Shown here piece by piece: positions 1-64,000 of a stretch of 64,000 nt of DNA (the first letter of the stretch is position 1; the number at the start of each line of letters is the position of its first letter). The DNA is taken from positions 3,405,501 through 3,469,500 of the forward strand of contig NZ_CP099760.1 of assembly GCF_040760005.1 (NCBI RefSeq). Direction: 5' to 3'. Source of the DNA: Pseudomonas sp. stari2 (GTDB lineage Bacteria; Pseudomonadota; Gammaproteobacteria; Pseudomonadales; Pseudomonadaceae). The notes below the pieces were generated by a model. It was given only the letters and a program-made list of their open reading frames with translations, was not told where the DNA came from and made no database searches. The position numbers and the translations under genes were made by a program.

Positions 1-1
1 G

Positions 2-565
2 ATCTATTTGCAGTCGGCCCTGCATATGAGCGCACTCGATGCAGGTCTTGTGTTCCTGCCTTTCGGTGCCGGATTCCTGCTGGGACCACTGTCGATTCGT
101 CAATTCGCACGCGTGTTCGGTGCTTACGTGAATCCCGTTGGCATGACACTGGAGGTCGTGGGGTTCCTGCTTATGGCCTGGCTGATAACCGTGACGCCGA
201 CAGCCGCCCCTCCAGCGCCCCTGCTGCTTGCCGTCATCCTGTTTCTGATTGGTTACGGGCAAGGACTGGCCCTGCCGACATTGATGAGAATGATCACAGG
301 GCGAGTCGCGCCAGCCTTCTCTGGCATGATCGCCGGCATTACCAGTTCCACGCTGCAAATCAGCACATCGCTGAGTGTCGCGATAATCGGCGGAGTTTTT
401 TATACCCTGCTCGGAACTCAATCTGATGCAGCTACGATCACACGCGCTTTTACCGCTTCCATACTCTGCATCGCCGCGAGTCTGGCTCTGGGCGCTGGAC
501 TTAGCCTCACAGTCGTGCGCCAGCCCACCGTGCCTCGTGAAGCATCAGCCATAAGCCCGACCTGA
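2..565 (+). CDS. MFS transporter, C-terminal part (5' end outside window)
   Basis: This reading frame is open from the left edge to a TGA at 563-565, so only the last ~187 residues are present. The protein is almost entirely hydrophobic, with about five membrane segments (for example VGFLLMAWLITV, LLLAVILFLIGYGQGLAL, LSVAIIGGVFYTLLG). The pattern of a glycine-rich helix after a conserved RM-x-TGRV-x-P loop fits the C-terminal half of a 14-TM DHA2-type drug/proton antiporter of the inner membrane. The substrate cannot be told. The gene converges on the LysR gene, and the 3' ends overlap by about 20 bases. Family is fairly sure; subfamily is inference. Confidence 0.75.
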   Translation: MYLQSALHMSALDAGLVFLPFGAGFLLGPLSIRQFARVFGAYVNPVGMTLEVVGFLLMAWLITVTPTAAPPAPLLLAVILFLIGYGQGLALPTLMRMITGRVAPAFSGMIAGITSSTLQISTSLSVAIIGGVFYTLLGTQSDAATITRAFTASILCIAASLALGAGLSLTVVRQPTVPREASAISPT

Positions 566-1405
566 GCCGATCATGCTGGACGCAAGATCTGCAAGAGCGC
601 GAAGACTGTCCATCTGCCGCATGTCCTGGTGATATCCCATCCATATATCGCGCCCCGGCGGTTCTTCTGTATCAAGCATCCGCAGCGCCGGTAGCTGGTC
701 TCCCAGGACGCGCGGCAATACAGCGACGCCTTGGCCTTTCGCACATAGGTGAGCCTGTACCGTGCGGCTGCTGCTGGTGAACACAGTACGCGCCAGCGGG
801 TAACGCTGCTGCAACCACTGCACATCAGGATAATGGGCCTGGGCAACGCTCATGGTGATCAAGCCGAGACCTTCACCCTGGGGATGAGGATCAGGTGCTT
901 CAAGGCCTGCGTATACGCCATAACTCAGCGTGGTCAGTTTGCGGTGAACGATGTCGGGCTCGGTGAATGGAATGATGCGAAAGGCAATATCGGCGTCGCG
1001 ACGAGAAAGGTCAGACAGGCGATGCCCGGCGATTACCTCAGGCACGATCAACGGGTAACGCCGTCCGAGCTCGCTAAGGACCGGAGACAATACGTAGCAG
1101 GCGAACCAGTCAGCCGATGAAATCCGCAACAGGCCCTCCGGCTGGGCGCTGTCGCCCGCAAGACGCCGCTCGATCGCCAACGCACTTTGCTCCATCTCTT
1201 GCGCCAGGCTGAGGATCTTCTCACCGCTGTCGGTCAGAACCAGCCCTTGAGCCGTGCGCAGAAAGACGGGCTGGCCACTGGACTGTTCAAGCACCTGCAG
1301 GCGCCGCCCCACGGTCGGGTGGCTGACTCCCAACTGCTTGGCAGCCGCCCCCAGCGAGCCGCTTCGAGCAATAGCCAAAAAGACCCGCATATCACTCCAG
1401 TCCAT
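545..1405 (-). CDS. LysR family transcriptional regulator
   Basis: A 286-residue LysR-type regulator. The N-terminal winged helix-turn-helix is residues ~1-60 (MDWSDMRVFLAIARSGSLG, then AAAKQLGVSHPTVGRRLQVLE), followed by a LysR substrate-binding domain. The ATG at 1405 gives the canonical family start; an upstream in-frame extension has no HTH character and is rejected. It is divergent from the dehydrogenase-like gene at 1527, with 121 bases between starts, the classic arrangement of a LysR protein controlling its neighbour. The inducer is unknown. The end overlaps the convergent MFS gene. Confidence 0.88.
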   Translation of the reverse strand: MDWSDMRVFLAIARSGSLGAAAKQLGVSHPTVGRRLQVLEQSSGQPVFLRTAQGLVLTDSGEKILSLAQEMEQSALAIERRLAGDSAQPEGLLRISSADWFACYVLSPVLSELGRRYPLIVPEVIAGHRLSDLSRRDADIAFRIIPFTEPDIVHRKLTTLSYGVYAGLEAPDPHPQGEGLGLITMSVAQAHYPDVQWLQQRYPLARTVFTSSSRTVQAHLCAKGQGVAVLPRVLGDQLPALRMLDTEEPPGRDIWMGYHQDMRQMDSLRALADLASSMIGSGRAYG

Positions 1406-1435
1406 GCTGTACCCCGTACAAAAATGAACGATGAG

Positions 1436-1452
1436 AGTGCAGCAATGGCACT
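1436..1452. promoter_or_regulatory. Dyad in the LysR/dehydrogenase divergent promoter
   Basis: AGTGC (1436-1440) and GCACT (1448-1452) form an interrupted dyad with a 7-base spacer, between the LysR start (1405) and the dehydrogenase start (1527). Interrupted dyads of this size in a shared promoter are typical LysR sites, but the classic T-N11-A form is not clear here, so the assignment is tentative. Confidence 0.3.
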
Positions 1453-1526
1453 GCCGTAGCAATCCCGCGCCCTACATACTCGATTGCATATATAACCGTG
1501 TCACATAGCAAGCGGGGGACTGGAAA

Positions 1527-2405
1527 ATGAATATCGGCTTTATCGGTGTGGGAAGCATGGGACGAGCGATCATTCCTTTGCTCGTCCGGGCCGGCCATCG
1601 CGTATCTGTCTGGAACCGTAGCCGTGATGCGCTTGCCGGCCTTGAAGGTATTCACATCCTTGAGTCTCCGGCCACGGCATTTCAAGAAGCGGTCGTCATC
1701 AGCATGCTTGCCGATGACACTGCCGCAAGAGAAGTGTTGCTCTCCTCCACTGTGCTGGAGCGTGCAAACAAGGCTTGCGTTCACATCGTGATGTCAACGC
1801 TGTCACCCGTGATTATGGAGGAGCTGCAAGCCGCCCATGATGACTTGGGCGTCGCACTCGTCGCCGCGCCGGTTTTTGGCGTGCCGGCAGTAGCCGCGAA
1901 AGGCGAACTGAATATCCTGACGGCAGGACCACAGTCCGCCATCGCGATGGCACAGCCGCTCTTTGACGTGCTGGGGAAAAAACACTGGCCCCTGGGCGAT
2001 CATCCCATCCAGGCGTGTATCGCGAAAATCGCCGGCAACATGATGATCACTCAAGCTATACAGTCATTGGGCGAAGCAACCGCACTCGTCCAACGCTATG
2101 GCATGAGTTCGGGGGCTTTCGTCGAACTCATGACACAAACCCTGTTCGCTTGCCCGAGCTATCAACGGTATGGGAAGAACATCATCAACGGCAGCTTTGA
2201 ACCGGGTTTCAAACTGTCTCTGGGTCTCAAGGATATAAATCTGGCCATCGATGCTGCCCACATCAAGGATCTGGAATTACCTGCCGCCGATGCTGTGCGA
2301 TTAAGGATGATGGCAGCCGTGGCCCGGGGTGCCGGGAACAAGGACTGGTCTGTTTTTGCCTCGGAGACAGTCATCCGCTCAAATGGGAATGCCCGGAAAC
2401 CCTGA
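1527..2405 (+). CDS. NAD(P)-dependent 3-hydroxyisobutyrate-dehydrogenase-like oxidoreductase
   Basis: A 292-residue beta-hydroxyacid dehydrogenase family protein, the usual family length. The N-terminal Rossmann fold shows GFIGVGSMGRAI (residues ~4-15), followed by VWNRS, whose Arg would favour NADP. The central segment PVFGVPAVAAKGELNILTAG is the family substrate loop. KIAGNMM (residues ~170-176) carries the conserved catalytic Lys of the family (usual form G-x2-K-x2-N-N). The C-terminal all-helical domain contains LKDINLAIDAA. Relatives reduce or oxidise 3-hydroxyacids or short aldehydes; the substrate here is unknown. It is divergent from a LysR gene that probably regulates it. Confidence 0.85.
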   Translation: MNIGFIGVGSMGRAIIPLLVRAGHRVSVWNRSRDALAGLEGIHILESPATAFQEAVVISMLADDTAAREVLLSSTVLERANKACVHIVMSTLSPVIMEELQAAHDDLGVALVAAPVFGVPAVAAKGELNILTAGPQSAIAMAQPLFDVLGKKHWPLGDHPIQACIAKIAGNMMITQAIQSLGEATALVQRYGMSSGAFVELMTQTLFACPSYQRYGKNIINGSFEPGFKLSLGLKDINLAIDAAHIKDLELPAADAVRLRMMAAVARGAGNKDWSVFASETVIRSNGNARKP

Positions 2406-2683
2406 CTAACGACGCCGGCGACACGCTCTCGCCGTGGCATTGTGACGCTACCTTCGAGGTAGTCAGTCATGGCTAAACCGTTGTGTGAGCGCAAAACGTT
2501 CAGGAGCGGGATCGTGAGCTATCAGACAAAGACGATTTGTACAGCCCGTTACGAGGACATTGTCCAGCGTCACAGGCAAATCGCGGCAAGGCTTGAGTCT
2601 TGCTCTCCGACCGGTACCTGTGCATCAAGCGACTTTTGATGTTTTGCATAGCAATCGAACAACCTAACGATGAGAACAACTGC

Positions 2684-2932
2684 ATGAGATGGCCAACGAT
2701 CGATCAGGTACGCAGCTTTACCGTTCTGCCCTCTGGCTATACGTGGGATTACCTGTCTCACGATGAAATCGATGTCGCGACAGTCTTTTTCAAGACCTGG
2801 TTTCCCTCCATCTCGGTCGGGTCTGCAAGCTCATTCATGGAGATGCCGTCGGTGCAAAATCTTACCCCGACCGTCGCACGGCTCTATGCAGAAATTTTCC
2901 ACAGTGAAAAACAGACAACCTTGGTGGATTGA
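2684..2932 (+). pseudogene. Probable GNAT acetyltransferase remnant with internal deletion
   Basis: A short frame of 82 residues. Its start (MRWPTIDQVRSFTVLPSGY ... WFPSISVGSASSFM) resembles the N-terminus of Pseudomonas GNAT-like proteins, and its end (NLTPTVARLYAEIF) resembles the C-terminus of the same proteins. The whole acetyl-CoA-binding core that should lie between (about 150 residues) is missing, and the two ends are joined in frame. I infer an in-frame deletion relic rather than a working enzyme. The alternative is a genuine small protein. The family match is from memory of the pattern, so confidence is modest. Confidence 0.4.
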
Positions 2933-3052
2933 AAACAGGCGAAGGCATTCTGCTCCATAAATACGTTTATCGTTTATCCAGCCATGTTCCCGCTCAGACT
3001 GGTGGGTGAGCGAGAACACTGCCTTACTGACTCAACGTTTAAATGTCGCGGC

Positions 3053-3562
3053 TCAGGACTTGCGTTCGAACCGGGCAATGCATGTGCCTTTCGTCTCTCT
3101 ACGCAGCGCGAACATCTGGGCTATCACTCCTACAACCAGCACGAGCGCTATCAGGCCCAGAACGCCTTTGAGCAATGGCGAATTCGGATCAGTCACGATG
3201 GGGTGGCCATCCGGAACCCGGCGCAATGTCTCCGAGACGGCCGGAACCATCAGGAAGAAGGCGGTCAAGCTCAACAGGATCGTTTCAAGGTACACCCCTG
3301 CCCGCCCCAACCAGTTAGCGAATCCAATTCCGTAACCGGCGAGAAGCAATACAAGGGTTATGCCACCGATCACCGGGCTGATCGGCTGATGAGCCACCAA
3401 AAACACCGTGCAACTGCCGATCAGCATAAAAATGAAATACGCAAGCCCCGCCCGCGACCGAGGTACGATGCGCCCGTGTTTGATGAACATATAAGCGGCC
3501 AGCGGAATGGCTGGCAGGCTACCTAATGTGTGTACCCAGCCAAGGGCAGAGATCCCGAACAT
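3053..3562 (-). CDS. Hypothetical inner-membrane protein, about five TM segments
   Basis: A 169-residue hydrophobic protein that I cannot assign to a named function. It begins MFGISALGWVHTLGSLPAI and has five likely membrane segments (LGSLPAIPLAAYMFI, GLAYFIFMLIGSCTVFLVA, GGITLVLLLAGYGIGFA, TILLSLTAFFLMVPAV, VLGLIALVLVVGVIAQMFAL), ending in a basic cytoplasmic tail. The layout recalls small DUF-type membrane proteins. It is divergent from the AraC regulator at 3686, which may control it. No active-site residues are evident. Confidence 0.65.
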   Translation of the reverse strand: MFGISALGWVHTLGSLPAIPLAAYMFIKHGRIVPRSRAGLAYFIFMLIGSCTVFLVAHQPISPVIGGITLVLLLAGYGIGFANWLGRAGVYLETILLSLTAFFLMVPAVSETLRRVPDGHPIVTDPNSPLLKGVLGLIALVLVVGVIAQMFALRRETKGTCIARFERKS

Positions 3563-3628
3563 GCTGTGGTTCCTTATGTGGTCGGATGATGTGTTAAATA
3601 CAGTCCACGCTCTGGAAAGCTGATTGAT

Positions 3629-3640
3629 CGCTTCGAAGCG
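3629..3640. promoter_or_regulatory. 12-bp perfect palindrome between divergent genes
   Basis: CGCTTCGAAGCG is a perfect palindrome in the 123-base region between the membrane-protein gene and the araC-type gene. Its position fits an operator, but the binding protein is unknown. Confidence 0.35.
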
Positions 3641-3685
3641 TTTTGATTTACGGGCTCAGACTATTAAAGGAATGACCGTACCGAC

Positions 3686-4570
3686 ATGACCGATTCACTG
3701 GAAAACTTGACCATTCTTCCGGAAATGAAACTGGAGGGGCTGGCCACGGGGGATCTGCTGTCGCAGGTATTGGCCAATATCCGCTTGACGGGGGATCGCT
3801 TCTATTCGGTAACACTTGCCCAGGGCGAACGCCTGAAACTGGATGCGAAAAGCTCACACATCTGCGTCTTGAAACTGGGCAAGGTTCATATCGAAGGTGC
3901 CAACGGCCAGACCGTCAACATCGATCAGGGGGACATTCTCCTGCTACCCCACGCCCCGTCGTCGATGGAAATCACGGCTTCCCTGGGATCCGCGACCGTC
4001 ATCCTTTGCCGCTTCTGGTTCGATGCCAACAGTTTCCAGGCGATGCTGTTCGCCCTGCCATGGCTGATTCATATCAAGCGGATCGAAGCGGCGGCCTGGG
4101 CGGAAAACATTCTGCATTTCATGCAGATTGAGTCCAATGACACACAGCCAGGTGGTGCATTGATGATTTCGCGCCTGATTGACCTCATCGTCATTCGCAT
4201 CCTCCGTACCTGGGTTCAACAGGGCATGGCCTCGGGTTGGCTCGGAGGCTTGTCTGACGAGCGTATCGCACGAACCCTGCGAGCCATACACGAAAAACCG
4301 GGGAAACAGTGGCGGATCGATGCACTTGCGACGGTCGCCGGGATGTCACGCTCCAGTTTCTGCGAGCGATTCAGCGCATTGGTCGGGCGCTCACCGCTGC
4401 GCTACCAGAATGAGTGGCGTCTGGGCCTGGCGAAGTCGATGCTGGCCAAAAAGGACAGCCGTATAGGCGAAGTGGGCTTCGCAATAGGCTATGAATCCGA
4501 GGCTGCTTTCAGTCGCGCCTACAAAAGTCATTTCGGCCGTTCGCCTCGAGACGATAAAAATCAGGACTGA
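3686..4570 (+). CDS. AraC family transcriptional regulator (cupin-type sensor)
   Basis: A 294-residue AraC regulator. Residues ~30-190 form the cupin-like N-terminal domain (GDRFYSVTLAQGERLKL, GDILLLPHAPSSMEI) found in regulators placed beside oxidoreductase or transporter genes. Residues ~195-290 are the double HTH domain (WRIDALATVAGMSRSSFCER, then IGEVGFAIGYESEAAFSRAY). A purine-rich AAAGGA lies about 12 bases before the ATG, rather far. It is divergent from a membrane-protein gene, and downstream on the opposite strand lies a decayed efflux gene that may once have been its target. The effector is unknown. Confidence 0.85.
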   Translation: MTDSLENLTILPEMKLEGLATGDLLSQVLANIRLTGDRFYSVTLAQGERLKLDAKSSHICVLKLGKVHIEGANGQTVNIDQGDILLLPHAPSSMEITASLGSATVILCRFWFDANSFQAMLFALPWLIHIKRIEAAAWAENILHFMQIESNDTQPGGALMISRLIDLIVIRILRTWVQQGMASGWLGGLSDERIARTLRAIHEKPGKQWRIDALATVAGMSRSSFCERFSALVGRSPLRYQNEWRLGLAKSMLAKKDSRIGEVGFAIGYESEAAFSRAYKSHFGRSPRDDKNQD

Positions 4571-4592
4571 GCTTACGCTGCCAGTTCTTGTC

Positions 4593-4940
4593 AGGCTGTC
4601 ACGTTCGGCCAGTGCGATGGCCGCCATGATCAGCGGGATGACTGTCAGCGTGCGGTAAACACCGCCAACGATGAATCGTTCCATCAGAAAGATGCCGATA
4701 AAACCTGCAAGTCCGAGCCCCAGCAGCATGAAAGACAATAGCGTTGCCACCATTGACGATGGCCAGCGCGCGGGAAACCTGATCAGGCGGCACCAGACGC
4801 ATTGCAGTCGCCGTCGACAATGACCAGAAGCCACCAATTGCAATCCCGATCAGTGCACGTCCAAACATGAATGACGGGTAGCCCGGCGCGATCGCGACGA
4901 CCACCCTCGGCCAATAGCAGCCGATCGGAGCAGTGTAGTG
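4593..4940 (-). pseudogene. Decayed MFS efflux pump (NepI/PbuE-like) with frameshifts and internal deletion
   Basis: Pieces of one MFS protein are spread over different minus-strand frames. From 4904 to about 4743 one frame reads VVAIAPGYPSFMFGRALIGI ... FWSLSTATAMRLVPPDQVSR ... ALAIVNGGNA, the TM3-TM5 region of nucleoside-efflux-type DHA1 transporters. From about 4753 to 4593 another frame reads VATLLSFMLLGLGLAGF ... RTLTVIPLIMAAIALA, which belongs well downstream in such proteins (around TM7-8). A third frame holds a short piece (SDRLLL) just upstream. The N-terminus, the middle and the C-terminus are missing. It is a relic, convergent with the AraC gene. Confidence 0.6.
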
Positions 4941-4954
4941 TGCGGGAAATTTCT

Positions 4955-4970
4955 TGAGGGAAAACCCTCA
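4955..4970. promoter_or_regulatory. Inverted repeat upstream of hchA
   Basis: TGAGGG-AAAA-CCCTCA is a perfect 6+6 inverted repeat centred about 73 bases before the hchA start. It could be an operator, plausibly for the LuxR-type regulator of the same operon, or a small hairpin ending transcription from upstream. No poly-T follows, so I favour an operator. Confidence 0.4.
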
Positions 4971-5035
4971 TTGCCGGGCCTGCGTCACGCTACTAGCATT
5001 GACCTCGGCAATCTGCCCATTCATAGGAGAAACCC

Positions 5036-5914
5036 ATGACTACCTTGCAGAGTGACGACAAGCGCCCCACTCCGGATCAGGCGGAGGACAATGCCTTTTT
5101 TCCCTCCCCATACTCGCTTAGCCAATTTACCTCGCCAAAATCTGATCTAAGTGATGCGGATTACGCTGATCCCTATAAAGGTGGCCGCTGGAAGCTTTTG
5201 CTGATCGGCGCCGATGAGCGCTATTTACTGACCGACAATGGAACAATGTTTTCCACCGGTAATCACCCGGTCGAGACGTTGCTGCCCATGTATCACCTCG
5301 ACAAAGCCGGTTTCGCGTTCGACGTTGCGACCCTTTCAGGCAATCCAGTGAAATTCGAGTTCTGGGCCATGCCTTGCGAAGATACCGAGGTAAAGGATTT
5401 CTACGCCAAATACCGGGAGCAGTTCAAAAAACCTTTGAAGCTGTGCGAAGTGGTTGAGAAGGCGCTGGGCCAGGACTCGGATTACATTGGTGTTTTCATA
5501 CCTGGCGGGCACGGCGCGCTGATTGGACTGCCGGAGAGTGCCGACGTGAAAGCGGCTTTGCATTGGGCAATCACCAACGACAAATTTGTGATTTCCCTAT
5601 GTCACGGCCCAGCAGCAATGCTCGCGGCTGGCATTGGCGAGTCGAGGGACTCCTACATTTTCAACGGCTACAAAATCTGCGCATTTCCAGACAGTCTCGA
5701 CGCAAAGACGCCCGACATCGGTTATATGCCTGGGCATCTGACCTGGAAGTTTGGTGAGCAATTGAAAGCCCTCGGAGTTGAAATCGTCAATCAGGATATT
5801 ACGGGTGCAACGCTCCAAGACCGCAAGCTGCTGACCGGCGACAGCCCATTGGCAGGCAATAATTTGGGCAAGTTGGCAGCTGAAGCATTGTTGAAAGAGG
5901 TCGCATCGAAGTGA
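5036..5914 (+). CDS. hchA: Glyoxalase III / Hsp31-type protein deglycase
   Basis: A 292-residue DJ-1/PfpI superfamily protein of the Hsp31 branch, matching the E. coli HchA length. Known members convert methylglyoxal to lactate without glutathione and act as a holding chaperone. Visible features are the Hsp31-specific N-terminal extension, [15 protein letters not shown], and the nucleophile elbow [10 protein letters not shown], whose Cys-His is the catalytic pair; the Glu of GNHPVETL fits the third residue. AGGAGA lies just before the ATG. The stop codon overlaps the start of the LuxR-type regulator by four bases, so the two are translationally coupled. Confidence 0.92.
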
Positions 5915-6630
5915 GCGACGGGCCGGCCGAAACAGCGATGCGAGCGGCTCTGGAGATAGAGACGGCGCGTACGCTTGAATCAATCAAGAAAGCCGTCAGG
6001 GGTTTCGCCACACCCTACGGCTATGATCGATTCGTGCTGTTTTCTGCATCGACGGCAAGTGAAGAAGTGGTTGAGCATATCTACTGGGTCGAAGGCGATT
6101 GGTTCGATAATGGTCAAGCGGTGGACGCCGAGACTTATGTTCGACATTGTCCGGTGACTCGCCACCTTCTGAATGCTCGGCAATCCTTCTTCTGGCAGAA
6201 AGAACAGGTCAAGGGAGAAGAACGCTACCGGGTGATTCGTTCTCCAGGTGACCCAGGAATTCAGGGGTTGCAGGTACCAGTTTTCGGCCCGCTGGGGCTT
6301 GAGGGTGCGATGAGCTTGGGGGGTGAGCCGGTGGATGGAAGCGCGCGGGTTCGCTTGGGACTCAGCCTGGTTGCGACGGCCGCTTTTTTCGCGGCTCGGC
6401 GGTTGCTTGAGGCGCCACTGGACGAAGCGTTAAGAAGCCTTTCCCCGCGAGAGCGCGAAGTCATGGAATGGACGGCTGCCGGAAGACGGCAAGCGGATAT
6501 TGCAGCAACTCTCGGTTTGTCGGAACGTACGGTTGAAAATCACCTGCGCTCAGCGCGCCGACGTCTGGGCGTGACAACGACAGCACAAGCCATCAGGATG
6601 GCCATTCGTAACGGCGAGATCGATGGCTAA
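5911..6630 (+). CDS. LuxR family regulator, autoinducer-binding-like domain
   Basis: A 239-residue protein starting with GTG at 5911, inside the hchA stop (GTGA overlap). Residues ~15-160 resemble the autoinducer-binding fold ([35 protein letters not shown]), and residues ~172-235 are the LuxR HTH ([20 protein letters not shown], then [20 protein letters not shown]). No LuxI-type synthase is in the window, so it is a LuxR solo. Coupling to hchA suggests it senses a metabolite linked to aldehyde stress or regulates its own operon; that is inference. Confidence 0.85.
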
Positions 6631-6873
6631 GGACGAGGCGAGATCGAGTGCGGGACGGTTTGGACCTCCAAGTAATTTCCTCAATCGGCTGAGCTGAATG
6701 TCGGCTATTGGCTGTGGATTCAACCGGTCGATGCAACACAACTAAATTCTGCACGCTGAAGACTGAGCGCTCCTCATCTTGAGACAAGCTCTCATGGATA
6801 GGTTGCAGTGAGTCACCATGTCTGACCGCATTACCGGCCGGCTCGCTTCGACCAAATCCCGGGACTGGCTGGC

Positions 6874-6897
6874 CAGGACGAAGATATCTCCGTCCTG
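6874..6897. terminator. Stem-loop downstream of the carbonic anhydrase gene
   Basis: CAGGACG (6874-6880) pairs with CGTCCTG (6891-6897) around a 10-base loop, just after the minus-strand carbonic anhydrase stop at 6913. There is no clear T tract. The 282 bases between the LuxR gene and this gene otherwise hold nothing I recognise. Confidence 0.3.
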
Positions 6898-6912
6898 ACT
6901 CGTCCGTCGCCG

Positions 6913-7572
6913 TTACACCTGATCAACGTTGCGCGCAGCGACGGCAACGGTGGTCGGTGAATCAGAAAGCTTAACGAAGCGTCGAGTGGCGCCATCCAGC
7001 GCATCGATACAACCCGCCTCGATGTCATAGACCCAGCCATGCAGATTCAAGCGCCCCTGCTCGAGTGCCAGTGCCACCGATGGATGAGTCCGCAGATTGG
7101 CCAGCTGTGCGATCACGTTTTCACGCACGAGGCCGTCGAGCTTGTCACGTGGCGTATCGAATTCATGCGCAGCATTGATCGCTTTCGCGGCGTCCGAGTG
7201 GCGAAGCCAGTTGGCAACGGCCGGAAGATGATCCAGGCACGTGCAGCGTGAAATCGCGCCCATCGCCCCGCAATCCGAGTGGCCACAGATCACGATGTCC
7301 TTTACGCCGAGCACGGCAACCGCATATTCGACGGTGGCCGAAACACCACCTGGTTCAGGACCGTACGACGGCACGATGTTGCCGGCGTTACGGATCACGA
7401 ACAGCTCGCCAGGTTCGCGCTGTGTGAGAAGTTCAGGCACTACACGACTGTCCGAGCAGGTGACGAACAATGCCTTTGGGTTTTGTTCTGTCGCGAGCTG
7501 CTTGAAAAGCTCGACACGTTGCGGATAGACCTCGCGCTGGAAACGCAGAAAGCCATCAATGATGTCACGCAT
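6913..7572 (-). CDS. Beta-class carbonic anhydrase
   Basis: A 219-residue beta-carbonic anhydrase, which interconverts CO2 and bicarbonate in the cytoplasm. Zinc ligands and active-site residues are visible: [11 protein letters not shown] (Cys, Asp-Arg dyad) and [11 protein letters not shown] (His and Cys). The ATG at 7572 is preceded by GGAGGATTCC, a strong ribosome site, and gives [19 protein letters not shown], the usual family start; a longer upstream frame lacks support. It is a monocistronic minus-strand gene as far as can be seen. Confidence 0.92.
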
Positions 7573-7725
7573 GGAATCCTCCAAATCAAAATGCCGGATA
7601 CCGACACGAGCACTCGACATGCCCTCGCGCCGCAATGGTGGTCATTATTGCAGACGTCGTGCGCGTTAGGTGTACTTGATCGTGGGCTCGCCCCGGCTCA
7701 GGCCGAGAAAAAGCCTAACGACGTG

Positions 7726-8337
7726 TCAGCCAAACAATTTACGGATCTCGGTAACCACCTGCATCGTTGCGTCTTCGATCGTGCCTTCATTTCGGCATAA
7801 AACCCAGCCGTGATCGAAAGCCGCTTGCTCGAACATCTCCGTACACGCGACATGTTCAGCGTGCTTCTGGATCACCGTACCGCCCAGTCCTCTGGACCGT
7901 GCCTTTGCCCTGGCCCATGAAATATCCGGCGCGGTGACGACGCCAACATGCAGGTCAGGCACCCGCACATTACGTTCGATATTCAACTGGAGAATCTCCG
8001 CAAACGGGACGGTCTGACGAAACGCGGCGTCAGACGGATACCAGCGATCAATCAAGATAATGCTGCCCGGCGGTTGTTCCGTCAGCACGTGCCGGGAGAT
8101 CCAACGACGGCTATCTGCAAAGCGCTGACAAACCGCCCACTCCAGATCCCGGGAGTGATTTCTGGCGAGTTCGTTGACGAGGGCCATGGTGGCACCCCGG
8201 CCCGGATCGCTTTTTCTCTCGCAAAGCCGGATGACTTTCTTGTTGTCGGCCCTCAGTACTGCCGTCACCGCTTCCAGTAATGTGGTTTTGCCGGTTCCTT
8301 TTGGCCCATCCAGAGAAACAAACAGCGGACGATTCAT
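7726..8337 (-). CDS. Thymidylate-kinase-like P-loop NTPase
   Basis: A 203-residue P-loop kinase. The Walker A is SLDGPKGTGKTTLLEAV (residues ~8-24), and IILIDRWYPSDAAFRQ resembles the DR-Y/W motif of dTMP kinases that contacts the nucleotide base. A basic LID-like stretch (ARAKARSRG) follows. The length is close to Tmk (~210), but the sequence diverges from housekeeping Tmk and the gene is not in the usual tmk-holB context, so it is an accessory nucleoside or nucleotide kinase of unknown substrate. The ribosome site before the ATG is weak. Confidence 0.7.
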   Translation of the reverse strand: MNRPLFVSLDGPKGTGKTTLLEAVTAVLRADNKKVIRLCERKSDPGRGATMALVNELARNHSRDLEWAVCQRFADSRRWISRHVLTEQPPGSIILIDRWYPSDAAFRQTVPFAEILQLNIERNVRVPDLHVGVVTAPDISWARAKARSRGLGGTVIQKHAEHVACTEMFEQAAFDHGWVLCRNEGTIEDATMQVVTEIRKLFG

Positions 8338-8494
8338 TTTTCACACAACCATTGAGGCATTGATGACCACTCTATCCTCATTTCTGCATTTTCTGCATTT
8401 CACTCAGCTCATCCCTGCCCTTTGCCTAAACTTGCTTCCCGATGATGTTCGCCAGACCTTTTGACTGCCAGGGAATCACAGAAGGAGTCACCCC

Positions 8495-9628
8495 ATGTCA
8501 AAGCTATACCCCAGTATCGATCCTGAGGGGTTGGTCGAGTACTCCGTGGTCTACACCGACCGCTCGCTCAACCACATGTCGCAGTCATTTCAAGCGGTGA
8601 TGAAGAACATTTCCAGGACCCTGAAACAGGTCTACAACGCCGAGGCGGTTGCGGTGGTTCCGGGCAGCGGCACCTTCGGCATGGAAGCGGTGGCGCGACA
8701 GTTCGCCACCGGCCAGCAATGTCTGGTGATACGCAACGGCTGGTTCAGTTATCGCTGGAGCCAGATCCTTGAGACGGGCAACATCCCGGCGGCTACTACG
8801 GTGCTGAAAGCCCGACCGGTCGAAACGGGTCGCCAGGCTGCCTACGCCCCGCCCCCTCTGGACGAAGTCCTGGCAGCCATTCACACGCACAAGCCGCAGA
8901 TTGTCTTCGCACCCCACGTTGAAACCTCATCAGGGATTATCCTGCCCGACGAGTACCTGCGGGCCGTCGGCGACGCCGTGCATGCGGTCGGTGGCCTGTT
9001 TGTGCTGGACTGCATCGCTTCCGGCACGCTTTGGGTTGATATGCACAAATGTGCCGTCGACCTGCTGATCAGCGCACCGCAAAAAGGCTGGAGCGCCTCC
9101 CCTTGCTGCGCCCTGGTGATGTTCAGTTCTTTGGCCCTCGAGCGCATCGAGCAGACGCAAAGCAGCAGCTTCGCCTGCGACTTGAAGAAGTGGCTGCAGA
9201 TCATGCAGGCCTACGAACAGGGCGGACATGCCTACCACGCGACCATGCCCAGTGATTCCCTTGCACGGTTCAATGACGTAATGAAAGAGACGCAAGCCTA
9301 CGGTTTAGACAAGATCCGCGACGACCAGCAGGTTCTGGGGGATCGGGTGCGCGCCATGTTGACCGGCAAAGGCTTCAAAAGCGTGGCCGCAGCCGGTTTT
9401 CAGGCCCCAGGCGTCGTGGTGAGCTACACCGATGATGCTGATATCAAAAACGGTAAGAAGTTTGCCAGCCACGGCCTGCAGATCGCCGCCGGGGTGCCGC
9501 TGCAATGCGACGAACCGGCTGACTTTCAGACCTTCCGTATCGGTCTGTTCGGACTGGAAAAGCTGCATAACATCGAACGCACGGTCAGCACGCTTGAGCA
9601 GGCACTGGATGAGGTGATGGCTCACTAA
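8495..9628 (+). CDS. Class V PLP-dependent aminotransferase (alanine-glyoxylate type)
   Basis: A 377-residue fold-type I PLP enzyme. VVPGSGTFGMEAVARQF fits the phosphate-binding turn, GLFVLDCIASGTLWVDMHKC contains the Asp that pairs with the pyridine nitrogen, and LISAPQKGWSASPC carries the Schiff-base Lys. A good AGGAG lies before the ATG. The family includes alanine/serine-glyoxylate aminotransferases; the real amino donor and acceptor are unknown. The gene stands alone on the plus strand, upstream of gcd but separated by 270 bases that contain a long inverted repeat. Confidence 0.83.
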   Translation: MSKLYPSIDPEGLVEYSVVYTDRSLNHMSQSFQAVMKNISRTLKQVYNAEAVAVVPGSGTFGMEAVARQFATGQQCLVIRNGWFSYRWSQILETGNIPAATTVLKARPVETGRQAAYAPPPLDEVLAAIHTHKPQIVFAPHVETSSGIILPDEYLRAVGDAVHAVGGLFVLDCIASGTLWVDMHKCAVDLLISAPQKGWSASPCCALVMFSSLALERIEQTQSSSFACDLKKWLQIMQAYEQGGHAYHATMPSDSLARFNDVMKETQAYGLDKIRDDQQVLGDRVRAMLTGKGFKSVAAAGFQAPGVVVSYTDDADIKNGKKFASHGLQIAAGVPLQCDEPADFQTFRIGLFGLEKLHNIERTVSTLEQALDEVMAH

Positions 9629-9655
9629 GTCCACTTCACGCCCGTAGCCAATAGC

Positions 9656-9683
9656 GTTCCCGCCGATCCTGTTCGGCGGGAAC
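9656..9683. terminator. Perfect 11-bp inverted repeat after the aminotransferase gene
   Basis: GTTCCCGCCGA (9656-9666) and TCGGCGGGAAC (9673-9683) form an uninterrupted 11-bp stem with a 6-base loop, 28 bases after the stop at 9628. No T run follows, so it could be an imperfect terminator or a REP-like repeat. Confidence 0.5.
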
Positions 9684-9841
9684 TACTAAGCCGCGATCAA
9701 CCTGTCATAAATTCCATATCTGCTGGCGAATAAAAGACTTTCCCACCCTTTCAATTGTCCCTGAGGATCTGCGTGGACAAGGCCAGCGTCGATTCGTCGC
9801 ACCATTGAGCGCAAAAAACCCTTTCATTCTGAATTAGTGAT

Positions 9842-9870
9842 TTAACTAGGTAGTTACCTAACGATATAAT
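9842..9870 (+). promoter_or_regulatory. Sigma-70 promoter of gcd with an internal operator dyad
   Basis: TTAACT (9842-9847, four of six to the -35 consensus) is 17 bases from TATAAT (9865-9870, a perfect -10). The spacer contains TAGGTA-GT-TACCTA (9847-9860), a 6+6 inverted repeat lying exactly between the -35 and -10. A protein bound there would block RNA polymerase, so this looks like a repressor operator. It is 30 bases before the GTG start of gcd. Confidence 0.6.
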
Positions 9871-9899
9871 GCCCCCCTCATTTCAACGGGACATTCAAC

Positions 9900-12305
9900 G
9901 TGAAGCAGAGTCAACGCCTCTCGGGCATATCAACATTCATTCTGGTCGGGCTCGGGGTGATCATCGCCCTGCTCGGCCTGGCACTGGCCGCTGGCGGTGT
10001 GAAATTGGTCAGCCTGGGAGGCTCCTGGTACTTCCTGGTGGGTGGTCTGGTCATGACCCTGTCCGGTCTGCTGATCGCTCGCCGCAAGCCTGCCGGTGCG
10101 TGGCTGTTCGCTGCGTTTCTGGTGGGGACGGCAATCTGGGCAGTCAGTGACGCAGGCTTGGTGTTCTGGCCGGTGTTCTCGCGTCTGTTCATGTTCAGCG
10201 CCGTAGGTCTGGCGGTTGCTCTGGTCTACCCGATGCTCAAGCGTGCCAATGGCGGCGTTGCTGGGCGCGGTGCCTACGGCGTTGCCGCTGTTCTGGCAGT
10301 TGGCCTGGCCGTGGCTGCCGGCAACATGTTCGTTGCGCATCCGACTGTCGCCCCAACCGGCACCGGCCCGGGCCTGACGCCGGTCGAGCCGGAAAAGGCG
10401 CAGAAAGATTGGGCGCACTACGGCAATACCGAAGGTGGCAGCCGCTTCGCCGCGCTGGACCAGATCAACCGCACCAACGTCGACAAGCTGAAAGTCGCCT
10501 GGACCTACCACACCGGCGACATCGCCGAGAGCGATGGCAATGGCGCTGAAGACCAGCTGACCCCATTGCAAATCGGCAACAAGGTGTTCATCTGCACCCC
10601 GCACAACAACCTGATTGCGCTGGATGCCGACACCGGTAAGGAACTCTGGAAAAACGCGATCAACGCCAAGTCCAAAGTCTGGCAGCGTTGCCGTGGCATG
10701 GCCTACTTCGACGCCAGCGCCGCTGTCGCCAAACCGGCGAGCTCACCGGTTACTGAAACCCCGGCCGCTCCAGCCGCAAACTGCACACGTCGTCTGCTGA
10801 CCAACACCATCGACGCCCGCCTGATCGCGGTCGATGCCGACACCGGCGAGTTCTGCCGTGGTTTCGGCAACAACGGCCAGGTTGATCTGAAGGCCGGTCT
10901 GGGTGATGTCCCGGACAGCTACTATCAACTGTCCTCCGCGCCGCTGATGGCCGGCACCACCGTGGTCGTTGGCGGTCGCGTGGCGGACAACGTGCAGACC
11001 GACATGCCGGGCGGCGTGATCCGTGGTTTCGACGTGATGACCGGTGCGATGCGCTGGGCGTTCGACCCGGGCAATCCGCAGGACAAAAAGGCACCGGCCG
11101 ATGGCAAAACCTATGTCCGCAGCACGCCGAACAGCTGGGCGCCGATGTCTTACGACTCGGCAACCAACACAATCTTCCTGCCAATGGGCAGTTCGTCCAC
11201 CGACATCTATGGTGTCGAGCGCAGCAAACTGGATCACACCTACGGCGCCTCGATCCTGGCGCTGGATGCCAACAGCGGCGAAGAAAAGTGGGTCTACCAG
11301 ACCGTGCACAACGATCTCTGGGACTTCGACCTGCCGATGCAGCCGAGCCTGATCGACTTCACCAAGGACGGCAAAACCGTACCTGCGCTGGTGATCGGCA
11401 CCAAGGCTGGGCAGATCTACGTACTGGATCGCGCCACCGGCAAGCCACTGACCGAAGTCAAAGAAGTACCGGTCAAGGCTTCGAACATTCCAAACGAACC
11501 GTACTCGCCAACCCAGCCAAAATCCGTGGGCATGCCGCAGATCGGTGCCCAGCACCTGACCGAATCGGACATGTGGGGGGCCACGCCGTACGACCAGTTG
11601 CTGTGCCGGATCGATTTCAAGTCGATGCGCTACGACGGGCTGTACACCGCGCCGGGTACTGACAAATCCCTGAGTTTCCCAGGTTCACTGGGCGGCATGA
11701 ACTGGGGCAGCATCTCGACTGACCCGGTGCACGGTTTCATCTTCGTCAACGACATGCGTCTGGGCTTGTGGATTCAGATGATCCCGTCGCAGAACAAGGG
11801 TCAGGCCACCTCCGGTGGCGAAGCGCTGAACACGGGCATGGGCGCTGTGCCGCTGAAAGGTACGCCGTACGCGGTCAACAAGAACCGCTTCCTGTCGGTC
11901 GCCGGCATTCCCTGCCAGGCACCGCCGTTCGGCACCCTGACCGCGATCGACATGAAGACCCAGAAAGTCGCCTGGCAAGTGCCGGTCGGCACCGTTGAAG
12001 ACACCGGTCCACTGGGTATTCGCATGCACCTGCCGATCAAGATCGGTCTGCCAACCCTCGGCGGCACCCTGTCGACTCAAGGTGGCCTGATCTTCATTGC
12101 CGGCACCCAGGACTTCTACCTGCGCGCCTACAACAGCGGCAACGGTGAAGAAATCTGGAAAGCTCGTCTGCCGGTCGGCAGCCAGGGCGGCCCGATGACG
12201 TATGTGTCGCCGAAAACCGGCAAGCAGTACGTGGTCATCACCGCGGGTGGCGCCCGTCAGTCGACCGATCGTGGCGACTACGTCATGGCGTACGCCCTGC
12301 CGTAA
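9900..12305 (+). CDS. gcd: Membrane-bound PQQ-dependent glucose dehydrogenase
   Basis: An 801-residue quinoprotein that oxidises glucose to gluconate at the periplasmic face and passes electrons to ubiquinone. The length matches family members of about 800 residues. Residues 1-~145 hold five membrane segments (for example ILVGLGVIIALLGLALAAGG, WYFLVGGLVMTLSGLLIA), and the remainder is the eight-bladed propeller. HNDLWDFDLPMQP matches the region carrying the catalytic Asp. The start is GTG at 9900. The oprB-like porin follows 83 bases later beyond a hairpin, consistent with glucose uptake and oxidation acting together. Confidence 0.93.
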   Translation: MKQSQRLSGISTFILVGLGVIIALLGLALAAGGVKLVSLGGSWYFLVGGLVMTLSGLLIARRKPAGAWLFAAFLVGTAIWAVSDAGLVFWPVFSRLFMFSAVGLAVALVYPMLKRANGGVAGRGAYGVAAVLAVGLAVAAGNMFVAHPTVAPTGTGPGLTPVEPEKAQKDWAHYGNTEGGSRFAALDQINRTNVDKLKVAWTYHTGDIAESDGNGAEDQLTPLQIGNKVFICTPHNNLIALDADTGKELWKNAINAKSKVWQRCRGMAYFDASAAVAKPASSPVTETPAAPAANCTRRLLTNTIDARLIAVDADTGEFCRGFGNNGQVDLKAGLGDVPDSYYQLSSAPLMAGTTVVVGGRVADNVQTDMPGGVIRGFDVMTGAMRWAFDPGNPQDKKAPADGKTYVRSTPNSWAPMSYDSATNTIFLPMGSSSTDIYGVERSKLDHTYGASILALDANSGEEKWVYQTVHNDLWDFDLPMQPSLIDFTKDGKTVPALVIGTKAGQIYVLDRATGKPLTEVKEVPVKASNIPNEPYSPTQPKSVGMPQIGAQHLTESDMWGATPYDQLLCRIDFKSMRYDGLYTAPGTDKSLSFPGSLGGMNWGSISTDPVHGFIFVNDMRLGLWIQMIPSQNKGQATSGGEALNTGMGAVPLKGTPYAVNKNRFLSVAGIPCQAPPFGTLTAIDMKTQKVAWQVPVGTVEDTGPLGIRMHLPIKIGLPTLGGTLSTQGGLIFIAGTQDFYLRAYNSGNGEEIWKARLPVGSQGGPMTYVSPKTGKQYVVITAGGARQSTDRGDYVMAYALP

Positions 12306-12333
12306 ACCGCTGCGCCCTCCTTCATTTCACTGC

Positions 12334-12357
12334 GCGCGACACCTTCGGGTGTCGCGC
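12334..12357 (+). terminator. Hairpin between gcd and oprB
   Basis: GCGCGACACC (12334-12343), loop TTCG, GGTGTCGCGC (12348-12357), followed by CGTTTTA. This is a strong 10-bp stem with a stable TTCG tetraloop and a short T run, likely an intrinsic terminator that may let some transcription through to the porin. Confidence 0.7.
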
Positions 12358-12388
12358 CGTTTTATGTCCTTCGTTCTGGATTTAAGCA

Positions 12389-13675
12389 ATGTCATTCGTT
12401 GTTCGCTTTTCCCACACTGGAGTACTGCTCGCTCTTGCGTGCAGCACCGCTCTGCCCGCTTTCGCTGACACCGATTCGAACGTGTTCACCCGCAACACCC
12501 TGACCGGCGACTGGGGCGGCCTGCGCCACCAACTCGACGAAGATGGCGTCAAGTTCACCGGCGACTACACCGGCGAAACCGCCTACAACGCCGACGGCGG
12601 CCTGCACCGATCCGCCCGTTACTCGCAGAACATCAAGCTCGGCGCGCAATTTGATCTGAGCAAAATCTATGGCGTCGACAACGCCGGCAAGGTCCAGCTG
12701 ACCATCAACGACCGGCGCGGCAACAGCGCCTCGGAAGATCTGGTCGGCAACCGTCTGCCGATCCAGGAAAACTACGGCGGCCTCTATACCCGCCTGACCG
12801 AATTGAGTTACGAACGCACCCTGTTCACGCCGGCGCTGAACGTCAAACTCGGCTACATGGCCATGGGCAACGACCTCGGCGGCCTCGACAGCGGCATTCT
12901 CTGCAACTTCATGAACGCCGGTTTCTGCGGTCATCCGCTGAACATGTCCGGTGGCAGCGGCTGGACCAACTACCCCAACGCGCACCTGGGCGTGCGGGTG
13001 AAATACGACCTGTCGCCGGAATGGCAACTGCGCGTGGCCGCGTTCAACGTCGATCCTGAAAGCAACGGCAACTCCAGCCGCGCCTGGCACCTGGGACCGA
13101 AACACACCACCGGCACCGTGGTGCCTGTCGAACTGGTCTACAAACATGCGGGCACCCTGCCTGGCGAGTACAAGCTCGGTTATTACTACGACAGCTCCGA
13201 CGTGAAACGCATCGGCAGCGATAAAGAAGTGTCCGGTCGCGGCGGCCATTACCTGCTGATCGATCAGGCCGTGTGGAGTTCGCCAACGTCCGAAGGCCGC
13301 AGCCTGCACGCCTTCGGTCAGTACTCGGCAGCCAGCGAAGCGGCTTCGCCGTTCAGCAAGTGGTATGGCGCAGGCGTGGTCCTGTATAAACCGTTCGAAG
13401 GCCGCCCGCGTGACACCGTCGCCCTGGGTTACGGCCGCGCCGTACAGAACCCGCGCAGCCGCGACGTGCAACAAGACGCCGCGCTGGCCAACGGCACGCC
13501 GCTCCCGGGCCTGGACAGTGGCGAACAGTTGATCGAACTCGGTTACGGCTATCAGGCCACGCCATGGCTGACCTTGCGGCCGAACCTGCAGTACATCATC
13601 GAACCGGGTGCGTTTTCGGGTCAGGACATCGACAACGCACTGGTGGTGGGACTGCAGGTGAAAGCGGCGCTTTGA
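12389..13675 (+). CDS. oprB: Carbohydrate-selective porin, OprB family
   Basis: A 428-residue outer-membrane porin. A signal peptide with cleavage after LPAFA (residues ~1-27) is followed by NTLTGDWGGLRHQLDEDGV, the hallmark start of mature OprB proteins. The C-terminal end (DIDNALVVGLQVKAAL) is a beta-strand. OprB-type porins admit glucose and other sugars. Placement directly after gcd supports a role in feeding glucose to the periplasmic dehydrogenase. Pseudomonads may carry several OprB paralogues, so the symbol names the family. Confidence 0.88.
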   Translation: MSFVVRFSHTGVLLALACSTALPAFADTDSNVFTRNTLTGDWGGLRHQLDEDGVKFTGDYTGETAYNADGGLHRSARYSQNIKLGAQFDLSKIYGVDNAGKVQLTINDRRGNSASEDLVGNRLPIQENYGGLYTRLTELSYERTLFTPALNVKLGYMAMGNDLGGLDSGILCNFMNAGFCGHPLNMSGGSGWTNYPNAHLGVRVKYDLSPEWQLRVAAFNVDPESNGNSSRAWHLGPKHTTGTVVPVELVYKHAGTLPGEYKLGYYYDSSDVKRIGSDKEVSGRGGHYLLIDQAVWSSPTSEGRSLHAFGQYSAASEAASPFSKWYGAGVVLYKPFEGRPRDTVALGYGRAVQNPRSRDVQQDAALANGTPLPGLDSGEQLIELGYGYQATPWLTLRPNLQYIIEPGAFSGQDIDNALVVGLQVKAAL

Positions 13676-13864
13676 CGTTCGCTTAACAGTGCGAACCCTA
13701 CCGGGCCCAGCCGCGGACAAGCATTCGTTCAATGCATTGCCCGCTGTTGGGCCTGGCGAAAAACTCGTCCCCTCAAATCAAGTAGCAGGTGTTATTCACG
13801 GGTCGTTACGACGCTGACAGAAAAAGCGGCGGCCGATTAACGGAGCGCAACCCCTCAATCGTTT

Positions 13865-13878
13865 TTGATTTAGCTCAA
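13865..13878 (+). promoter_or_regulatory. ANR/FNR-type box upstream of the BON gene
   Basis: TTGAT-TTAG-CTCAA matches the FNR/ANR consensus TTGAT-N4-ATCAA at nine of ten positions. It lies 84 bases before the BON-protein start, the usual place for an activator site. Confidence 0.65.
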
Positions 13879-13961
13879 TGTCCGTTGGCTGCTCAGGCGT
13901 AGAAACAGAAAACGGGCGTTGGTGGCCCTTGTGTTTCAGTCATTGAGAACAGGACACGATC

Positions 13962-14609
13962 ATGAACGACTTGAGCTTGCGCAATACCATTCTGGATGAG
14001 CTTGATTTTCAACCTGATATTGATGCTGCCCACATTGGCGTGAGCGTCGATAACGGCGTGGTCACGCTCTCCGGCTTCGTGAAAACTTACGTCCAGAAGG
14101 TCAATGCCGAGCGTGCAGTCAAAGCCGTCAGAGGCGTGCGCGGCGTGGCTGAAGAAATCGAGGTCCGGCCGGACAAAGACGCTGGCACGGCGGACGACAC
14201 CATCGCCAAACGCGCTCTGAGCATCATCGCATGGCGCTCGGACACTCCCGAAGGCGACATCAAGGTCGTCGTGCAGAAAGGCTGGGTAACGCTTGAAGGC
14301 CAGGTGGACTGGCAGTATCAGAGGGAAGTCGCCGAGAGCGCCGTGCGCAAGTTGTCCGGCGTGGTCGGCATAAACAACCACCTCCTCCTTCGCACGAAAG
14401 TCAAAGTCGTCGATATCCAGCAGAGCATCGAGGACGCTCTCAAGCGCAATGCCGAAATCGATGCCAAAGGCATCCACATCAAGGTCGAAGGCGGTGTTGT
14501 GAAGCTTGAAGGCAAAGTCCACTTCTGGCATGAGCGGCAGATCGCGGAACGTGCTGCCTGGTCGGTGCCGGGTGTGAGCAAAGTGGATGATCAACTGCTG
14601 ATCGCTTGA
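13962..14609 (+). CDS. Triple BON-domain protein (OsmY-like)
   Basis: A 215-residue protein made of three BON domains at about residues 3-68, 76-145 and 147-214. Each has the family pattern of a short helix followed by VKVVVQKGWVTLEGQVDW-like strands and a closing GVVGINN or GVSKVDD turn. BON domains are thought to bind phospholipid surfaces. No signal peptide is visible, unlike OsmY, so it may be cytoplasmic or inner-membrane associated. AGGAC precedes the ATG. It has an ANR-type box upstream and opens the stress cluster. Confidence 0.85.
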   Translation: MNDLSLRNTILDELDFQPDIDAAHIGVSVDNGVVTLSGFVKTYVQKVNAERAVKAVRGVRGVAEEIEVRPDKDAGTADDTIAKRALSIIAWRSDTPEGDIKVVVQKGWVTLEGQVDWQYQREVAESAVRKLSGVVGINNHLLLRTKVKVVDIQQSIEDALKRNAEIDAKGIHIKVEGGVVKLEGKVHFWHERQIAERAAWSVPGVSKVDDQLLIA

Positions 14610-14613
14610 ATCA

Positions 14614-14646
14614 TCGCCCCGGGGAACACCTGCTTCCCCGGGGCGA
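14614..14646. terminator. Strong stem-loop between convergent BON and cytochrome genes
   Basis: TCGCCCCGGGGAA (14614-14626) pairs perfectly with TTCCCCGGGGCGA (14634-14646) around a 7-base loop, followed by CTCTTTA. It lies between the stops of the plus-strand BON gene (14609) and the minus-strand cytochrome gene (14659), so it probably terminates both. Confidence 0.7.
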
Positions 14647-14658
14647 CTCTTTATGCGC

Positions 14659-15351
14659 TCAAGGCCGACTTCCGAGTGTCGCCATGTACCGCGCGACGGA
14701 TTCGGCATCCGCCCAGAACAGAGCGTGATCATCCGTTTTTATCGGAGCGCCATGAGGGCGTGGCGCACTTTGCTGCAACAACAGGATCTGGCGATACATA
14801 TAATCTGCATGCTGTCCCGCCACCCGTGGAATGTTCCCTTTGCCCGCGCCATCCTTGCCATGACAGGCACTGCACGCCGTAATGCCGGTCTCGGGAAGGC
14901 CTTGGCTAAAAATCAGTTCACCACGCGCATCGGGCGTTTCGGTTTCGGCCTTCATAGCTTTCTGCCGGGAAAAGTAGTCGGCCAGTTCGGCAACCTGGGT
15001 TTCGCTCAAGTGGGTCAATCCGCCCATGTATCGGCTGTCGATCGCATCACTTCGCGCGTGTAGTTTGAAATCGGTCAACTGTGACGTCAGGTAGGCTTTT
15101 TGCTGGCCAGCCAGTTTTGGAATGACCGCAGAGACAGACTCGCCCGTCAGTCCGTGGCACAGCGAACACACAGTGTCCGCTATGGCGCTACCCGACATGG
15201 CGGACGTTGCTTGCACGTTGTCTTCGTGAGTACCGGTGCAACCCATGAGCGTGACGAGGCAAACAGCCAGCACCTGGTGTGACCAGTGATCAGTACGCGG
15301 CATACCCTTAACGTTCATGGTCTGTAATCCCGGGGTTGCGCTGACCGTCAT
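14659..15351 (-). CDS. Di-haem cytochrome c (c4-like), probably membrane-anchored
   Basis: A 230-residue protein with two c-type haem sites, CSLCH (residues ~62-66) and CSACH (~160-164), each in a domain resembling the two halves of cytochrome c4. The N-terminus has a hydrophobic stretch ending in LVTLMGC, a non-canonical lipobox, which suggests export and perhaps lipid anchoring. It would carry electrons in the periplasm. Two further in-frame Met codons (at 15318 and 15303) could be the true start. It is divergent from the erythromycin-esterase-like gene across a region with an ANR-type box. Confidence 0.8.
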   Translation of the reverse strand: MTVSATPGLQTMNVKGMPRTDHWSHQVLAVCLVTLMGCTGTHEDNVQATSAMSGSAIADTVCSLCHGLTGESVSAVIPKLAGQQKAYLTSQLTDFKLHARSDAIDSRYMGGLTHLSETQVAELADYFSRQKAMKAETETPDARGELIFSQGLPETGITACSACHGKDGAGKGNIPRVAGQHADYMYRQILLLQQSAPRPHGAPIKTDDHALFWADAESVARYMATLGSRP

Positions 15352-15377
15352 TTTCTCCTGCGCGATGGCCCGTTTTA

Positions 15378-15391
15378 TTGATAAACCTCAA
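15378..15391. promoter_or_regulatory. ANR/FNR-type box between cytochrome c and esterase-like genes
   Basis: TTGAT-AAAC-CTCAA matches the TTGAT-N4-ATCAA consensus at nine of ten positions. It lies 27 bases from the cytochrome start and 64 bases from the start of the esterase-like gene, so it could activate one or both. Confidence 0.55.
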
Positions 15392-15454
15392 TCAACCTGC
15401 CGGGACGCGGTGTAGGAATGACCGAACAGACGACCTTTTTGGAGGACGATGTTC

Positions 15455-16822
15455 ATGCTTTCTCCTTCGCAAAAATGGCTGGAAAAACTGCACGGCCAGC
15501 AGCATCAGGTTGAAACGAAGCAGATAGCGTCGCTGTTGCATCGATACGCCGAGCCTTTGCCTGAACCGGACACCCAGGCTTTTGGCGATATGTTCGACCG
15601 TTACGCCGATGCACGGATCGTGATGATCGGCGAGGCAAGTCACGGAACCGGCGACTTCTACCGAACCCGGGCGGCGATTACCCAAAGGCTCATCGAGCGG
15701 CACGGGTTCAATATCGTAGCGGTCGAAGCCGATTGGCCGGATGCCGGCCACGTCGATCAATACGTCCGGGGGCTGGCACATACGGCGTGGAAGCGCCACA
15801 TTTTCAGTCGGTTTCCGACCTGGATGTGGCGCAACAGTGAGGTGAAGGCCTTCGCCCACTGGCTGCATCAGTACAATCACCAACGGGACCCGGAGCAACG
15901 CATCGAGTTTCGTGGCCTGGATATTTACAGCTTGCGCAACTCGATTCATGAGGTATTGGCCTATCTGGACCGGGCGGACCCGCCGCTCGCCAATGAGGCC
16001 CGGCGCCGCTATGGCTGTCTGACGCCCTGGCAGGATGATCCGGCGTTGTACGGCCATTTTGTCGAACGCGGTGGCGTCATGCCGTGTGAGCAACCCGTGG
16101 TCGATCAGCTCAATGCCATGCTGGCAGAACAGTTGGCCGGGTTTATCCGTGATGACGAAGCGTTCTTCAACGCGGCGCAGAACGCCCGAGTAGTGATGGC
16201 GGCGGAGCAGTATTACCGCGCAATCTATCGAGGGTCGACCGCTTCCTGGAACCTGCGAGACCGGCACATGTTCAACACCCTGCAGGCGCTGCTCGAACAC
16301 CGGGGCCCGCAAGCCAAGGCGGTGGTCTGGGCCCATAACTCGCACATCGGCAATGCCGGCGCCACGGAAATGGGCTGGAAAGGGCAGTTCAATATCGGAC
16401 AACTGTGCCGTAACGCCTTTGGCCGCGATGTCGTACTGATCGGCATGGCCACTGATCGCGGGCAAGTGGCGGCCGCCGATGACTGGGACGGCGAGATGTT
16501 GATCAAGGATGTCCGCCCTTCCCGGCCGGATAGCTGGGAACATCAGTTCCTCAAGGCCGGCGTTGCAGCCTCCCTGACCGACTGGCGGGACCCACTACGA
16601 AAAGAGCTGCGCAGCGTCCTGTCCACGTCGTTGCTGGGAAGGGCTATCGGGGTGATATACCGTCCAGAGACCGAGCGGTTCAGTCACTATTTCGAGTCGG
16701 TGCTGGCGGAACAATTCGATGCCATGATCTGGATCGAGCAGACCGGCCCGGTCACCGCACTGCCATTGCCGAAGAGCCAACATCTGGAAGCGGAAGACGA
16801 AACCTATCCGTTTGGCGTGTGA
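15455..16822 (+). CDS. Erythromycin-esterase-like protein
   Basis: A 455-residue member of the erythromycin esterase (EreA/EreB-like) family. Family active-site elements are visible: IGEASHGTGDFYRTRA near residue 55, VAVEADWPDA, and VVWAHNSHIGNAG near residue 285. GGAGG at 15441-15445 is nine bases before the ATG at 15455, which I prefer to the in-frame ATG at 15449. Most family members are not resistance genes, and the natural substrate is unknown. Its neighbours (PRTase, hydrolase, Usp, PRPP synthetase) suggest a stress-linked metabolic role. It converges on the hydrolase gene. Confidence 0.83.
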   Translation: MLSPSQKWLEKLHGQQHQVETKQIASLLHRYAEPLPEPDTQAFGDMFDRYADARIVMIGEASHGTGDFYRTRAAITQRLIERHGFNIVAVEADWPDAGHVDQYVRGLAHTAWKRHIFSRFPTWMWRNSEVKAFAHWLHQYNHQRDPEQRIEFRGLDIYSLRNSIHEVLAYLDRADPPLANEARRRYGCLTPWQDDPALYGHFVERGGVMPCEQPVVDQLNAMLAEQLAGFIRDDEAFFNAAQNARVVMAAEQYYRAIYRGSTASWNLRDRHMFNTLQALLEHRGPQAKAVVWAHNSHIGNAGATEMGWKGQFNIGQLCRNAFGRDVVLIGMATDRGQVAAADDWDGEMLIKDVRPSRPDSWEHQFLKAGVAASLTDWRDPLRKELRSVLSTSLLGRAIGVIYRPETERFSHYFESVLAEQFDAMIWIEQTGPVTALPLPKSQHLEAEDETYPFGV

Positions 16823-16830
16823 AGACCCGC

Positions 16831-17499
16831 TCATGCCCCCGGTGATCCGGGGGTATTCAGGTGCGTTTCAAACCAGTCGCCAGCAAGTCTGGCGACTCTT
16901 TCAAGCGCACCGGGCTCTTCAAAAAGGTGCGTGGCGCCCTCCACCACTTCCAGTCGTTGCTCACACCGCAGGGCCTGGCTGCTTTGACGATTCAAACCCA
17001 GCACCACTGGGTCCCGGCCACCGACAATCTGCAAGGTCGGCGCCTTCACTCGGGGCAGCGCCGCGCCCGCAAGGTCAGTTCGCCCGCCCCGACTGACCAC
17101 CGCTGCGACCACTTGATCGCGTTCGGCTGCCGCCACCAATGCCGCAGCAGCCCCGGTACTGGCGCCGAAAAGACCGAATCGCAGCGATTGCAATTGACGA
17201 TCCCGACCGGCCCAGTCGATCACGTCAATCAAACGCCGGCTCAACAAGGGAATATTGAAACGCAACTCCCCGCTCAGATTGTCCAAGCGCTGCTCCCGTT
17301 CCGTGAGCAGGTCGAACAACAACGACCCCAGCCCACGCCGGGCCAGAGCATCGGCCACGTATTGATTGCGTGGGCTCAACCGGCCACTACCGCTGCCGTG
17401 CACAAAGATAACCAAGGCCTGGGTGTCCGTCGGTAGACGCAAATCGGCAGACAGTTCAACCCCCTCCAGATTCAGGGTCCGAGATTGTAGTTCAGACAT
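16831..17499 (-). CDS. Alpha/beta hydrolase, dienelactone-hydrolase-like
   Basis: A 222-residue alpha/beta hydrolase. The likely triad is Ser in GLFGASTGAAAAL (residues ~111-123), Asp in IVGGRDPVV and His in VEGATHLFEEPG; IFVHGSGSGR supplies the oxyanion region. The start overlaps the end of the phosphoribosyltransferase gene by eight bases, so they are probably translated together. Proteins joining this hydrolase type to this PRTase type are known in other bacteria, supporting a joint function. The substrate is unknown. Confidence 0.83.
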   Translation of the reverse strand: MSELQSRTLNLEGVELSADLRLPTDTQALVIFVHGSGSGRLSPRNQYVADALARRGLGSLLFDLLTEREQRLDNLSGELRFNIPLLSRRLIDVIDWAGRDRQLQSLRFGLFGASTGAAAALVAAAERDQVVAAVVSRGGRTDLAGAALPRVKAPTLQIVGGRDPVVLGLNRQSSQALRCEQRLEVVEGATHLFEEPGALERVARLAGDWFETHLNTPGSPGA

Positions 17500-18196
17500 C
17501 AGAATGCTCCCTAGGGGCGCCTGTCGAGGACTCTCGCTGCCAGGCCCTTTGCATGAGCGTGATGACCTCTTCGTCCGAAGTCTGGGAAAAATCCCTGTAC
17601 CAGTAACCGATCGAGATCATCCATTCGGGCACCCGTGTGCAGATCACTTCGTCCACTTCGTAGCGCAAGGCCTCAACCGTTTCGTGAGGGGCGACCGGCA
17701 CCGCCACAACGATGCGCGCCGGTGCCTGCGCACGCACGGCCTGGATCGCCGCCATCATCGACGAACCGGTTGCCAGGCCATCGTCGATCAGGATCACCAC
17801 CTGGTCCTTGAGTGGCGGCAGCGGACGGTTGCCCCGGTAAGCTTTTTCGCGTCGCGACAGTTCCTGCGTTTCCCGGGCGACCACGGCATTGAAGCTGGCT
17901 CGGTCGATCCGGTGCCCTCGCAACGCCTCTTCATTGAGGATTTGTATACCCCCGCTGGCGATTGCGCCCATGGCGTATTCCTCCTGCGAAGGGACGCCAA
18001 GCTTGCGCACCAGCATCAGGTCCAGGCGCACATTCAGGGCAGTGGCGACTTCATAAGCCACCGGCACCCCGCCACGGGGCAAGGCGAGAATGATGACATC
18101 AGGCCTGTTGGCGTATTTGAGCAAGGGCTCCACCAGGCCCCGGCCGGCATCGACGCGGTCGAGCAAGGTAGTTTGCAATGAAGGACTCTGCATCAT
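17492..18196 (-). CDS. Phosphoribosyltransferase family protein
   Basis: A 234-residue type I PRTase-fold protein (COG1926-like). VVILIDDGLATGSSMMAAI (residues ~120-138) is the PRPP-binding loop with its paired acidic residues and T-G, and LPRGGVPVAYEVATAL is the N-terminal pyrophosphate-contact region. The chosen ATG at 18196 follows GAGGAGG at good spacing; the longer frame lacks such a site. It sits between the Usp gene (62 bases upstream) and the hydrolase gene (8-base overlap), forming a usp-PRTase-hydrolase operon. The base or other acceptor it uses is unknown. Confidence 0.83.
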   Translation of the reverse strand: MMQSPSLQTTLLDRVDAGRGLVEPLLKYANRPDVIILALPRGGVPVAYEVATALNVRLDLMLVRKLGVPSQEEYAMGAIASGGIQILNEEALRGHRIDRASFNAVVARETQELSRREKAYRGNRPLPPLKDQVVILIDDGLATGSSMMAAIQAVRAQAPARIVVAVPVAPHETVEALRYEVDEVICTRVPEWMISIGYWYRDFSQTSDEEVITLMQRAWQRESSTGAPREHSDV

Positions 18197-18257
18197 GGGA
18201 ACCTCCTCAGGCATTGAGGCCTGGCATTTCGTATTCGGCTGCCCTGACCGCATCGCG

Positions 18258-19148
18258 CTAGACAGCCAGAATGCTGCAAGGCACCTGATACAGGGTGTGT
18301 TCGGTGGTACTGCCCAGGAACTTGTCCAGCCCCTGCGACTGGACCCTGCCCATCACAATCACATCCACCTGATGCTCAGCGGCGAAAGCATGCAGCACGG
18401 CAACCGGGTGTCCCTCAATGAAATGTCGCCGGTCAGAAGGCACGCCGTATTGGTCCGCCAGCTCGATGAATGACTTTTCATGGCCCTTGCGCAATTGCCT
18501 GCCAAGTGCGGGAAGCGTTAGTCCACCACCGCCCATATCCCCCAGGAATAAAGTCGAAATGTCACAGGCGGACAGCAAGTGCAGTTCAGCCCGGCATTGC
18601 AAGGCGAGACTGGACGCCTGCCGGATGATCCGTTCATTGAGCGCATTGCCCTGTTCCAGCACATCGGAAACGTCAATCGCAGCCACTACCTTGCGCGGCA
18701 GTCGAAGATTGCCTTCGCTCAGCAGGTAGACCGGGATCGGACAGTGACGCAACAAACGCCAGTCCAGCGGCGTGAAAAATGCCCGTTTGAACGATGACTC
18801 GTGTTGCACCAGTTTGATCAGCAGGTCCGGCTGCAATTCCGCGACGTAATCGAGGATGTCTTGCTGCAGGTCATCGGCCCAGTTCGCCTGTGCTGTCGCG
18901 TCGATCCCCCTGTCGCGCAGGAGACCGACCTGGTATCCGATCCAGTCGCGCTGGTCTTGCAAAAAGTCTTCGCGAGCCTTTTGCCGATCGCCTTCTTCCA
19001 GCAGCGACAAGAGTTTCCAGGAAGGGATCAGCGCGGCAATGTGCAGTTGTGCACCACTGGCCGCGGCAAGGGCGCCGGCATGTTCAATGGCTTGGGACTG
19101 ACGCTGGGCCGGGTTGATGATCAGCAATAACCGTTGGTACTGGCTCAT
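18258..19148 (-). CDS. Tandem universal stress protein (UspA family)
   Basis: A 296-residue protein with two Usp domains (about 1-145 and 155-296), the UspE-like layout. The second domain ends in VIVMGRVQSQGLDKFLGSTT, close to the ATP-binding G-x2-G-x9-G-S/T motif; the first is more degenerate and may not bind nucleotide. GGAG precedes the ATG. Tandem Usps of pseudomonads are commonly induced under oxygen limitation through Anr, which agrees with the two perfect boxes 99 to 199 bases upstream. It is the first gene of the operon with the PRTase and hydrolase. Confidence 0.87.
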   Translation of the reverse strand: MSQYQRLLLIINPAQRQSQAIEHAGALAAASGAQLHIAALIPSWKLLSLLEEGDRQKAREDFLQDQRDWIGYQVGLLRDRGIDATAQANWADDLQQDILDYVAELQPDLLIKLVQHESSFKRAFFTPLDWRLLRHCPIPVYLLSEGNLRLPRKVVAAIDVSDVLEQGNALNERIIRQASSLALQCRAELHLLSACDISTLFLGDMGGGGLTLPALGRQLRKGHEKSFIELADQYGVPSDRRHFIEGHPVAVLHAFAAEHQVDVIVMGRVQSQGLDKFLGSTTEHTLYQVPCSILAV

Positions 19149-19246
19149 GATCGGACTCCATGCACTTGCACCTGATCGCGACGGCGTGCCACTGATCAGA
19201 TACTTCTGTGATGAATTCAGAATCCTCCCCAGAGACAGCCCTGGCG

Positions 19247-19260
19247 TTGATTTTTATCAA
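19247..19260. promoter_or_regulatory. Perfect ANR/FNR box, Usp side
   Basis: TTGAT-TTTT-ATCAA matches the FNR/ANR consensus at all ten defined positions. Its centre is about 105 bases from the Usp start. If it sits near -41.5, transcription would start about 60 bases before the Usp ATG, a plausible class II layout. Confidence 0.8.
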
Positions 19261-19333
19261 GTGCCTGCGCAAGCCAGCCAGTGGCCCCCGCAGATTCAGG
19301 TTCATCGAGAGGCGTTTTTTCAGTTGATCGCGT

Positions 19334-19347
19334 TTGATCAATATCAA
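19334..19347. promoter_or_regulatory. Perfect ANR/FNR box, PRPP-synthetase side
   Basis: TTGAT-CAAT-ATCAA is a second ten-of-ten match, 87 bases from the first. It could activate the PRPP synthetase gene through a long leader (start at 19634) or act as an upstream site for the Usp operon. Confidence 0.75.
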
Positions 19348-19633
19348 TTTCACCCGTGCCAGACGGCCTACATTGACCCGACACGCAAGCGAAAGAGGCG
19401 CATGGCTGAGGACTGATGGATCTACATGTCACGACCTGTGCGTGAGTCGGAAGGTCTGTCAGTTGCCAATCCGGGCCGACATCGTCGAATGTCACGTACC
19501 GCCCTTCGAACAAGACTTCGGCATCGAAGTCGTCCGGCATGGCGTCGGGCTCTGACGGCATCGGATCAGGCGACTCGCCAGGGCTCGACGGCTTGGCCTC
19601 CGGCCTGCCCCGGCCACTGTAAAGGAGACTCGT

Positions 19634-20599
19634 ATGCTTGCCCTGCCCGCGCTTCTCTTTGCACTCCAAGGCAGCGAACGCTATGCCGCGCGTGTCGCCC
19701 AGCGGCTGGGTTGTTCATTGGCGCGGCATGAGGAGCGAGACTATGAAGACGGAGAACATAAATGTCGCCCGCTGGATTCGGTCAATGGTCGCGACGTCGT
19801 CGTTATCCATGGATTGCACGGGGATGCCCTGCAAAGTGCGAACGACAAGCTGTGTCGCCTGCTGTTTTTCTGCAGTGCCCTGAAGGACGCCGGTGCCCGC
19901 CAGGTGCAAGTGGTGACGCCCTACCTCTGCTACGGGCGCAAGGATCGTCGCAGCCAGCCTCAGGACCCGACCATCACGCGTTATGTAGCCGCATTCTTTG
20001 AGGCCAGTGGCGTGGATCGCCTGATCACTCTGGACGTGCACAATCCTTCCGCGTTCGACAATGCCTTCCACATCCCGACGTGGAACCTGTCGTGTACCGA
20101 ACTGTTTGCCGAATATTTCGCTTCGCTGGTTGGCGACTCGGACGTGGTTGCCGTGTCTCCGGACTCGGGAGGCCTCAAGCGTGCCGAGCAGTTTCGCCAG
20201 GCGCTGGAGCGCAGACTGGGACGCCCGGTCGGCAGCGCCCTGATGGAAAAACACCGGGCCCACACCACACTGACGGGCACCCTGTTGATCGGCGATGTCG
20301 GCGGCAAGAGCGCCATCATTTACGACGACCTGATCAGCACCGGGGAAACGCTCAAACACGCTGGTCTTGCCTGCCAGAAGGCGGGAGCCGGTCGGTTGTT
20401 GGCAGCCGCCACCCATGGGTTGTTTACCGCAGGCAGCCAATTGTTCATCCCGCCGATCTTTGAGCAGATCGCGATCACAGACACCGTGCCGCCGTTTCGC
20501 CTGTCTTCCGATTGCGTAATGCGGCACCTGCACATACTCGACAGCACGGCCCTGCCTGCCACCGTTCTGAAGGAAACCGGCGCGTTCGATCACAACTGA
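19634..20599 (+). CDS. Second, divergent ribose-phosphate pyrophosphokinase
   Basis: A 321-residue PRPP synthetase homologue of normal family length. PYLCYGRKDRRSQPQDPTIT replaces the usual P-Y-x-x-Y-x-R-Q-D-R motif, LITLDVHNPSAFDNAF is the divalent-metal/ribose-phosphate signature in altered form, and AIIYDDLISTGETL is the PRPP loop. GGAGA precedes the ATG. The sequence is clearly diverged from housekeeping Prs, and the gene is not in the usual ispE neighbourhood, so it is a second enzyme making PRPP from ribose-5-phosphate and ATP under special conditions. The adjacent PRTase could use its product. Confidence 0.85.
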   Translation: MLALPALLFALQGSERYAARVAQRLGCSLARHEERDYEDGEHKCRPLDSVNGRDVVVIHGLHGDALQSANDKLCRLLFFCSALKDAGARQVQVVTPYLCYGRKDRRSQPQDPTITRYVAAFFEASGVDRLITLDVHNPSAFDNAFHIPTWNLSCTELFAEYFASLVGDSDVVAVSPDSGGLKRAEQFRQALERRLGRPVGSALMEKHRAHTTLTGTLLIGDVGGKSAIIYDDLISTGETLKHAGLACQKAGAGRLLAAATHGLFTAGSQLFIPPIFEQIAITDTVPPFRLSSDCVMRHLHILDSTALPATVLKETGAFDHN

Positions 20600-20747
20600 G
20601 CCGATTGTCAGGGACGTCTGCGTCCGGTGGTCGCTGTTGTATCAGACCGGTGATGAACGGGCGCCACCAGCTCAGCACATCCGCTCAATCCTTCCGGTGC
20701 TGCGGCGAGGGACGATTGGCGGACTTTTCATCATTGGCCACCTCCCC

Positions 20748-22043
20748 ATGAAGGCGTTACCGTACTCCTGCATCGCCCCGCTGATCGTGCTCGCCGGTCT
20801 GACCGGCCCCGCATCCGCCAGCGGTTTCCTCGACGACGCAAAGACCCAGGTACTCAGTCGCAACTTTTTCCTGAGCAACGATTACCGCTCGCCCTCGTCC
20901 AGCGGGACAAACTACAAACAGGAATGGGCTCAAGGATTTATCGGTACTTTCTCATCGGGTTTCACGGACGGAACAATCGGATTCGGCCTCGATGCACACG
21001 CTTTTTATGGTCTGAAACTGGATGGCGGCAAGGGCCATTCCGGCACCGGCTTACTCCCCGTGGACAGTGATGGTCGCAGCGAAAGCGATTATTCCAGCGC
21101 CGGCGGCGCCTTGAAACTGAAAGCCTCGCGCACCACCCTCGCCTTCGGCGAAATGACCGTCGAGACGCCGGTGTTCGACACCTCGGACAAACGCCTTCAA
21201 CCGGAATACGCCACCGGGTTTTTGCTCAACAGTCGGGAAATCGACAACGTTAACCTGGTGGCCGGGCATTTCACCGCGTTCAAGAATCAGGACAGCTCAT
21301 CCGGCCAAGGCGACTTTCAGGGTTATGGCGCCAACACCAAGGCCGGCGGAATCAGCTTCATTGGCGCAGACCTGTTCAGTGACAGTCCGGTCGGCGGCGC
21401 GCTGTACGCTTCCGACCTCAGCGAAACCTGGCACCAGTACTACGCCAACCTGCATTTCAAACAGTCCGGCGTGCTGCTCGACGCCAACGTCTACCACACC
21501 CGCGACACCGGGCAGGCACTGGCCGGGGAGATCGATAACACCGCGTTCAGTCTCTCGGGCAAATATGCCTTTGGCCCTCATGCGGTGATGCTCGGTTGGC
21601 AACGCATTAACGGTGACACACCGTTCGATTTCGTCGGTGGCGATTCGATCTATCTGGCCAACTCGATCAAATACGCCGACTTCAATGGCGCCCACGAGCG
21701 CTCGTGGCAAGCCCGCTATGACCTCGATCTCGGCGCGTTTGGTATTCCGGGACTCAACTTCATGACCCGCTACGTCTCCGGCAGCCACATCGACGGCACT
21801 CACGCGCCCAAGGGTGGCGCCTACAACCCGTTCGACCCGGACAGCGGCCAGTACCAGCCACAGCAAGGGGACGGCGGCAAACACTGGGAGCGCGATATCG
21901 ACCTGCGCTACATCGTCCAGTCCGGCGCGGCCAAGGACCTTTCGGTGCAGCTGTCCCACGTCTCGCATCGGGCCAACAGTGCTCAGGCGGGTGATGACAT
22001 TGACCGGATCTACGTGGTGATTCAGTACCCGCTGGGGTTCTGA
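20748..22043 (+). CDS. OprD family outer-membrane porin
   Basis: A 431-residue porin with a signal peptide (MKALPYSCIAPLIVLAGLTG, cleavage after SASG-type site) and mature start FLDDAKTQVLSRNFFLSNDY, diagnostic of the OprD family. It ends in YVVIQYPLGF, a C-terminal Phe beta-strand needed for outer-membrane insertion. OprD porins admit amino acids, peptides or aromatic and other carboxylates; the specific substrate cannot be assigned. The ATG at 20748 is chosen because the signal peptide begins there; the frame extends 37 codons further upstream without one. It converges on selC. Confidence 0.87.
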   Translation: MKALPYSCIAPLIVLAGLTGPASASGFLDDAKTQVLSRNFFLSNDYRSPSSSGTNYKQEWAQGFIGTFSSGFTDGTIGFGLDAHAFYGLKLDGGKGHSGTGLLPVDSDGRSESDYSSAGGALKLKASRTTLAFGEMTVETPVFDTSDKRLQPEYATGFLLNSREIDNVNLVAGHFTAFKNQDSSSGQGDFQGYGANTKAGGISFIGADLFSDSPVGGALYASDLSETWHQYYANLHFKQSGVLLDANVYHTRDTGQALAGEIDNTAFSLSGKYAFGPHAVMLGWQRINGDTPFDFVGGDSIYLANSIKYADFNGAHERSWQARYDLDLGAFGIPGLNFMTRYVSGSHIDGTHAPKGGAYNPFDPDSGQYQPQQGDGGKHWERDIDLRYIVQSGAAKDLSVQLSHVSHRANSAQAGDDIDRIYVVIQYPLGF

Positions 22044-22054
22044 ATGCAGAAAAG

Positions 22055-22150
22055 TGGCGGAAGGCAGCCGGAGTCGAACCTGCCCGGGAACGGATGCCGT
22101 CCCCAACCGGGTTTGAAGCCCGGCCGCGCCACCGGGCGCGATTGCCTTCC
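22055..22150 (-). tRNA. selC: tRNA-Sec (anticodon UCA)
   Basis: The minus strand reads an unusually long tRNA of about 93 bases plus an encoded CCA (22055-22057). The acceptor arm is GGAAGGCA... with ...GCCTTCC at the other end. The anticodon loop CTTCAAA lies on a GGG/CCC stem, the long variable arm is typical of tRNA-Sec, and the T-arm contains GGTTCGACTC. Anticodon UCA reads UGA as selenocysteine. It is 6 bases after the selB stop and probably cotranscribed with selAB. Confidence 0.96.
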
Positions 22151-22156
22151 TTGAAC

Positions 22157-24076
22157 TCAGTCGGCGCCGGGGTTGGCCAGCGCGTTGTCGAAGCGGATCT
22201 GCCGACCCTCGCCGAGACGCCGGGTCAGGCCGAGGCGGTCGAAGTATTCGAGGATCTGGATACTGCGTTTGCGTCCCAAGCCTAGCGCATCACGGAACGC
22301 CGTGACTTGAATCGGCGGATTTTCTTCACCCAGGCGCAACAACACCGACGCCATCTGCCGCAAGGTGATGTCGGTGAAGAACAGATCTCGCACTACCTGA
22401 TGCATCACGCCCAGTCGCGCCAATTTGCGTAGCAACAGCCGGACAGTGGCGTCCTCCTGGTTCACGGCTTTGGCCACATCGCGCACCCAGGGCGGATCGA
22501 AACCGGCCTGTTCAAACAGCGGCTGCAACGCCTGCCACAGGGTTTCGTCGTCGGCATTCAGGCGCACCTGATGGTCCGGCAAATGCAGCCATGGACCGCT
22601 GGCGGTGAGCGAGCCGGCGCTGCGCAGTTCTTCCAGCAGACTGATGAAGGTCGAGTGCTCGATGTTCAAGCCGCTGAAACGCCGCAGACGATCACGATCC
22701 GGGCCCATCTGGTCGGGTTCCAGTTCATGGAAACGCGCCAGTTGTTCCAGCAGGATGAATTTGAGAATTCCCCAGCGCTGGGCGTTGAACAGTACCTGGC
22801 CCTGACGGGTTTCGATCAGACGGACGTTGTCCGGCAGGGACCAGCCCTCACGCGGACGGTTGAACTGACGCTCCAGACGCTGCGAATCAATGCCGCTTTC
22901 GCTGTTCTCCAGTAGCGTTGGCAGTGCTTGCTCCAGGCTGGAGCTGATCGCCAGCGCCCGCAATTGCGCCAGACGGCCAGGGCTGCGTCGTTGCCGGGCC
23001 GGGCCGAACGGGTCGAGCAACTGACCACCGCCGAGCGTACGTTGCGCACTTGGATCGCGCAGGATCAACCGATCCCCTTTCACGCCGTGTACCGGGACAT
23101 TGGTCAGCATTTGCGCGAGCATGCGTTCGCCCGGATGCAGTCGTGGTCCTTCGAGCAATGCCACGCGGGCGATCACATCTTGTGTGCCGAGGTGCAGATG
23201 CACAGGCTGAAAGTGTTCGAAGGTGCGCGTTTCATCAGGCAGCAGCTGGAAGTCGATGTCCAGGCGTTGAGTCGGTGCGAACAATCCTTCGGCGAGCAGC
23301 CATTGCCCGCGATGGATTTGCCCGAGTTCCAGGCGTTCAGCGCTGATGTTCAGGGCTACACGCTGGCCGGCAAACGCCAGCTCTGCGGGTTGATTCTGCG
23401 CGTGAAGCCCCCTCACCCGCACCGTTTTGCCCGACGGCCCGAGGATCAGTCTGTCACCCACCGCGACCATTCCCGACAGCGCCGTGCCCGTCACCACAAT
23501 CCCGGCGCCAGACACACTGAACGCCCGGTCGATGGCCAGACGAAATCCGCCCTCGCGACTGCGCTTCAACACCTCACTTTGCGCCCTTAGCAACGTTTGC
23601 CGCAGGGCCTCGACGCCCTCACCCGTCACGCTTGAAATCGCGAGCATCGGCGCACCTGCAAACGGACCGGGCGCCAACAGGTGTTCGATTTGCCGGCGAA
23701 CCTCCACCAACCTGTCCGCCTCGACCCGATCACATTTGGTAATCGCCACCAGCGCTCGGGGAATGCCCAGCAATTCGACAATCGCCAGATGCTCGCGTGT
23801 TTGCGGCATCACGCCGTCATCCGCCGCGACCACCAGCAACACCAGATCAATGCCCTGGGCGCCGGCGAGCATGTTGTGGGTGAATTTCTCGTGGCCCGGC
23901 ACGTCGATGAATCCGGTCAACCCCGCTCCGGGCGCCAGTTCGGCATAGAGATAACCGAGGTCGATGGTCATGCCCCGCTCGCGCTCCTGCGGACGGCGGT
24001 CGCCGGATTGCCCGGTCAGGGCCTGGAGCAGCGAGGTCTTGCCGTGGTCAATGTGCCCGGCGGTGCCGACGATCAT
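22157..24076 (-). CDS. selB: Selenocysteine-specific elongation factor
   Basis: A 639-residue SelB. The N-terminal GTPase domain starts [20 protein letters not shown] with G1; DVPGHEKF (G3) and TKCD (G4) follow. Domains II-III lie in the middle, and a C-terminal winged-helix array (residues ~390-639) binds the SECIS hairpin. The start at 24076 overlaps the selA stop (ATGA), so the two are coupled. A longer upstream frame lacks homology and is rejected. It delivers Sec-tRNA to the fdoG UGA codon. Confidence 0.95.
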
Positions 24077-25479
24077 GTCTGCAACAGCCCGAGTTGCGCG
24101 AGCCACGCCGGTTCGTCGTCGAGTTGCCGCAGATCCAGCCATAGCGCGTCATCGTCGAGGCGTCCGAGCACCGGGATCGGCAACTGGCGCAACGCGGTCT
24201 GCAGATTCAACAGCGAGCGCCCGCGCAGGCGTTTCGACACTTGAGGGCGGGCACACAATGCCGCGCTTGGCAGCCGCGCCACCGGTTGGCTGCCGCTGCC
24301 GATCATGCCCAGTGTTTTCTCCGCCGTCACAGTCCAGGGTTCGCCGAGCACCTTGGCCAATGCCGGTTGCAGACGTTCAGCCTGGGCGAAGATGTCATCT
24401 TGCGGACGGGTCAGCAGGCGCAAGGTCGGCAACCGCTCGGCCAGACGATCCGGATCGCGATACAGCCCGAGCACCGCTTCCAGCGCCGCCAGTGTCATCT
24501 TGTCGACCCGCAAGGCGCGTTTCAGCGGGTTTTTCTTGATCTTCGCAATCAGATCCTTTCGCCCGACAATCACCCCGGCCTGCGGCCCGCCAAGCAGTTT
24601 GTCGCCGCTGAAGGTGACGATGTCCGCGCCATCGAGCAGAGCCTGACGCACCGTTGGCTCCGCCGGCAGGCCCCAGCGGGTCAGGTCCAGCAGGCTGCCG
24701 CTGCCTAGGTCTTCGAGCAGCGGCAAGTCATGCCGATGGGCCAGCTCCGCCAGTTCTGCTGTCGGCACCCGGGCGGTAAAACCCTCGATGCTGTAATTGC
24801 TCGCATGCACGCGCATGATCAAGCCGCTGCGCGGGCTGATCGCTGCTTCGTAATCCCGGGCATGGGTGCGATTGGTGGTGCCGACCTCGTGCAGACGCAC
24901 GCCGGCCCGGGCCATGATGTCGGGAATACGGAACGCGCCGCCGATCTCGATCAGTTCGCCGCGAGAGATGATGCCGTCTTTGCGCACGCCGAGGCTGTTG
25001 AGGGTCAGAAGCACCGCCGCCGCATTGTTATTGACCACGGTCACGGCTTCGGCACCGGTGAGTTCGCGGATCAGGCCTTCGATCAGGTCATCGCGGTCAC
25101 CGCGCTTGCCGCTGGCCAGGTCGAATTCGAGGTTCAAGGGATAGCGGGCCGCCAGCTGCACGGCGTCGATGGCTTCTTCCGGCAACAGCGCACGGCCCAG
25201 ATTGGTGTGCAGCACCGTGCCGGTCAGGTTGAACACCCGTCGCACCTGACTGCGCTGTTGCAGCGCCAGACGTTCGGCAATCCTGCCGGCCAAGGCTTCA
25301 GGGCTGATCTCGACGGCGGAGAGCTGCCCCGCCACGACCGAATCGCGCAAGTCGTCGAGCAACTGACGCAACATCGCCAGCAGCGCCTCGCGCCCGTGTC
25401 GCTCGGCCACGGGCTGAAAGGCGTTGTGACGCAACAGACTGTCGATGGAAGGCAAACGCTGGGCAACACTGGCAGGCAT
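24073..25479 (-). CDS. selA: L-seryl-tRNA(Sec) selenium transferase
   Basis: A 468-residue SelA, the normal length. The PLP enzyme converts Ser-tRNA(Sec) to Sec-tRNA(Sec) using selenophosphate. The Schiff-base Lys is in [15 protein letters not shown] (residues ~285-299), and [17 protein letters not shown] is the family motif. The four-base overlap with selB and the 48-base gap from fdhE place it in the fdo-sel operon. selD, which makes selenophosphate, is not in this window. Confidence 0.95.
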
Positions 25480-25527
25480 CAGACGCTCCGGATTAAAAGC
25501 CGTTGCGCCAGAGTGTAGACGCTCGGC

Positions 25528-26454
25528 TCATTCGTCTCCGGGTGCCAGCAACAGATTCGGTGCCAGGCGCTGATAACCGTCCTGGGCCAGGCGCATGTCG
25601 AGCAGCAGACTGCCCAGATCCGCCGACAGCGCCTCGCCCTCCCCGTCGTTTTCCAGATACAGCAACTTCAGATAGCTGTTGCAGCCGGGACAGACTTCGG
25701 CCCTCAGCGGTGCCTGATTGGCAGCGTGACGATCATCCTCAAGGCTCAGGTATTCAAGGCCCTTGCTCTGCTCGCAATACACGCACTTGACCCGCACCAC
25801 ATGCCATTCGCAGGCGCACAGCGAGCACACCAGATAACGCAAGCCGTTGTGCTTGCCACGATGGCGGATCACTCCGGCCATGGCCGGCGAACCACAGGCC
25901 GGGCACTGGCCGAGGCTGTTGCCGGGCGCCAGTTTCAGGTGCGGTGCGCTGAGCAGCCAGTGGCTCCAGGCCGTTTGCAGCGCTGCGCCGAGAAACGGCA
26001 CCAATGCCGCCGGCACCAGCGAATACTGGCCGCTCACCAGCGCCACCGCCCAGGCCCGCAACTGGCCGGAACTGGCAACCCGCAACGACGTGACCGCATC
26101 GGCAACGGCGTGTTGTTCCGGTGTACCGTAGCGTTGCAGCAAGGCATCGAGATACGCCTGCCAGCCGTCCTCGCGGATCAGGGTGTCGGCGGCGAACGGC
26201 GGCATGCCGTGTTGCCGGCAGACTTCAAGCCGTTGCTCATCAATCGGGGCGTTTGAAGGCGGATCGTCGAGGACTTGCTGTTGCACGCGGCACAATCCGG
26301 CGATCAGACGCAGGTAATCGGCCAGCGGATGCCCGATCGCCAAATGTTCCAGACGTTCGGCGCGCAGCGTGAACAGGTTGCGCGGCGGCAAGTGCAGAAA
26401 CGGCGGCGCACTGGCCGCCGCTTCGATTTCCCCGGGTTCAAGAATGGTTGGCAA
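25528..26454 (-). CDS. fdhE: Formate dehydrogenase accessory protein FdhE
   Basis: A 308-residue FdhE, of typical length. The C-terminal half carries the rubredoxin-like Cys pairs CPACGSP, CSLCACEWH, CVYCEQ and CPGCNS, which bind iron and interact with the catalytic subunit before export. The start lies 3 bases downstream of the fdoI stop, so the gene is in the fdoGHI operon. It is cytoplasmic and needed for formation of active enzyme. Confidence 0.93.
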   Translation of the reverse strand: MPTILEPGEIEAAASAPPFLHLPPRNLFTLRAERLEHLAIGHPLADYLRLIAGLCRVQQQVLDDPPSNAPIDEQRLEVCRQHGMPPFAADTLIREDGWQAYLDALLQRYGTPEQHAVADAVTSLRVASSGQLRAWAVALVSGQYSLVPAALVPFLGAALQTAWSHWLLSAPHLKLAPGNSLGQCPACGSPAMAGVIRHRGKHNGLRYLVCSLCACEWHVVRVKCVYCEQSKGLEYLSLEDDRHAANQAPLRAEVCPGCNSYLKLLYLENDGEGEALSADLGSLLLDMRLAQDGYQRLAPNLLLAPGDE

Positions 26455-26457
26455 ATG

Positions 26458-27111
26458 TCAGCCCTTTTTGGTGATCGGTCGCTCTGGCGGATCCTGGGAT
26501 TCCACTTCGCGATACCAGAGTGCGTGATGTTTTTTCGCCCAGGCGCGGCTGACCCAACCGTGCAGCATCGCGTCCACCGAGCCTTTGATCCAGATCCCGG
26601 CATAGATGTGCACGATGATGCTGAGGATCAGCACAAACCCGGCCAGTGCATGCAGCAACATCGCCCAGCGAATCGTGGTGATGCCGAAGTAATGACTGAA
26701 GTACGCGCGCCAGATCACCAGCCCCGTGAACAACAGCCCCAGCATGCACAGCAGTAAAGTCCAGAACAGCATTTTCTGCCCGGCGTTGTACTTGCCTACC
26801 GGCGGCACCGTTTCCTCGTCGTTGACCAGCACCCGGTCAATGCGCCGCAGCCACTTCCAGTCATTGTCGATAAAGAAGTTCGAGCGCCAGAAACGGAACA
26901 CCAGGCCGAGGAAAAACACGAACATCAGCACGCCCATGAACGGGTGCAGAATCCGCGTCCACGGCCCGCCACCGAACAGGTTGGTCAGCCAGAACATCGA
27001 CGGATGAAACAGCGCCAGTCCCGAAAGCCCGGCCATGAAGAACAGAATCGCCACCAGCCAGTGGTTGGTGCGCTGGTTGGCGGTGTAGCGCAGGATCGTC
27101 TTGTTGCTCAT
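26458..27111 (-). CDS. fdoI: Formate dehydrogenase gamma subunit, cytochrome b556
   Basis: A 217-residue integral membrane protein with four TM helices ([75 protein letters not shown]). Conserved His residues (for example [21 protein letters not shown]) fit the two haem b ligands. It anchors FdoGH to the membrane and passes electrons to quinone. It overlaps fdoH by four bases. The fdo name is used because a non-respiratory pseudomonad fits the aerobic enzyme; the fdn paralogue cannot be excluded. Confidence 0.92.
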
Positions 27112-28043
27112 GGCCGGCCCTCCCCGCGTGGATCGAAGGTGTGCACCGCCGGGTCGACCACGTGTACCGAGGTGTCGGGCGGTTCCGGATGGTCATCCTC
27201 TTCGGTGCGATTCGGGCCGATCCGCACGTAATGGAAGAACCCGGCCAGCACCGCCGCGCCCATGGCCAGCAGGCCAAGCGGTTTGCTGATGCCTTTCCAA
27301 AGGCCCACCAACGGGCTGATCGCCGGATTCTCCGGCAGCCCGGCGTAGATCTTCGGCGTGTCCGCATGATGCAGCACGTACATGACGTGAGTGCCGCCGA
27401 CGCCTTCGGGATCGTAGAGGCCGGCGTTGTCGAAACCACGGCTCTTCAGGTCAACGATGCGTTCGGCCGCGTGGGTCTTCATGTCCTCTTTGGAGCCGAA
27501 GACAATTGCCCCGGTCGGGCAGGTTTTCACGCAGGCCGGCTCCAGCCCCACCGCCACGCGATCCGAACACAGTGTGCATTTGTAGGCCTTGTGGTCCTTC
27601 TGCGAGATGCGCGGAATGTTGAACGGGCACCCGGTGATGCAATAACCGCAACCGATGCAATGGTCCTGATCGAAATCGACGATGCCGTTGGCGTGCTTGA
27701 TGATCGCCCCCGGGCTCGGGCACGCCGCCAGACAACCGGGCTCGGCGCAGTGCATGCAGCCGTCCTTGCGGATCAGCCATTCGAGATTGCCGGTGTCGGT
27801 TTCGTGCTCGGTAAAGCGCATCAGCGTCCATGACTCCGCGCTCAAATCCTGCGGGTTGTCGTAGGTGCCGTGGTTGTGGCCGACCTCGTCGCGCAGCTCG
27901 TTCCATTCCGAGCACGCAACCTGGCAGGCCTTGCAGCCGATGCATTTGGTGGTGTCGATCAGCTTGGCGACTTCCTCCTGATTGCGCACCGAGGGTGCCG
28001 GCGTTGTCGTGGCCGAGCGGGCAATGATGTCTTGGCTGGCCAT
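27108..28043 (-). CDS. fdoH: Formate dehydrogenase beta subunit, iron-sulfur
   Basis: A 311-residue electron-transfer subunit with four [4Fe-4S] clusters. The four Cys groups are [40 protein letters not shown] and CTLCSDRV ... ACVKTCP. A C-terminal hydrophobic helix ([18 protein letters not shown]) anchors it at the membrane. It is translocated with the alpha subunit through Tat. It is immediately downstream of fdoG with no gap. Confidence 0.94.
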
Positions 28044-31000
28044 TTATAGTTTCTCCACGTTGACCAGGAATGACTTGGATTCCGGGGTCTGTGTATTGCC
28101 ATCGCCGAGGAACGGCACCAGGGTGTTGGTCAGGTAGCCGTGACGCGTCAGGCCGGTGAAGCCCCAGTGCAGCGGGATGCCGATCTGATGCACGACCTGA
28201 CCGTTGACCTGCAACGGCCGGATCCTTTTGGTCACCACTGCCACCGCTTCGATGAACCCGCGTTTGCAGCTGACCCGTACCCGATCACCGGCAGCGATGC
28301 CCTTCTCTTTCGCCAAGACTTCACCGATTTCCACGAACTGCTCCGGTTGGGCAATCGCATTCAACCGGCAATGTTTGCTCCAGAAGTGGAAATGCTCGGT
28401 CAGCCGGTAACTGGTGGCGGCGTACGGGTAATCCTTGGCCACGCCGAGGCTGTCCCACACCGAATCGAAGATCCGCGCCGCCGGGTTGCTGGTGGCTTTC
28501 TTGTTTTCGGGATGCAGCGGGTTGATGCCGATCGGCGTTTCGAACGGCTCGTAGTGCTCGGGGAATGGCCCTTCGTTCATCTTGTCGACGGCGAAGAATC
28601 GCGCCACGCCTTCGGGGTTCATGATGAACGGGTTCATTCCGGCTTCCGGCGGCACGTCGGCCTTGTAGTCCGGCACGTCGGTGCCACCCCAGGCCTTGCC
28701 GTTCCACCACACCAGACGTTTTTTCGGGTCCCAGGGTTTGCCCTGCATGTCCGCCGAAGCGCGGTTGTAGAGAATCCGCCGGTTGGCCGGCCAGGCCCAC
28801 GCCCAGCCTTGGTGCTGATGCATGCCGTACGGATCGGCGTTGTCGCGCCGGGCCATCTGATTGCCGGCCTCGGTCCAACTGCCGCAGAAAATCCAGCAAC
28901 CGGAGGCGGTGCTGCCGTCATCCTTGAGCTGGGCGAAGGCGGCCAGTTGCGAATTGCCCTTGATCGCCGCGCCCGTGGCGTCGGTGAAGTCAGTGGTGGC
29001 GTAGCCGTTGACCTCCTTGGCGATTTCTTCCGGCGACGGTTCTTCCGGGATCTTGTACGGCCAGGAGAGTTTGAGGATCGGATCGGGATAGGCGCCGCCC
29101 TCGGTCTGATAACGCTGACGCAGGCGCATGAACAGCTCGGTCATGATCCGCACGTCGGTGCGTGACTCGCCCGGGCCGTCGGCGCCTTTCCAGTGCCATT
29201 GCAGCCAGCGACTGCTGTTGACCAGCGAGCCGTCCTCTTCGGCAAAGCAGGTGGTCGGCAGGCGAATGACTTCGGTCTGGATGTCGGCGCTTTTCACATC
29301 GTTGTACGGCCCGACGTTTTCCCAGAACTGCGAGGTTTCAGTGGCCAGCGGGTCCATCACCACCAGCCATTTCAGTTTGGCGAGAGCAGCCATCACCCGG
29401 TTCTTGTCCGGCAGCGCGGCAATCGGGTTGAAGCCCTGGCACATGTAGCCGTTGACCTTGCCCTGCCCCATCAGATCGAACACCTTGAGGATGTCATAGT
29501 TGGGGATGTCGAGTTTCGGCAGGTAATCGTAGGCCCACTGGTTTTCGGCGGTCGCGTTGGCGCCGTACCAGGCTTTCATCAGGCTGACGTGGAACTTGCT
29601 GTAGTTCTGCCAGTAGGACAACTGGCCCGGCCGCAACGGCAATTGCGTGCGTTTCTTGATGTAGGCGTTGTAGTCCTGCTCGGCGTCGGTGGGCAGGGTC
29701 AGGTAACCTGGCAACGAGTTCGACAGCAACCCGAGGTCGGTCAGGCCCTGAATGTTCGAGTGCCCGCGCAAGGCGTTGACCCCGCCGCCGGGCATGCCGA
29801 CGTTGCCCAGCAACAGTTGCACCATCGCCGCGCTGCGGATGATCTGCGAGCCGATCGAGTGCTGGGTCCAGCCCAATGCGTAAAGGATGGTCATGGTCTT
29901 GCCCGGTTGCGAGCAAGTGGCGATTTCCTCCCAGATTTTCTTCATCGCATCGACCGGCATGCCGCAGATCTGGCTCGCCAGGTCGATGTTGTAGCGGCTG
30001 TAATGCTGCTTCATCAATTGATAGACGCAGCGCGGGTCCTGCAGGGTCGGGTCGACTTTGGCAAAGCCGTCCTCGCCCAGCTCGTAACCCCAGCTGGATT
30101 TGTCGGTGTAGCTGCGTTTGGCCGCGTCATAACCGGTGAACAGTCCGTCCTCGAAGCCGAAACCGGCTTTGACAATGAACGACACGTCGGTGTAGTTGCG
30201 CACGTATTCGTGCTGGATCTTGTCCTCGGTCAGCAGGTAATTGATCAGCCCGCCCATGAACGCGATGTCGCTGCCGGTGCGAATCGGCGCGTAGTAATCG
30301 GCCACGGACGCGGTTCGGGTAAACCTGGGGTCGACGACAATCAGCCGCGCCGCATTGTGCGCTTTGGCTTCGGTCACCCATTTGAAGCCGCATGGATGCG
30401 CTTCAGCGGAGTTGCCACCCATCACCAGGATCAGATTCGCGTTGGCGATATCGGTCCAGGTGTTGGTCATGGCTCCACGGCCGTACGTCGGGGCAAGACT
30501 TGCCACCGTCGGGCCGTGTCAGACACGCGCCTGGTTATCGAACCCCAGCATGCCGAGACTGCGCACCACCTTGTGGGTGATGTAGCCCGCTTCGTTGGAC
30601 GCCGCCGACGCTGCGAGGAACCCGGTGGTCAGCCAGCGGTTCACCGTTTGCCCCTGGGCGTTCTTCTCGACGAAATTGGCGTCGCGGTCGGCCTTCATCA
30701 GGTCGGCGACGCGGTCGAGGGCTTCATCCCAGGTGATCCGGGTCCATTCGCTGCTGCCGGGCTTGCGCACCTGCGGGTACTGCAGGCGGCCCGGGCTGTG
30801 AATGAAGTCCAGCAGGCCGGCGCCTTTCGGGCACAGGGTGCCGCGGTTGACCGGGTGGTCGGCGTCGCCCTCGATATGGATGATGTTTTGCGCAACGTTC
30901 TTCGCGGCATCGCCCTGGCTGTACATGATCAAACCGCAACCGACCGAGCAATACGGGCAGGTGTTGCGGGTTTCATGGGTGTGGGCAAGCTTGAAGTGGC

Positions 31001-31109
31001 GCACCTGCTCGGCGAAGGCCAGCGTCGGGGCCATGCCCAACGCGCCCAGGCTTGAGCCTGCAAGGCCGATACCGGCGACCTTGAAGAACTGACGACGGCT
31101 GAGATCCAT
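28044..31109 (-). CDS. fdoG: Formate dehydrogenase alpha subunit, selenocysteine-containing
   Basis: A 1021-residue molybdopterin enzyme encoded across an in-frame UGA at 30519-30521, residue 197, which codes for selenocysteine (E. coli FdnG has it at 196). The frame before it ends ...FDNQARV and after it resumes HGPTVASLAPTYGRGAM, the normal family sequence. The N-terminus is a Tat signal (SRRQFFK), followed by a [4Fe-4S] site, CPYCSVGC, with a fourth Cys in GTLCPKG. A gene caller would split this into two pieces. The ATG at 31109 follows AGGAG. It oxidises formate to CO2 in the periplasm. Confidence 0.96.
30479..30521 (-). promoter_or_regulatory. SECIS element of fdoG
   Basis: Reading the minus strand, the UGA (30521-30519) is followed by CACGGCCCGACGGTGG and then GCAAGTCTTGC, closely matching E. 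coli fdnG and fdhF SECIS sequence. A stem with an AGUCU-type apical loop can form within 40 bases, where SelB binds. Confidence 0.85.
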
Positions 31110-31130
31110 CGTGCACTCCTGATCAGGTGG

Positions 31131-31156
31131 AACCCGGTACTTGAGCCGGGTTTTTT
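31131..31156. terminator. Hairpin with T tract in the fdoG leader / patB upstream region
   Basis: AACCCGG (31131-31137), loop TACTTGAG, CCGGGTT (31146-31152), with six T on the plus strand up to 31156. It lies 22 bases upstream of the fdoG start. No plus-strand gene ends here, so on the fdoG message it would be a leader hairpin rather than a terminator. The 219-base region shows no other clear element. Confidence 0.4.
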
Positions 31157-31328
31157 CTGGACATTCACGGTGGCGGCAAGCGAGTGCCGACTTTTTCACT
31201 GTAGACAACGGCGCCGTGGTCTGTGTGAAAACCGACCGTCGGCCATTCGTCGGTCACAAGTTCGCGCCCGCAGGGGCTGGAGGTTTATCATCGCCGGCAC
31301 GACCCATCTCCGCCCTCAGAGACCGCGC

Positions 31329-32483
31329 ATGACTTTCGATTTTGATCAGGTATTCGACCGCCACGACACCGGCAGCACCAAGTGGAGCCGCTATGCGGCC
31401 GATGTGTTGCCGATGTGGGTCGCTGACATGGATTTCGCGGCGCCGCCGGTGGTCATCGAGGCGCTGCAACAGCGTCTGCTGCACCCCTTGGTCGGCTACA
31501 GCGTCGCCCAGGACAATTTGCGCGAGGCCATCGTCGCCGACCTCTGGAACAAGTTCGCCTGGCGGGTCAAACCGCAGGAGCTGATCTTCCTGCCGGGTGT
31601 CGAGTCGGGTTTCAACATGGCGCTCAAGGCGCTGGTGCAGCCACAGCAGAATGTCGTGGTGCAAACCCCGAACTACCCGCCGCTGCGCCATGCACCGGGC
31701 CATTGGGGCCTGAACAAGGTCGAGCTGGAATTCAACGCCCGGGCCGACGGCACCTACGCCACACCGCTGGATGCCTTGCGTGAATCCCTGACCGGTGGGG
31801 GCGCCTTGCTGCTGAGCAACCCGCACAACCCGATCGGCAAGGTCTTCGATCGTGAAGAACTGCAAGCGGTGGCCGACATCTGCGTGTCGCAGAACGCCTG
31901 GATCATCTCCGACGAAATCCACGCCGAGCTGTGCTACGACGGTCGCGTGCACATTCCGACCGCGTCCCTGAGCCCGGAAATCGCTCAGCGCACCATCACC
32001 CTGATGTCGGCGAGCAAGGCCTACAACATTGCCGGCCTCAAGACCTCGTTCATGATCATTCAGGACACCGCCCTGCGCGAGCGGGTCAACCACGCCCGCT
32101 GCGGCATGGTGGACAGCGTCAACCCGCTGGGCATGGAAGCCACCCGCGTGGCGTACAGCGAAGCCGGGCCGTGGCTGAAAGAACTCAAGCACTACCTGCA
32201 AGCCAACCGTGACTGGCTGGTGGACGCGGTTCGCAGCCGCCTGCCGGGTGTGACGATCAACGTGCCGCAGGGCACTTATCTGGCGTGGCTCGATTGCTCG
32301 GCCCTTGGGCTGGACAATCCGCAGCAGTTCTTCCTCGAACAGGCTCGCGTCGGACTCAGCCCGGGCATCGATTTCGGTGACCAGAGCCAGCAGTTCGTGC
32401 GCCTGAATTTCGGTTGTCCGCGTTCGTTGCTGGAAGAAGGCATTGCGCGGATGGAACGCAGTCTGGCCGCACGCCAGGCCTGA
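31329..32483 (+). CDS. patB: PatB/MalY-type C-S lyase (cystathionine beta-lyase)
   Basis: A 384-residue PLP enzyme of the MalY/PatB branch of class I/II aminotransferases. The N-terminus FDFDQVFDRHDTGSTKWSRY and LPMWVADMDFAAPPVV are diagnostic, and the Schiff-base Lys is in LMSASKAYNIAGLKTSF. Members cleave cystathionine and related C-S bonds to release thiols; some also act as regulators. The ATG at 31329 is chosen because the family motif begins there; the open frame extends about 53 codons upstream without homology. It is divergent from fdoG and monocistronic. Confidence 0.88.
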   Translation: MTFDFDQVFDRHDTGSTKWSRYAADVLPMWVADMDFAAPPVVIEALQQRLLHPLVGYSVAQDNLREAIVADLWNKFAWRVKPQELIFLPGVESGFNMALKALVQPQQNVVVQTPNYPPLRHAPGHWGLNKVELEFNARADGTYATPLDALRESLTGGGALLLSNPHNPIGKVFDREELQAVADICVSQNAWIISDEIHAELCYDGRVHIPTASLSPEIAQRTITLMSASKAYNIAGLKTSFMIIQDTALRERVNHARCGMVDSVNPLGMEATRVAYSEAGPWLKELKHYLQANRDWLVDAVRSRLPGVTINVPQGTYLAWLDCSALGLDNPQQFFLEQARVGLSPGIDFGDQSQQFVRLNFGCPRSLLEEGIARMERSLAARQA

Positions 32484-32573
32484 ATCCCGTAGAGGTCATC
32501 GTCAATCCGATCGAACTCATGGCAAAGATGCCGAGTCAACCGGCCACACCTGCCATGAACCCGGAGATTGACG

Positions 32574-33431
32574 ATGACCGACTATCCCACCCCACCGTTT
32601 CCGCAACAGGCGCAAGCCGTACCCGGTTCCCAACGCAAGATGGAGCCGTATCCCGATTGCGGCGAGCAAAGCTATACCGGCTCGGGTCGCCTCGCCGGCA
32701 AGATCGCCCTGATCACCGGAGCCGACAGTGGCATCGGTCGCGCCGTGGCCATCGCCTTCGCCCGTGAAGGCGCCGATGTAGCGGTCGCCTACCTCAACGA
32801 ACACGAAGATGCCCGGGAAACGGCACGCTGGGTCGAGCAGGCCGGGCGTCAGTGTCTGTTGCTGCCGTGCGATATCGCACAGAAAGCCCACTGCCAGGCA
32901 TTGGTGAACCAGACCGTTGAACGCTTCGGCCGCATCGATGTGCTGGTCAATAACGCCGCGTTCCAGATGACCCACGAAACATTCGAAGAAATTCCCGATG
33001 ACGAATGGCTGATGACCTTCGACGTCAACATCACTGCGATTTTCCGTCTGTGCCAGGCGGCGCTCAAACACATGGGCCGTGGCGCCTCGATCATCAACAC
33101 CAGTTCAGTCAATTCGGACATGCCCAAACCCACCCTGCTCGCCTATGCCACCACCAAAGGGGCGATTGCCAACTTCACCGGCGGTCTGGCACAAATGCTC
33201 GGCCCTCGTGGCATTCGCGTGAACTGCGTGGCACCGGGGCCGATCTGGACCCCACTGATTGTTTCGACCATGCCGGACGAAGAAGTCCAGCACTTTGGTG
33301 AGCAAACGCCGCTCGGCCGGCCGGGACAACCGGTTGAAGTCGCGCCGATCTACGTGCTGCTCGCTTCGGACGAGGCCAGCTATATCACCGGGCAGCGCTA
33401 TGGGGTCACGGGCGGCAAACCGATGCTCTGA
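32574..33431 (+). CDS. SDR family oxidoreductase (YghA/YhdG-like)
   Basis: A 285-residue short-chain dehydrogenase. The cofactor motif is LITGADSGIGRAVAIAFAR (residues ~47-65), NNAAF is the NNAG-type motif, the catalytic Ser is in INTSSVNSD and the Tyr-Lys pair is in YATTKGAI. The proline-rich N-terminal extension (TDYPTPPFPQQAQAVPGSQ) is typical of the YghA/general-stress 39-type subgroup. CGGAGA precedes the ATG at 32574. The substrate is unknown; relatives are general-stress proteins. Confidence 0.87.
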   Translation: MTDYPTPPFPQQAQAVPGSQRKMEPYPDCGEQSYTGSGRLAGKIALITGADSGIGRAVAIAFAREGADVAVAYLNEHEDARETARWVEQAGRQCLLLPCDIAQKAHCQALVNQTVERFGRIDVLVNNAAFQMTHETFEEIPDDEWLMTFDVNITAIFRLCQAALKHMGRGASIINTSSVNSDMPKPTLLAYATTKGAIANFTGGLAQMLGPRGIRVNCVAPGPIWTPLIVSTMPDEEVQHFGEQTPLGRPGQPVEVAPIYVLLASDEASYITGQRYGVTGGKPML

Positions 33432-33453
33432 CGGTCACGGCGGTCCATGAACC

Positions 33454-34797
33454 ATGAGCTTCATTATCTGGGTCACAGTGCTTGGTGCGGTTCTGCTGAT
33501 CCTTGCGCTGACATCGTCCTACCTGCGCTGGCTGCCGGTCACAACCTCGGCTGTGTGTCTGCTGCTCGGCATCGGTATCGGGCCGGGCGGTCTCGATCTG
33601 TTGAAGCTGCCGCTGGAGCAGGCATCCTCATGGATGGAACATCTGACCGAAGTCGCGGTGCTGTTTTCGCTGTTCGTCTGCGGCTTGAAGCTGCGTCTGC
33701 CGCTGCGCGACAAACGTTGGCGGATCGCCTTCGGCCTGGCCGGGCCGGTGATGGTGCTGACGATCATCGGCGTCAGCCTGCTGCTGCATTACGGTCTGGA
33801 TCTGGGCTGGGGGCCGTCATTGTTGATCGGCGCGATTCTGGCGCCCACCGACCCGGTATTGGCTTCTCTGGTGCAAGTCAATGACGCGCGAGACATCGAC
33901 AGTGTGCGCTTCGGACTGTCGGGTGAAGCCGGACTCAATGACGGGATTGCCTTTCCGTTCGTGATCCTTGGGTTGTTGTGGCTTAAGGGCGATGGCCTGG
34001 CTGCCGAGTGGAGCAACTGGATAACACATGACGTGCTGTGGGCGGTTCCTGCCGGATTGCTCACCGGCTACTGGCTGGGTCGCGGGATCGGACGGGTTAC
34101 CCTCGCCTTGCAGCTGCGCAACGAAGACAGCACGGTAAGCCCCAACGATTATCTGACCCTGGCCCTGATTGCGCTGGCCTATGTGGTGGCTGACGCCATT
34201 GGCGGCTACGGCTTTTTGTCGGTGTTTGCCGCAGGGCTGGGCTTACGCCAGGAGGAAGTGAAATCCACCGGTGCCAGTGAGCCGCCGGCTGAACATCTGG
34301 TTCAACCGGTAGTCGGCCATCAGCACGTCGAACCGCAACACGCCGTGCATGGCGATACCGAACGGCTGGAGGACAGCCAAGTGGCCGCCGGGATCATGAT
34401 GGGCGACATGCTCGCCTTCGGCAGTCTGGTCGAGCGGGCGATGGAAGTGTTTCTGGTCACCCTGCTCGGCGTGGTGCTCGCTACGCACTGGGACTGGCGG
34501 GCGCTGTGGGTGGGCGGCGTTCTGTTTCTCGTCATCCGTCCGCTCTGTGTAGCGCTGATGCCGTGGGGAACGCTGCTGAAGTGGCGTCAGCGGAGGCTGA
34601 TCGGATGGTTCGGCATTCGTGGCATCGGCAGTCTTTTCTACCTGTTCTATGCCCTGAATCATGGGCTGAGCGACACTGTGGCGAGCCAGTGCACTGACCT
34701 GACGTTATCCGTCGTGTCGCTGAGTATTTTGCTGCACGGCATCAGCACGCAGCCAGTCCTCACCCGCTACGAGCAGCTGAAGGAACAGGAAACATGA
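33454..34797 (+). CDS. CPA1-type cation/proton antiporter with His-rich loop
   Basis: A 447-residue inner-membrane antiporter with about 11-12 TM helices. GAILAPTDPVLASLVQV (the T-D-P motif) and GLSGEAGLNDGIAFPF (N-D motif) are the CPA1/NhaP ion-binding signatures. Residues ~270-318 form a hydrophilic loop rich in His and Glu (EHLVQPVVGHQHVEPQHAVH), unusual for the family and possibly a pH or metal sensor. It starts 22 bases after the SDR stop, so the two are likely cotranscribed. The ion (Na+, K+) is not evident. Confidence 0.85.
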   Translation: MSFIIWVTVLGAVLLILALTSSYLRWLPVTTSAVCLLLGIGIGPGGLDLLKLPLEQASSWMEHLTEVAVLFSLFVCGLKLRLPLRDKRWRIAFGLAGPVMVLTIIGVSLLLHYGLDLGWGPSLLIGAILAPTDPVLASLVQVNDARDIDSVRFGLSGEAGLNDGIAFPFVILGLLWLKGDGLAAEWSNWITHDVLWAVPAGLLTGYWLGRGIGRVTLALQLRNEDSTVSPNDYLTLALIALAYVVADAIGGYGFLSVFAAGLGLRQEEVKSTGASEPPAEHLVQPVVGHQHVEPQHAVHGDTERLEDSQVAAGIMMGDMLAFGSLVERAMEVFLVTLLGVVLATHWDWRALWVGGVLFLVIRPLCVALMPWGTLLKWRQRRLIGWFGIRGIGSLFYLFYALNHGLSDTVASQCTDLTLSVVSLSILLHGISTQPVLTRYEQLKEQET

Positions 34798-34988
34798 TGA
34801 GTGCGAGCTACTTGCCTGCACGGAAACATCAAGAATCCTTCTCAAAATAAATGGATCCCTCGCCGTTTGCCCGCAGTCACAACCTTAACGCCTCGTTGAT
34901 TTCGATCGGCGAGGTTCGACAGGCTCGCTTCTCCTCTGCGGCAATGAATGCCCGGCACGTGGAATCTCGAAAAACAAGGCCAAAGGTC

Positions 34989-35288
34989 ATGAAAGAAGGC
35001 TCATCAACATTCGCGAAAATCAAGGCTTGCAGAACCCTCGCGCTGGAACGCAACAGGGCTCTGTTCGAAGAGGCCCGGGCGCTCAATCGCAAGGCCAACG
35101 AATTACTGGAAGGTGAGAATCTGGATATCGAGCAATTCGAACGCTATCGGGCCGTGCGCCGCAAAGCCGACCGGCAATTCGAAGACGCGATAGATCATCT
35201 GAGCGTGCTGAACGAAGATTTCCCGCCTCTTCAAACATCGTCGCCCAATGCCGGTGGTCCGCGCCGCGAGCTTGAAACCCGGCTCTGA
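34989..35288 (+). CDS. Small hypothetical protein, charged and helical
   Basis: A 99-residue protein of no recognised family. It is highly charged and predicted helical, with heptad-like spacing (RALFEEARALNRKANELL, then EQFERYRAVRRKADRQFED), suggesting a short coiled coil. The ATG at 34989 is preceded by AAGG; the frame also runs open from 34851, but that part (34851-34988) has no obvious coding character. It is followed by a good terminator at 35301. I cannot propose a function. Confidence 0.55.
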   Translation: MKEGSSTFAKIKACRTLALERNRALFEEARALNRKANELLEGENLDIEQFERYRAVRRKADRQFEDAIDHLSVLNEDFPPLQTSSPNAGGPRRELETRL

Positions 35289-35300
35289 ACCTCCCCCTAA

Positions 35301-35326
35301 AGCCTGGCCTCATGGCCGGGCTTTTC
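35301..35326. terminator. Intrinsic terminator between convergent genes
   Basis: AGCCTGGCC (35301-35309), loop TCAT, GGCCGGGCT (35314-35322) with one G-U pair, followed by TTTT-type bases. It lies between the small plus-strand gene and the minus-strand histidine kinase, so it may serve both. Confidence 0.75.
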
Positions 35327-35347
35327 ATTGGCAGACGCGATCTGCCT

Positions 35348-37267
35348 TCACTTCATCGCTGACGCAATGATTTCGACAAGACCTTGCTGATTGAACGGCT
35401 TCGACAATCTTGGCAATCCGGCTGCAAATCCCTCGATGCGTTCGGCATAGCCGGTGGCCAGGATGATGGGCAAGTCCGGTTTGAGCAGCCGTACGGCGTG
35501 CGCCAGTTGGGCACCGCTCATCTGTGGCATGGCCATGTCGGTGATCATCAGGTCGATGACTTCTCCTTGGTCGAACAACTCAAGTGCCTGGGCACCGGAT
35601 GTCGCACTGATGACCCGGTGTCCCAGATCCTCGAGCAGGAGATTGGTGCTGGTCAGCACCAGGCTGTCATCGTCCACCACCAGTACGCTGAGTCTTGGCA
35701 CTGACGCCATGGACGGCTTCGGGTCCAAGGGCTTGGTCGCCGTCCCGTCGGTGGCGACCGGCAGCCAGAGCTCGGCGCAAGTCCCCTGCCCCTTCACGCT
35801 TTTGAGTATGAAACGGCCACCCAACTGTTCGATGAAACCATGCACCATCGACAACCCCAGCCCGGTGCCCTTGCCCAGGCCTTTGGTGGTGAAGAACGGA
35901 TCGGTCGCCGAGGCCAGCGTCGCATCATCCATGCCTTCACCGGTATCGGTCACGTTCAGGCAGACATAGCGTCCCGCCGTGAGGCTTGCATGACTTTCCT
36001 GCAGAACCACCCGCGGCTCGGCGCCGATGACCACGCTACCGCCCTCGGGCATTGCATCGCGGGCGTTGGTGGCCAGGTTGAGGACCGCCAGTTCGAGCTG
36101 GTTGGTGTCGGCGAGCACCGCTTCAAGATCGTCGGGAAACTGCGTTTCGATGCGAATCCCCGGCCCCAGTGAGCTGCGCAACAGACCGGTGATGCCTTGC
36201 ACCAGTTTCGGGATGTCCACAGGTTCGGTCTTGAGCTCCTGGCGCCGGGCGAAGGCCAGCATGCGCTGGGTCAGTGACACGCCACGCAGCGCGCCCTGGG
36301 TGGCGTTTTCCAGCAGGCGGCTGACTTTCGGGTCGTCGCCGACACGTTTGCGCACGATCTCCAAGTTACCGAGGATCACTGTCAGCAGATTGTTGAAGTC
36401 ATGGGCGATACCACCGCTGAGCTGACCGATGGCCTGCATCTTCTGCGCCTGGAACAGTGCCTCGCGGGTTTGCTCCAGTGCCAGCTGCGCCTGGTGGGCT
36501 TCGGTCACGTCACGGGTGATCTTGGCAAAGCCGAGCAACGCGCCGGTTTCGCCGCGAATCGCATCGACCACCACATGGGCCAGGAACCGCGTGCCGTCCT
36601 TGCGCAAACGCCAGCTCTTGTTCTCGAAGCGCCCTTCGCGCACCGCGGTTTCCAGCGCCCGCTGCGGCTCCCCGATCTCGCGGTCCTCCGGGGTGTAGAA
36701 CATCGAAAAATGCTTGCCGATGACTTCGTTGGGCGCATAGCCCTTGATCCGTTGCGCACCGGGGTTCCAGTTGGTCACGCGGCCTTCCGGGCTGAGCATG
36801 TAGATCGCGTAGTCGGTGACGCCCTGCACCAGCAGGCGGAACTGCTGTTCGCTTTGCTTGAGGGTTTCCTCGGCCATCTTGCGGTCGGTGAGGTCACGGG
36901 TGATTTTCGCAAAACCGAGTAGTTGCCCGTCCGGACTGTAAATCGGGTCGATCACCACGTGGCACCAGAAGTGCGTACTGTCCTTGCGTACCCGCCAGCC
37001 TTCGCCTTCGAACCGTCCTTCGCGGATCGCCGTGTCCAGTGCCCGTTGCGGCATGCCGACAGCGCGGTCTTCATCGGTGTAGAAGCGCGAAAAATGCTCG
37101 CCGAGAATCTCGGCTTCTTCATAGCCCTTGAAACGTTTGGCCCCGGAGTTCCAGCTTGTGATGATGCCAGCCGGATCGATCATGTAGATCGCATAATCGA
37201 CCACGGCATCGATCAGCAGGCGAAAGCGCATGTCTTCGATCGCAGCGGACTTCTTGTTCTCGCTCAT
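35348..37267 (-). CDS. PAS-PAS hybrid histidine kinase with receiver domain
   Basis: A 639-residue cytoplasmic sensor kinase. Two PAS domains (about 17-130 and 142-255) are near-duplicates of each other (SWNSGAKRFKGY vs NWNPGAQRIKGY; GFAKITRDLT vs GFAKITRDVT). Next come HisKA with AHDFNNLLTVILGNLEIV (phospho-His), an HATPase domain with NLATNARDAMPEG and NVTDTGEGMDD, and a C-terminal receiver with LMITDMAMPQMSG (phospho-Asp). No membrane segment is present, so it senses an internal signal. It is 10 bases downstream of the helicase gene, probably in the same operon. No partner regulator is adjacent. Confidence 0.88.
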   Translation of the reverse strand: MSENKKSAAIEDMRFRLLIDAVVDYAIYMIDPAGIITSWNSGAKRFKGYEEAEILGEHFSRFYTDEDRAVGMPQRALDTAIREGRFEGEGWRVRKDSTHFWCHVVIDPIYSPDGQLLGFAKITRDLTDRKMAEETLKQSEQQFRLLVQGVTDYAIYMLSPEGRVTNWNPGAQRIKGYAPNEVIGKHFSMFYTPEDREIGEPQRALETAVREGRFENKSWRLRKDGTRFLAHVVVDAIRGETGALLGFAKITRDVTEAHQAQLALEQTREALFQAQKMQAIGQLSGGIAHDFNNLLTVILGNLEIVRKRVGDDPKVSRLLENATQGALRGVSLTQRMLAFARRQELKTEPVDIPKLVQGITGLLRSSLGPGIRIETQFPDDLEAVLADTNQLELAVLNLATNARDAMPEGGSVVIGAEPRVVLQESHASLTAGRYVCLNVTDTGEGMDDATLASATDPFFTTKGLGKGTGLGLSMVHGFIEQLGGRFILKSVKGQGTCAELWLPVATDGTATKPLDPKPSMASVPRLSVLVVDDDSLVLTSTNLLLEDLGHRVISATSGAQALELFDQGEVIDLMITDMAMPQMSGAQLAHAVRLLKPDLPIILATGYAERIEGFAAGLPRLSKPFNQQGLVEIIASAMK

Positions 37268-37277
37268 CAGGCTTGGC

Positions 37278-39596
37278 TCAAAGCAGATTTTCAATAACAG
37301 GAGTATGCGTCAAACCGGAATATTGAAAAGCCGCATCTGCGTGATCGAGCTGCCACCAACGCGGCAACAACTGCTGGATGCGGCTCTCGGCGAAGCGATC
37401 GTCGATCAGCATGACCACACCACGATCCTGCTGGGTGCGGATCACCCGCCCTGCAGCCTGCACCACTTTCTGCATGCCGGGGAACAGGTAGGTGTAGTCA
37501 TAACCCGCGCCGAAGATTGCTGCCATGCGCCGTTTCATCTGTTCGTTGACCGGGTTGAGCTGCGCCAGCCCCAGCGTGGCGACGAAGGCGCCGATCAACC
37601 GGGCACCGGGCAAATCGATGCCTTCGCCGAATGCACCGCCGAGTACGGCGAACCCGACGCCCCGGCTGTGCGCCGTGAACTGATCGAGAAACGCCTGCCG
37701 CTGCCCCTCAGCCATACCCCGTGATTGCTGCCAGACTGGAAGGTGCGGATGCCGTTCAGCGAGCAACTGCGCGACCTGTTGCGAATATTCGAAGCTGCTG
37801 AAGAACGCCAGATAGTTGCCCGGGCGCTCGCCGAACTGGCGAGCGATCAGTTCGACAATCGGCTCCAGTGACGCCTGGCGATGGGTGAATCGGGTGGAAA
37901 TCTGGCTGACGATCCGCACCTGCAACTGTTCGGCGCTGAACGGCGATTCAACGTCGATCCACACCGTGTCGGCCGGAGTTCCGAGCAGATCGGCGTAATA
38001 GTGGCGCGGGCTCAGGGTCGCGGAAAACAGCACGCAGCTGCGGGCCGCTTTCAAGCGTGGGCCAAGCAGCGCGGCGGGCACCACGTTGCGCAGGCACAGT
38101 TGCGACAGCGGGCGTTTGCGGTCGAGGTCACGCTTGCTGATGTCGAACAGGTAATGCGCGTCGAACAACTCCGCTACGCGACCGAATTGCAGCATCTCGA
38201 AGTAGACATTCTGCAAGCCACTGTCGAGTCCTTGCGGGTGGTCGTTGAGGTAATCACCGATGCTCGCGCTGCATAAAGTGATCGCCTGAAGCAGTTTTTC
38301 CGGCGCCTTGTCGTAAGCCTGATACGGCGCCAGTTGCGCGTTGTGCAGGGCGTTCCATTCACGGTTGACCCGCTGCAAGGGCTTTTTCAAGGCCTCGGGT
38401 GCGGTTTTGCGTACGCCATTGAAGATCCCCTGATCGAGGGTGGCGCTGTACATCTGCCGCCCACGCTCGACCAGGTTGTGCGCCTCGTCCACCAGCACAG
38501 CGACTTTCCATTGATTGAGCTGGGCCAGGCCGAACAGCAGCGCGGTGAAGTCGAAGTAATAGTTGTAGTCCGCCACCACCACATCAGCCCAGCGAGCCAT
38601 TTCCTGGCTCAGGTAATACGGGCACACCGAGTGTTGCGCGGCAACATCACGCAGCGCCGACTGATCCATCAATTGCAATCGGCTGGCCGCTTTACGTGCC
38701 GCCGGCAGCCGATCGTAAAAGCCCCGGGCCAACGGGCAGGACTCGCCATGACAAGCCTTGTCGGGATGCTCGCAAGCCTTGTCCCGGGCGACCATTTCCA
38801 GCACTCGCAATGGCAGGGTTTCGCTGCGATCGAACAGCACTTGCGCCGCGTCCAGTGCCAGTTTGCGTCCCGGAGTTTTCGCGGTAAGGAAATACACCTT
38901 GTCCAGTTGCTGCGGCGCCAACGCCTTGAGCATCGGGAACAGAGTGCCGAGAGTCTTGCCGATGCCGGTGGGCGCCTGAGCCATGAGGCAGCGGCCTGTG
39001 CTGACGGCTTTGAATACCGACTCTGCAAGATGACGCTGGCCGGGGCGAAAATCAGTGTGGGGAAAGCTCAGTTGCTGCGCGGCCTGGTTGCGGGCTTCAC
39101 GGTGGGCCATTTCCTGTTCGGCCCACGCCAGGAACAAGCCGCACTGTTGTTCGAAGAACTCGCGCAAGGTTTCGGCGGAGAAGACTTCGCCCAGACAGGT
39201 TTCCTTTTCGCTGACGATGTCGAAGTACACCAGCGCCAGATTGATCTGTTCAAGCTGCAATCGGCAGCACATCAGCCAGCCGTAGATTTTCGCCTGCGCC
39301 CAGTGCAGCGCACGGTGATTGGCCGGTTGTTTGCTCAGGTCGCCACGGTAAGTTTTGACTTCCTCCAGGCGGTTCTGCGTCGGGTCGTAGCCATCCGCAC
39401 GGCCCTTGACCTTCAAGGTGTGGAACTCGCCCTCCAGCGACACCTCGCTTTGATAGGCGTCATTGCGTCGCGAGGCGACGGTACGGTGACCGGCGATGCC
39501 CTCAAGCGCGGTGGGCGACGGGGTGAAGCGCAAGTCGAGGTCGCCGCTCTTGGCGGAGAACTCGCACAACGCTCGCACCGCGATGCTATAGCTCAA
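37278..39596 (-). CDS. DinG/XPD-like iron-sulfur DNA helicase
   Basis: A 772-residue superfamily 2 helicase. Walker A is MAQAPTGIGKTLGTLFPML, the DEAH box is LVDEAHNLVERG, and four Cys between them (ACEHPDKACHGESCPLARG and HSVCPYYLSQ) match the [4Fe-4S] insertion of XPD/DinG. The N-terminal ~160 residues form a nuclease-like PD-(D/E)XK-type region (LEEVKTYRGD). The TTG at 39596 overlaps the stop of the FAN1-like gene (TTGA) and starts SYSIAVRALCEF; later Met codons upstream in frame lie inside the neighbour. It presumably unwinds DNA for the adjacent nuclease. Confidence 0.86.
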   Translation of the reverse strand: MSYSIAVRALCEFSAKSGDLDLRFTPSPTALEGIAGHRTVASRRNDAYQSEVSLEGEFHTLKVKGRADGYDPTQNRLEEVKTYRGDLSKQPANHRALHWAQAKIYGWLMCCRLQLEQINLALVYFDIVSEKETCLGEVFSAETLREFFEQQCGLFLAWAEQEMAHREARNQAAQQLSFPHTDFRPGQRHLAESVFKAVSTGRCLMAQAPTGIGKTLGTLFPMLKALAPQQLDKVYFLTAKTPGRKLALDAAQVLFDRSETLPLRVLEMVARDKACEHPDKACHGESCPLARGFYDRLPAARKAASRLQLMDQSALRDVAAQHSVCPYYLSQEMARWADVVVADYNYYFDFTALLFGLAQLNQWKVAVLVDEAHNLVERGRQMYSATLDQGIFNGVRKTAPEALKKPLQRVNREWNALHNAQLAPYQAYDKAPEKLLQAITLCSASIGDYLNDHPQGLDSGLQNVYFEMLQFGRVAELFDAHYLFDISKRDLDRKRPLSQLCLRNVVPAALLGPRLKAARSCVLFSATLSPRHYYADLLGTPADTVWIDVESPFSAEQLQVRIVSQISTRFTHRQASLEPIVELIARQFGERPGNYLAFFSSFEYSQQVAQLLAERHPHLPVWQQSRGMAEGQRQAFLDQFTAHSRGVGFAVLGGAFGEGIDLPGARLIGAFVATLGLAQLNPVNEQMKRRMAAIFGAGYDYTYLFPGMQKVVQAAGRVIRTQQDRGVVMLIDDRFAESRIQQLLPRWWQLDHADAAFQYSGLTHTPVIENLL

Positions 39597-41245
39597 ACGC
39601 CCTGCTCCGCCCATTGCACGTAACACACGGCTACCGGCATCTGGTGCGTGTGGCAGAACTCCAGCCAGCGCAACTGGTTATCCTGCAAGCGGTCGCCGGG
39701 GCCTTTGACTTCGATCATCCGATAGGTTTTATGTTGCGGCCAGAACTGGATCAGGTCCGGCATGCCGGCGCGGTTGGCCTTGATGTCCAGCAACAGGCGA
39801 TTGAACCAGTGCTTGAGATGTTCGGGCGGCAGACAGATCAGCGCTTGCTCCAGCAGATCTTCATCAAGCGCGCCCCAGAACACGAAGGGCGACTGAATGC
39901 CCCACTTGGTGACAAATCGGCTGCGGATGGTGTCGGCATAGCGACCGTCGTCCAGTTCGGCCAGGCAAGCCTCGAACAGCTCGGCCCGCCGTCCCTGGAA
40001 ATCCTCTTGGAGCAGGTCCGCCGGCCCGCGCTGGAACGGGTTGAAAAACGCCCCCGGCAGCGGCGCAAAAACCGCCGGCCAGCACAGCAAGCCAAACAGT
40101 GAGTTGATCAGGCTGTTCTCGACGTAATGCACCGGGCCTGCGTCTTCACGCAGATGCGCCTGCACGTGATACTCCACCGACAACGCCGGATCGAGCCGTG
40201 GCAGGTGCAAGTCCAGGCGTTCCATCGGTCTTGGCGCAACGCGCTTGAGCGGCGGCCCGCCAAGCTTGCGTCGCAGGCGTGGCAGCGCCCGCTGCAGGCC
40301 CTGCTGTTCGGCGGCGCTTTCCGGTGCCTGTTCGGCCAAAACCGCCAATTCCAGCGCCAGGGCATATTCGCCGCAGCGCTCCAGCACCCGGATCATCCGC
40401 AACCGCGCGCCGGGATAGGCGCAGCCGCGATAAAGGCTCAGGGCCAGGGCAAATTCCGCGATGCGTTCGCAGTGCTGGCCGATCTGGAACAACAGCTTGC
40501 CCAGCCGACGTTGCAACCAAGGGTTGTCGAAATGCAGTGCGCTCAACTGCTCGGCAATTGGCTCCAGTGCCTCACCGGCCTCAAAACGCTGCTGACAATC
40601 GTGCAGGAACAGGCAGGCATCGACGTCGGCACGGCTGCGCAGGCCCCGGGAATCGGCACTGAACTCGACTTTTTCATAGGTGAAGATCCCAAGGTCAGCG
40701 AGGACGAACTCCGACCAGTCCTGATAAAGGTTGCCGAAGAACATCAGGCGAAACCGGTCGCACAGGTCCATCAGCGTCAGGCTGAACAATCGGTCTGCAA
40801 TCGCCGGGCACCAGTCGCTCCAGCGCCGAGATTCAGGAAACTGTTGATGCAGGACCGGCAGCCAATCGACTTTCCGACCCTTGGGTTCTTCGATGGCCGG
40901 GCCGAACGCCTGCAGGACTTCGGCCTTCAGCAACAGGTCGAACAGCTCCGGCATCGATAGCAGCGCCTGCTCATCCAGCCAGCCGTGATCGAGCAACGGC
41001 TGCGCGGCCAGAGCGATGTCACCAATTTCCGCATAACTGAGCTTGCCCTCACGAAAATGCACGCCCTTGCGCATCACCATCCGCACCAGCAACCCCTGGG
41101 ACCCGCGAGGCAGTACCTTGAAGTCGCGAATGAAGGCGTGCTCCGTCTCGCTCATCACGTCGGCATAACGAAGCTCAAGCCAGTCAAGCACTTGCCGAAA
41201 GTTGTTGAGGTAATAGAACGGATCGTCGAGGGGGCTGGAAGTCAC
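39593..41245 (-). CDS. FAN1-type VRR-NUC nuclease
   Basis: A 550-residue protein with a C-terminal VRR-NUC nuclease domain (about 430-545): RAGMPDLIQFWP carries the catalytic Asp, and MIEVKGPGDRLQDNQ carries the E-x-K and Gln. The long helical N-terminal part fits the SAP-like and TPR-like DNA-binding regions of bacterial FAN1, whose P. aeruginosa form has been crystallised and cuts flaps and interstrand cross-link structures. It overlaps the helicase gene by four bases. The N-terminus MTSSPLDDPFYYLNNFRQVL suits the start at 41245. Confidence 0.87.
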   Translation of the reverse strand: MTSSPLDDPFYYLNNFRQVLDWLELRYADVMSETEHAFIRDFKVLPRGSQGLLVRMVMRKGVHFREGKLSYAEIGDIALAAQPLLDHGWLDEQALLSMPELFDLLLKAEVLQAFGPAIEEPKGRKVDWLPVLHQQFPESRRWSDWCPAIADRLFSLTLMDLCDRFRLMFFGNLYQDWSEFVLADLGIFTYEKVEFSADSRGLRSRADVDACLFLHDCQQRFEAGEALEPIAEQLSALHFDNPWLQRRLGKLLFQIGQHCERIAEFALALSLYRGCAYPGARLRMIRVLERCGEYALALELAVLAEQAPESAAEQQGLQRALPRLRRKLGGPPLKRVAPRPMERLDLHLPRLDPALSVEYHVQAHLREDAGPVHYVENSLINSLFGLLCWPAVFAPLPGAFFNPFQRGPADLLQEDFQGRRAELFEACLAELDDGRYADTIRSRFVTKWGIQSPFVFWGALDEDLLEQALICLPPEHLKHWFNRLLLDIKANRAGMPDLIQFWPQHKTYRMIEVKGPGDRLQDNQLRWLEFCHTHQMPVAVCYVQWAEQGV

Positions 41246-41442
41246 AGTGATAAGGGGCCATGGCGAACGAGTACTGGTTATGCGTACAGATACCAGCTCT
41301 GCCCTGCCCTGCGCAAACGGAAAAAGATCAGTGGCGTCCGCGATCGAGGTTTTTTCACCAGACCATCGAACTTTTGCGGGCTATTTGGCACCAACCGCGT
41401 TAGAAGACCGACATCAGTCGATTTGCATGAGGAATGCAGGAT

Positions 41443-41667
41443 ATGAGTTTCAAGACATTGTGTATGCCGTTGGCGGCCGTCGCGTTGTTGGCGCTGGCCG
41501 GCTGCTCCACTCCGACGGTGGTGACGTTGCAGAACGGTACGCAGTACTTGACCAAGGACATGCCAAAGACCAAGTCCGAAGATGGTTTTTATGAGTTCAG
41601 GGACATCTCCGGCGCGAAGATCAGAGTGAAGTCCGACGAAGTGGCCACGGTGCGCAAGGAAGATTGA
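41443..41667 (+). CDS. Small YgdI/YgdR-type lipoprotein
   Basis: A 74-residue lipoprotein. MSFKTLCMPLAAVALLALAG followed by CSTP is a signal peptide with lipobox LAGC. The mature part (VVTLQNGTQYLTKDMPKT, then VKSDEVATVRKED) is the DUF903/SH3-like YgdI-YgdR domain. GCAGGA lies just before the ATG at 41443; an ATG nine bases upstream is less likely. Its role is unknown; relatives sit in the outer or inner membrane. It is divergent from the FAN1-like gene. Confidence 0.82.
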   Translation: MSFKTLCMPLAAVALLALAGCSTPTVVTLQNGTQYLTKDMPKTKSEDGFYEFRDISGAKIRVKSDEVATVRKED

Positions 41668-41677
41668 CCCCGATAGC

Positions 41678-41700
41678 GGAGCTGCCGATAAGGCAGCTCC
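41678..41700. terminator. Stem-loop between convergent genes
   Basis: GGAGCTGCC (41678-41686), loop GATAA, GGCAGCTCC (41692-41700): a perfect 9-bp stem between the lipoprotein gene and the convergent small protein gene. No long T tract, but the position suits a shared terminator. Confidence 0.6.
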
Positions 41701-41713
41701 ATGAACACAGCGG

Positions 41714-42088
41714 TTATTGCGGCAGGGTCATACCCGGAATGCTGTTGTCGCAACTGAAGTAATGTTCGCCCCGACGAGCCAGTTCCGCTTGCAATCGCTG
41801 GCAGCGTTCCCGTTCTTGCTGGGCCATGCGGTCGATGCTGAGGTTGCCGGTGGTTTCCGGCTGTTTGCCGTCGCCCAGACGTATTGTCACGAACGGCTGT
41901 TCCGGCTGGATCTGAAAGCGGCTTTTCTCTTCGACCGGCTCGCTGTTCTCGCTGGGTGCCGGTTTCGGCAAATCATCGGAGCTGACACCGTAGCGGCTCA
42001 AAATCGAGCTGTGAGGCAAATCGGCCCAAGCGTTGGCCGAAAGCAGCGCCAACCCGACGATACCGATATACCCCTTGAAACCTTTCAC
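41714..42088 (-). CDS. Small exported hypothetical protein
   Basis: A 124-residue protein starting with GTG at 42088, after AGGAGATTC. VKGFKGYIGIVGLALLSANA is a signal peptide with cleavage after AWA. The mature part is polar and contains FVTIRLGDGKQPE and two Cys (RERCQRLQ, HYFSCDNS) that could form a disulfide. It probably resides in the periplasm. No known family is recognised. It is downstream of the lipase genes on the same strand but 163 bases away, with its own ribosome site. Confidence 0.65.
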   Translation of the reverse strand: MKGFKGYIGIVGLALLSANAWADLPHSSILSRYGVSSDDLPKPAPSENSEPVEEKSRFQIQPEQPFVTIRLGDGKQPETTGNLSIDRMAQQERERCQRLQAELARRGEHYFSCDNSIPGMTLPQ

Positions 42089-42251
42089 GTTTGAATCTCC
42101 TGTACTCAATGGCGGCTTGCCCATACATGACGAGTGCGCATGCGATGGCTTTAGTCCGCGTTTCCTGTTGGTGCAGAGGTTTGAGTCAGGTAGTGGCCAA
42201 TGAGTCACTTTTGATGTGGAGAGGGAAAGAATTCCCCCTCCACCGTCACCC

Positions 42252-44105
42252 TCAGGCGATCACGATCCCATCGGCGCTGAGACTGCTCAGCGAAACCCCG
42301 ACCAGCGTCACCGAATCAGCGCCAAATTTGAGCACCGTATCCTGCCCCACCGATGTGGCATGGGCGCGGAAGTCATCGCCGGGCAACACGCCCTGCACGC
42401 CGAGGAACACCAGTTTGTCGTTGCCGTTGAAGCCCACCACCCGGTCCTGGCCGAACGCACCGCTGAACAGGAACGTATCCGCCCCGCCGCCCGACTCCAT
42501 CAGGTCATTGCCGGTGCCGCCGACGAACACGTCGTTACCGGCACCGCCGATCAGGTGATCGTTGCCGTCCAGGCCAAACAACCAGTCGCCACCGACATGC
42601 GCCTTGAGGGTGTCAGCGCCGCTGGTGCCCTTCACGCTCGACTCGTACTGGGTGACGTTGTTGCCGACCTTCAGGCCATCGGCTGTGACGCTGTGGGTCA
42701 CGTCGTCCTTGAACAGGCCCCAGAGGAAGCCCGGTTCCTTGGTAACGATGCTGCCGATGTCGCGGGTGATGCTGATCCCGCCGTTGGCATCGCGGATGTA
42801 CAGGTTGCCGGCGCCGTCGTTGGCAAAGTCGAACTTGTTCACCGACTGCTGCAATTCGAGGGTGTTGTTGCCTGAGCCGCCGAGGATGATGTTGTAGCCG
42901 CCGCTGTCGCGGAAGGTGTCGTTGCCGGCACGGCCCTCCAGATAATCGTTGCCGCTGCCGCCCTGGATCAGGTCGTTGCCGTCGCTGCCGATAATGAAGG
43001 TGCTGCCCTTGTGGGGCTCGGCGTTGCGGTTGAGATCCTGCACCCAGGTGTTGGCCCGCGCCGGGTCCGACAGGTTGGCCACGATGATCGTCGAGTCACG
43101 GCTGGTGAGATCGTAGAACTTCGACTCGATGACCCGGTTCATGCCGTCGCCGTAAGCGGTCGGCAGGTGCGAGATCCAGGTCGGGATGTTGACGATCGAA
43201 TACGGCAGCACGTTCCACGCGTTCGAGGCGTAGTGGTCGTTGAAGCTGACGATATTGTCGGTCGCCGACACTTTCGACGCGTCGTGCACGCCGAGTGAGG
43301 CACCGGTGAAGGTCGAGCCGTCGAGGGCGCGGAATACCGGGTCGTTCTCGTAGCCGACATTGAGCACTTTGTCGGTGCTGCTCTGGGTCGGCGAGGCGTA
43401 GGCGATGTAGTTCGAGTCCTGGAAGAACCCACCCCACTTGCTGCTGCTCAGGTCCGCCATGCTGTTGACCGCCAACCCGCCGAGGCTGTGACCGCTGACC
43501 AGCACGTCCTTGCCGGTGAGGCCGTTGGCCTTGGCGAACGCCACCACGTTGTTCATCAGGTTGCCGAAGGCTTCGCCGGCGTAGTTCTTGGCGTAATCCT
43601 TGGGCCCGAATGCGGCGAGCAGGTCATTGATGGCGTCGGCGATGGAGTCACCAATGAGGATTTCCCGTGGGCCGCTGGTGCCGCGAAAGGCGATGCCGAT
43701 TTCCGTGAGATGCCCCTGGGCGTCGTACTTGCCGAGGATTTCCACTTGCGCGCTGGTGTAGCCGGGCTTTTCGCCGAAGAAGGTTCCGCGCACGTCGGTC
43801 TTGCCGTCATAACCCAGTTGCGAGGCGGTGATAGGCGTCCAGCCGGCCTTCTTCACAGCATCGAGGGCGAGTTTTTCCGAATCGGGGTTCCACGGGATTC
43901 CGGGAATAACTCCTTGAGAATCGGTGCCGCCGATCAGCGCACTGATCAGTGTGGCCGGCAGGCCGAGGCCGAAGCCGTTGTGCTGATAGCCGACCGCGAA
44001 ACCGTTGTCGAGGTTGTGATAGGAGTACAGCGTGATGGCCATGGCATCAGTGAACAATGCCTTGGAATCCGCTGAGCTGAAGTTCTTGTAGTCATACACA
44101 CCCAT
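42252..44105 (-). CDS. pueA: RTX lipase / polyurethanase PueA type
   Basis: A 617-residue family I.3 lipase, the same length as PueA. The catalytic Ser is in VSGHSLGGLAVNS (residues ~200-212). Two RTX calcium-binding clusters follow (GSDGNDLIQGGSGNDYLEG at ~380; GLDGNDHLIGGAGNDVFVGG at ~515). There is no N-terminal signal peptide, and the C-terminus ends DGIVIA, the hydrophobic tail recognised by type I exporters. AprDEF, encoded 8 kb upstream, is the likely exporter. It hydrolyses triglycerides and polyester polyurethane in relatives. It is 150 bases after the second lipase gene. Confidence 0.92.
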   Translation of the reverse strand: MGVYDYKNFSSADSKALFTDAMAITLYSYHNLDNGFAVGYQHNGFGLGLPATLISALIGGTDSQGVIPGIPWNPDSEKLALDAVKKAGWTPITASQLGYDGKTDVRGTFFGEKPGYTSAQVEILGKYDAQGHLTEIGIAFRGTSGPREILIGDSIADAINDLLAAFGPKDYAKNYAGEAFGNLMNNVVAFAKANGLTGKDVLVSGHSLGGLAVNSMADLSSSKWGGFFQDSNYIAYASPTQSSTDKVLNVGYENDPVFRALDGSTFTGASLGVHDASKVSATDNIVSFNDHYASNAWNVLPYSIVNIPTWISHLPTAYGDGMNRVIESKFYDLTSRDSTIIVANLSDPARANTWVQDLNRNAEPHKGSTFIIGSDGNDLIQGGSGNDYLEGRAGNDTFRDSGGYNIILGGSGNNTLELQQSVNKFDFANDGAGNLYIRDANGGISITRDIGSIVTKEPGFLWGLFKDDVTHSVTADGLKVGNNVTQYESSVKGTSGADTLKAHVGGDWLFGLDGNDHLIGGAGNDVFVGGTGNDLMESGGGADTFLFSGAFGQDRVVGFNGNDKLVFLGVQGVLPGDDFRAHATSVGQDTVLKFGADSVTLVGVSLSSLSADGIVIA

Positions 44106-44218
44106 TGCTGTTGCCTCTCTCTTTGTTGGAATTATTCAGAGATAGCTCACAACCAGAATGCCCCTCCCGGGGCGCTCCGGAGCATTTCGATACAACACTT
44201 CTGTCTTGCAGCCCCGAT

Positions 44219-44247
44219 GGACACCGCCGCAATGCGCAGCGGTGTCC
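44219..44247. terminator. Stem-loop between the two lipase genes
   Basis: GGACACCGC (44219-44227) pairs with GCGGTGTCC (44239-44247) just after the first lipase stop (44256) on the minus strand. It lacks a T tract, so it may slow or stabilise the message rather than end it. Confidence 0.5.
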
Positions 44248-44255
44248 GCAAGGGA

Positions 44256-45944
44256 TCAAGCGAACACGAAACTCGAGTCCGACAGGTTAGCCACCCCCAC
44301 GCCGATCAGGGTCACGGCATAGTCGCCAATCTTCAGCACGGTATCGGCGCCGGACTGCGAAGCATGTTGCTTGTAGTCGTAGCCCTGCCCTGCGCCCTGC
44401 ACGCCCATGAACACCAGTTTGTCGCTGCCCTGGTAGCCATGGATCGAGTCGAAGCCGAACGCGCCGCTGAACAGGAAGGTGTTGTTGCCACCCACCGCAC
44501 TCATCACGTCGTTGCCGGCGCCGCCGACGAAGGTCACATGGGCCTTGTCGCTGAACAGATGATCGTCGCCGCCCAGACCGAACAGCCAGTCGCCGTCAGC
44601 GGTGGCGTTCAGCGTGTCGCCGAGCGCGCCGCCGTTGAGCGAATGGTTGTACTGGGTCAGCTCCGCACCGTTGGCCAGGCCTTTGCCGGTGACGGTCCAG
44701 GTGATTTCCTTGCTGCTCCACATCGAACCGGACTCTTTGCTCACGATTGCGCCGATGTCGCGGGTCATGCTGATGCCGCCGTAGGCATCGCGCACGTACA
44801 GCGTGCCGTCGCCGTCGTTGGCGAAGCTGAAGTTCTGCAACGGTTTCTGCAGGTCGAAGGTGTTGTGGCCCTGGCCGCCGAACAGGATGTTGAAGCCCCC
44901 GTCATCGCGGAACAGGTCGTCGCCGGCACGACCTTCGAGGAAGTCGTTGCCTGCCCCGCCCTTGAGCCAGTCGTTGCTGTCGGTGCCGATGATGAAGGTG
45001 CTGCCGGTATGCGGCTCGCCGCTGCGGCCCAGATCTTCGACCCAGGTTTTGCCCCGGGACGAGGCTTCCAGATTGGACACGATGATGGTCGAGTCCTGGC
45101 TGGTGAGGTTGTAGAACTTCGAATCGATCACCCGGTTCAGGCCATCGGCATAGCCCAGCGAACTGTGAGCCGACCAGTTCAGCGGGTTGACGATGCTGAA
45201 CGGTACCAGGTTCTGCGCGGTGGACGCGTAGTTGTCGTTGAAGTTGACGATGTTGTCGGTGGTCGAGTCGTGCGGCTTGTCGTGTTTGCCCATCGATGCC
45301 GTGCTGAACGTGGTGCCGTCGAGCACACGGAATACCGGGTCGTTCTCGAAGCCGATGTTCAACACGTTGGCGCCAGTGTTGCTCTGGGTCGGCGAGGCGA
45401 ACGAAATGTAGTTGGCGTTCTTGAAAAAACCGCCCCAGTCGCTGGCACTCAGTTCCGCTACGCTGTTGACCCCGAGCCCGCCCAGGCTGTGGCCGCTGAT
45501 CAGCACGTCCTTGGCAGCGATGCCATGGGCCGTGGCAAACGCGGCGACGGATTTGAGCAGGTTGTCGAAGGCGTTCTTCGCATAGTTCTTGGCGTAATCC
45601 ACCGGCCCGATGGCGGCCAGCAAATTGTTTTTCATGTCGCCGAAGGTGTCGCTGTAACTCAGCCCGCCGGTGCCGCGAAAGGCCACGCCGATACTGATCA
45701 GCTTGCCCGCCGCGTCGTATTTGCCGAGCACTTCCGCCTCGGCGCTGGTGAAGCCGTCCTTCTCGCCGAAGAACGTGCCTTTCGCGTCGGTCTTTCCTTG
45801 ATAACCCAGTGCCGTGGCGCCCAGTGGCGCCCAACCGGTGCCGGGCAAAGGCTGCCCGGTCGGTGTGTAGGAATACAGCGTCAGCGCGATGGCATCGCTG
45901 TACAACGCTTTACCGTCGGCTTTTTTGTAGTCAAACAATCCCAT
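44256..45944 (-). CDS. pueB: RTX lipase / polyurethanase PueB type
   Basis: A 562-residue family I.3 lipase paralogous to the downstream gene and close to PueB in length. The catalytic Ser is in ISGHSLGGLGVNS. Only the first RTX cluster is well kept ([19 protein letters not shown]); the second is shorter and more degenerate than in the neighbour. The end DSSFVFA is the type I export signal. Differences in RTX number may reflect different calcium dependence. It is likely cotranscribed with the psp genes upstream. Confidence 0.9.
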   Translation of the reverse strand: MGLFDYKKADGKALYSDAIALTLYSYTPTGQPLPGTGWAPLGATALGYQGKTDAKGTFFGEKDGFTSAEAEVLGKYDAAGKLISIGVAFRGTGGLSYSDTFGDMKNNLLAAIGPVDYAKNYAKNAFDNLLKSVAAFATAHGIAAKDVLISGHSLGGLGVNSVAELSASDWGGFFKNANYISFASPTQSNTGANVLNIGFENDPVFRVLDGTTFSTASMGKHDKPHDSTTDNIVNFNDNYASTAQNLVPFSIVNPLNWSAHSSLGYADGLNRVIDSKFYNLTSQDSTIIVSNLEASSRGKTWVEDLGRSGEPHTGSTFIIGTDSNDWLKGGAGNDFLEGRAGDDLFRDDGGFNILFGGQGHNTFDLQKPLQNFSFANDGDGTLYVRDAYGGISMTRDIGAIVSKESGSMWSSKEITWTVTGKGLANGAELTQYNHSLNGGALGDTLNATADGDWLFGLGGDDHLFSDKAHVTFVGGAGNDVMSAVGGNNTFLFSGAFGFDSIHGYQGSDKLVFMGVQGAGQGYDYKQHASQSGADTVLKIGDYAVTLIGVGVANLSDSSFVFA

Positions 45945-45970
45945 GTCGTGCTCTCTCTTCCTTTCAAAAA

Positions 45971-45994
45971 CGGCAGTTCTCTGCAGAACTGCCG
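45971..45994. terminator. Stem-loop between autotransporter and lipase genes
   Basis: CGGCAGTTCT (45971-45980), loop CTGC, AGAACTGCCG (45985-45994): a perfect 10-bp stem in the 57-base gap between the second subtilase autotransporter and the first lipase gene. It may attenuate transcription into the lipases. Confidence 0.6.
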
Positions 45995-46001
45995 CTACAC
46001 C

Positions 46002-49000
46002 TTAGAACTGCCAGTCCAGCGTCAGGCCCACACCGTGGTCCTTCTCGTTCGAACCGATCAGTCCGTTGTAGTCCAGGTTCACCCGGACATCGCGATTCAA
46101 CGCCAGCCCGGCGCGTACGCCGACCACCGCTGCATCTCGATCCATCGACACACTTTGCACCGTAAACGCGCTGTTGCCATTGGCGAAGGCCAGATGATTT
46201 TCAGCATCCACGCTGCTCAGGTTGTGCTGCCAGCCCAGTGTCGCACCCAGTTCCAGCTGATGTTTCTCGGACAGGGCAAACGTGCGCTTGGCGCGAACGC
46301 CGAGGGTCGACAGTACGGCGTCGCGATTATCTTCACCGCCCTTCAGTGCCGCGGCATCACCCTTCTCGGTGAAGCTGTCGCTGTTCAGGTGCACGTAGGC
46401 CAGGTTGGCGAACGGCTCCAGGTTCATCGGTTTCAGCCCCAGATCGTATGCAGCTTCCGTGAACAGTTGTGCAGTGGTCGCATCGCGTTTGGTTTTCTGC
46501 TTGCCGCTGACACCGGCGAATTGCAGGTCACGTTTGACGTCGATGCGATGCCAGCTGTAAGCCGCGCCGGCGGTCAGGCGCAGAGCATCGATCTGATGCC
46601 CCAGGTACGCACCCAAGTGATAACTGTCGACCGAGGCCGACGAATGTGTACCTTTGCCCATGTTCAAAGAGCTGTCGCTATAACCGGTAACGAAACCCAG
46701 ACGCGTATCTTCAGCAATCAAGCCGTCGACACCCGCCAGCAAGCCGCCAATGGAGCTGTTGGAGTCGGCATTTTTATAACCACCATCGCTCTTGCCCCAG
46801 GCGCCCAGCACTTTCAGCCAGGCATTGCTGCGGTCATCGGTCGGCGCCCCGGCATCGAACAGATCACGCTCGCGCAGGCGTTCGCCCACGGCATCGCGCA
46901 GGTAATGGCTGTCGTTGATCAGCATCGTGCCGATGGCCGGGTGAATCTCGCCGGACAGTTGCTGGAAGGCGTCTTGTGCAACCGCGGCGGTCGGCGACAG
47001 CAGCAGGGTTTCGAACAGCGCGTTGCCAGCCCCCAGACGTTCCACGGCTGCGCCGACCTCACGCTGGTTCGGGGTCAGGCCGACACTGGCGAACGAAGCG
47101 CCATTACGCCCGACCTCCAGTTGCACGCCATTGGCCGAGTAATCGAGTGTGCCACCAAGGAACGCATAACTTGGCAGAACCTGACCGAAACGGCCCTGAA
47201 TGCCACCCGCCGCTTGCAGGATGTTGAACTGGCTGCCGAGCAGGGATTTCACCTCGCCGGTGGTCAGCAAGGTCGGGCTGTTTTCCAAGGACAGCGCAAC
47301 GGTCGCGCCCTCGATGGTTGCAGTGCCACCGGCCACGACGCGGTCGCTGCTGGTAGGCGAGACTTCCACGGCGTAGGTCGAACCCGGCTCGAAGGTCACA
47401 TCCCCCGCCACGTTCAAGGTGCCGATGGAGTTGCCCGGCGCAACGATACCGCCGCTTTTCGCGTTCAGCGCAGCGATGCTGCCGTTACCGCCGAGAATGC
47501 CATCGTTATTGACCGTGACCGCCGATTGCAGCGAGCCATTGATTGCCAGTCGGCCACCGTTCACCAGGGTCGGGCCGGTGTAGGTGTTGGCGCCGGTCAG
47601 CACCAGGGTGCCGATGCCTTGCTTGGTCAGACCGCCGTGACCGGAAATGTCGTTGCGCCAGGTGTCGAGCCCGCAGGTGATGTCGGTGCACACGCGCTCG
47701 GTGGGCTTGCCGGCATCAATGATCGCGCCGATGCCGGGCAGATCCGCCACGAACTGGCTGGAGCCGTAGGCACCTTCGATGCGGAATTCGGCCGGGATGT
47801 CCTGCTCGGTGACGAACATCGCCGGACCGTCGATGCCCTTGCGCAGGTTGATCATGCCCCAGCCGTACAGGGCGTCGATGCCCGGAGCGCCGAGGTCGGT
47901 GGCGGTGGTGCGCAACACGCTGGCGACCTGAGCGCCGGTCATGTACGGGAAACGCTCCATCAGCACCGCCACGGCGCCGGCCGCGTGCGGAGCGGCCATC
48001 GAGGTGCCGTTGTAGTTTGCGTAGCCGGTGGTCAGGTTGTCGGCGTTGGTGCCGCCGATGATCGAACTGTAGATCTGCGTACCCGGCGCCGAAACGCAGA
48101 AGCTCGCGGTATAACCGCAACGCGAGGAAAAGGTACTCATGATGTACGGATTGGCGCTGGCCTGATCCGGGTTTCTTTGCAGAGCCGAGACGGTCATCCA
48201 GTTCGGCGCGATTTCCGGCACGAAGTAGCCGAGGCCGGCGATGGCGTCCGGGTTGTTCAGGTTGTAGTCGTTACCGGCGGCAAAAATGGTCACGATCCCG
48301 CTGCGCGCGGCAGCGATTGCACCGTCATAGGCGCCGCCGGGTTTGGTGCCGAGCAGCGTGCGGATCTCGTTGAACTGCAATTGCGCGTCGTTGACGGTGA
48401 AGTGCGGGTACGCCGGGTCGCGGCCGCCGAGGTCGAAACGGTCAGTGATGCCTATGCCCCAGCTGTTATTGATGATCCGTGCGCCGCTGGCGATCAGGGC
48501 ATCCCAACCGGCCTTGTACACCGCGCCGTCGTTGCCACGGACGATGCCGTCTTCCGGGCCCGGGTCGCCGTTGTCGGCACTGATGATCTGCGCGCCGAAT
48601 GCCACGCCGTGCATAACGCCACCGTCACGGCTGCCGGCCGCGATGCCGCCGACGTGGGTGCCGTGGGCACCGAGTTTACCGTTGGAGCCTACCGAGGGCG
48701 AACCGTCATAGAGGAACGCGTCCCCGGCTTTGACCGGGATGTACGGGTCGGTGTATTCGCGGATACCACTGGTGACCAGGGTCACGACCTTGTTCGGCCC
48801 GGAAAACTCCGGGTGCGCCGCGTATACCGGCTGGTCGAAGATCCCCAGTTTCACGCCTTTACCGGTATAGCCGGCAGCGTAGGCGTAATCCGCGCCGATC
48901 GCGCCCAGGCCCCAGTCCGCCTTGAACTCGGCACTTCGCCAACTGGCCGGGTCCCCTGCCCGGCCATTTTCCACGTAGGGCGCAGCGTGTGCGCTGCCCC

Positions 49001-49088
49001 AGGTGGCCATGGCGCAGAGCAAGGCGCAGTTGAGGGTTTTCAGGCGAAAGCATCCACCCGATTGCGCGGGGGTGTTGTTGTTTTTCAT
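46002..49088 (-). CDS. pspB: Subtilase autotransporter, PspB type
   Basis: A 1028-residue surface serine protease. The signal peptide lies within residues ~1-35 (cleavage near AHA). The S8 domain has the triad in IFDQPVYAAHPEF (Asp), GAHGTHVGGIAAG (His) and NGTSMAAPHAAG (Ser). A passenger-associated strand repeat (LVLTGANTYTGPTLVNGGRL) follows, then a ~280-residue beta barrel ending GLTLDWQF. The Asp is followed by Q-P instead of the usual S/T-G. The ATG at 49088 follows AAGGAAGG. It has its own two-step (type V) export and does not need AprDEF. Confidence 0.9.
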   Translation of the reverse strand: MKNNNTPAQSGGCFRLKTLNCALLCAMATWGSAHAAPYVENGRAGDPASWRSAEFKADWGLGAIGADYAYAAGYTGKGVKLGIFDQPVYAAHPEFSGPNKVVTLVTSGIREYTDPYIPVKAGDAFLYDGSPSVGSNGKLGAHGTHVGGIAAGSRDGGVMHGVAFGAQIISADNGDPGPEDGIVRGNDGAVYKAGWDALIASGARIINNSWGIGITDRFDLGGRDPAYPHFTVNDAQLQFNEIRTLLGTKPGGAYDGAIAAARSGIVTIFAAGNDYNLNNPDAIAGLGYFVPEIAPNWMTVSALQRNPDQASANPYIMSTFSSRCGYTASFCVSAPGTQIYSSIIGGTNADNLTTGYANYNGTSMAAPHAAGAVAVLMERFPYMTGAQVASVLRTTATDLGAPGIDALYGWGMINLRKGIDGPAMFVTEQDIPAEFRIEGAYGSSQFVADLPGIGAIIDAGKPTERVCTDITCGLDTWRNDISGHGGLTKQGIGTLVLTGANTYTGPTLVNGGRLAINGSLQSAVTVNNDGILGGNGSIAALNAKSGGIVAPGNSIGTLNVAGDVTFEPGSTYAVEVSPTSSDRVVAGGTATIEGATVALSLENSPTLLTTGEVKSLLGSQFNILQAAGGIQGRFGQVLPSYAFLGGTLDYSANGVQLEVGRNGASFASVGLTPNQREVGAAVERLGAGNALFETLLLSPTAAVAQDAFQQLSGEIHPAIGTMLINDSHYLRDAVGERLRERDLFDAGAPTDDRSNAWLKVLGAWGKSDGGYKNADSNSSIGGLLAGVDGLIAEDTRLGFVTGYSDSSLNMGKGTHSSASVDSYHLGAYLGHQIDALRLTAGAAYSWHRIDVKRDLQFAGVSGKQKTKRDATTAQLFTEAAYDLGLKPMNLEPFANLAYVHLNSDSFTEKGDAAALKGGEDNRDAVLSTLGVRAKRTFALSEKHQLELGATLGWQHNLSSVDAENHLAFANGNSAFTVQSVSMDRDAAVVGVRAGLALNRDVRVNLDYNGLIGSNEKDHGVGLTLDWQF

Positions 49089-49129
49089 CCAGCGACCTTC
49101 CTTAGTGATGTTGCACAAAATCCGTTTGT

Positions 49130-52081
49130 TCAGAACTGCCAGTTCAGGCTCAGGCCCACGCCGTGACTCTTCTCGCGGCTGGCCAGTTGTCCGTTGTAAT
49201 CAAGGTTCACCCGCACGTCGCGGCTCAGGGCCAGGCTGGCCTGTACCCCCACCAGCGCGGCGTCGCGTACCAGCGGCGAACTTTCGACGCTGTACGGCGC
49301 GCTGCCGCTCGCGAAACGCAAATGCTGTTCGGATTCAATGTCGGTGAGGCTGTGCTGCCAGCCGAGACGACCGCTGACATCAAGCTTTTGCGAACCCGAC
49401 AGGTTGATCGTCTTGATCGCCCGGACGCCGAGAGTACCGAGCACCGCGTCACGCTGATCGTCATTGCTTTTCAGCGCGGCAGCATCGCCCTTCTCGGTGA
49501 ATCCGTCGCTGTCCAGATGCACGTAGGCCAGATTGGCGAACGGCTCCAGAGCCAACGGTTGCACGTTCAGTCGGTAGGCCGCCTCGCCGAATACCTGAGT
49601 GGTGGCGGCATCGACCTTGGCTTTCTGTTTGGCGCTGACGTCGCCGTATTGCAGGTCCCGCTTCACGTCGGCGCGATGCCAGCTGTAGGCCGCGCCGGTG
49701 CTCAAACGCCAGGCGCCGATGTCGTGCCCGGCATAGGCACCGAGGTGGTAGCTGTCGACCTTGGCCGAAGAATGCGTGCCGGAACCCATGCTCAATGAGC
49801 TGTCACTGTAACCGGTGACCAGACCGATGCGGGTCTGCTCGTCCAGCGCGCCGTCGACACCGGCAAGCAGACCGCCGATCGATGTGCTGTAACCGGCGGT
49901 GTGGTGTTGCGAATCGGTGGTGCCCCAGGCGCCGAGGGCCTTGATCCAGCCGTTGCTTTTCGCGGTGTTCGCGTCGTGCAGGCGTTCGCCGATGGCGTCG
50001 CGCAACTGACGGCTGTCGTTGATCAGCACCGAACCGAGGGCCGGGTAGACTTCCCCGCTCAACTGCTGGAAAGCTTGCTGTGCATCGCTGGCGGTCGACG
50101 ACAGCAACAGGCTTTCGTACACCGAGTTACCAGCCCCCATGCCTTCGACGGCACTGGCCACGGCCCGCTGGTTCGGCGTCTGGCCGACGCTGGCAAAAGA
50201 CCTCGCGTTGCGTTCGACATTCAGCGCGATGCCGTTGCCGCTGTACGCGAGGCTTCCGCCAATAAACAGGTAATCAGGCACCACGGCACCGAACTGGCCC
50301 TGAATGCCGCCCGCCGCTTGCAGAATGTCGTACTGATGACCGAGCAGGCTTTTCGCTTCGGCGGTGCTGAGCAAGGTCGGGCTGTTTTCCAGCGACAGAC
50401 TGACGGTGGCGCCGCTGATGGAAGCCGTGCCGCCGGCGACGATGCGGTCGCTGGCGGTCGGTGACAGCTCCACCGCGTAGGTCGAGCCCGGAGCGAAGGT
50501 CACGTCACCGGCCACATTCAAAGTACCGATGGAGTTGCCCGGTGCCACACGACCGCCGCTGCTGGCAGTCAATGCACCGATCCGCCCGGAACCGCCGAGG
50601 GTGCCGCTGTCATTGACCGTGACCGCAGACGTCAGCGATCCGTTGACGCTCAGCAGGCCGCCGTTGACCGTGGTCGGGCCGCGATAGGTGCTGTCGCCGG
50701 TCAGGATCAAATGCCCGGCGCCGGACTTGATCAGGCTGCCCTGATACACCCGGCCCGCAGCCGCCGCATCACGGGCCGTGCCGACGGAGTAATCCGTCTG
50801 CTCCTGTTGGCTGGCGCCGACCGGAACGCCGTTCTGCCACCCTTTATCTTGCAGGGTTTGCTGCCAGGCGTTGTGCTCGGCGAGATCTTCGCTCTGGCGC
50901 TGAATCAGTGCCTTGTCGGAGATGTCGTTGCTCCACACATCGCGTTGCCCGGTGGAAAGATTCGCGTCAAACGCGCCGAGCAATTGACCCGGCCCGCGCA
51001 TTGCCCGGTTCAGGTTTGCAACACCCCAGCCGACCCGCTCGTTAGGTGCATCGGTCACGGAACCGTCGAGCTGAGTAGCGGTAGTCAGCAGCACCTCCAG
51101 CGCCTGCTGGTTGTTCATGTACGGATAACGCTCCATCACCAGCGCCAGGGCGCCGGTAGCATGGGGCGCGGCCATCGAAGTACCGGACTTGATCGCGTAG
51201 CCGCCGTCGGGAATGGTGCTGTCGATCTTTGCCCCCGGCGTGGTGATGCACCAGTACTTGGCGATACCGCACTGGTTGTACTTCTGCTGATTGCTTTGAT
51301 CCAGCCCCGACACGGCCAGCCAGTGACCTTCCAGGTCCGGCTGAAAATACGGTAGCGCCGAGCGTACGCTGGCGTTGGGGTAACCGCTGTTGCCGGCGCT
51401 GAACACGTTGATCACGCCGCGGCGCGAAACATCGGCGGCGGCATCGAGCCAGGTACCTTTGTTCCAGTGTTGGGCGTAAGCCGCGTGCAGGTCCGCCAGG
51501 GTTCGGTAACTGACATCCGGCGGCTGGCTGCCCCAGCTGTTGTTGATGGCCCGCACGCCGGCATCGGCCAGTGCGTCGTACGCCGCTTTGAAGTAGCGAG
51601 GGTCGGGATTGGGGCCGAACAGGAAGCTGTCGTTCTTGTTGGTGTTGCCGACGTAGATCTGCGCATTGAACGCCACGCCGTGCATGCCGGTGCCATCCCG
51701 GGAGGCGCCCATAGTGCCGACCACGTGCGTGCCGTGAGAATCGTTGTTCGGGTTAAGCGTGCCGCTGACTGTGAACAGCGAGCCATCGATATAGCTGCCG
51801 CTGGCCAATACCGGGTGATAACGGTCGCTGGCGAACTCGGGGTGGGCCGCGTCGAAACCGGAGTCCAGCGCGCCGATCTTCACGCCCTTGCCGGTGATAC
51901 CAGCGGCGTAGGCCTGATCGGCCTGCATCCGGTCCAGTCCCCAGTCCCGCAGGAACTCGGCGGAGCGCCAACTGGCAGCGTCGCCGGGTTTGCCTGACTC
52001 CTGGTATTGCGCCTGGGCCGGGCTTAAAGAAATTACAAGCAACAGGGTGCCGACCGAAGCCGGCTTGAAGCGTACGTCCAT
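49130..52081 (-). CDS. pspA: Subtilase autotransporter, PspA type
   Basis: A 983-residue autotransporter protease, paralogous to the downstream gene. Signal peptide DVRFKPASVGTLLLVISLSP-type, cleaved after AQA. Triad in GALDSGFDAAHPEF (canonical D-S-G), SHGTHVVGTMGAS and SGTSMAAPHATG. The strand repeat LILTGDSTYRGPTTVNGGLL and the barrel ending GLSLNWQF match its neighbour; the barrels are far more alike than the passengers. The ATG at 52081 is preferred to the GTG three codons upstream. It is 42 bases downstream of aprF. Confidence 0.9.
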   Translation of the reverse strand: MDVRFKPASVGTLLLVISLSPAQAQYQESGKPGDAASWRSAEFLRDWGLDRMQADQAYAAGITGKGVKIGALDSGFDAAHPEFASDRYHPVLASGSYIDGSLFTVSGTLNPNNDSHGTHVVGTMGASRDGTGMHGVAFNAQIYVGNTNKNDSFLFGPNPDPRYFKAAYDALADAGVRAINNSWGSQPPDVSYRTLADLHAAYAQHWNKGTWLDAAADVSRRGVINVFSAGNSGYPNASVRSALPYFQPDLEGHWLAVSGLDQSNQQKYNQCGIAKYWCITTPGAKIDSTIPDGGYAIKSGTSMAAPHATGALALVMERYPYMNNQQALEVLLTTATQLDGSVTDAPNERVGWGVANLNRAMRGPGQLLGAFDANLSTGQRDVWSNDISDKALIQRQSEDLAEHNAWQQTLQDKGWQNGVPVGASQQEQTDYSVGTARDAAAAGRVYQGSLIKSGAGHLILTGDSTYRGPTTVNGGLLSVNGSLTSAVTVNDSGTLGGSGRIGALTASSGGRVAPGNSIGTLNVAGDVTFAPGSTYAVELSPTASDRIVAGGTASISGATVSLSLENSPTLLSTAEAKSLLGHQYDILQAAGGIQGQFGAVVPDYLFIGGSLAYSGNGIALNVERNARSFASVGQTPNQRAVASAVEGMGAGNSVYESLLLSSTASDAQQAFQQLSGEVYPALGSVLINDSRQLRDAIGERLHDANTAKSNGWIKALGAWGTTDSQHHTAGYSTSIGGLLAGVDGALDEQTRIGLVTGYSDSSLSMGSGTHSSAKVDSYHLGAYAGHDIGAWRLSTGAAYSWHRADVKRDLQYGDVSAKQKAKVDAATTQVFGEAAYRLNVQPLALEPFANLAYVHLDSDGFTEKGDAAALKSNDDQRDAVLGTLGVRAIKTINLSGSQKLDVSGRLGWQHSLTDIESEQHLRFASGSAPYSVESSPLVRDAALVGVQASLALSRDVRVNLDYNGQLASREKSHGVGLSLNWQF

Positions 52082-52123
52082 GTTCACCACTCGTTTTTGT
52101 TGTTTTGTTTAGAAACTACGGTG

Positions 52124-53476
52124 CTATTGCGTCCGTGGGCCTTGCCCGAATGCTTCGTCCACCCGAGCCAGATCCTGCTCGCTCAAGGTGCCCGCGTAGT
52201 AATGCAACTTGGTCCAGGCCATGAGGTAGTCATAGCGTGCCTGGGCCAGATCGCGGCGGGTGGTAAACAGTTGTTGTTCGGCGTTCAGCGCGTCCAGGTT
52301 GGTCCGCTCGCCGCCGAGAATGCTTTGTTTGGTCGACACCACCAGCGCTTCGGCCGAGGTCAGGGCTTTCTGGTAGGCGCGCAGTTTGTTGACGCCGGAC
52401 AGACAGGCACTGAACTGGCGACGCAGCTCGATCAGGGTTTCGCGGGTCTTGCCGTCCAGCTCGAACTCGGCCTGTTCCATGGTACGACTGGCCTGACGGG
52501 TCGATGCCGATACCCCGCCACCGGCGTACAACGGCACGTTGACTTCGATGCCGATGGTGTTGGTGTCGTAACGCTGGTTATAGGTGTTGCCGCTTTCCGA
52601 TTCGTTCTGGCGCATCGAGGCATAGGCACTGACTTTCGGCAGGTGCCCGGCGCGGTTGCGCTCCACTTCATAACGGGCCACTTCCACGGCCTGACGCTGT
52701 GACGCCAGGTTCGGGTTGTTGCTGATCGCCAGTTCGTGCCAGGTGTCGTAGTTGGCCGGTATCAAGGCAAAGGTCTGGAAGTTCTGATCCAGGGGCGCCA
52801 GGTCATTGATGTCCACCGCCGGTACACCGACCAGCGCACCCAGTTCACGCAGCGCCGCATCCTGTTCATTGCGGGCCTCGATTTCCTCGGCAGTCGCCAG
52901 TTCATAGCGCGACTCGGCTTCCAGAATGTCGGTCCGTGTGCCTTCGCCCTGCTTGAACATGTGCTCGTTCTGCTGGAACTGCTGCTCGTACGCCTTCTTC
53001 TTGGCCTGGGCGATGTCGATCTGATCCTGGGCGAACAAGGCCTTGGTGTAGTTGTCCAGCACCCGCACCAACAGTTCCTGGCTCTTGCCCCGGAAGTTCT
53101 CGTCGGCAAACAGCGACTGCGCCACACCTTTGCGATACGCGGCGTAGGCCTCGTAGTCGAGCAACGGTTGCTGCAGGGTCAGGTTGGAGCCGTAACTGTT
53201 GTAGTTGCGGTTTTCAGTAAAATTGCCGCGATCGGTGAGCTGCGTAACCTTCGAGGTGTTGTGGCCCTTGTTGTAGTTGTAACCGACTTTCGGCAACAAC
53301 CCGGCGCGGCCGATGGCCCGGTTTTCAAGGCCTGCATCGCGTTCCTTGATCGCGCCGAGGAACACCGGGTCGTTACGTAATGCCTGTTCGTAGATTTCGA
53401 ACGGCCCCATGGCCGCCACCGCACTATTGCCCGCGAGCAGCGCGAACGCTGCCGCCAGCATGGAAAGCTTATTCAT
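52124..53476 (-). CDS. aprF: Type I secretion outer-membrane protein AprF
   Basis: A 450-residue TolC-family protein with signal peptide MNKLSMLAAAFALLAGNSAV (cleavage at VAA). The two repeated long-helix halves are visible (NYTKALFAQDQIDIAQAKKK; YELATAEEIEARNEQDAALR), with the barrel strands between. It forms the outer-membrane duct for the AprDE exporter. An ATG four codons upstream (53488) is an alternative start. It is two bases downstream of aprE, so the three exporter genes form one unit. Confidence 0.93.
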   Translation of the reverse strand: MNKLSMLAAAFALLAGNSAVAAMGPFEIYEQALRNDPVFLGAIKERDAGLENRAIGRAGLLPKVGYNYNKGHNTSKVTQLTDRGNFTENRNYNSYGSNLTLQQPLLDYEAYAAYRKGVAQSLFADENFRGKSQELLVRVLDNYTKALFAQDQIDIAQAKKKAYEQQFQQNEHMFKQGEGTRTDILEAESRYELATAEEIEARNEQDAALRELGALVGVPAVDINDLAPLDQNFQTFALIPANYDTWHELAISNNPNLASQRQAVEVARYEVERNRAGHLPKVSAYASMRQNESESGNTYNQRYDTNTIGIEVNVPLYAGGGVSASTRQASRTMEQAEFELDGKTRETLIELRRQFSACLSGVNKLRAYQKALTSAEALVVSTKQSILGGERTNLDALNAEQQLFTTRRDLAQARYDYLMAWTKLHYYAGTLSEQDLARVDEAFGQGPRTQ

Positions 53477-53490
53477 ACAGCCGAACATCC

Positions 53491-54840
53491 TTATTCTTCG
53501 GTCAATGCGGAGCCGGCCCGGTCGAGCAGCGGTTTGAACAGGTAGTTGAGGAGTGAACGTTCGCCTGTGCGCACGAACATTTCCGCCGGCATGCCGGGCT
53601 TGATCACCAGCCCGTTGAGCTTCTCCATGGCCTGATCGCTGACGCTGCTGCGCAACACGTAATACGGCGCGCCGGTTTTCTCATCGACCATCTGGTCGGC
53701 GGAAATCAGACTGACTTCGCCGGGAACGCGCGGGGTCTTGCTCTGGTTGAACGCGGTGAAAAGGATGTCCACCGGCAGGTGCGTGCCGACCTTGTCGATC
53801 AGGTTGATCGGCAGGTGCCCTTCCACTTCCAGGCGCGTGCCTTGCGGGACGATCTCCAGCAGGGTTTCGCCCTGACGCACCACAGCGCCTTCGGTGTGCA
53901 CGCCGAGATTGACGGCGATGCCGTCCGAGGTCGCAAGAATCTCGCTGTGTTGCAGGTCAAAACCGGCGGAGGTCAGTTGTTCGGACAGGGTGACGCTTTT
54001 CAGTTGCGCGTCGGCCAGCTGGCTGCGGACTTCTTTCTGGTATTCCTCGCCATGCTGTTGCAGTTTCAGGCGCGATTCGAGAATGCCCTGCTCCACCCGG
54101 CCGCTTTCGCCGGTGTTCTCGGCCAGTTGCTGCTGCACTTGCGAGAGCTGACGCTGGTATTCCATCAAGCGGTTGCGCGGAATGTAGCCGTTGTCCGCCA
54201 GCGGCTGCAGGTTGCTCAACTGCTGTTGTAGAGAGTCCGCCTGAGCATTGAGATCGGTACGGGCGCGACGCATGCCGGCCAGTTGTGAAGTGGCGCCTTC
54301 GATGCTGGCGCGCAGTGCAGCCTGCTCGCGGGAGAACGCTTCACGACGGCTGCTGAACAGTTGCCGCTGACCTTCCAGTACCAGCGCCAGACGCGGGTCC
54401 GCGTTGTCGCTCAGCTCTGGCGGAAAGGTCACCTGCTTGAGGTTGTCGCGCTCGGCCTGCCAGCGCGCCACGCTGGCCCACGCCATGCGGTACTGGGCCT
54501 GCAGCGATTGTACGTCGGCGGCGACCTGCGTCTGGTCGAGGCGGAACAAAGGCTGGCCCTGCTTCACGATCTCGCCTTCACGCACCAGGATCCGGCTGAC
54601 CACACCGCTGCTCATCGACTGCACGGCCTTGCGTTTACCGGATACCACCACCGTGCCTTGCACCGGGATCCCCTGATCCAGCGGCGCCAGTGCCGCCCAG
54701 GCAAAGAAACTGCCGGCGCCGGCCAGTGCCAGAATCCAGCCCATGCGGGCGAAGAACTTCGCGTCGCGCTCCGGACGCTCGGTGATGTAGTCGTGTTCCA
54801 TGCTGGCTTCGTTTTCTGTGTTCATGCTCGCGCTGCTCAT
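53491..54840 (-). CDS. aprE: Type I secretion membrane-fusion protein AprE
   Basis: A 449-residue HlyD-family periplasmic adaptor. It has one N-terminal TM helix (MGWILALAGAGSFFAWAALA), a lipoyl-like domain (PVQGTVVVSGKRKAVQSMSS), a long coiled-coil hairpin (about 100-290) and the C-terminal barrel domain (IDKVGTHLPVDILFTAF). It links AprD to AprF. Its ATG overlaps the aprD stop (ATGA). Confidence 0.94.
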   Translation of the reverse strand: MSSASMNTENEASMEHDYITERPERDAKFFARMGWILALAGAGSFFAWAALAPLDQGIPVQGTVVVSGKRKAVQSMSSGVVSRILVREGEIVKQGQPLFRLDQTQVAADVQSLQAQYRMAWASVARWQAERDNLKQVTFPPELSDNADPRLALVLEGQRQLFSSRREAFSREQAALRASIEGATSQLAGMRRARTDLNAQADSLQQQLSNLQPLADNGYIPRNRLMEYQRQLSQVQQQLAENTGESGRVEQGILESRLKLQQHGEEYQKEVRSQLADAQLKSVTLSEQLTSAGFDLQHSEILATSDGIAVNLGVHTEGAVVRQGETLLEIVPQGTRLEVEGHLPINLIDKVGTHLPVDILFTAFNQSKTPRVPGEVSLISADQMVDEKTGAPYYVLRSSVSDQAMEKLNGLVIKPGMPAEMFVRTGERSLLNYLFKPLLDRAGSALTEE

Positions 54841-56624
54841 ACACCCGAATTCCTTGTCGTGGGCTGGTACTGCCGGCTCATGCTGAGCCCGCCCGGTGCC
54901 TGCGCGGTTTTTTCAGTTTGTTGTTGCGGCTGTTGCTGCGGGTTGCCGGACAGTGCCTTGAGCACGTCATGGCTCGGACCGAAGGCTTGCAGGCGGCCAT
55001 CGTTGAGTACCAGCAGCTTGTCGGCCTGGGCCAGCACCGAAGAACGATGCGTCACCAGTACCACGGTGGTGCCTTGGGCCTTGAGTTGCACGATGGCGCT
55101 GGACAATGCCGCTTCGCCGACGGTGTCGAGGTTGGAGTTCGGCTCATCCAGCACCACCAGGCTTGGCGTGCCGTAAATCGCACGCGCCAGGGCCACACGC
55201 TGTTTCTGGCCGCCGGACAGACCGCTGCCGTCCTCGCCCAGTTGCGTGTCGTAGCCTTGCGGCATGCGCAGGATCATTTCGTGAACCCCGGCCTGTTGCG
55301 CGGCGGCCACGACTTTCTGCGGATCGGTCTCGCTGAAGCGCGCGATGTTCTCGGCGATAGTGCCGCTGAACAGTTCGATATCCTGCGGCAGGTAGCCGAT
55401 GTAAGGACCCAACTGATCGCGATTCCAGCGATGGATGTCGGCGCCGTCCAGACGCACCGTGCCGCCGAGGGTCGGCCAAACGCCGACCAGCACCCGCGCC
55501 AGGGTCGACTTGCCGGAGCCGGAGGCACCCAGCACACCCAGCACTTCACCGGCCGCCAGATTGAAATTGACCATGTGCAAGGTCGCGGCACGTTGCCCGG
55601 GCGGGCCGGCGCTGACCTGTTCGAAAGTGATCTGACCTTTCGGCGCAGGCAGTGCCATGGCGTCGTCGCTCGGCGGGAACGACTGCAGCAGGGAGTCGAG
55701 ACGGCGGTAAGCCAGCTTCGCCCCGCTCCACTGCTTCCATACGGCAATCAGCTGATCGATCGGACTGAGCACCCGGCCCATCAGGATCGAACCGGCGATC
55801 ATCATCCCGGCGGTCATGTCACCCTTGATCACCAGCAAGGCACCCAGGCCCAGCACCAGCGATTGCAGGCACAGGCGTAAGGTCTTGCTCAGGGAGCTGA
55901 TCACCGCGCCGGTGTCACTGGCCTGGTTCTGCAGGCCGAGAAAACGCGAATGCACCTGGAACCAGCGCTTGCGCAGCGAGCCAAGCATGCCCATCGCCTG
56001 AATGGTTTCGGCGTTGTGCAAGTGGCTGGTGGCCAACTGGCTGGACTTCTGCGAGAAACCGGCGGCTTCGCCCAGTGGTTTCTTGGTCATGTATTCGTTG
56101 AGGCACGCCAGGGCGATCAACAGCAGCGCGCCGGCCGTGGCAAGGACGCCGAGCCAGACGTTGAACAGGTAAATCACAAACAGATAGACCGGGAACCACG
56201 GCGCATCGAAGAACGCGAACAGCGCAGGTCCGGTGACGAACTGGCGAATGTGGGTCAGGTCGCCCAGAGACTGGCCGGCGTTGCCCTCGCCCTTGAACAG
56301 GTTGCGCTCGAAGGCGGCTTGATAGACCCGCAGGTTGAAACGGCGCTCCAGCTGGCTGCCGATACGGATCACGATGAAGCTGCGCACCACCTCCAGCAGA
56401 CCAATGAACGCGAAGAACCCCACGACCATCAACGACAGCATCGCCAGCGTGGTTTCGTTTTGCGAAGACAGCACTCGGTCATAGACCTGGAGCATATAAA
56501 TAGAGGGCACCAGCATCAGCACGTTAATCAGTGCGGTAAAGCATCCGACGCTGATCAGAATACTTTTATAGTCACCCAACGCCTTGAATAAGGGAGCGGT
56601 GGCCGGGGCCTTCGCCATCTTCAT
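54837..56624 (-). CDS. aprD: Type I secretion ABC transporter AprD
   Basis: A 595-residue ABC exporter with fused membrane and ATPase domains. It has six TM helices (about 25-320), Walker A GVLGASGSGKSTLARVL, signature LSGGQKQRVALARAIYG, Walker B LVVLDEPNSNLD and H-loop VLVTHR. It has no N-terminal C39-like domain, as expected for exporters of RTX proteins with uncleaved C-terminal signals. It powers secretion of AprA and probably both lipases. It is 204 bases from inh, a gap rich in A/T that may hold a separate promoter. Confidence 0.94.
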   Translation of the reverse strand: MKMAKAPATAPLFKALGDYKSILISVGCFTALINVLMLVPSIYMLQVYDRVLSSQNETTLAMLSLMVVGFFAFIGLLEVVRSFIVIRIGSQLERRFNLRVYQAAFERNLFKGEGNAGQSLGDLTHIRQFVTGPALFAFFDAPWFPVYLFVIYLFNVWLGVLATAGALLLIALACLNEYMTKKPLGEAAGFSQKSSQLATSHLHNAETIQAMGMLGSLRKRWFQVHSRFLGLQNQASDTGAVISSLSKTLRLCLQSLVLGLGALLVIKGDMTAGMMIAGSILMGRVLSPIDQLIAVWKQWSGAKLAYRRLDSLLQSFPPSDDAMALPAPKGQITFEQVSAGPPGQRAATLHMVNFNLAAGEVLGVLGASGSGKSTLARVLVGVWPTLGGTVRLDGADIHRWNRDQLGPYIGYLPQDIELFSGTIAENIARFSETDPQKVVAAAQQAGVHEMILRMPQGYDTQLGEDGSGLSGGQKQRVALARAIYGTPSLVVLDEPNSNLDTVGEAALSSAIVQLKAQGTTVVLVTHRSSVLAQADKLLVLNDGRLQAFGPSHDVLKALSGNPQQQPQQQTEKTAQAPGGLSMSRQYQPTTRNSGV

Positions 56625-56828
56625 TGATTATTCCTGAAATAATATTCCCCGCCGTGCTTGGCGAGACTTCAATTAATTGCCCGCACTGAGGACGGGACAT
56701 ACACCGTCAGTATTGGCTTACACTTCAATAACAACTTACGCGATTTAAACCGGCGTCAGCGTTATTGCAGACTCGCTTATAACTGTAACGGGGCGCCTTA
56801 TATTTAAACTGTGAGCCGGTTCCGGTGA

Positions 56829-57269
56829 TCAGGGCTGTTTGCCAGCTCGTTCGAGTGTAATCACCAGGCCTGACTTCAAAGTGCTCAGATAAAGCCCATC
56901 ACGTTGTCGGCTGAAAAACTGGATTCTTGAGCCCTCCTTGCCTGTGATGGACAGGCCATCCGGGTCGGGAAACCAGCCGATGGCGCTCTCTTGCAACCAC
57001 GCGCTCAGGCAGTCGGCGCCCTTGCCCAGGGTCTGGTTGGCTTCGAGGTCGATCTGGCAAGTGTTCGAAGGTTTGTCTTGCAGCGCCTGCGCTTCGGGAG
57101 CGTCATTGCGAGCGTTCAGGGTTGCTTGCCACTGCCCGGCAAATACCGATGGATCTTCGAGTCTGAGGCTGCTTGCCATGGTTGTTTCTCCAGAAATCAT
57201 CATCAGCATCGGCAACAGATACGCTGCCGCCTTACGGGTAAAAGCGAATTGGATCATAGGAAATTTCAC
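56829..57269 (-). CDS. inh: Alkaline protease inhibitor (Inh family)
   Basis: A 146-residue periplasmic inhibitor with signal peptide ending near TTMA. The mature N-terminus SSLRLEDPSVFAGQWQATL is the part that inserts into the protease active site in the family, and two Cys (NTCQIDLE, GADCLSAW) make the disulfide. The C-terminal half is a lipocalin-like barrel. It guards the cell against AprA that misroutes into the periplasm. It follows aprA after a terminator-like hairpin. Confidence 0.92.
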   Translation of the reverse strand: MKFPMIQFAFTRKAAAYLLPMLMMISGETTMASSLRLEDPSVFAGQWQATLNARNDAPEAQALQDKPSNTCQIDLEANQTLGKGADCLSAWLQESAIGWFPDPDGLSITGKEGSRIQFFSRQRDGLYLSTLKSGLVITLERAGKQP

Positions 57270-57314
57270 CCCGGCGTGTAGCCTTGCTTACCGGCCAAAG
57301 CGATGCAAGTAAAG

Positions 57315-57339
57315 AAAGCGGCGCATCACGCGCCGCTTT
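57315..57339 (-). terminator. Hairpin after aprA, between aprA and inh
   Basis: AAAGCGGCGC (57315-57324), loop ATCAC, GCGCCGCTTT (57330-57339): a perfect 10-bp stem directly after the aprA stop, followed on the minus strand by TCTTTAC. It likely ends most aprA transcripts while allowing some read-through to inh and aprDEF, giving more protease than exporter. Confidence 0.75.
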
Positions 57340-57350
57340 CCTTCTTCACA

Positions 57351-58808
57351 TCACGCTACGATGTCGCTGATCGCCGCCTGGCCAACGGTGCTGACCTGGA
57401 AGTCCGCCACGCCGTGCCCGGAGAAGTCAACCGACAGCAGGCTGTTGCCGCCCGAGGAGGTCAGGATGGCATCGCCCGCCGCACCGGTGAAAGCGCTGAC
57501 GAAGTGCAGGCCTGCACCATTGGTGATCGCGCTCAGGTCGATTTTGTCCAGACCGCTGACAAAGTCGAGGATCTGATCGATCGCACCCGGCTTGGAATCG
57601 GAACTGGCTGCGAACACGAAAGTGTCCGAACCCGAACCGCCCCACAGCTTGTCGGCACCGCCGCCGCCCCAGATGATGTCGTTGCCGGCACCGCCCTTGA
57701 GCTCGTTGGCTGCGCTGTTGCCGATGATCAGGTCGTTGCCCGAACCGCCGATGGCGTTCTCGATGGTGACGCCCTTGGCGATGGACACGTTGCCCACCAG
57801 GCCGCCAACGTCGGAGAACGAGGCTTCATTGAGGTTGATCTTCTGGTTCTGGGTGAAACCCGAGAAGTCGAAGGTGTCCTTGCCGCCCGCATCCCAAACC
57901 GAGAACACCAGCTTGTCCGACGATGAAGTCGCGCTGAGGAAATCGCGACCGGCGTTGGAGTTGAAGCCGTAGGTGGTGTCACCGGTACGGGTGGACATGT
58001 TCGCGCCGTAGAGCTTCTGGATTGCTGCGATGTCATCCAGCAGCGGGCCCGAGGCATAGGCTTCGACACCGCCCTTGCTGAAGTTCTGGCTGGTATTGCT
58101 TTCACTCCAGTAACTCATGAGGCTGTAGCCGCGGGTGTCTTGCCCGTAGGAAGCATCCTTGTACGTCGGATTGCCTTCGCCGGCGTTGTAGTCGCCAGGG
58201 TGAGACAGGCCCAGGGTGTGGCCGATTTCGTGGGTCAGCGTCTGACGCCCGTAATTGTTCACGCCTGGGTTCTTGTTGACGTCGTATCCACTGCCGGTCA
58301 GGTACCAGGATTGACCGTCATAGCCTGGCTCGGTGCCTGGCAGGAAAGCGAATGCCGCCGCGCCTTCCTGACCGCCGCTGTAGTTACCGAAGGTCATGTG
58401 GCCGTCGCCACCCTTGGCTGCTTCGGTAAAAGTCACGTTGGCGACATCGGCCCAGGATTGCATGGCGAGCACCGCCTGGTTTTTTTGCAGGGCACTGAAC
58501 TGACTGAAACCGGTGACGCCCAGGCCGCCGAAGTTGGCCGTCTTGGAGGTCAGAAAGGTGTAGGTCAGTTCGATCTTGCCGCTGCCGTCGAGGTCGTGCC
58601 AGGAGGCACCGTCACGCAGCAGTTGGGTTGCGGCTTGATCCACCGAGAAGGAGGGTTTGCCATTGACCGTGAGGTTGCCGCCACGATCGTACTGATGGCT
58701 GAAGCTATTGATCTGGTTGAACGCCGAGCTTGGCGCCGCCAAAGGTGCCGCGTTCAGCTGGAAAGCCTGTTCGGCGGTATCAATAGCATTAGCTTTTACT
58801 TTCGACAT
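57351..58808 (-). CDS. aprA: Alkaline metalloprotease AprA (serralysin)
   Basis: A 485-residue serralysin (M10B). The zinc site is [15 protein letters not shown], and [10 protein letters not shown] is the Met-turn with a nearby Tyr ligand. RTX repeats are [11 protein letters not shown] and [20 protein letters not shown]. The C-terminal end SDIVA is the type I export signal. There is no signal peptide; the short N-terminal propeptide includes [20 protein letters not shown]. The ATG at 58808 is preceded by GGAAG. In milk-spoiling strains this enzyme and the lipase are the main secreted hydrolases. Confidence 0.95.
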
Positions 58809-59174
58809 AAACACACTTCCTTGTTTAGCAATGGAACAGTTTTTGTCCGATAGCGACAACCTCTGGCGAGATTGTCCTATCACTCGCCCAATGAAGGCGT
58901 AAGAAACCTGACACAATTTGAAATCTGTCGTCTAGCGATTTTTCGAGATCAAATTGAACTGTTCCGAGAAAGTCCCGTAAACAAAGCGCGTGCCGCTAAA
59001 AGAATGTTGTAAGCGTGGTGAGTTTGCCTAATTGTCTGACGATTTCTTATTTAAATATTAAATATCGGTAAGTTACTTTTTGTTAGCCGCGTCTCACTTC
59101 TCTGCACTTTATTAGTGCGGTGCCAGCGAAGTGACATCAAACAAACAAACACAAGTTACAGGCGTCATATACCG
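58809..59174. other. Gene-free A/T-rich region upstream of aprA
   Basis: No gene is supported here. The stretch around 59047-59065 is very A/T rich (TTATTTAAATATTAAAT), unlike the GC-rich neighbours, and a small hairpin GCACT-TTATT-AGTGC lies at 59104-59118. Such long leader regions upstream of exoprotease genes often carry several regulator sites, but I cannot name any. Confidence 0.5.
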
Positions 59175-59206
59175 CTGTCGGAGCGGGGAAAAAACCGCTC
59201 CGACAG
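59175..59206. terminator. Stem-loop downstream of the polyamine-binding protein gene
   Basis: CTGTCGGAGCGG (59175-59186), loop GGAAAAAA, CCGCTCCGACAG (59195-59206): a perfect 12-bp stem, followed on the plus strand by ATTTTT. It lies six bases after the minus-strand stop at 59212. Confidence 0.7.
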
Positions 59207-59211
59207 ATTTT

Positions 59212-60297
59212 TCAGCTGCCGGTGCGGATCTTGTTCCAGACGCGAGTGCGGATCCGGTCGATGTTCAGCGGCATGGCTTCCAGCGCAAACAATTTGCCCA
59301 TCATTTCCGGGCTCGGATAAACCTTGGTGTCGTTCTTGATCGCCGGGTCGATCAGGCTGTCGGCCTGTTCGTTGCCGTTGGCGTAGTGCACGTAGTTGCT
59401 GATCCCGGCCATCACGTCGGGCTGCAGCAGGTAGTTCATGAAGGCGTACCCGGCCTTGGCGTCCGGCGCATCGGCGGGCATGGCAACCATGTCGAACCAG
59501 ATCGCGGCGCCCTCCTTGGGAATCGCATAACCGATATCGACGCCGTTCTTGGCTTCTTTGGCGCGGCTTTCCGCTTGCAGGATGTCGCCGGAGAATCCGA
59601 CCGCCACGCAGATATCGCCATTGGCCAGGTCGCTGGTGTACTTCGAGGAATGGAAGTAGCTGACGTACGGCCGCACTTTCATCAGCAGGGCTTCGGCCTT
59701 TTTATAGTCTTCGGGATTCTTGCTGTGATGCGGCAAACCCAGATAGTTGAGTGCCGCCGGCAGCAATTCCGGGCCGTTGTCGAGGATCGCCACGCCACAC
59801 TTCTGCAGTTTTTCCATGTTTTCGGGCTTGAAGATCAGGTCCCAGGAATCCACCGGCGCGTTATCGCCCAGTACGGCCTTGACCTTGGCGATGTTGTAGC
59901 CGATGCCGGTGCTGCCCCACAGATACGGGAAGCCATGTTCGTTGCCCGGATCGTTGGTCTGCAAGGCCTTGAGCAATACCGGGTTGAGGTTCTTCCAGTT
60001 CGGCAACTGGCTCTTGTCCAGTTTCATCAGCGCCCCACCCTGAATCTGCCGCGCCATGAAATGGTTGGATGGAAAAACCACGTCGTAACCGGATTTGCCG
60101 GTCATCAACTTGCCGTCGAGGGTTTCGTTGCTGTCGTAGACGTCGTAGGTGATGCCGAGACCAGTGGCCTTTTCGAAGTTTTTCGCGGTATCCGGCGCGA
60201 TGTAGTCGGACCAGTTGTAGACCTTGACCGTTTCCGCTGCCTGAGCAAGGGACGCGGCGAGCATCAAGGGGGCGAGAGCGAGGGTCTTTCGGATCAT
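59212..60297 (-). CDS. Periplasmic polyamine-binding protein (PotF/SpuD-like)
   Basis: A 361-residue solute-binding protein. The signal peptide is MIRKTLALAPLMLAASLAQA, cleaved at AQA-AE. TVKVYNWSDYIAPDTAKNFE is the classic PotD/PotF start, and GITYDVYDSNETLDGKL and DVVFPSNHFMARQI follow the family. It binds putrescine or spermidine for an ABC importer, whose other subunits are not in the window. It is placed beside a cupin and an oxidase typical of putrescine breakdown. The ATG at 60297 is set by the signal peptide. Confidence 0.9.
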   Translation of the reverse strand: MIRKTLALAPLMLAASLAQAAETVKVYNWSDYIAPDTAKNFEKATGLGITYDVYDSNETLDGKLMTGKSGYDVVFPSNHFMARQIQGGALMKLDKSQLPNWKNLNPVLLKALQTNDPGNEHGFPYLWGSTGIGYNIAKVKAVLGDNAPVDSWDLIFKPENMEKLQKCGVAILDNGPELLPAALNYLGLPHHSKNPEDYKKAEALLMKVRPYVSYFHSSKYTSDLANGDICVAVGFSGDILQAESRAKEAKNGVDIGYAIPKEGAAIWFDMVAMPADAPDAKAGYAFMNYLLQPDVMAGISNYVHYANGNEQADSLIDPAIKNDTKVYPSPEMMGKLFALEAMPLNIDRIRTRVWNKIRTGS

Positions 60298-60353
60298 GGA
60301 TCGATTCCTGTATTGGCTATTGTTGTTGGCAGGCAATCAAAAGGATCAAAGCG

Positions 60354-60698
60354 TCAGAAAATCAGGACGTAGGTCTTGCGCACGGTCTCCTGGATGTCCC
60401 AGATACCGAGTGTGTTGGCCGGCAACATCAGTGCGTCGCCACCTTGTATGTGCAGGATTTCGCCGCCACCGTCCGGAGTGAACGTGCAGCGCCCGGAAAT
60501 GAAGTGGCAGAACTCCTGGGCGGTGATCTGCCGCCGCCAGCGACCCGGGGTGCACTCCCAGACGCCGGTTTCGACGCCGTCGTCGCGTTCCACGCTGGTG
60601 GTCGAGGCAATCGCCACCGGTGTGCCGAGCGGCACAGCCACCGGGTTGGACTCATCCAGTTGCAACGTGGCGGTGTTCTTGAATTGGGTGATGCTCAT
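60354..60698 (-). CDS. Cupin-domain protein (DUF861-like)
   Basis: A 114-residue single-cupin protein. The cupin core shows VWECTPGRWRRQI ... EFCHFISGRCTFTPDGGGEI and ILHIQGGDALMLPANTLGIW, the two motifs around the metal pocket. Such DUF861 proteins commonly accompany polyamine oxidation genes (PuuR-linked clusters). The reaction is unknown. It lies between the binding protein gene and the oxidase gene, with 29 bases to the latter. Confidence 0.83.
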   Translation of the reverse strand: MSITQFKNTATLQLDESNPVAVPLGTPVAIASTTSVERDDGVETGVWECTPGRWRRQITAQEFCHFISGRCTFTPDGGGEILHIQGGDALMLPANTLGIWDIQETVRKTYVLIF

Positions 60699-60727
60699 GG
60701 CGTTACCTGTCTCGTAGTAAACAACGT

Positions 60728-62134
60728 TTAGTGCATGAAACCTTCCATGAACCCGGCCACTCGACTGGCTAGCTTGCGCCGCCAGGGCGCGGTTGCCGGG
60801 TTGGCCAGGGTCTGGTCTTCGTGGACGAAGCTTTTGATGATCGCGTTGTAGCCGAGCCAGCGGCACGGTTCCGGCTCCCAGGCCCGCAGCGCATGGATTC
60901 CACCGTCCGGCAGCACCCAGGGCTGATGCACCAGTTCGGTATCGCGCTCGAGGATCAGATCGGCCAGGGTGCGGCCGCCCAGGTTGGAAGCACCGACGCC
61001 CTCCCCGCCATAACCGCCGGACAGCGCGATGCCGTTGGCCCGGTCGCAGAACATGTGCGGCTTGAAATGCCGGGACATGCCGAGATTGCCGCCCCAGGCG
61101 TGGGTGATCGTGGTGTTTTTCAGCTGCGGGAACAGCTCGCCGAACAGATAGCGCCGCAGTTCCACTTCATCCCGGGTCAGATCGAAGTTGTGGCGCAACT
61201 GGCCGGCGAACTGATAGCCGCCACGGGCGCCAAAAATCAGCCGGTTATCGGCGCTCCGCTGGCCGTAGGTGACTTGGCGGCTGAACTCACTGAAGGCCTG
61301 GCCACGGTTGAGGCCGATTTCGTCCCAGGTCGCCGCCGACAATGGTTCGGTGGCGACAATCAGACTCTGCACCGGCAATTGATAGCGACCCAGCGGCGGC
61401 AGCGTCACCGAATAACCTTCGATGGCCGGGACGATCCAGCGACTGCGAACGCTGGCCTTGTCGGTGCGCAAACTGCCCGACTGCCAATGGGTCACGGGAC
61501 TGTTTTCGTAGATCTTCACGCCCATGCCCTGAACGGTCCGGGCCAGGCCGCGCACCAGTTTTGCCGGCTGAATGGTTGCCACATGGGGTGCGTAGATGCC
61601 GCCATAAGGCTTGGCGACGCGAATCTGCTGCGCCAGTTGCTCAGGATTGAGCCAGCGATAATCGTCGTCGGTCAGGCCTTGGGCGTGCAGTTTGTTCAGA
61701 TACTCGCGCAGGCTGGCTTCCTGCTCGGGATAGCGCGCGGCGCAGTAAAGCACCCCGCCCTTGCGGTAATCGCAGTCGATGCCTTCGCGCTCGAGGACGA
61801 CCTCCACCTCATCGGGAATGCTGTGCAGCAGATCGAATGAGGCGCGGCGTTGTGCTGGCGACAGGCCCGCCAGCAGGCGATCCTCGCCCAGCAGATTGCC
61901 CATCAACCAGCCACCGTTGCGGCCGGATGCGCCAAAACCGGCGGTTTGCGCCTCGACAATGGCAATGTCCAGGCCTGGCGCGTGTTTCTTCAGGTAGTAC
62001 GCGGTCCATAACCCGGTGTAACCGGCGCCGATGATTGCCACGTCGACGTCAAGGTCTTGTTCCAGCGCCGGGCGCGCCGTGAGCGGCTCGTCAAGTTGGT
62101 CCATCCACAAACTGATAGTGCGCCACGCCGGCAT
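60728..62134 (-). CDS. FAD-dependent oxidase, PuuB-like (gamma-glutamylputrescine oxidase family)
   Basis: A 468-residue DadA/PuuB-fold flavoprotein. VAIIGAGYTGLWTAYYLKK (residues ~31-49) is the FAD dinucleotide motif; GFGASGRNGGWLMG is typical of PuuB-like oxidases; the C-terminal GGYGGEGVGASNLGGRTLAD closes the flavin site. It likely oxidises a polyamine or a gamma-glutamylated polyamine, releasing an aldehyde and hydrogen peroxide. The chosen ATG at 62134 begins MPAWRTISLWMDQLDEPL, the family start. It probably forms an operon with the cupin gene. Confidence 0.85.
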   Translation of the reverse strand: MPAWRTISLWMDQLDEPLTARPALEQDLDVDVAIIGAGYTGLWTAYYLKKHAPGLDIAIVEAQTAGFGASGRNGGWLMGNLLGEDRLLAGLSPAQRRASFDLLHSIPDEVEVVLEREGIDCDYRKGGVLYCAARYPEQEASLREYLNKLHAQGLTDDDYRWLNPEQLAQQIRVAKPYGGIYAPHVATIQPAKLVRGLARTVQGMGVKIYENSPVTHWQSGSLRTDKASVRSRWIVPAIEGYSVTLPPLGRYQLPVQSLIVATEPLSAATWDEIGLNRGQAFSEFSRQVTYGQRSADNRLIFGARGGYQFAGQLRHNFDLTRDEVELRRYLFGELFPQLKNTTITHAWGGNLGMSRHFKPHMFCDRANGIALSGGYGGEGVGASNLGGRTLADLILERDTELVHQPWVLPDGGIHALRAWEPEPCRWLGYNAIIKSFVHEDQTLANPATAPWRRKLASRVAGFMEGFMH

Positions 62135-62185
62135 GCAAGACTCCGCCAATCCAGATTTCGATGGCGTCGATCCTAGTGGCTGACC

Positions 62186-63001
62186 TCAAGGACTGTCTTG
62201 CGCGCGTGTCCGCAAAGAAATTTGTTTGGCATAAGCCTTGGGCGACTGGCCGGTGTGCTGGCGAAAACAGCTATAAAACGCCGAAATCGAGTTGAACCCG
62301 GCGGCGAACGCCAGTTCATCGATGCGCAGCGGCGGCGTGGCGTTGTCCAGCGATTGCAGCAAATGCTGGAGCCGCGCCTGATTCACGTAGCGGTAGAAGC
62401 TCTGCCCCAGCACCTGGTTCAGCAGATAGGAAATCTGGTTGCGGCTGTAACCGCACTCCTTCGCCACCCGCTGCAGGTCCAGTTCGGGATCGAGGTACGG
62501 CTGCTGACGCTGGAAATACTGCTGCAGGTCTTCGGCCATGAAACTCAGCTGGCGTGGCGACAGGCCCAGCCGGCTCGCCGCCGGACGCTGACTCGGCGTC
62601 GAGCTACTGGAGCCCTGCTCGCGCACCAGTGACGCGTATTCGTTGACCCGCCAGATTTTCGCGTCCTTGACGGTAATCGCTTCGCTGGAACGGAACGACA
62701 CCAGGCCATTACCGCCACGCAGGGTCACTTCGTATTGAATGAACGCCGTGTTGCCGTCGATGCGGATCCGGTCGCAATGCTCCAGCGCTTCGTCGGATTC
62801 ACGGGGCATGCTGACGCGAACGTACTCGCGCAGTTCGTCGAGGCCGAGCACGCGGTTCTGGAAAAAATCGTTGTACTGAATGTCCGGATGGTAAAGCGCC
62901 ATGACGCCATCCAGATCCCGGTGTTTCCAGCACAGGTGATAGCGCATGACCGTTTCGGCCGTGGCCGGGGTCTGCTGCGGGCCGTCATCATCGGCGTGCA
63001 T
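62186..63001 (-). CDS. AraC family regulator with NTF2/SnoaL-like sensor domain
   Basis: A 271-residue regulator with an unusual N-terminal SnoaL/NTF2-like domain (about 20-130: RYHLCWKHRDLDGVMALYHP, YNDFFQNRVLGLDEL, ITVKDAKIWRVNEY) joined to a C-terminal AraC HTH (about 175-265: LDLQRVAKECGYSRNQISYL, then IDELAFAAGFNSISAFYSCF). The NTF2 fold could hold a small ligand. Divergent in role from classic cupin sensors, it lies just upstream of the oxidase-cupin-binding protein genes on the same strand and may control them. The ATG at 63001 is preferred to 63091 on domain grounds. Confidence 0.83.
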   Translation of the reverse strand: MHADDDGPQQTPATAETVMRYHLCWKHRDLDGVMALYHPDIQYNDFFQNRVLGLDELREYVRVSMPRESDEALEHCDRIRIDGNTAFIQYEVTLRGGNGLVSFRSSEAITVKDAKIWRVNEYASLVREQGSSSSTPSQRPAASRLGLSPRQLSFMAEDLQQYFQRQQPYLDPELDLQRVAKECGYSRNQISYLLNQVLGQSFYRYVNQARLQHLLQSLDNATPPLRIDELAFAAGFNSISAFYSCFRQHTGQSPKAYAKQISLRTRAQDSP

Positions 63002-63264
63002 AAGGGACTCTTGGCAAAAGAACCGAGCTTGCCCAACTTCGGGCCCGGCATCAACAACCCGGACGTGATGGCACTTTGGCGACAATTTCATCAGCCGTGA
63101 CTTACATCAAAAAAATCCCGGCAATCGCCAAACGGCCTGAAAATTCTCACGGGTTTTTCACATCCAGATGCTACTTTTAAGGACAGTCACCGGTTGAGCC
63201 AATGAAGGCTCTTCCCACCTACCATGAGCAAACGGAAGCGCTCGATGAAGAAGGCGGGCAACAC

Positions 63265-63537
63265 ATGAACAAAGGTTCAAGCAAGGTCACGTTCCCCAAT
63301 GCCTGCCAGCTGATGCGCTGGCATTTTCATCCCATGGGTTTCGAAGCCACGATGGACGCACCGGGCAGCATGATCGCCCGCCTGTTCGATCGGGCCAGCG
63401 GCGAAACCCTGATCGCCATTGCCGGCATTCCCTGTGCCACGGTAATGAACGCAGCGGATGTCGAACGAATAATCGAAGCCGTGGAGGATGAGCTTGAAGC
63501 TTTTGTTCCTCCAGAGTCCCTCAGGAGTTATGCCTAA
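63265..63537 (+). CDS. DUF1652 family protein
   Basis: A 90-residue cytoplasmic protein of the Pseudomonas-restricted DUF1652 type. MRWHFHPMGFEATMDAPGSM ... ARLFD followed by GETLIAIAGIPCATVMNAAD and RIIEAVEDELEAF fits the family. GAAGAAGG precedes the ATG at 63265; an in-frame ATG at 63202 would add 21 residues but has no clear ribosome site. Function is unknown in the family. It is followed by a strong terminator. Confidence 0.78.
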   Translation: MNKGSSKVTFPNACQLMRWHFHPMGFEATMDAPGSMIARLFDRASGETLIAIAGIPCATVMNAADVERIIEAVEDELEAFVPPESLRSYA

Positions 63538-63553
63538 CTTATTGATTAAAAAT

Positions 63554-63582
63554 AAAAAGCCCGCTGCGTGCGGGCTTTTTTG
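63554..63582. terminator. Intrinsic bidirectional terminator
   Basis: AAAAAGCCCGC, loop TGCGT, GCGGGCTTTTTT: a 6-bp GC stem extended by A-T pairs, with T runs on both strands. It lies between the DUF1652 gene and the convergent helicase gene, so it serves both. Confidence 0.9.
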
Positions 63583-63594
63583 TGGGCGATCGGT

Positions 63595-64000
63595 TCAGGC
63601 GGTTTTCTTTTCCGGCCGATGATCGATGAAGAACAGCTTCCCCTTGGCGACCCGATCGGACGCGCGCGGCATGTTCACTGCCTGGCCGTCCTGCGGCTCG
63701 ACGTACCAGTAGCAATGACTCACCGCCCGGGTGATGCCGACATAGGCCAGGCGCAGGATTTCGTCCTTCTGCGCGGTGTCATAAGGCTCGTTGTCGCCGG
63801 CCTTGCCCAGCCCGGCCATGCGGTAGACCTGATTTTTATACGGCGAACTGGTCAGGTACTGACAGTCACCGAGCAGGAACACCGCATCGGCCTGCAAGCC
63901 TTTGGCGCTGTGATAGGTCAGCTGCTTCAAGCGCCGGGACTCGTATGGCAAGCTCGAATCAACATTAACTATCGACATAATATGCTGTTCTATCAATAAC
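63595..64000 (-). CDS. UvrD/REP-type helicase, C-terminal part (5' end outside window)
   Basis: The last ~135 residues of a superfamily 1 helicase; the frame is still open at the right edge. LTYHSAKGLQADAVFLLG is helicase motif V of the UvrD family (H-x-x-K-G-L-x-x), and RLAYVGITRAVSHCYWY is motif VI with the arginine finger. The tail EKKTA is short. The full protein probably exceeds 450 residues. It is convergent with DUF1652. Confidence 0.85.
   Translation of the reverse strand, partial: LLIEQHIMSIVNVDSSLPYESRRLKQLTYHSAKGLQADAVFLLGDCQYLTSSPYKNQVYRMAGLGKAGDNEPYDTAQKDEILRLAYVGITRAVSHCYWYVEPQDGQAVNMPRASDRVAKGKLFFIDHRPEKKTA

Follow-up and report, generated by a model that had tools for sequence, protein, structure and literature searches.

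A phosphoribosyltransferase (PRT), an alpha/beta hydrolase (ABH) and an Ere-like hydrolase constitute a real, uncharacterised PRPP-linked module, which appears to have been drawn into an Anr-type regulon in Pseudomonas. In the window (the whole stretch of 64,000 nucleotides from Pseudomonas sp. stari2 that was analysed), the module is found within positions 13860..20600. The first-pass annotation had grouped there a BON protein, a cytochrome c, the three enzymes, a tandem Usp and a PRPP synthetase (PRS), with FNR/Anr-type boxes in three promoter regions. All seven genes were located, and the boxes sit in three intergenic regions of the cluster.

Organization of the seven-gene cluster

13865..13878, no strand assigned: FNR/Anr-type box TTGATTTAGCTCAA, one mismatch, 83 bases 5' of the BON start codon
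13962..14609, plus strand: three-BON-domain protein
14659..15351, minus strand: di-haem cytochrome c with two CxxCH motifs (CSLCH and CSACH)
15378..15391, no strand assigned: FNR/Anr-type box TTGATAAACCTCAA, one mismatch, between the divergent cytochrome c and Ere-like genes
15449..16822, plus strand: Ere-like hydrolase (PF05139, 430 bits against a cut-off of 26.4)
16831..17499, minus strand: DLH-like alpha/beta hydrolase (ABH), Ser114-Asp163-His191
17492..18253, minus strand: TT1426-type phosphoribosyltransferase (PRT), nearest solved structure 1wd5
18258..19148, minus strand: tandem universal stress protein (Usp), UspE-like, heading the Usp-PRT-ABH run
19247..19260, no strand assigned: FNR/Anr-type box TTGATTTTTATCAA, perfect
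19334..19347, no strand assigned: FNR/Anr-type box TTGATCAATATCAA, perfect
19634..20599, plus strand: second PRPP synthetase (PRS), TIGR01251 204.7 bits against a cut-off of 113, catalytic residues kept

The ABH and PRT genes overlap by 8 bases, and the solved structure closest to ABH by sequence is 2o2g. One other PRPP synthetase was found in the genome at E <= 1e-20, so the gene at 19634..20599 is indeed the second one, as had been proposed. The tandem Usp scores 158.8 bits against NF008380, below the cut-off of 227, and is termed UspE-like only. The PRT, labelled COG1926 in the first-pass annotation, shows both the full-length similarity and the PRPP loop of a TT1426-type PRTase. TT1426 itself (1wd5, Thermus thermophilus) is a hypothetical protein in its record, which gives neither a function nor a partner. 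The Ere-like protein shares its Pfam family with EreA, EreB and EreD but falls far below the NCBIfam cut-offs for macrolide-resistance Ere (EreB 48.5 bits against 750, EreD 31.9 against 800, EreA 26.9 against 750), which cautions against reading it as a macrolide esterase.

FNR/Anr-type boxes and the lxa-like island

Perfect TTGATN4ATCAA sites occur twice in the window against 0.05 expected from shuffles (1 of 100 shuffles reached two), and sites with at most one mismatch occur eight times against 1.09 expected (none of 100 shuffles reached eight). Three of these eight (4064, 39780 and 55825) lie far from the cluster, and the one at 19114 is inside the Usp gene. The whole genome (6.3 Mb) holds 20 perfect sites, two of them in the cluster. 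A box with at most one mismatch stands just 5' of the PRT-holding operon at eight of 11 scanned Pseudomonas loci, one of which is the window's. The sites before the cluster genes are above chance and conserved. That of PRS is doubtful, and its own FNR control is uncertain because 286 bases separate its start from the end of the nearest box.

A larger lxa-like island, of which the cluster is a satellite, lies about 294 kb away at 3.72-3.76 Mb. It has a further eight perfect boxes and encodes an FNR protein of its own as well as paralogues of BON, Usp, hydrolase and PRTase; its BON paralogues are 80% and 71% identical to the BON protein of the window. Two FNR proteins in the genome exceed the NF008365 cut-off, one of them inside the island, and both have CxxCx5C close to the N-terminus, followed later by another Cys, giving four candidate cluster cysteines by eye. 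FNR control of the module in Pseudomonas is thus supported at the level of sequence motifs.

In the consulted parts of its descriptions, the lxa locus of Burkholderia cenocepacia includes an FNR protein, and motifs resembling FNR boxes occur at low-oxygen genes (PMC4505428); it also contains a BON protein, cytochrome c, Usps, a heat-shock protein, a cation ATPase and an FtsH-like peptidase (PMC6127331; PMC4981469 Table 2). A low-oxygen island containing Usps, and its resemblance to DosR, are thus already published (PMC6127331, PMC4981469). Taken together, the window cluster and the island (L009-L011) contain Usps, Hsp20, BON, cytochrome c, an ATPase and their own FNR, with the cytochrome c in the window only, and so have the FNR-type boxes, the FNR protein and much of the parts list in common with the lxa locus. 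Unlike that locus, the Pseudomonas genes are split over two sites and do not form a single contiguous lxa-type locus of about 50 genes. The consulted part of the lxa gene table (PMC4981469), compared by gene name and with many hypotheticals, includes a nicotinate PRTase within the extended locus but neither an Ere-like gene nor a PRPP synthetase.

This shared parts list suits the view that the genes are mere fellow passengers of an lxa-like stress island, gathered under FNR with no shared pathway. The neighbourhoods of PRT point the same way. A Usp lies within 9.5 kb at 16 of 35 PRT loci against one of 19 Ere control loci (p 0.002), and a P-type ATPase within that distance at nine against none (p 0.02), the control being small and L142 having been dropped from it for overlap with a PRT locus. 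Hsp20, BON and GroEL showed no significant difference between the same 35 and 19 loci. In addition, neither Ere nor ABH is nearby at 25 of the 35 further PRT loci in an even draw of Pseudomonadota. Nevertheless, PRT is found fused to Ere, to ABH and to the two together, ABH occurs on either side of PRT, and tight Ere-ABH-PRT operons exist outside any obvious stress island. As repeated fusion of passengers is not expected, we consider the passenger view unlikely.

Low oxygen was rejected as the general theme of the module. A perfect FNR box lies within 6 kb of only 10 of the 35 further Pseudomonadota PRT loci and is absent at the other 25, so low oxygen is not intrinsic to the module. Such a box is also absent at 25 of 31 named proteobacterial loci, and the complete modules of Novosphingobium pLA3 and Salipiger, in plain surroundings, have none in the stretch fetched. 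Genome sizes entering the expected number of boxes were rounded. No DosR box was found on either strand of the window with up to four mismatches to the DosR consensus; with the same consensus, 13 actinobacterial module loci gave one weak site with four mismatches and none that was convincing. Induction of Usps at low oxygen is itself not universal, as six Usp genes go down in anoxic B. thailandensis according to the consulted part of PMC3966863. Of the shared low-oxygen PRPP-dependent pathway proposed at first, the co-occurrence of PRT, Ere and ABH, and less often PRS, stands, whereas low oxygen as its shared theme does not.

Recurrence and fusion of the three enzymes

Among 299 Pseudomonadota genomes, 36 contain PRT and 29 contain Ere. 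Both are present in 20, where the margins would predict 3.5 (Fisher p 6e-15, kinship not corrected); the PRT search scored at most nine candidates per genome, and extra copies were possibly missed. Ere lies within 3 kb of PRT in nine of these 20 genomes. ABH was found in 13 of the 36 PRT genomes, adjoining or fused with PRT in seven, and a second PRS in 15, within 10 kb of PRT in eight. The PRS counts rest on TIGR01251 or scores over 150, because the in-house PRS profile came to pick up PRTases (79 ORFs). Seed searches for cytochrome c and HAD-AAA returned no matches, which is a limit of the method.

All three parts are within 2.5 kb of each other or fused at 23 of 132 loci of a partly chosen sample, in four phyla: Pseudomonadota, Actinomycetota, Verrucomicrobiota and Nitrospirota. 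The neighbourhood and fusion search thus bears out the expectation that PRT, the Ere-like protein and the hydrolase co-occur beyond close relatives. In the consulted part of a published Deinococcus deserti table, an Ere and a PRTase have consecutive locus tags (PMC2669436).

The triple fusion PRT-ABH-Ere occurs in Rhizobium and Salipiger (loci L151 and L176), the Rhizobium leguminosarum protein having the accession WP_246712452.1, and five plasmid records, including that of the query itself, match at least 80% of it. Each kind of fusion requires at least six changes on the tree, a rough figure since 53 of the 129 forks of this FastTree tree are weak. A structural model of the PRT-Ere fusion was poor (pLDDT 52, eight sequences) and was set aside. 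Because the three enzymes recur together in distant bacteria, sometimes fused, they probably serve one pathway.

Conserved active-site residues

The catalytic machinery is largely kept, a few rows of the Ere, ABH and PRS alignments being the same gene fetched twice. The Glu/His/Arg/Glu/His set of Ere (E62, H65, R74, E93 and H296) is conserved in at least 64 of 69 rows and the catalytic residues of ABH in at least 50 of 52. H136, K206 and R208 of PRS, which we take to be the catalytic His, Lys and Arg of ribose-phosphate diphosphokinase, are found in all 17 rows, with one gene counted twice.

For PRT, the loci of a 49-row alignment had been picked by the peptide patterns LPRGGV[PV]VA and [RE]LD[LV][MV]LVRK. 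The invariance of these stretches was therefore partly built in, and conservation was judged on the 35 even-draw loci, in which the pattern stretches vary somewhat. The PRPP-loop Asp-Asp-Gly is present in all 35, in agreement with the clear PRPP loop noted at first. D143, D144, G145 and A147 are found in 35 of 35 and T148 in 33, while R46 is kept in 32, G47 in 35, R69 in 31 and K70 in 34. Such conservation presumably fits a catalytic type I enzyme. The predicted structure of PRT is confident (pLDDT 91), and its structural neighbours tie after 1wd5, which ruled out the fold as a guide to the substrate. By eye, the C-terminal IGYWYRDF stretch resembles the base-binding loop of HPRT, a likeness that is not claimed.

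The tied neighbours include PyrR structures, and fusion to two hydrolases would suit a regulatory domain, so PRT might be a PyrR-like sensor of PRPP or nucleotides that steers the hydrolases without phosphoribose transfer. The retention of the PRPP loop and, largely, of R46, G47, R69 and K70 in the even draw speaks against such a sensor, weakly, because PyrR itself keeps such residues. We regard this role as quite unlikely.

The Ere-like domain also has a second kind of partner. In 14 of the 29 Pseudomonadota Ere proteins from the 299 genomes, the same domain is fused to a methyltransferase (PCMT, isoaspartate repair) in place of PRT and ABH; Pfam confirms two of these (L127 and L138), and the other 12 were assigned by visual inspection of the sequence preceding the Ere domain, L129 and L131 having partial PCMT sequence. 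Proteins annotated as isoaspartate methyltransferases contain Ere sequences that match the Ere part of the triple fusion at up to 64% identity. The consulted part of PMC6254334 proposes that the Ere fold and a His/Glu mechanism are shared with TIKI-type peptidases. These observations would suit a system that repairs damaged proteins or carboxyl groups, in which the hydrolases undo ester or imide damage and PRT removes or adds ribose phosphate. However, a protein substrate for these Ere domains is hypothetical. In addition, we know of no PRTase acting on protein-bound ribose phosphate, and we judge the repair system very improbable.

Proposed pathway and relation to mycobacterial dormancy proteins

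We favour, with somewhat better than even confidence, a single undescribed pathway in which PRT, ABH and the Ere-like protein are partner enzymes and PRS feeds PRPP, in Pseudomonas under an Anr/FNR-type island. The two hydrolases would open or trim a small molecule of ester, lactone or amide type. PRT would then join the freed ring nitrogen to ribose-5-phosphate from the PRPP supplied by PRS, possibly as a salvage or detoxification step. The direction of the PRT reaction and this order of steps are what we infer. In Pseudomonas, the module may have joined Usp, BON and cytochrome c in an Anr/FNR-type stress island, and therefore should be made at low oxygen. No description of the three-enzyme module was found in open-access papers, most subscription journals lying outside the search.

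The first-pass annotation gives Rv0571c of mycobacteria a hydrolase domain fused to its PRTase. The DosR dormancy genes of Mycobacterium tuberculosis, likened here by published description, are under a different regulator from the Pseudomonas cluster, which also has separate genes and a second PRPP synthetase, unlike Rv2030c and Rv0571c. The fusion of PRTase to an Ere domain in Rv2030c, named in the first-pass annotation, matches the architecture given in the consulted part of PMC4410610. In the consulted part of a 2017 review, Rv0571c is a putative PRTase, and it and Rv2030c are called not yet characterised (PMC5309233). Tentatively, and at a little short of an even chance, PRT, ABH and the Ere-like protein, often with a dedicated PRPP synthetase, might form one cross-phylum pathway, several times fused, of which Rv2030c would be an outpost and to which oxygen control would have been added separately in different lineages.

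Thus, three orphan enzyme families with separate annotations, one of them named as antibiotic resistance, travel together. The triple fusion of Rhizobium and Salipiger offers one tractable enzyme for testing the chemistry and the order of the steps. Solving the chemistry of the module would probably also shed light on Rv2030c and other uncharacterised dormancy proteins.

Gene content of the cluster and its surroundings

The seven genes named by the first-pass annotation were all found, each in the expected family: a BON protein, a di-haem cytochrome c, an Ere-like hydrolase (Ere, PF05139), a DLH-like alpha/beta hydrolase (ABH), a TT1426-type phosphoribosyltransferase (PRT), a tandem Usp and a second PRPP synthetase (PRS). 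Usp, PRT and ABH are consecutive in this order on the minus strand, with an 8-base overlap between the ABH and PRT genes. The Ere-like gene lies on the plus strand, convergent with ABH and divergent from the cytochrome c gene, and PRS is divergent from Usp. FNR-type boxes (consensus TTGATN4ATCAA) were located at the following window positions:

13865, FNR-type box upstream of BON
15378, FNR-type box between the cytochrome c and Ere-like genes
19247 and 19334, two FNR-type boxes, both perfect, between Usp and PRS

The whole genome has 20 perfect sites. PRS starts 286 bases past the end of its nearest box, making its control the weakest of the set.

A selenocysteine set lies near the cluster (22059-31208), with a tRNA-Sec (22059-22150) and two genes that on inspection look SelB-like and SelA-like; its formate dehydrogenase alpha gene carries an in-frame TGA (30519-30521) under a SECIS_3 element. 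At 37278-41245, a DEAD_2-type helicase gene comes after one for a FAN1-like nuclease. The region 42252-56624 encodes two RTX-repeat proteins, two subtilase autotransporters identified by Pfam, and an apparent type I secretion set by eye. By eye, we take the N-termini of both RTX-repeat proteins to resemble the haemophore HasA.

Recurrence of the module

PRT was found in 36 of 299 Pseudomonadota genomes (E <= 1e-15) and Ere in 29 (E <= 1e-10). Both occur in 20 genomes against 3.5 expected (Fisher p 6e-15, not corrected for kinship), and in nine of these, including that of the window, Ere is less than 3 kb from PRT. Fourteen of the 29 Ere are of the kind fused to a protein-isoaspartate methyltransferase (PCMT); 13 of the other 15 are in PRT genomes, nine of them within 3 kb of PRT. 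In the PCMT-fused loci (L127-L138, L140 and L143; assigned by Pfam in L127 and L138 and by eye in the remainder, with L129 and L131 judged from partial PCMT sequence) the Ere-like domain stands behind the methyltransferase domain, an arrangement also present on many rhizobial and sphingomonad plasmids. Of the 36 PRT genomes, 13 have ABH (E <= 1e-10): seven adjacent or fused to PRT, one 3.8 kb from it, one next to Ere rather than PRT, and four elsewhere. A second PRPP synthetase is present in 15 of the 36, at most 10 kb from PRT in eight.

We further classed 132 PRT loci, counting a partner when fused to PRT or at most 2.5 kb away (Table).

Table. Partners of PRT by sample
Even draw, Pseudomonadota (35 loci): all three parts 4, one partner 6, neither 25
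Named genomes, best by similarity (80 loci): all three parts 13, one partner 29, neither 38
All 132 loci (with the window, the island and 15 plasmid and Actinomycetota loci picked for annotation or Ere matches): all three parts 23, one partner 43, neither 66

The 23 complete loci include Pseudomonadota, Actinomycetota, Verrucomicrobiota and Nitrospirota, and PRT with ABH alone extends to Cyanobacteriota and others. Ere is present in 19 of 149 Actinomycetota genomes; the 15 loci fetched from the 28 Actinomycetota Ere matches listed include six PRT-Ere fusions and one Ere adjacent to PRT. PRT also occurs on haloarchaeal plasmids, with ABH and Ere partners absent in the one locus read.

Fusions and tight operons

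Pfam confirmed PRT-Ere fusions in the fetched loci L079, L058, L082 and L147, and PRT-ABH fusions in L040, L042 and L148. The reverse order, ABH-PRT, was detected in L018 and L095 by the in-house profile, Pfam calling the PRTase part only. In Rhizobium leguminosarum pRL22b6, PRT, the hydrolase and Ere form a single 865-residue protein, whose hydrolase part scores 23.5 bits with Pfam (cut-off 27), yet 272 bits with the in-house ABH profile. This triple fusion is matched over at least 80% by five plasmid records, namely the query's own, R. johnstonii (two pieces), Rhizobium sp. NLR16a, R. lentis and Salipiger sp. CCB-MM3 (68% identity); in-house profiles recover PRT, hydrolase and Ere in that order in the Salipiger protein too. 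Allantoinase and ureidoglycolate lyase genes of purine breakdown lie a few genes from the Salipiger fusion (L176), possibly by chance.

Novosphingobium pLA3 has an Ere-ABH-PRT operon with 4-base overlaps, and Sphingobium pTK1 has the same order followed by PfkB, CBS, PRS and thymidine phosphorylase genes. Sets of PRT, ABH, Ere and PRS were found in Paraburkholderia phymatum pBPHY01, Bradyrhizobium (L058) and a Methylococcaceae genome (L055). On the tree, whose topology is weakly supported, Ere fusion and ABH fusion each require at least six changes.

As judged from the alignments, the predicted catalytic positions are kept in all four proteins. ABH has S114 in 50, D163 in 52 and H191 in 51 of 52 rows, PRS has H136, K206 and R208 in 17 of 17, and Ere has E62 in 64, H65 in 68, R74 in 67, E93 in 68 and H296 in 69 of 69. 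In these three counts a few rows duplicate a gene already included. Among PRT of the even draw (35 sequences), the PRPP loop retains D143, D144, G145 and A147 in 35 and T148 in 33, with R69 in 31 and K70 in 34. The residues of ABH, PRS and PRT are presumably catalytic; for Ere enzymes this role is described in PMC6254334.

Predicted oxygen control and the second island

Eighteen perfect FNR boxes lie within 6 kb of the 35 further Pseudomonadota PRT loci, against 0.4 expected from shuffles and 0.8 from the 338 boxes in the same genomes. They are concentrated in 10 loci, and 25 have none. The named proteobacterial loci (n=31) have 14 perfect boxes within 6 kb, in six loci. In Pseudomonas, a box with at most one mismatch heads the PRT-holding operon in 8 of 11 loci scanned, with Usp, GroEL or PRT as the first gene; it is absent in L049 and L068 and ambiguous in L052. 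L026, a locus of the same genus with a distant PRT and outside these 11, also has no box. A different, second PRTase (PF00156) recurs near PRT on the opposite strand in Pseudomonas loci (L010:13117-13767, L047, L053, L054 and L068). Sixteen of 35 PRT loci have a Usp at most 9.5 kb away, compared with 1 of 19 controls; among the 80 named loci the number is 11. Hsp20 (6 vs 1), BON (3 vs 0), GroEL (2 vs 0) and PRS (6 vs 0) showed no significant difference between PRT and control loci. FNR control, as seen in the sequence motifs, and the company of Usp are thus genuine but restricted to certain lineages.

Of the 20 perfect sites in the genome, eight are grouped about 294 kb from the cluster, at C1:3,720,279-3,755,341. 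This island (L009-L011) encodes Hsp20, a nitroreductase, GroEL, FtsH, a PolX-type polymerase, a P-type ATPase with hemerythrin by Pfam and, judged by eye, an apparent ABC export set. Two BON paralogues (80% and 71%) are found in it, as are several Usps, the closest at 62%, and ABH (77%) and PRT (74%) side by side together with a broken copy of Usp; the window Ere, PRS and cytochrome c have no match there at E 1e-4. Two FNR proteins of the genome exceed the NF008365 cut-off, one a normal Anr and one within the island; inspection by eye shows CxxCx5C in both, followed further on by another Cys. The island resembles the lxa locus of B. cenocepacia, which likewise holds its own FNR protein, BCAM0287 (PMC4505428; gene table in PMC4981469, section 5). 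The island type is already known. The cluster thus forms a satellite of an lxa-like system. The comparison of lxa with DosR had been made in PMC6127331. A nicotinate phosphoribosyltransferase lies near PRT in Pseudomonas jinjuensis (L053:12849-14285), and the gene table of PMC4981469 includes one in the extended locus of this type in B. contaminans.

A probable shared pathway

The first-pass annotation had proposed an undescribed low-oxygen, PRPP-dependent pathway. Its module is upheld by recurrence and fusions, whereas oxygen as the shared theme proved too narrow, 25 of 35 loci being without a perfect box within 6 kb. No description of the PRT-ABH-Ere module was found in the searchable open literature. 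Because of the fusions, one shared pathway for PRT, ABH and Ere is the best reading. PRPP would be the obvious link from PRS to PRT; structure comparison does not single out the base of PRT. We consider it somewhat probable that, as a whole, a single PRPP-fed pathway, under Anr/FNR control in Pseudomonas, combines the hydrolases and PRT in salvage or detoxification; that the module is one pathway we hold more firmly, and the salvage chemistry less firmly.
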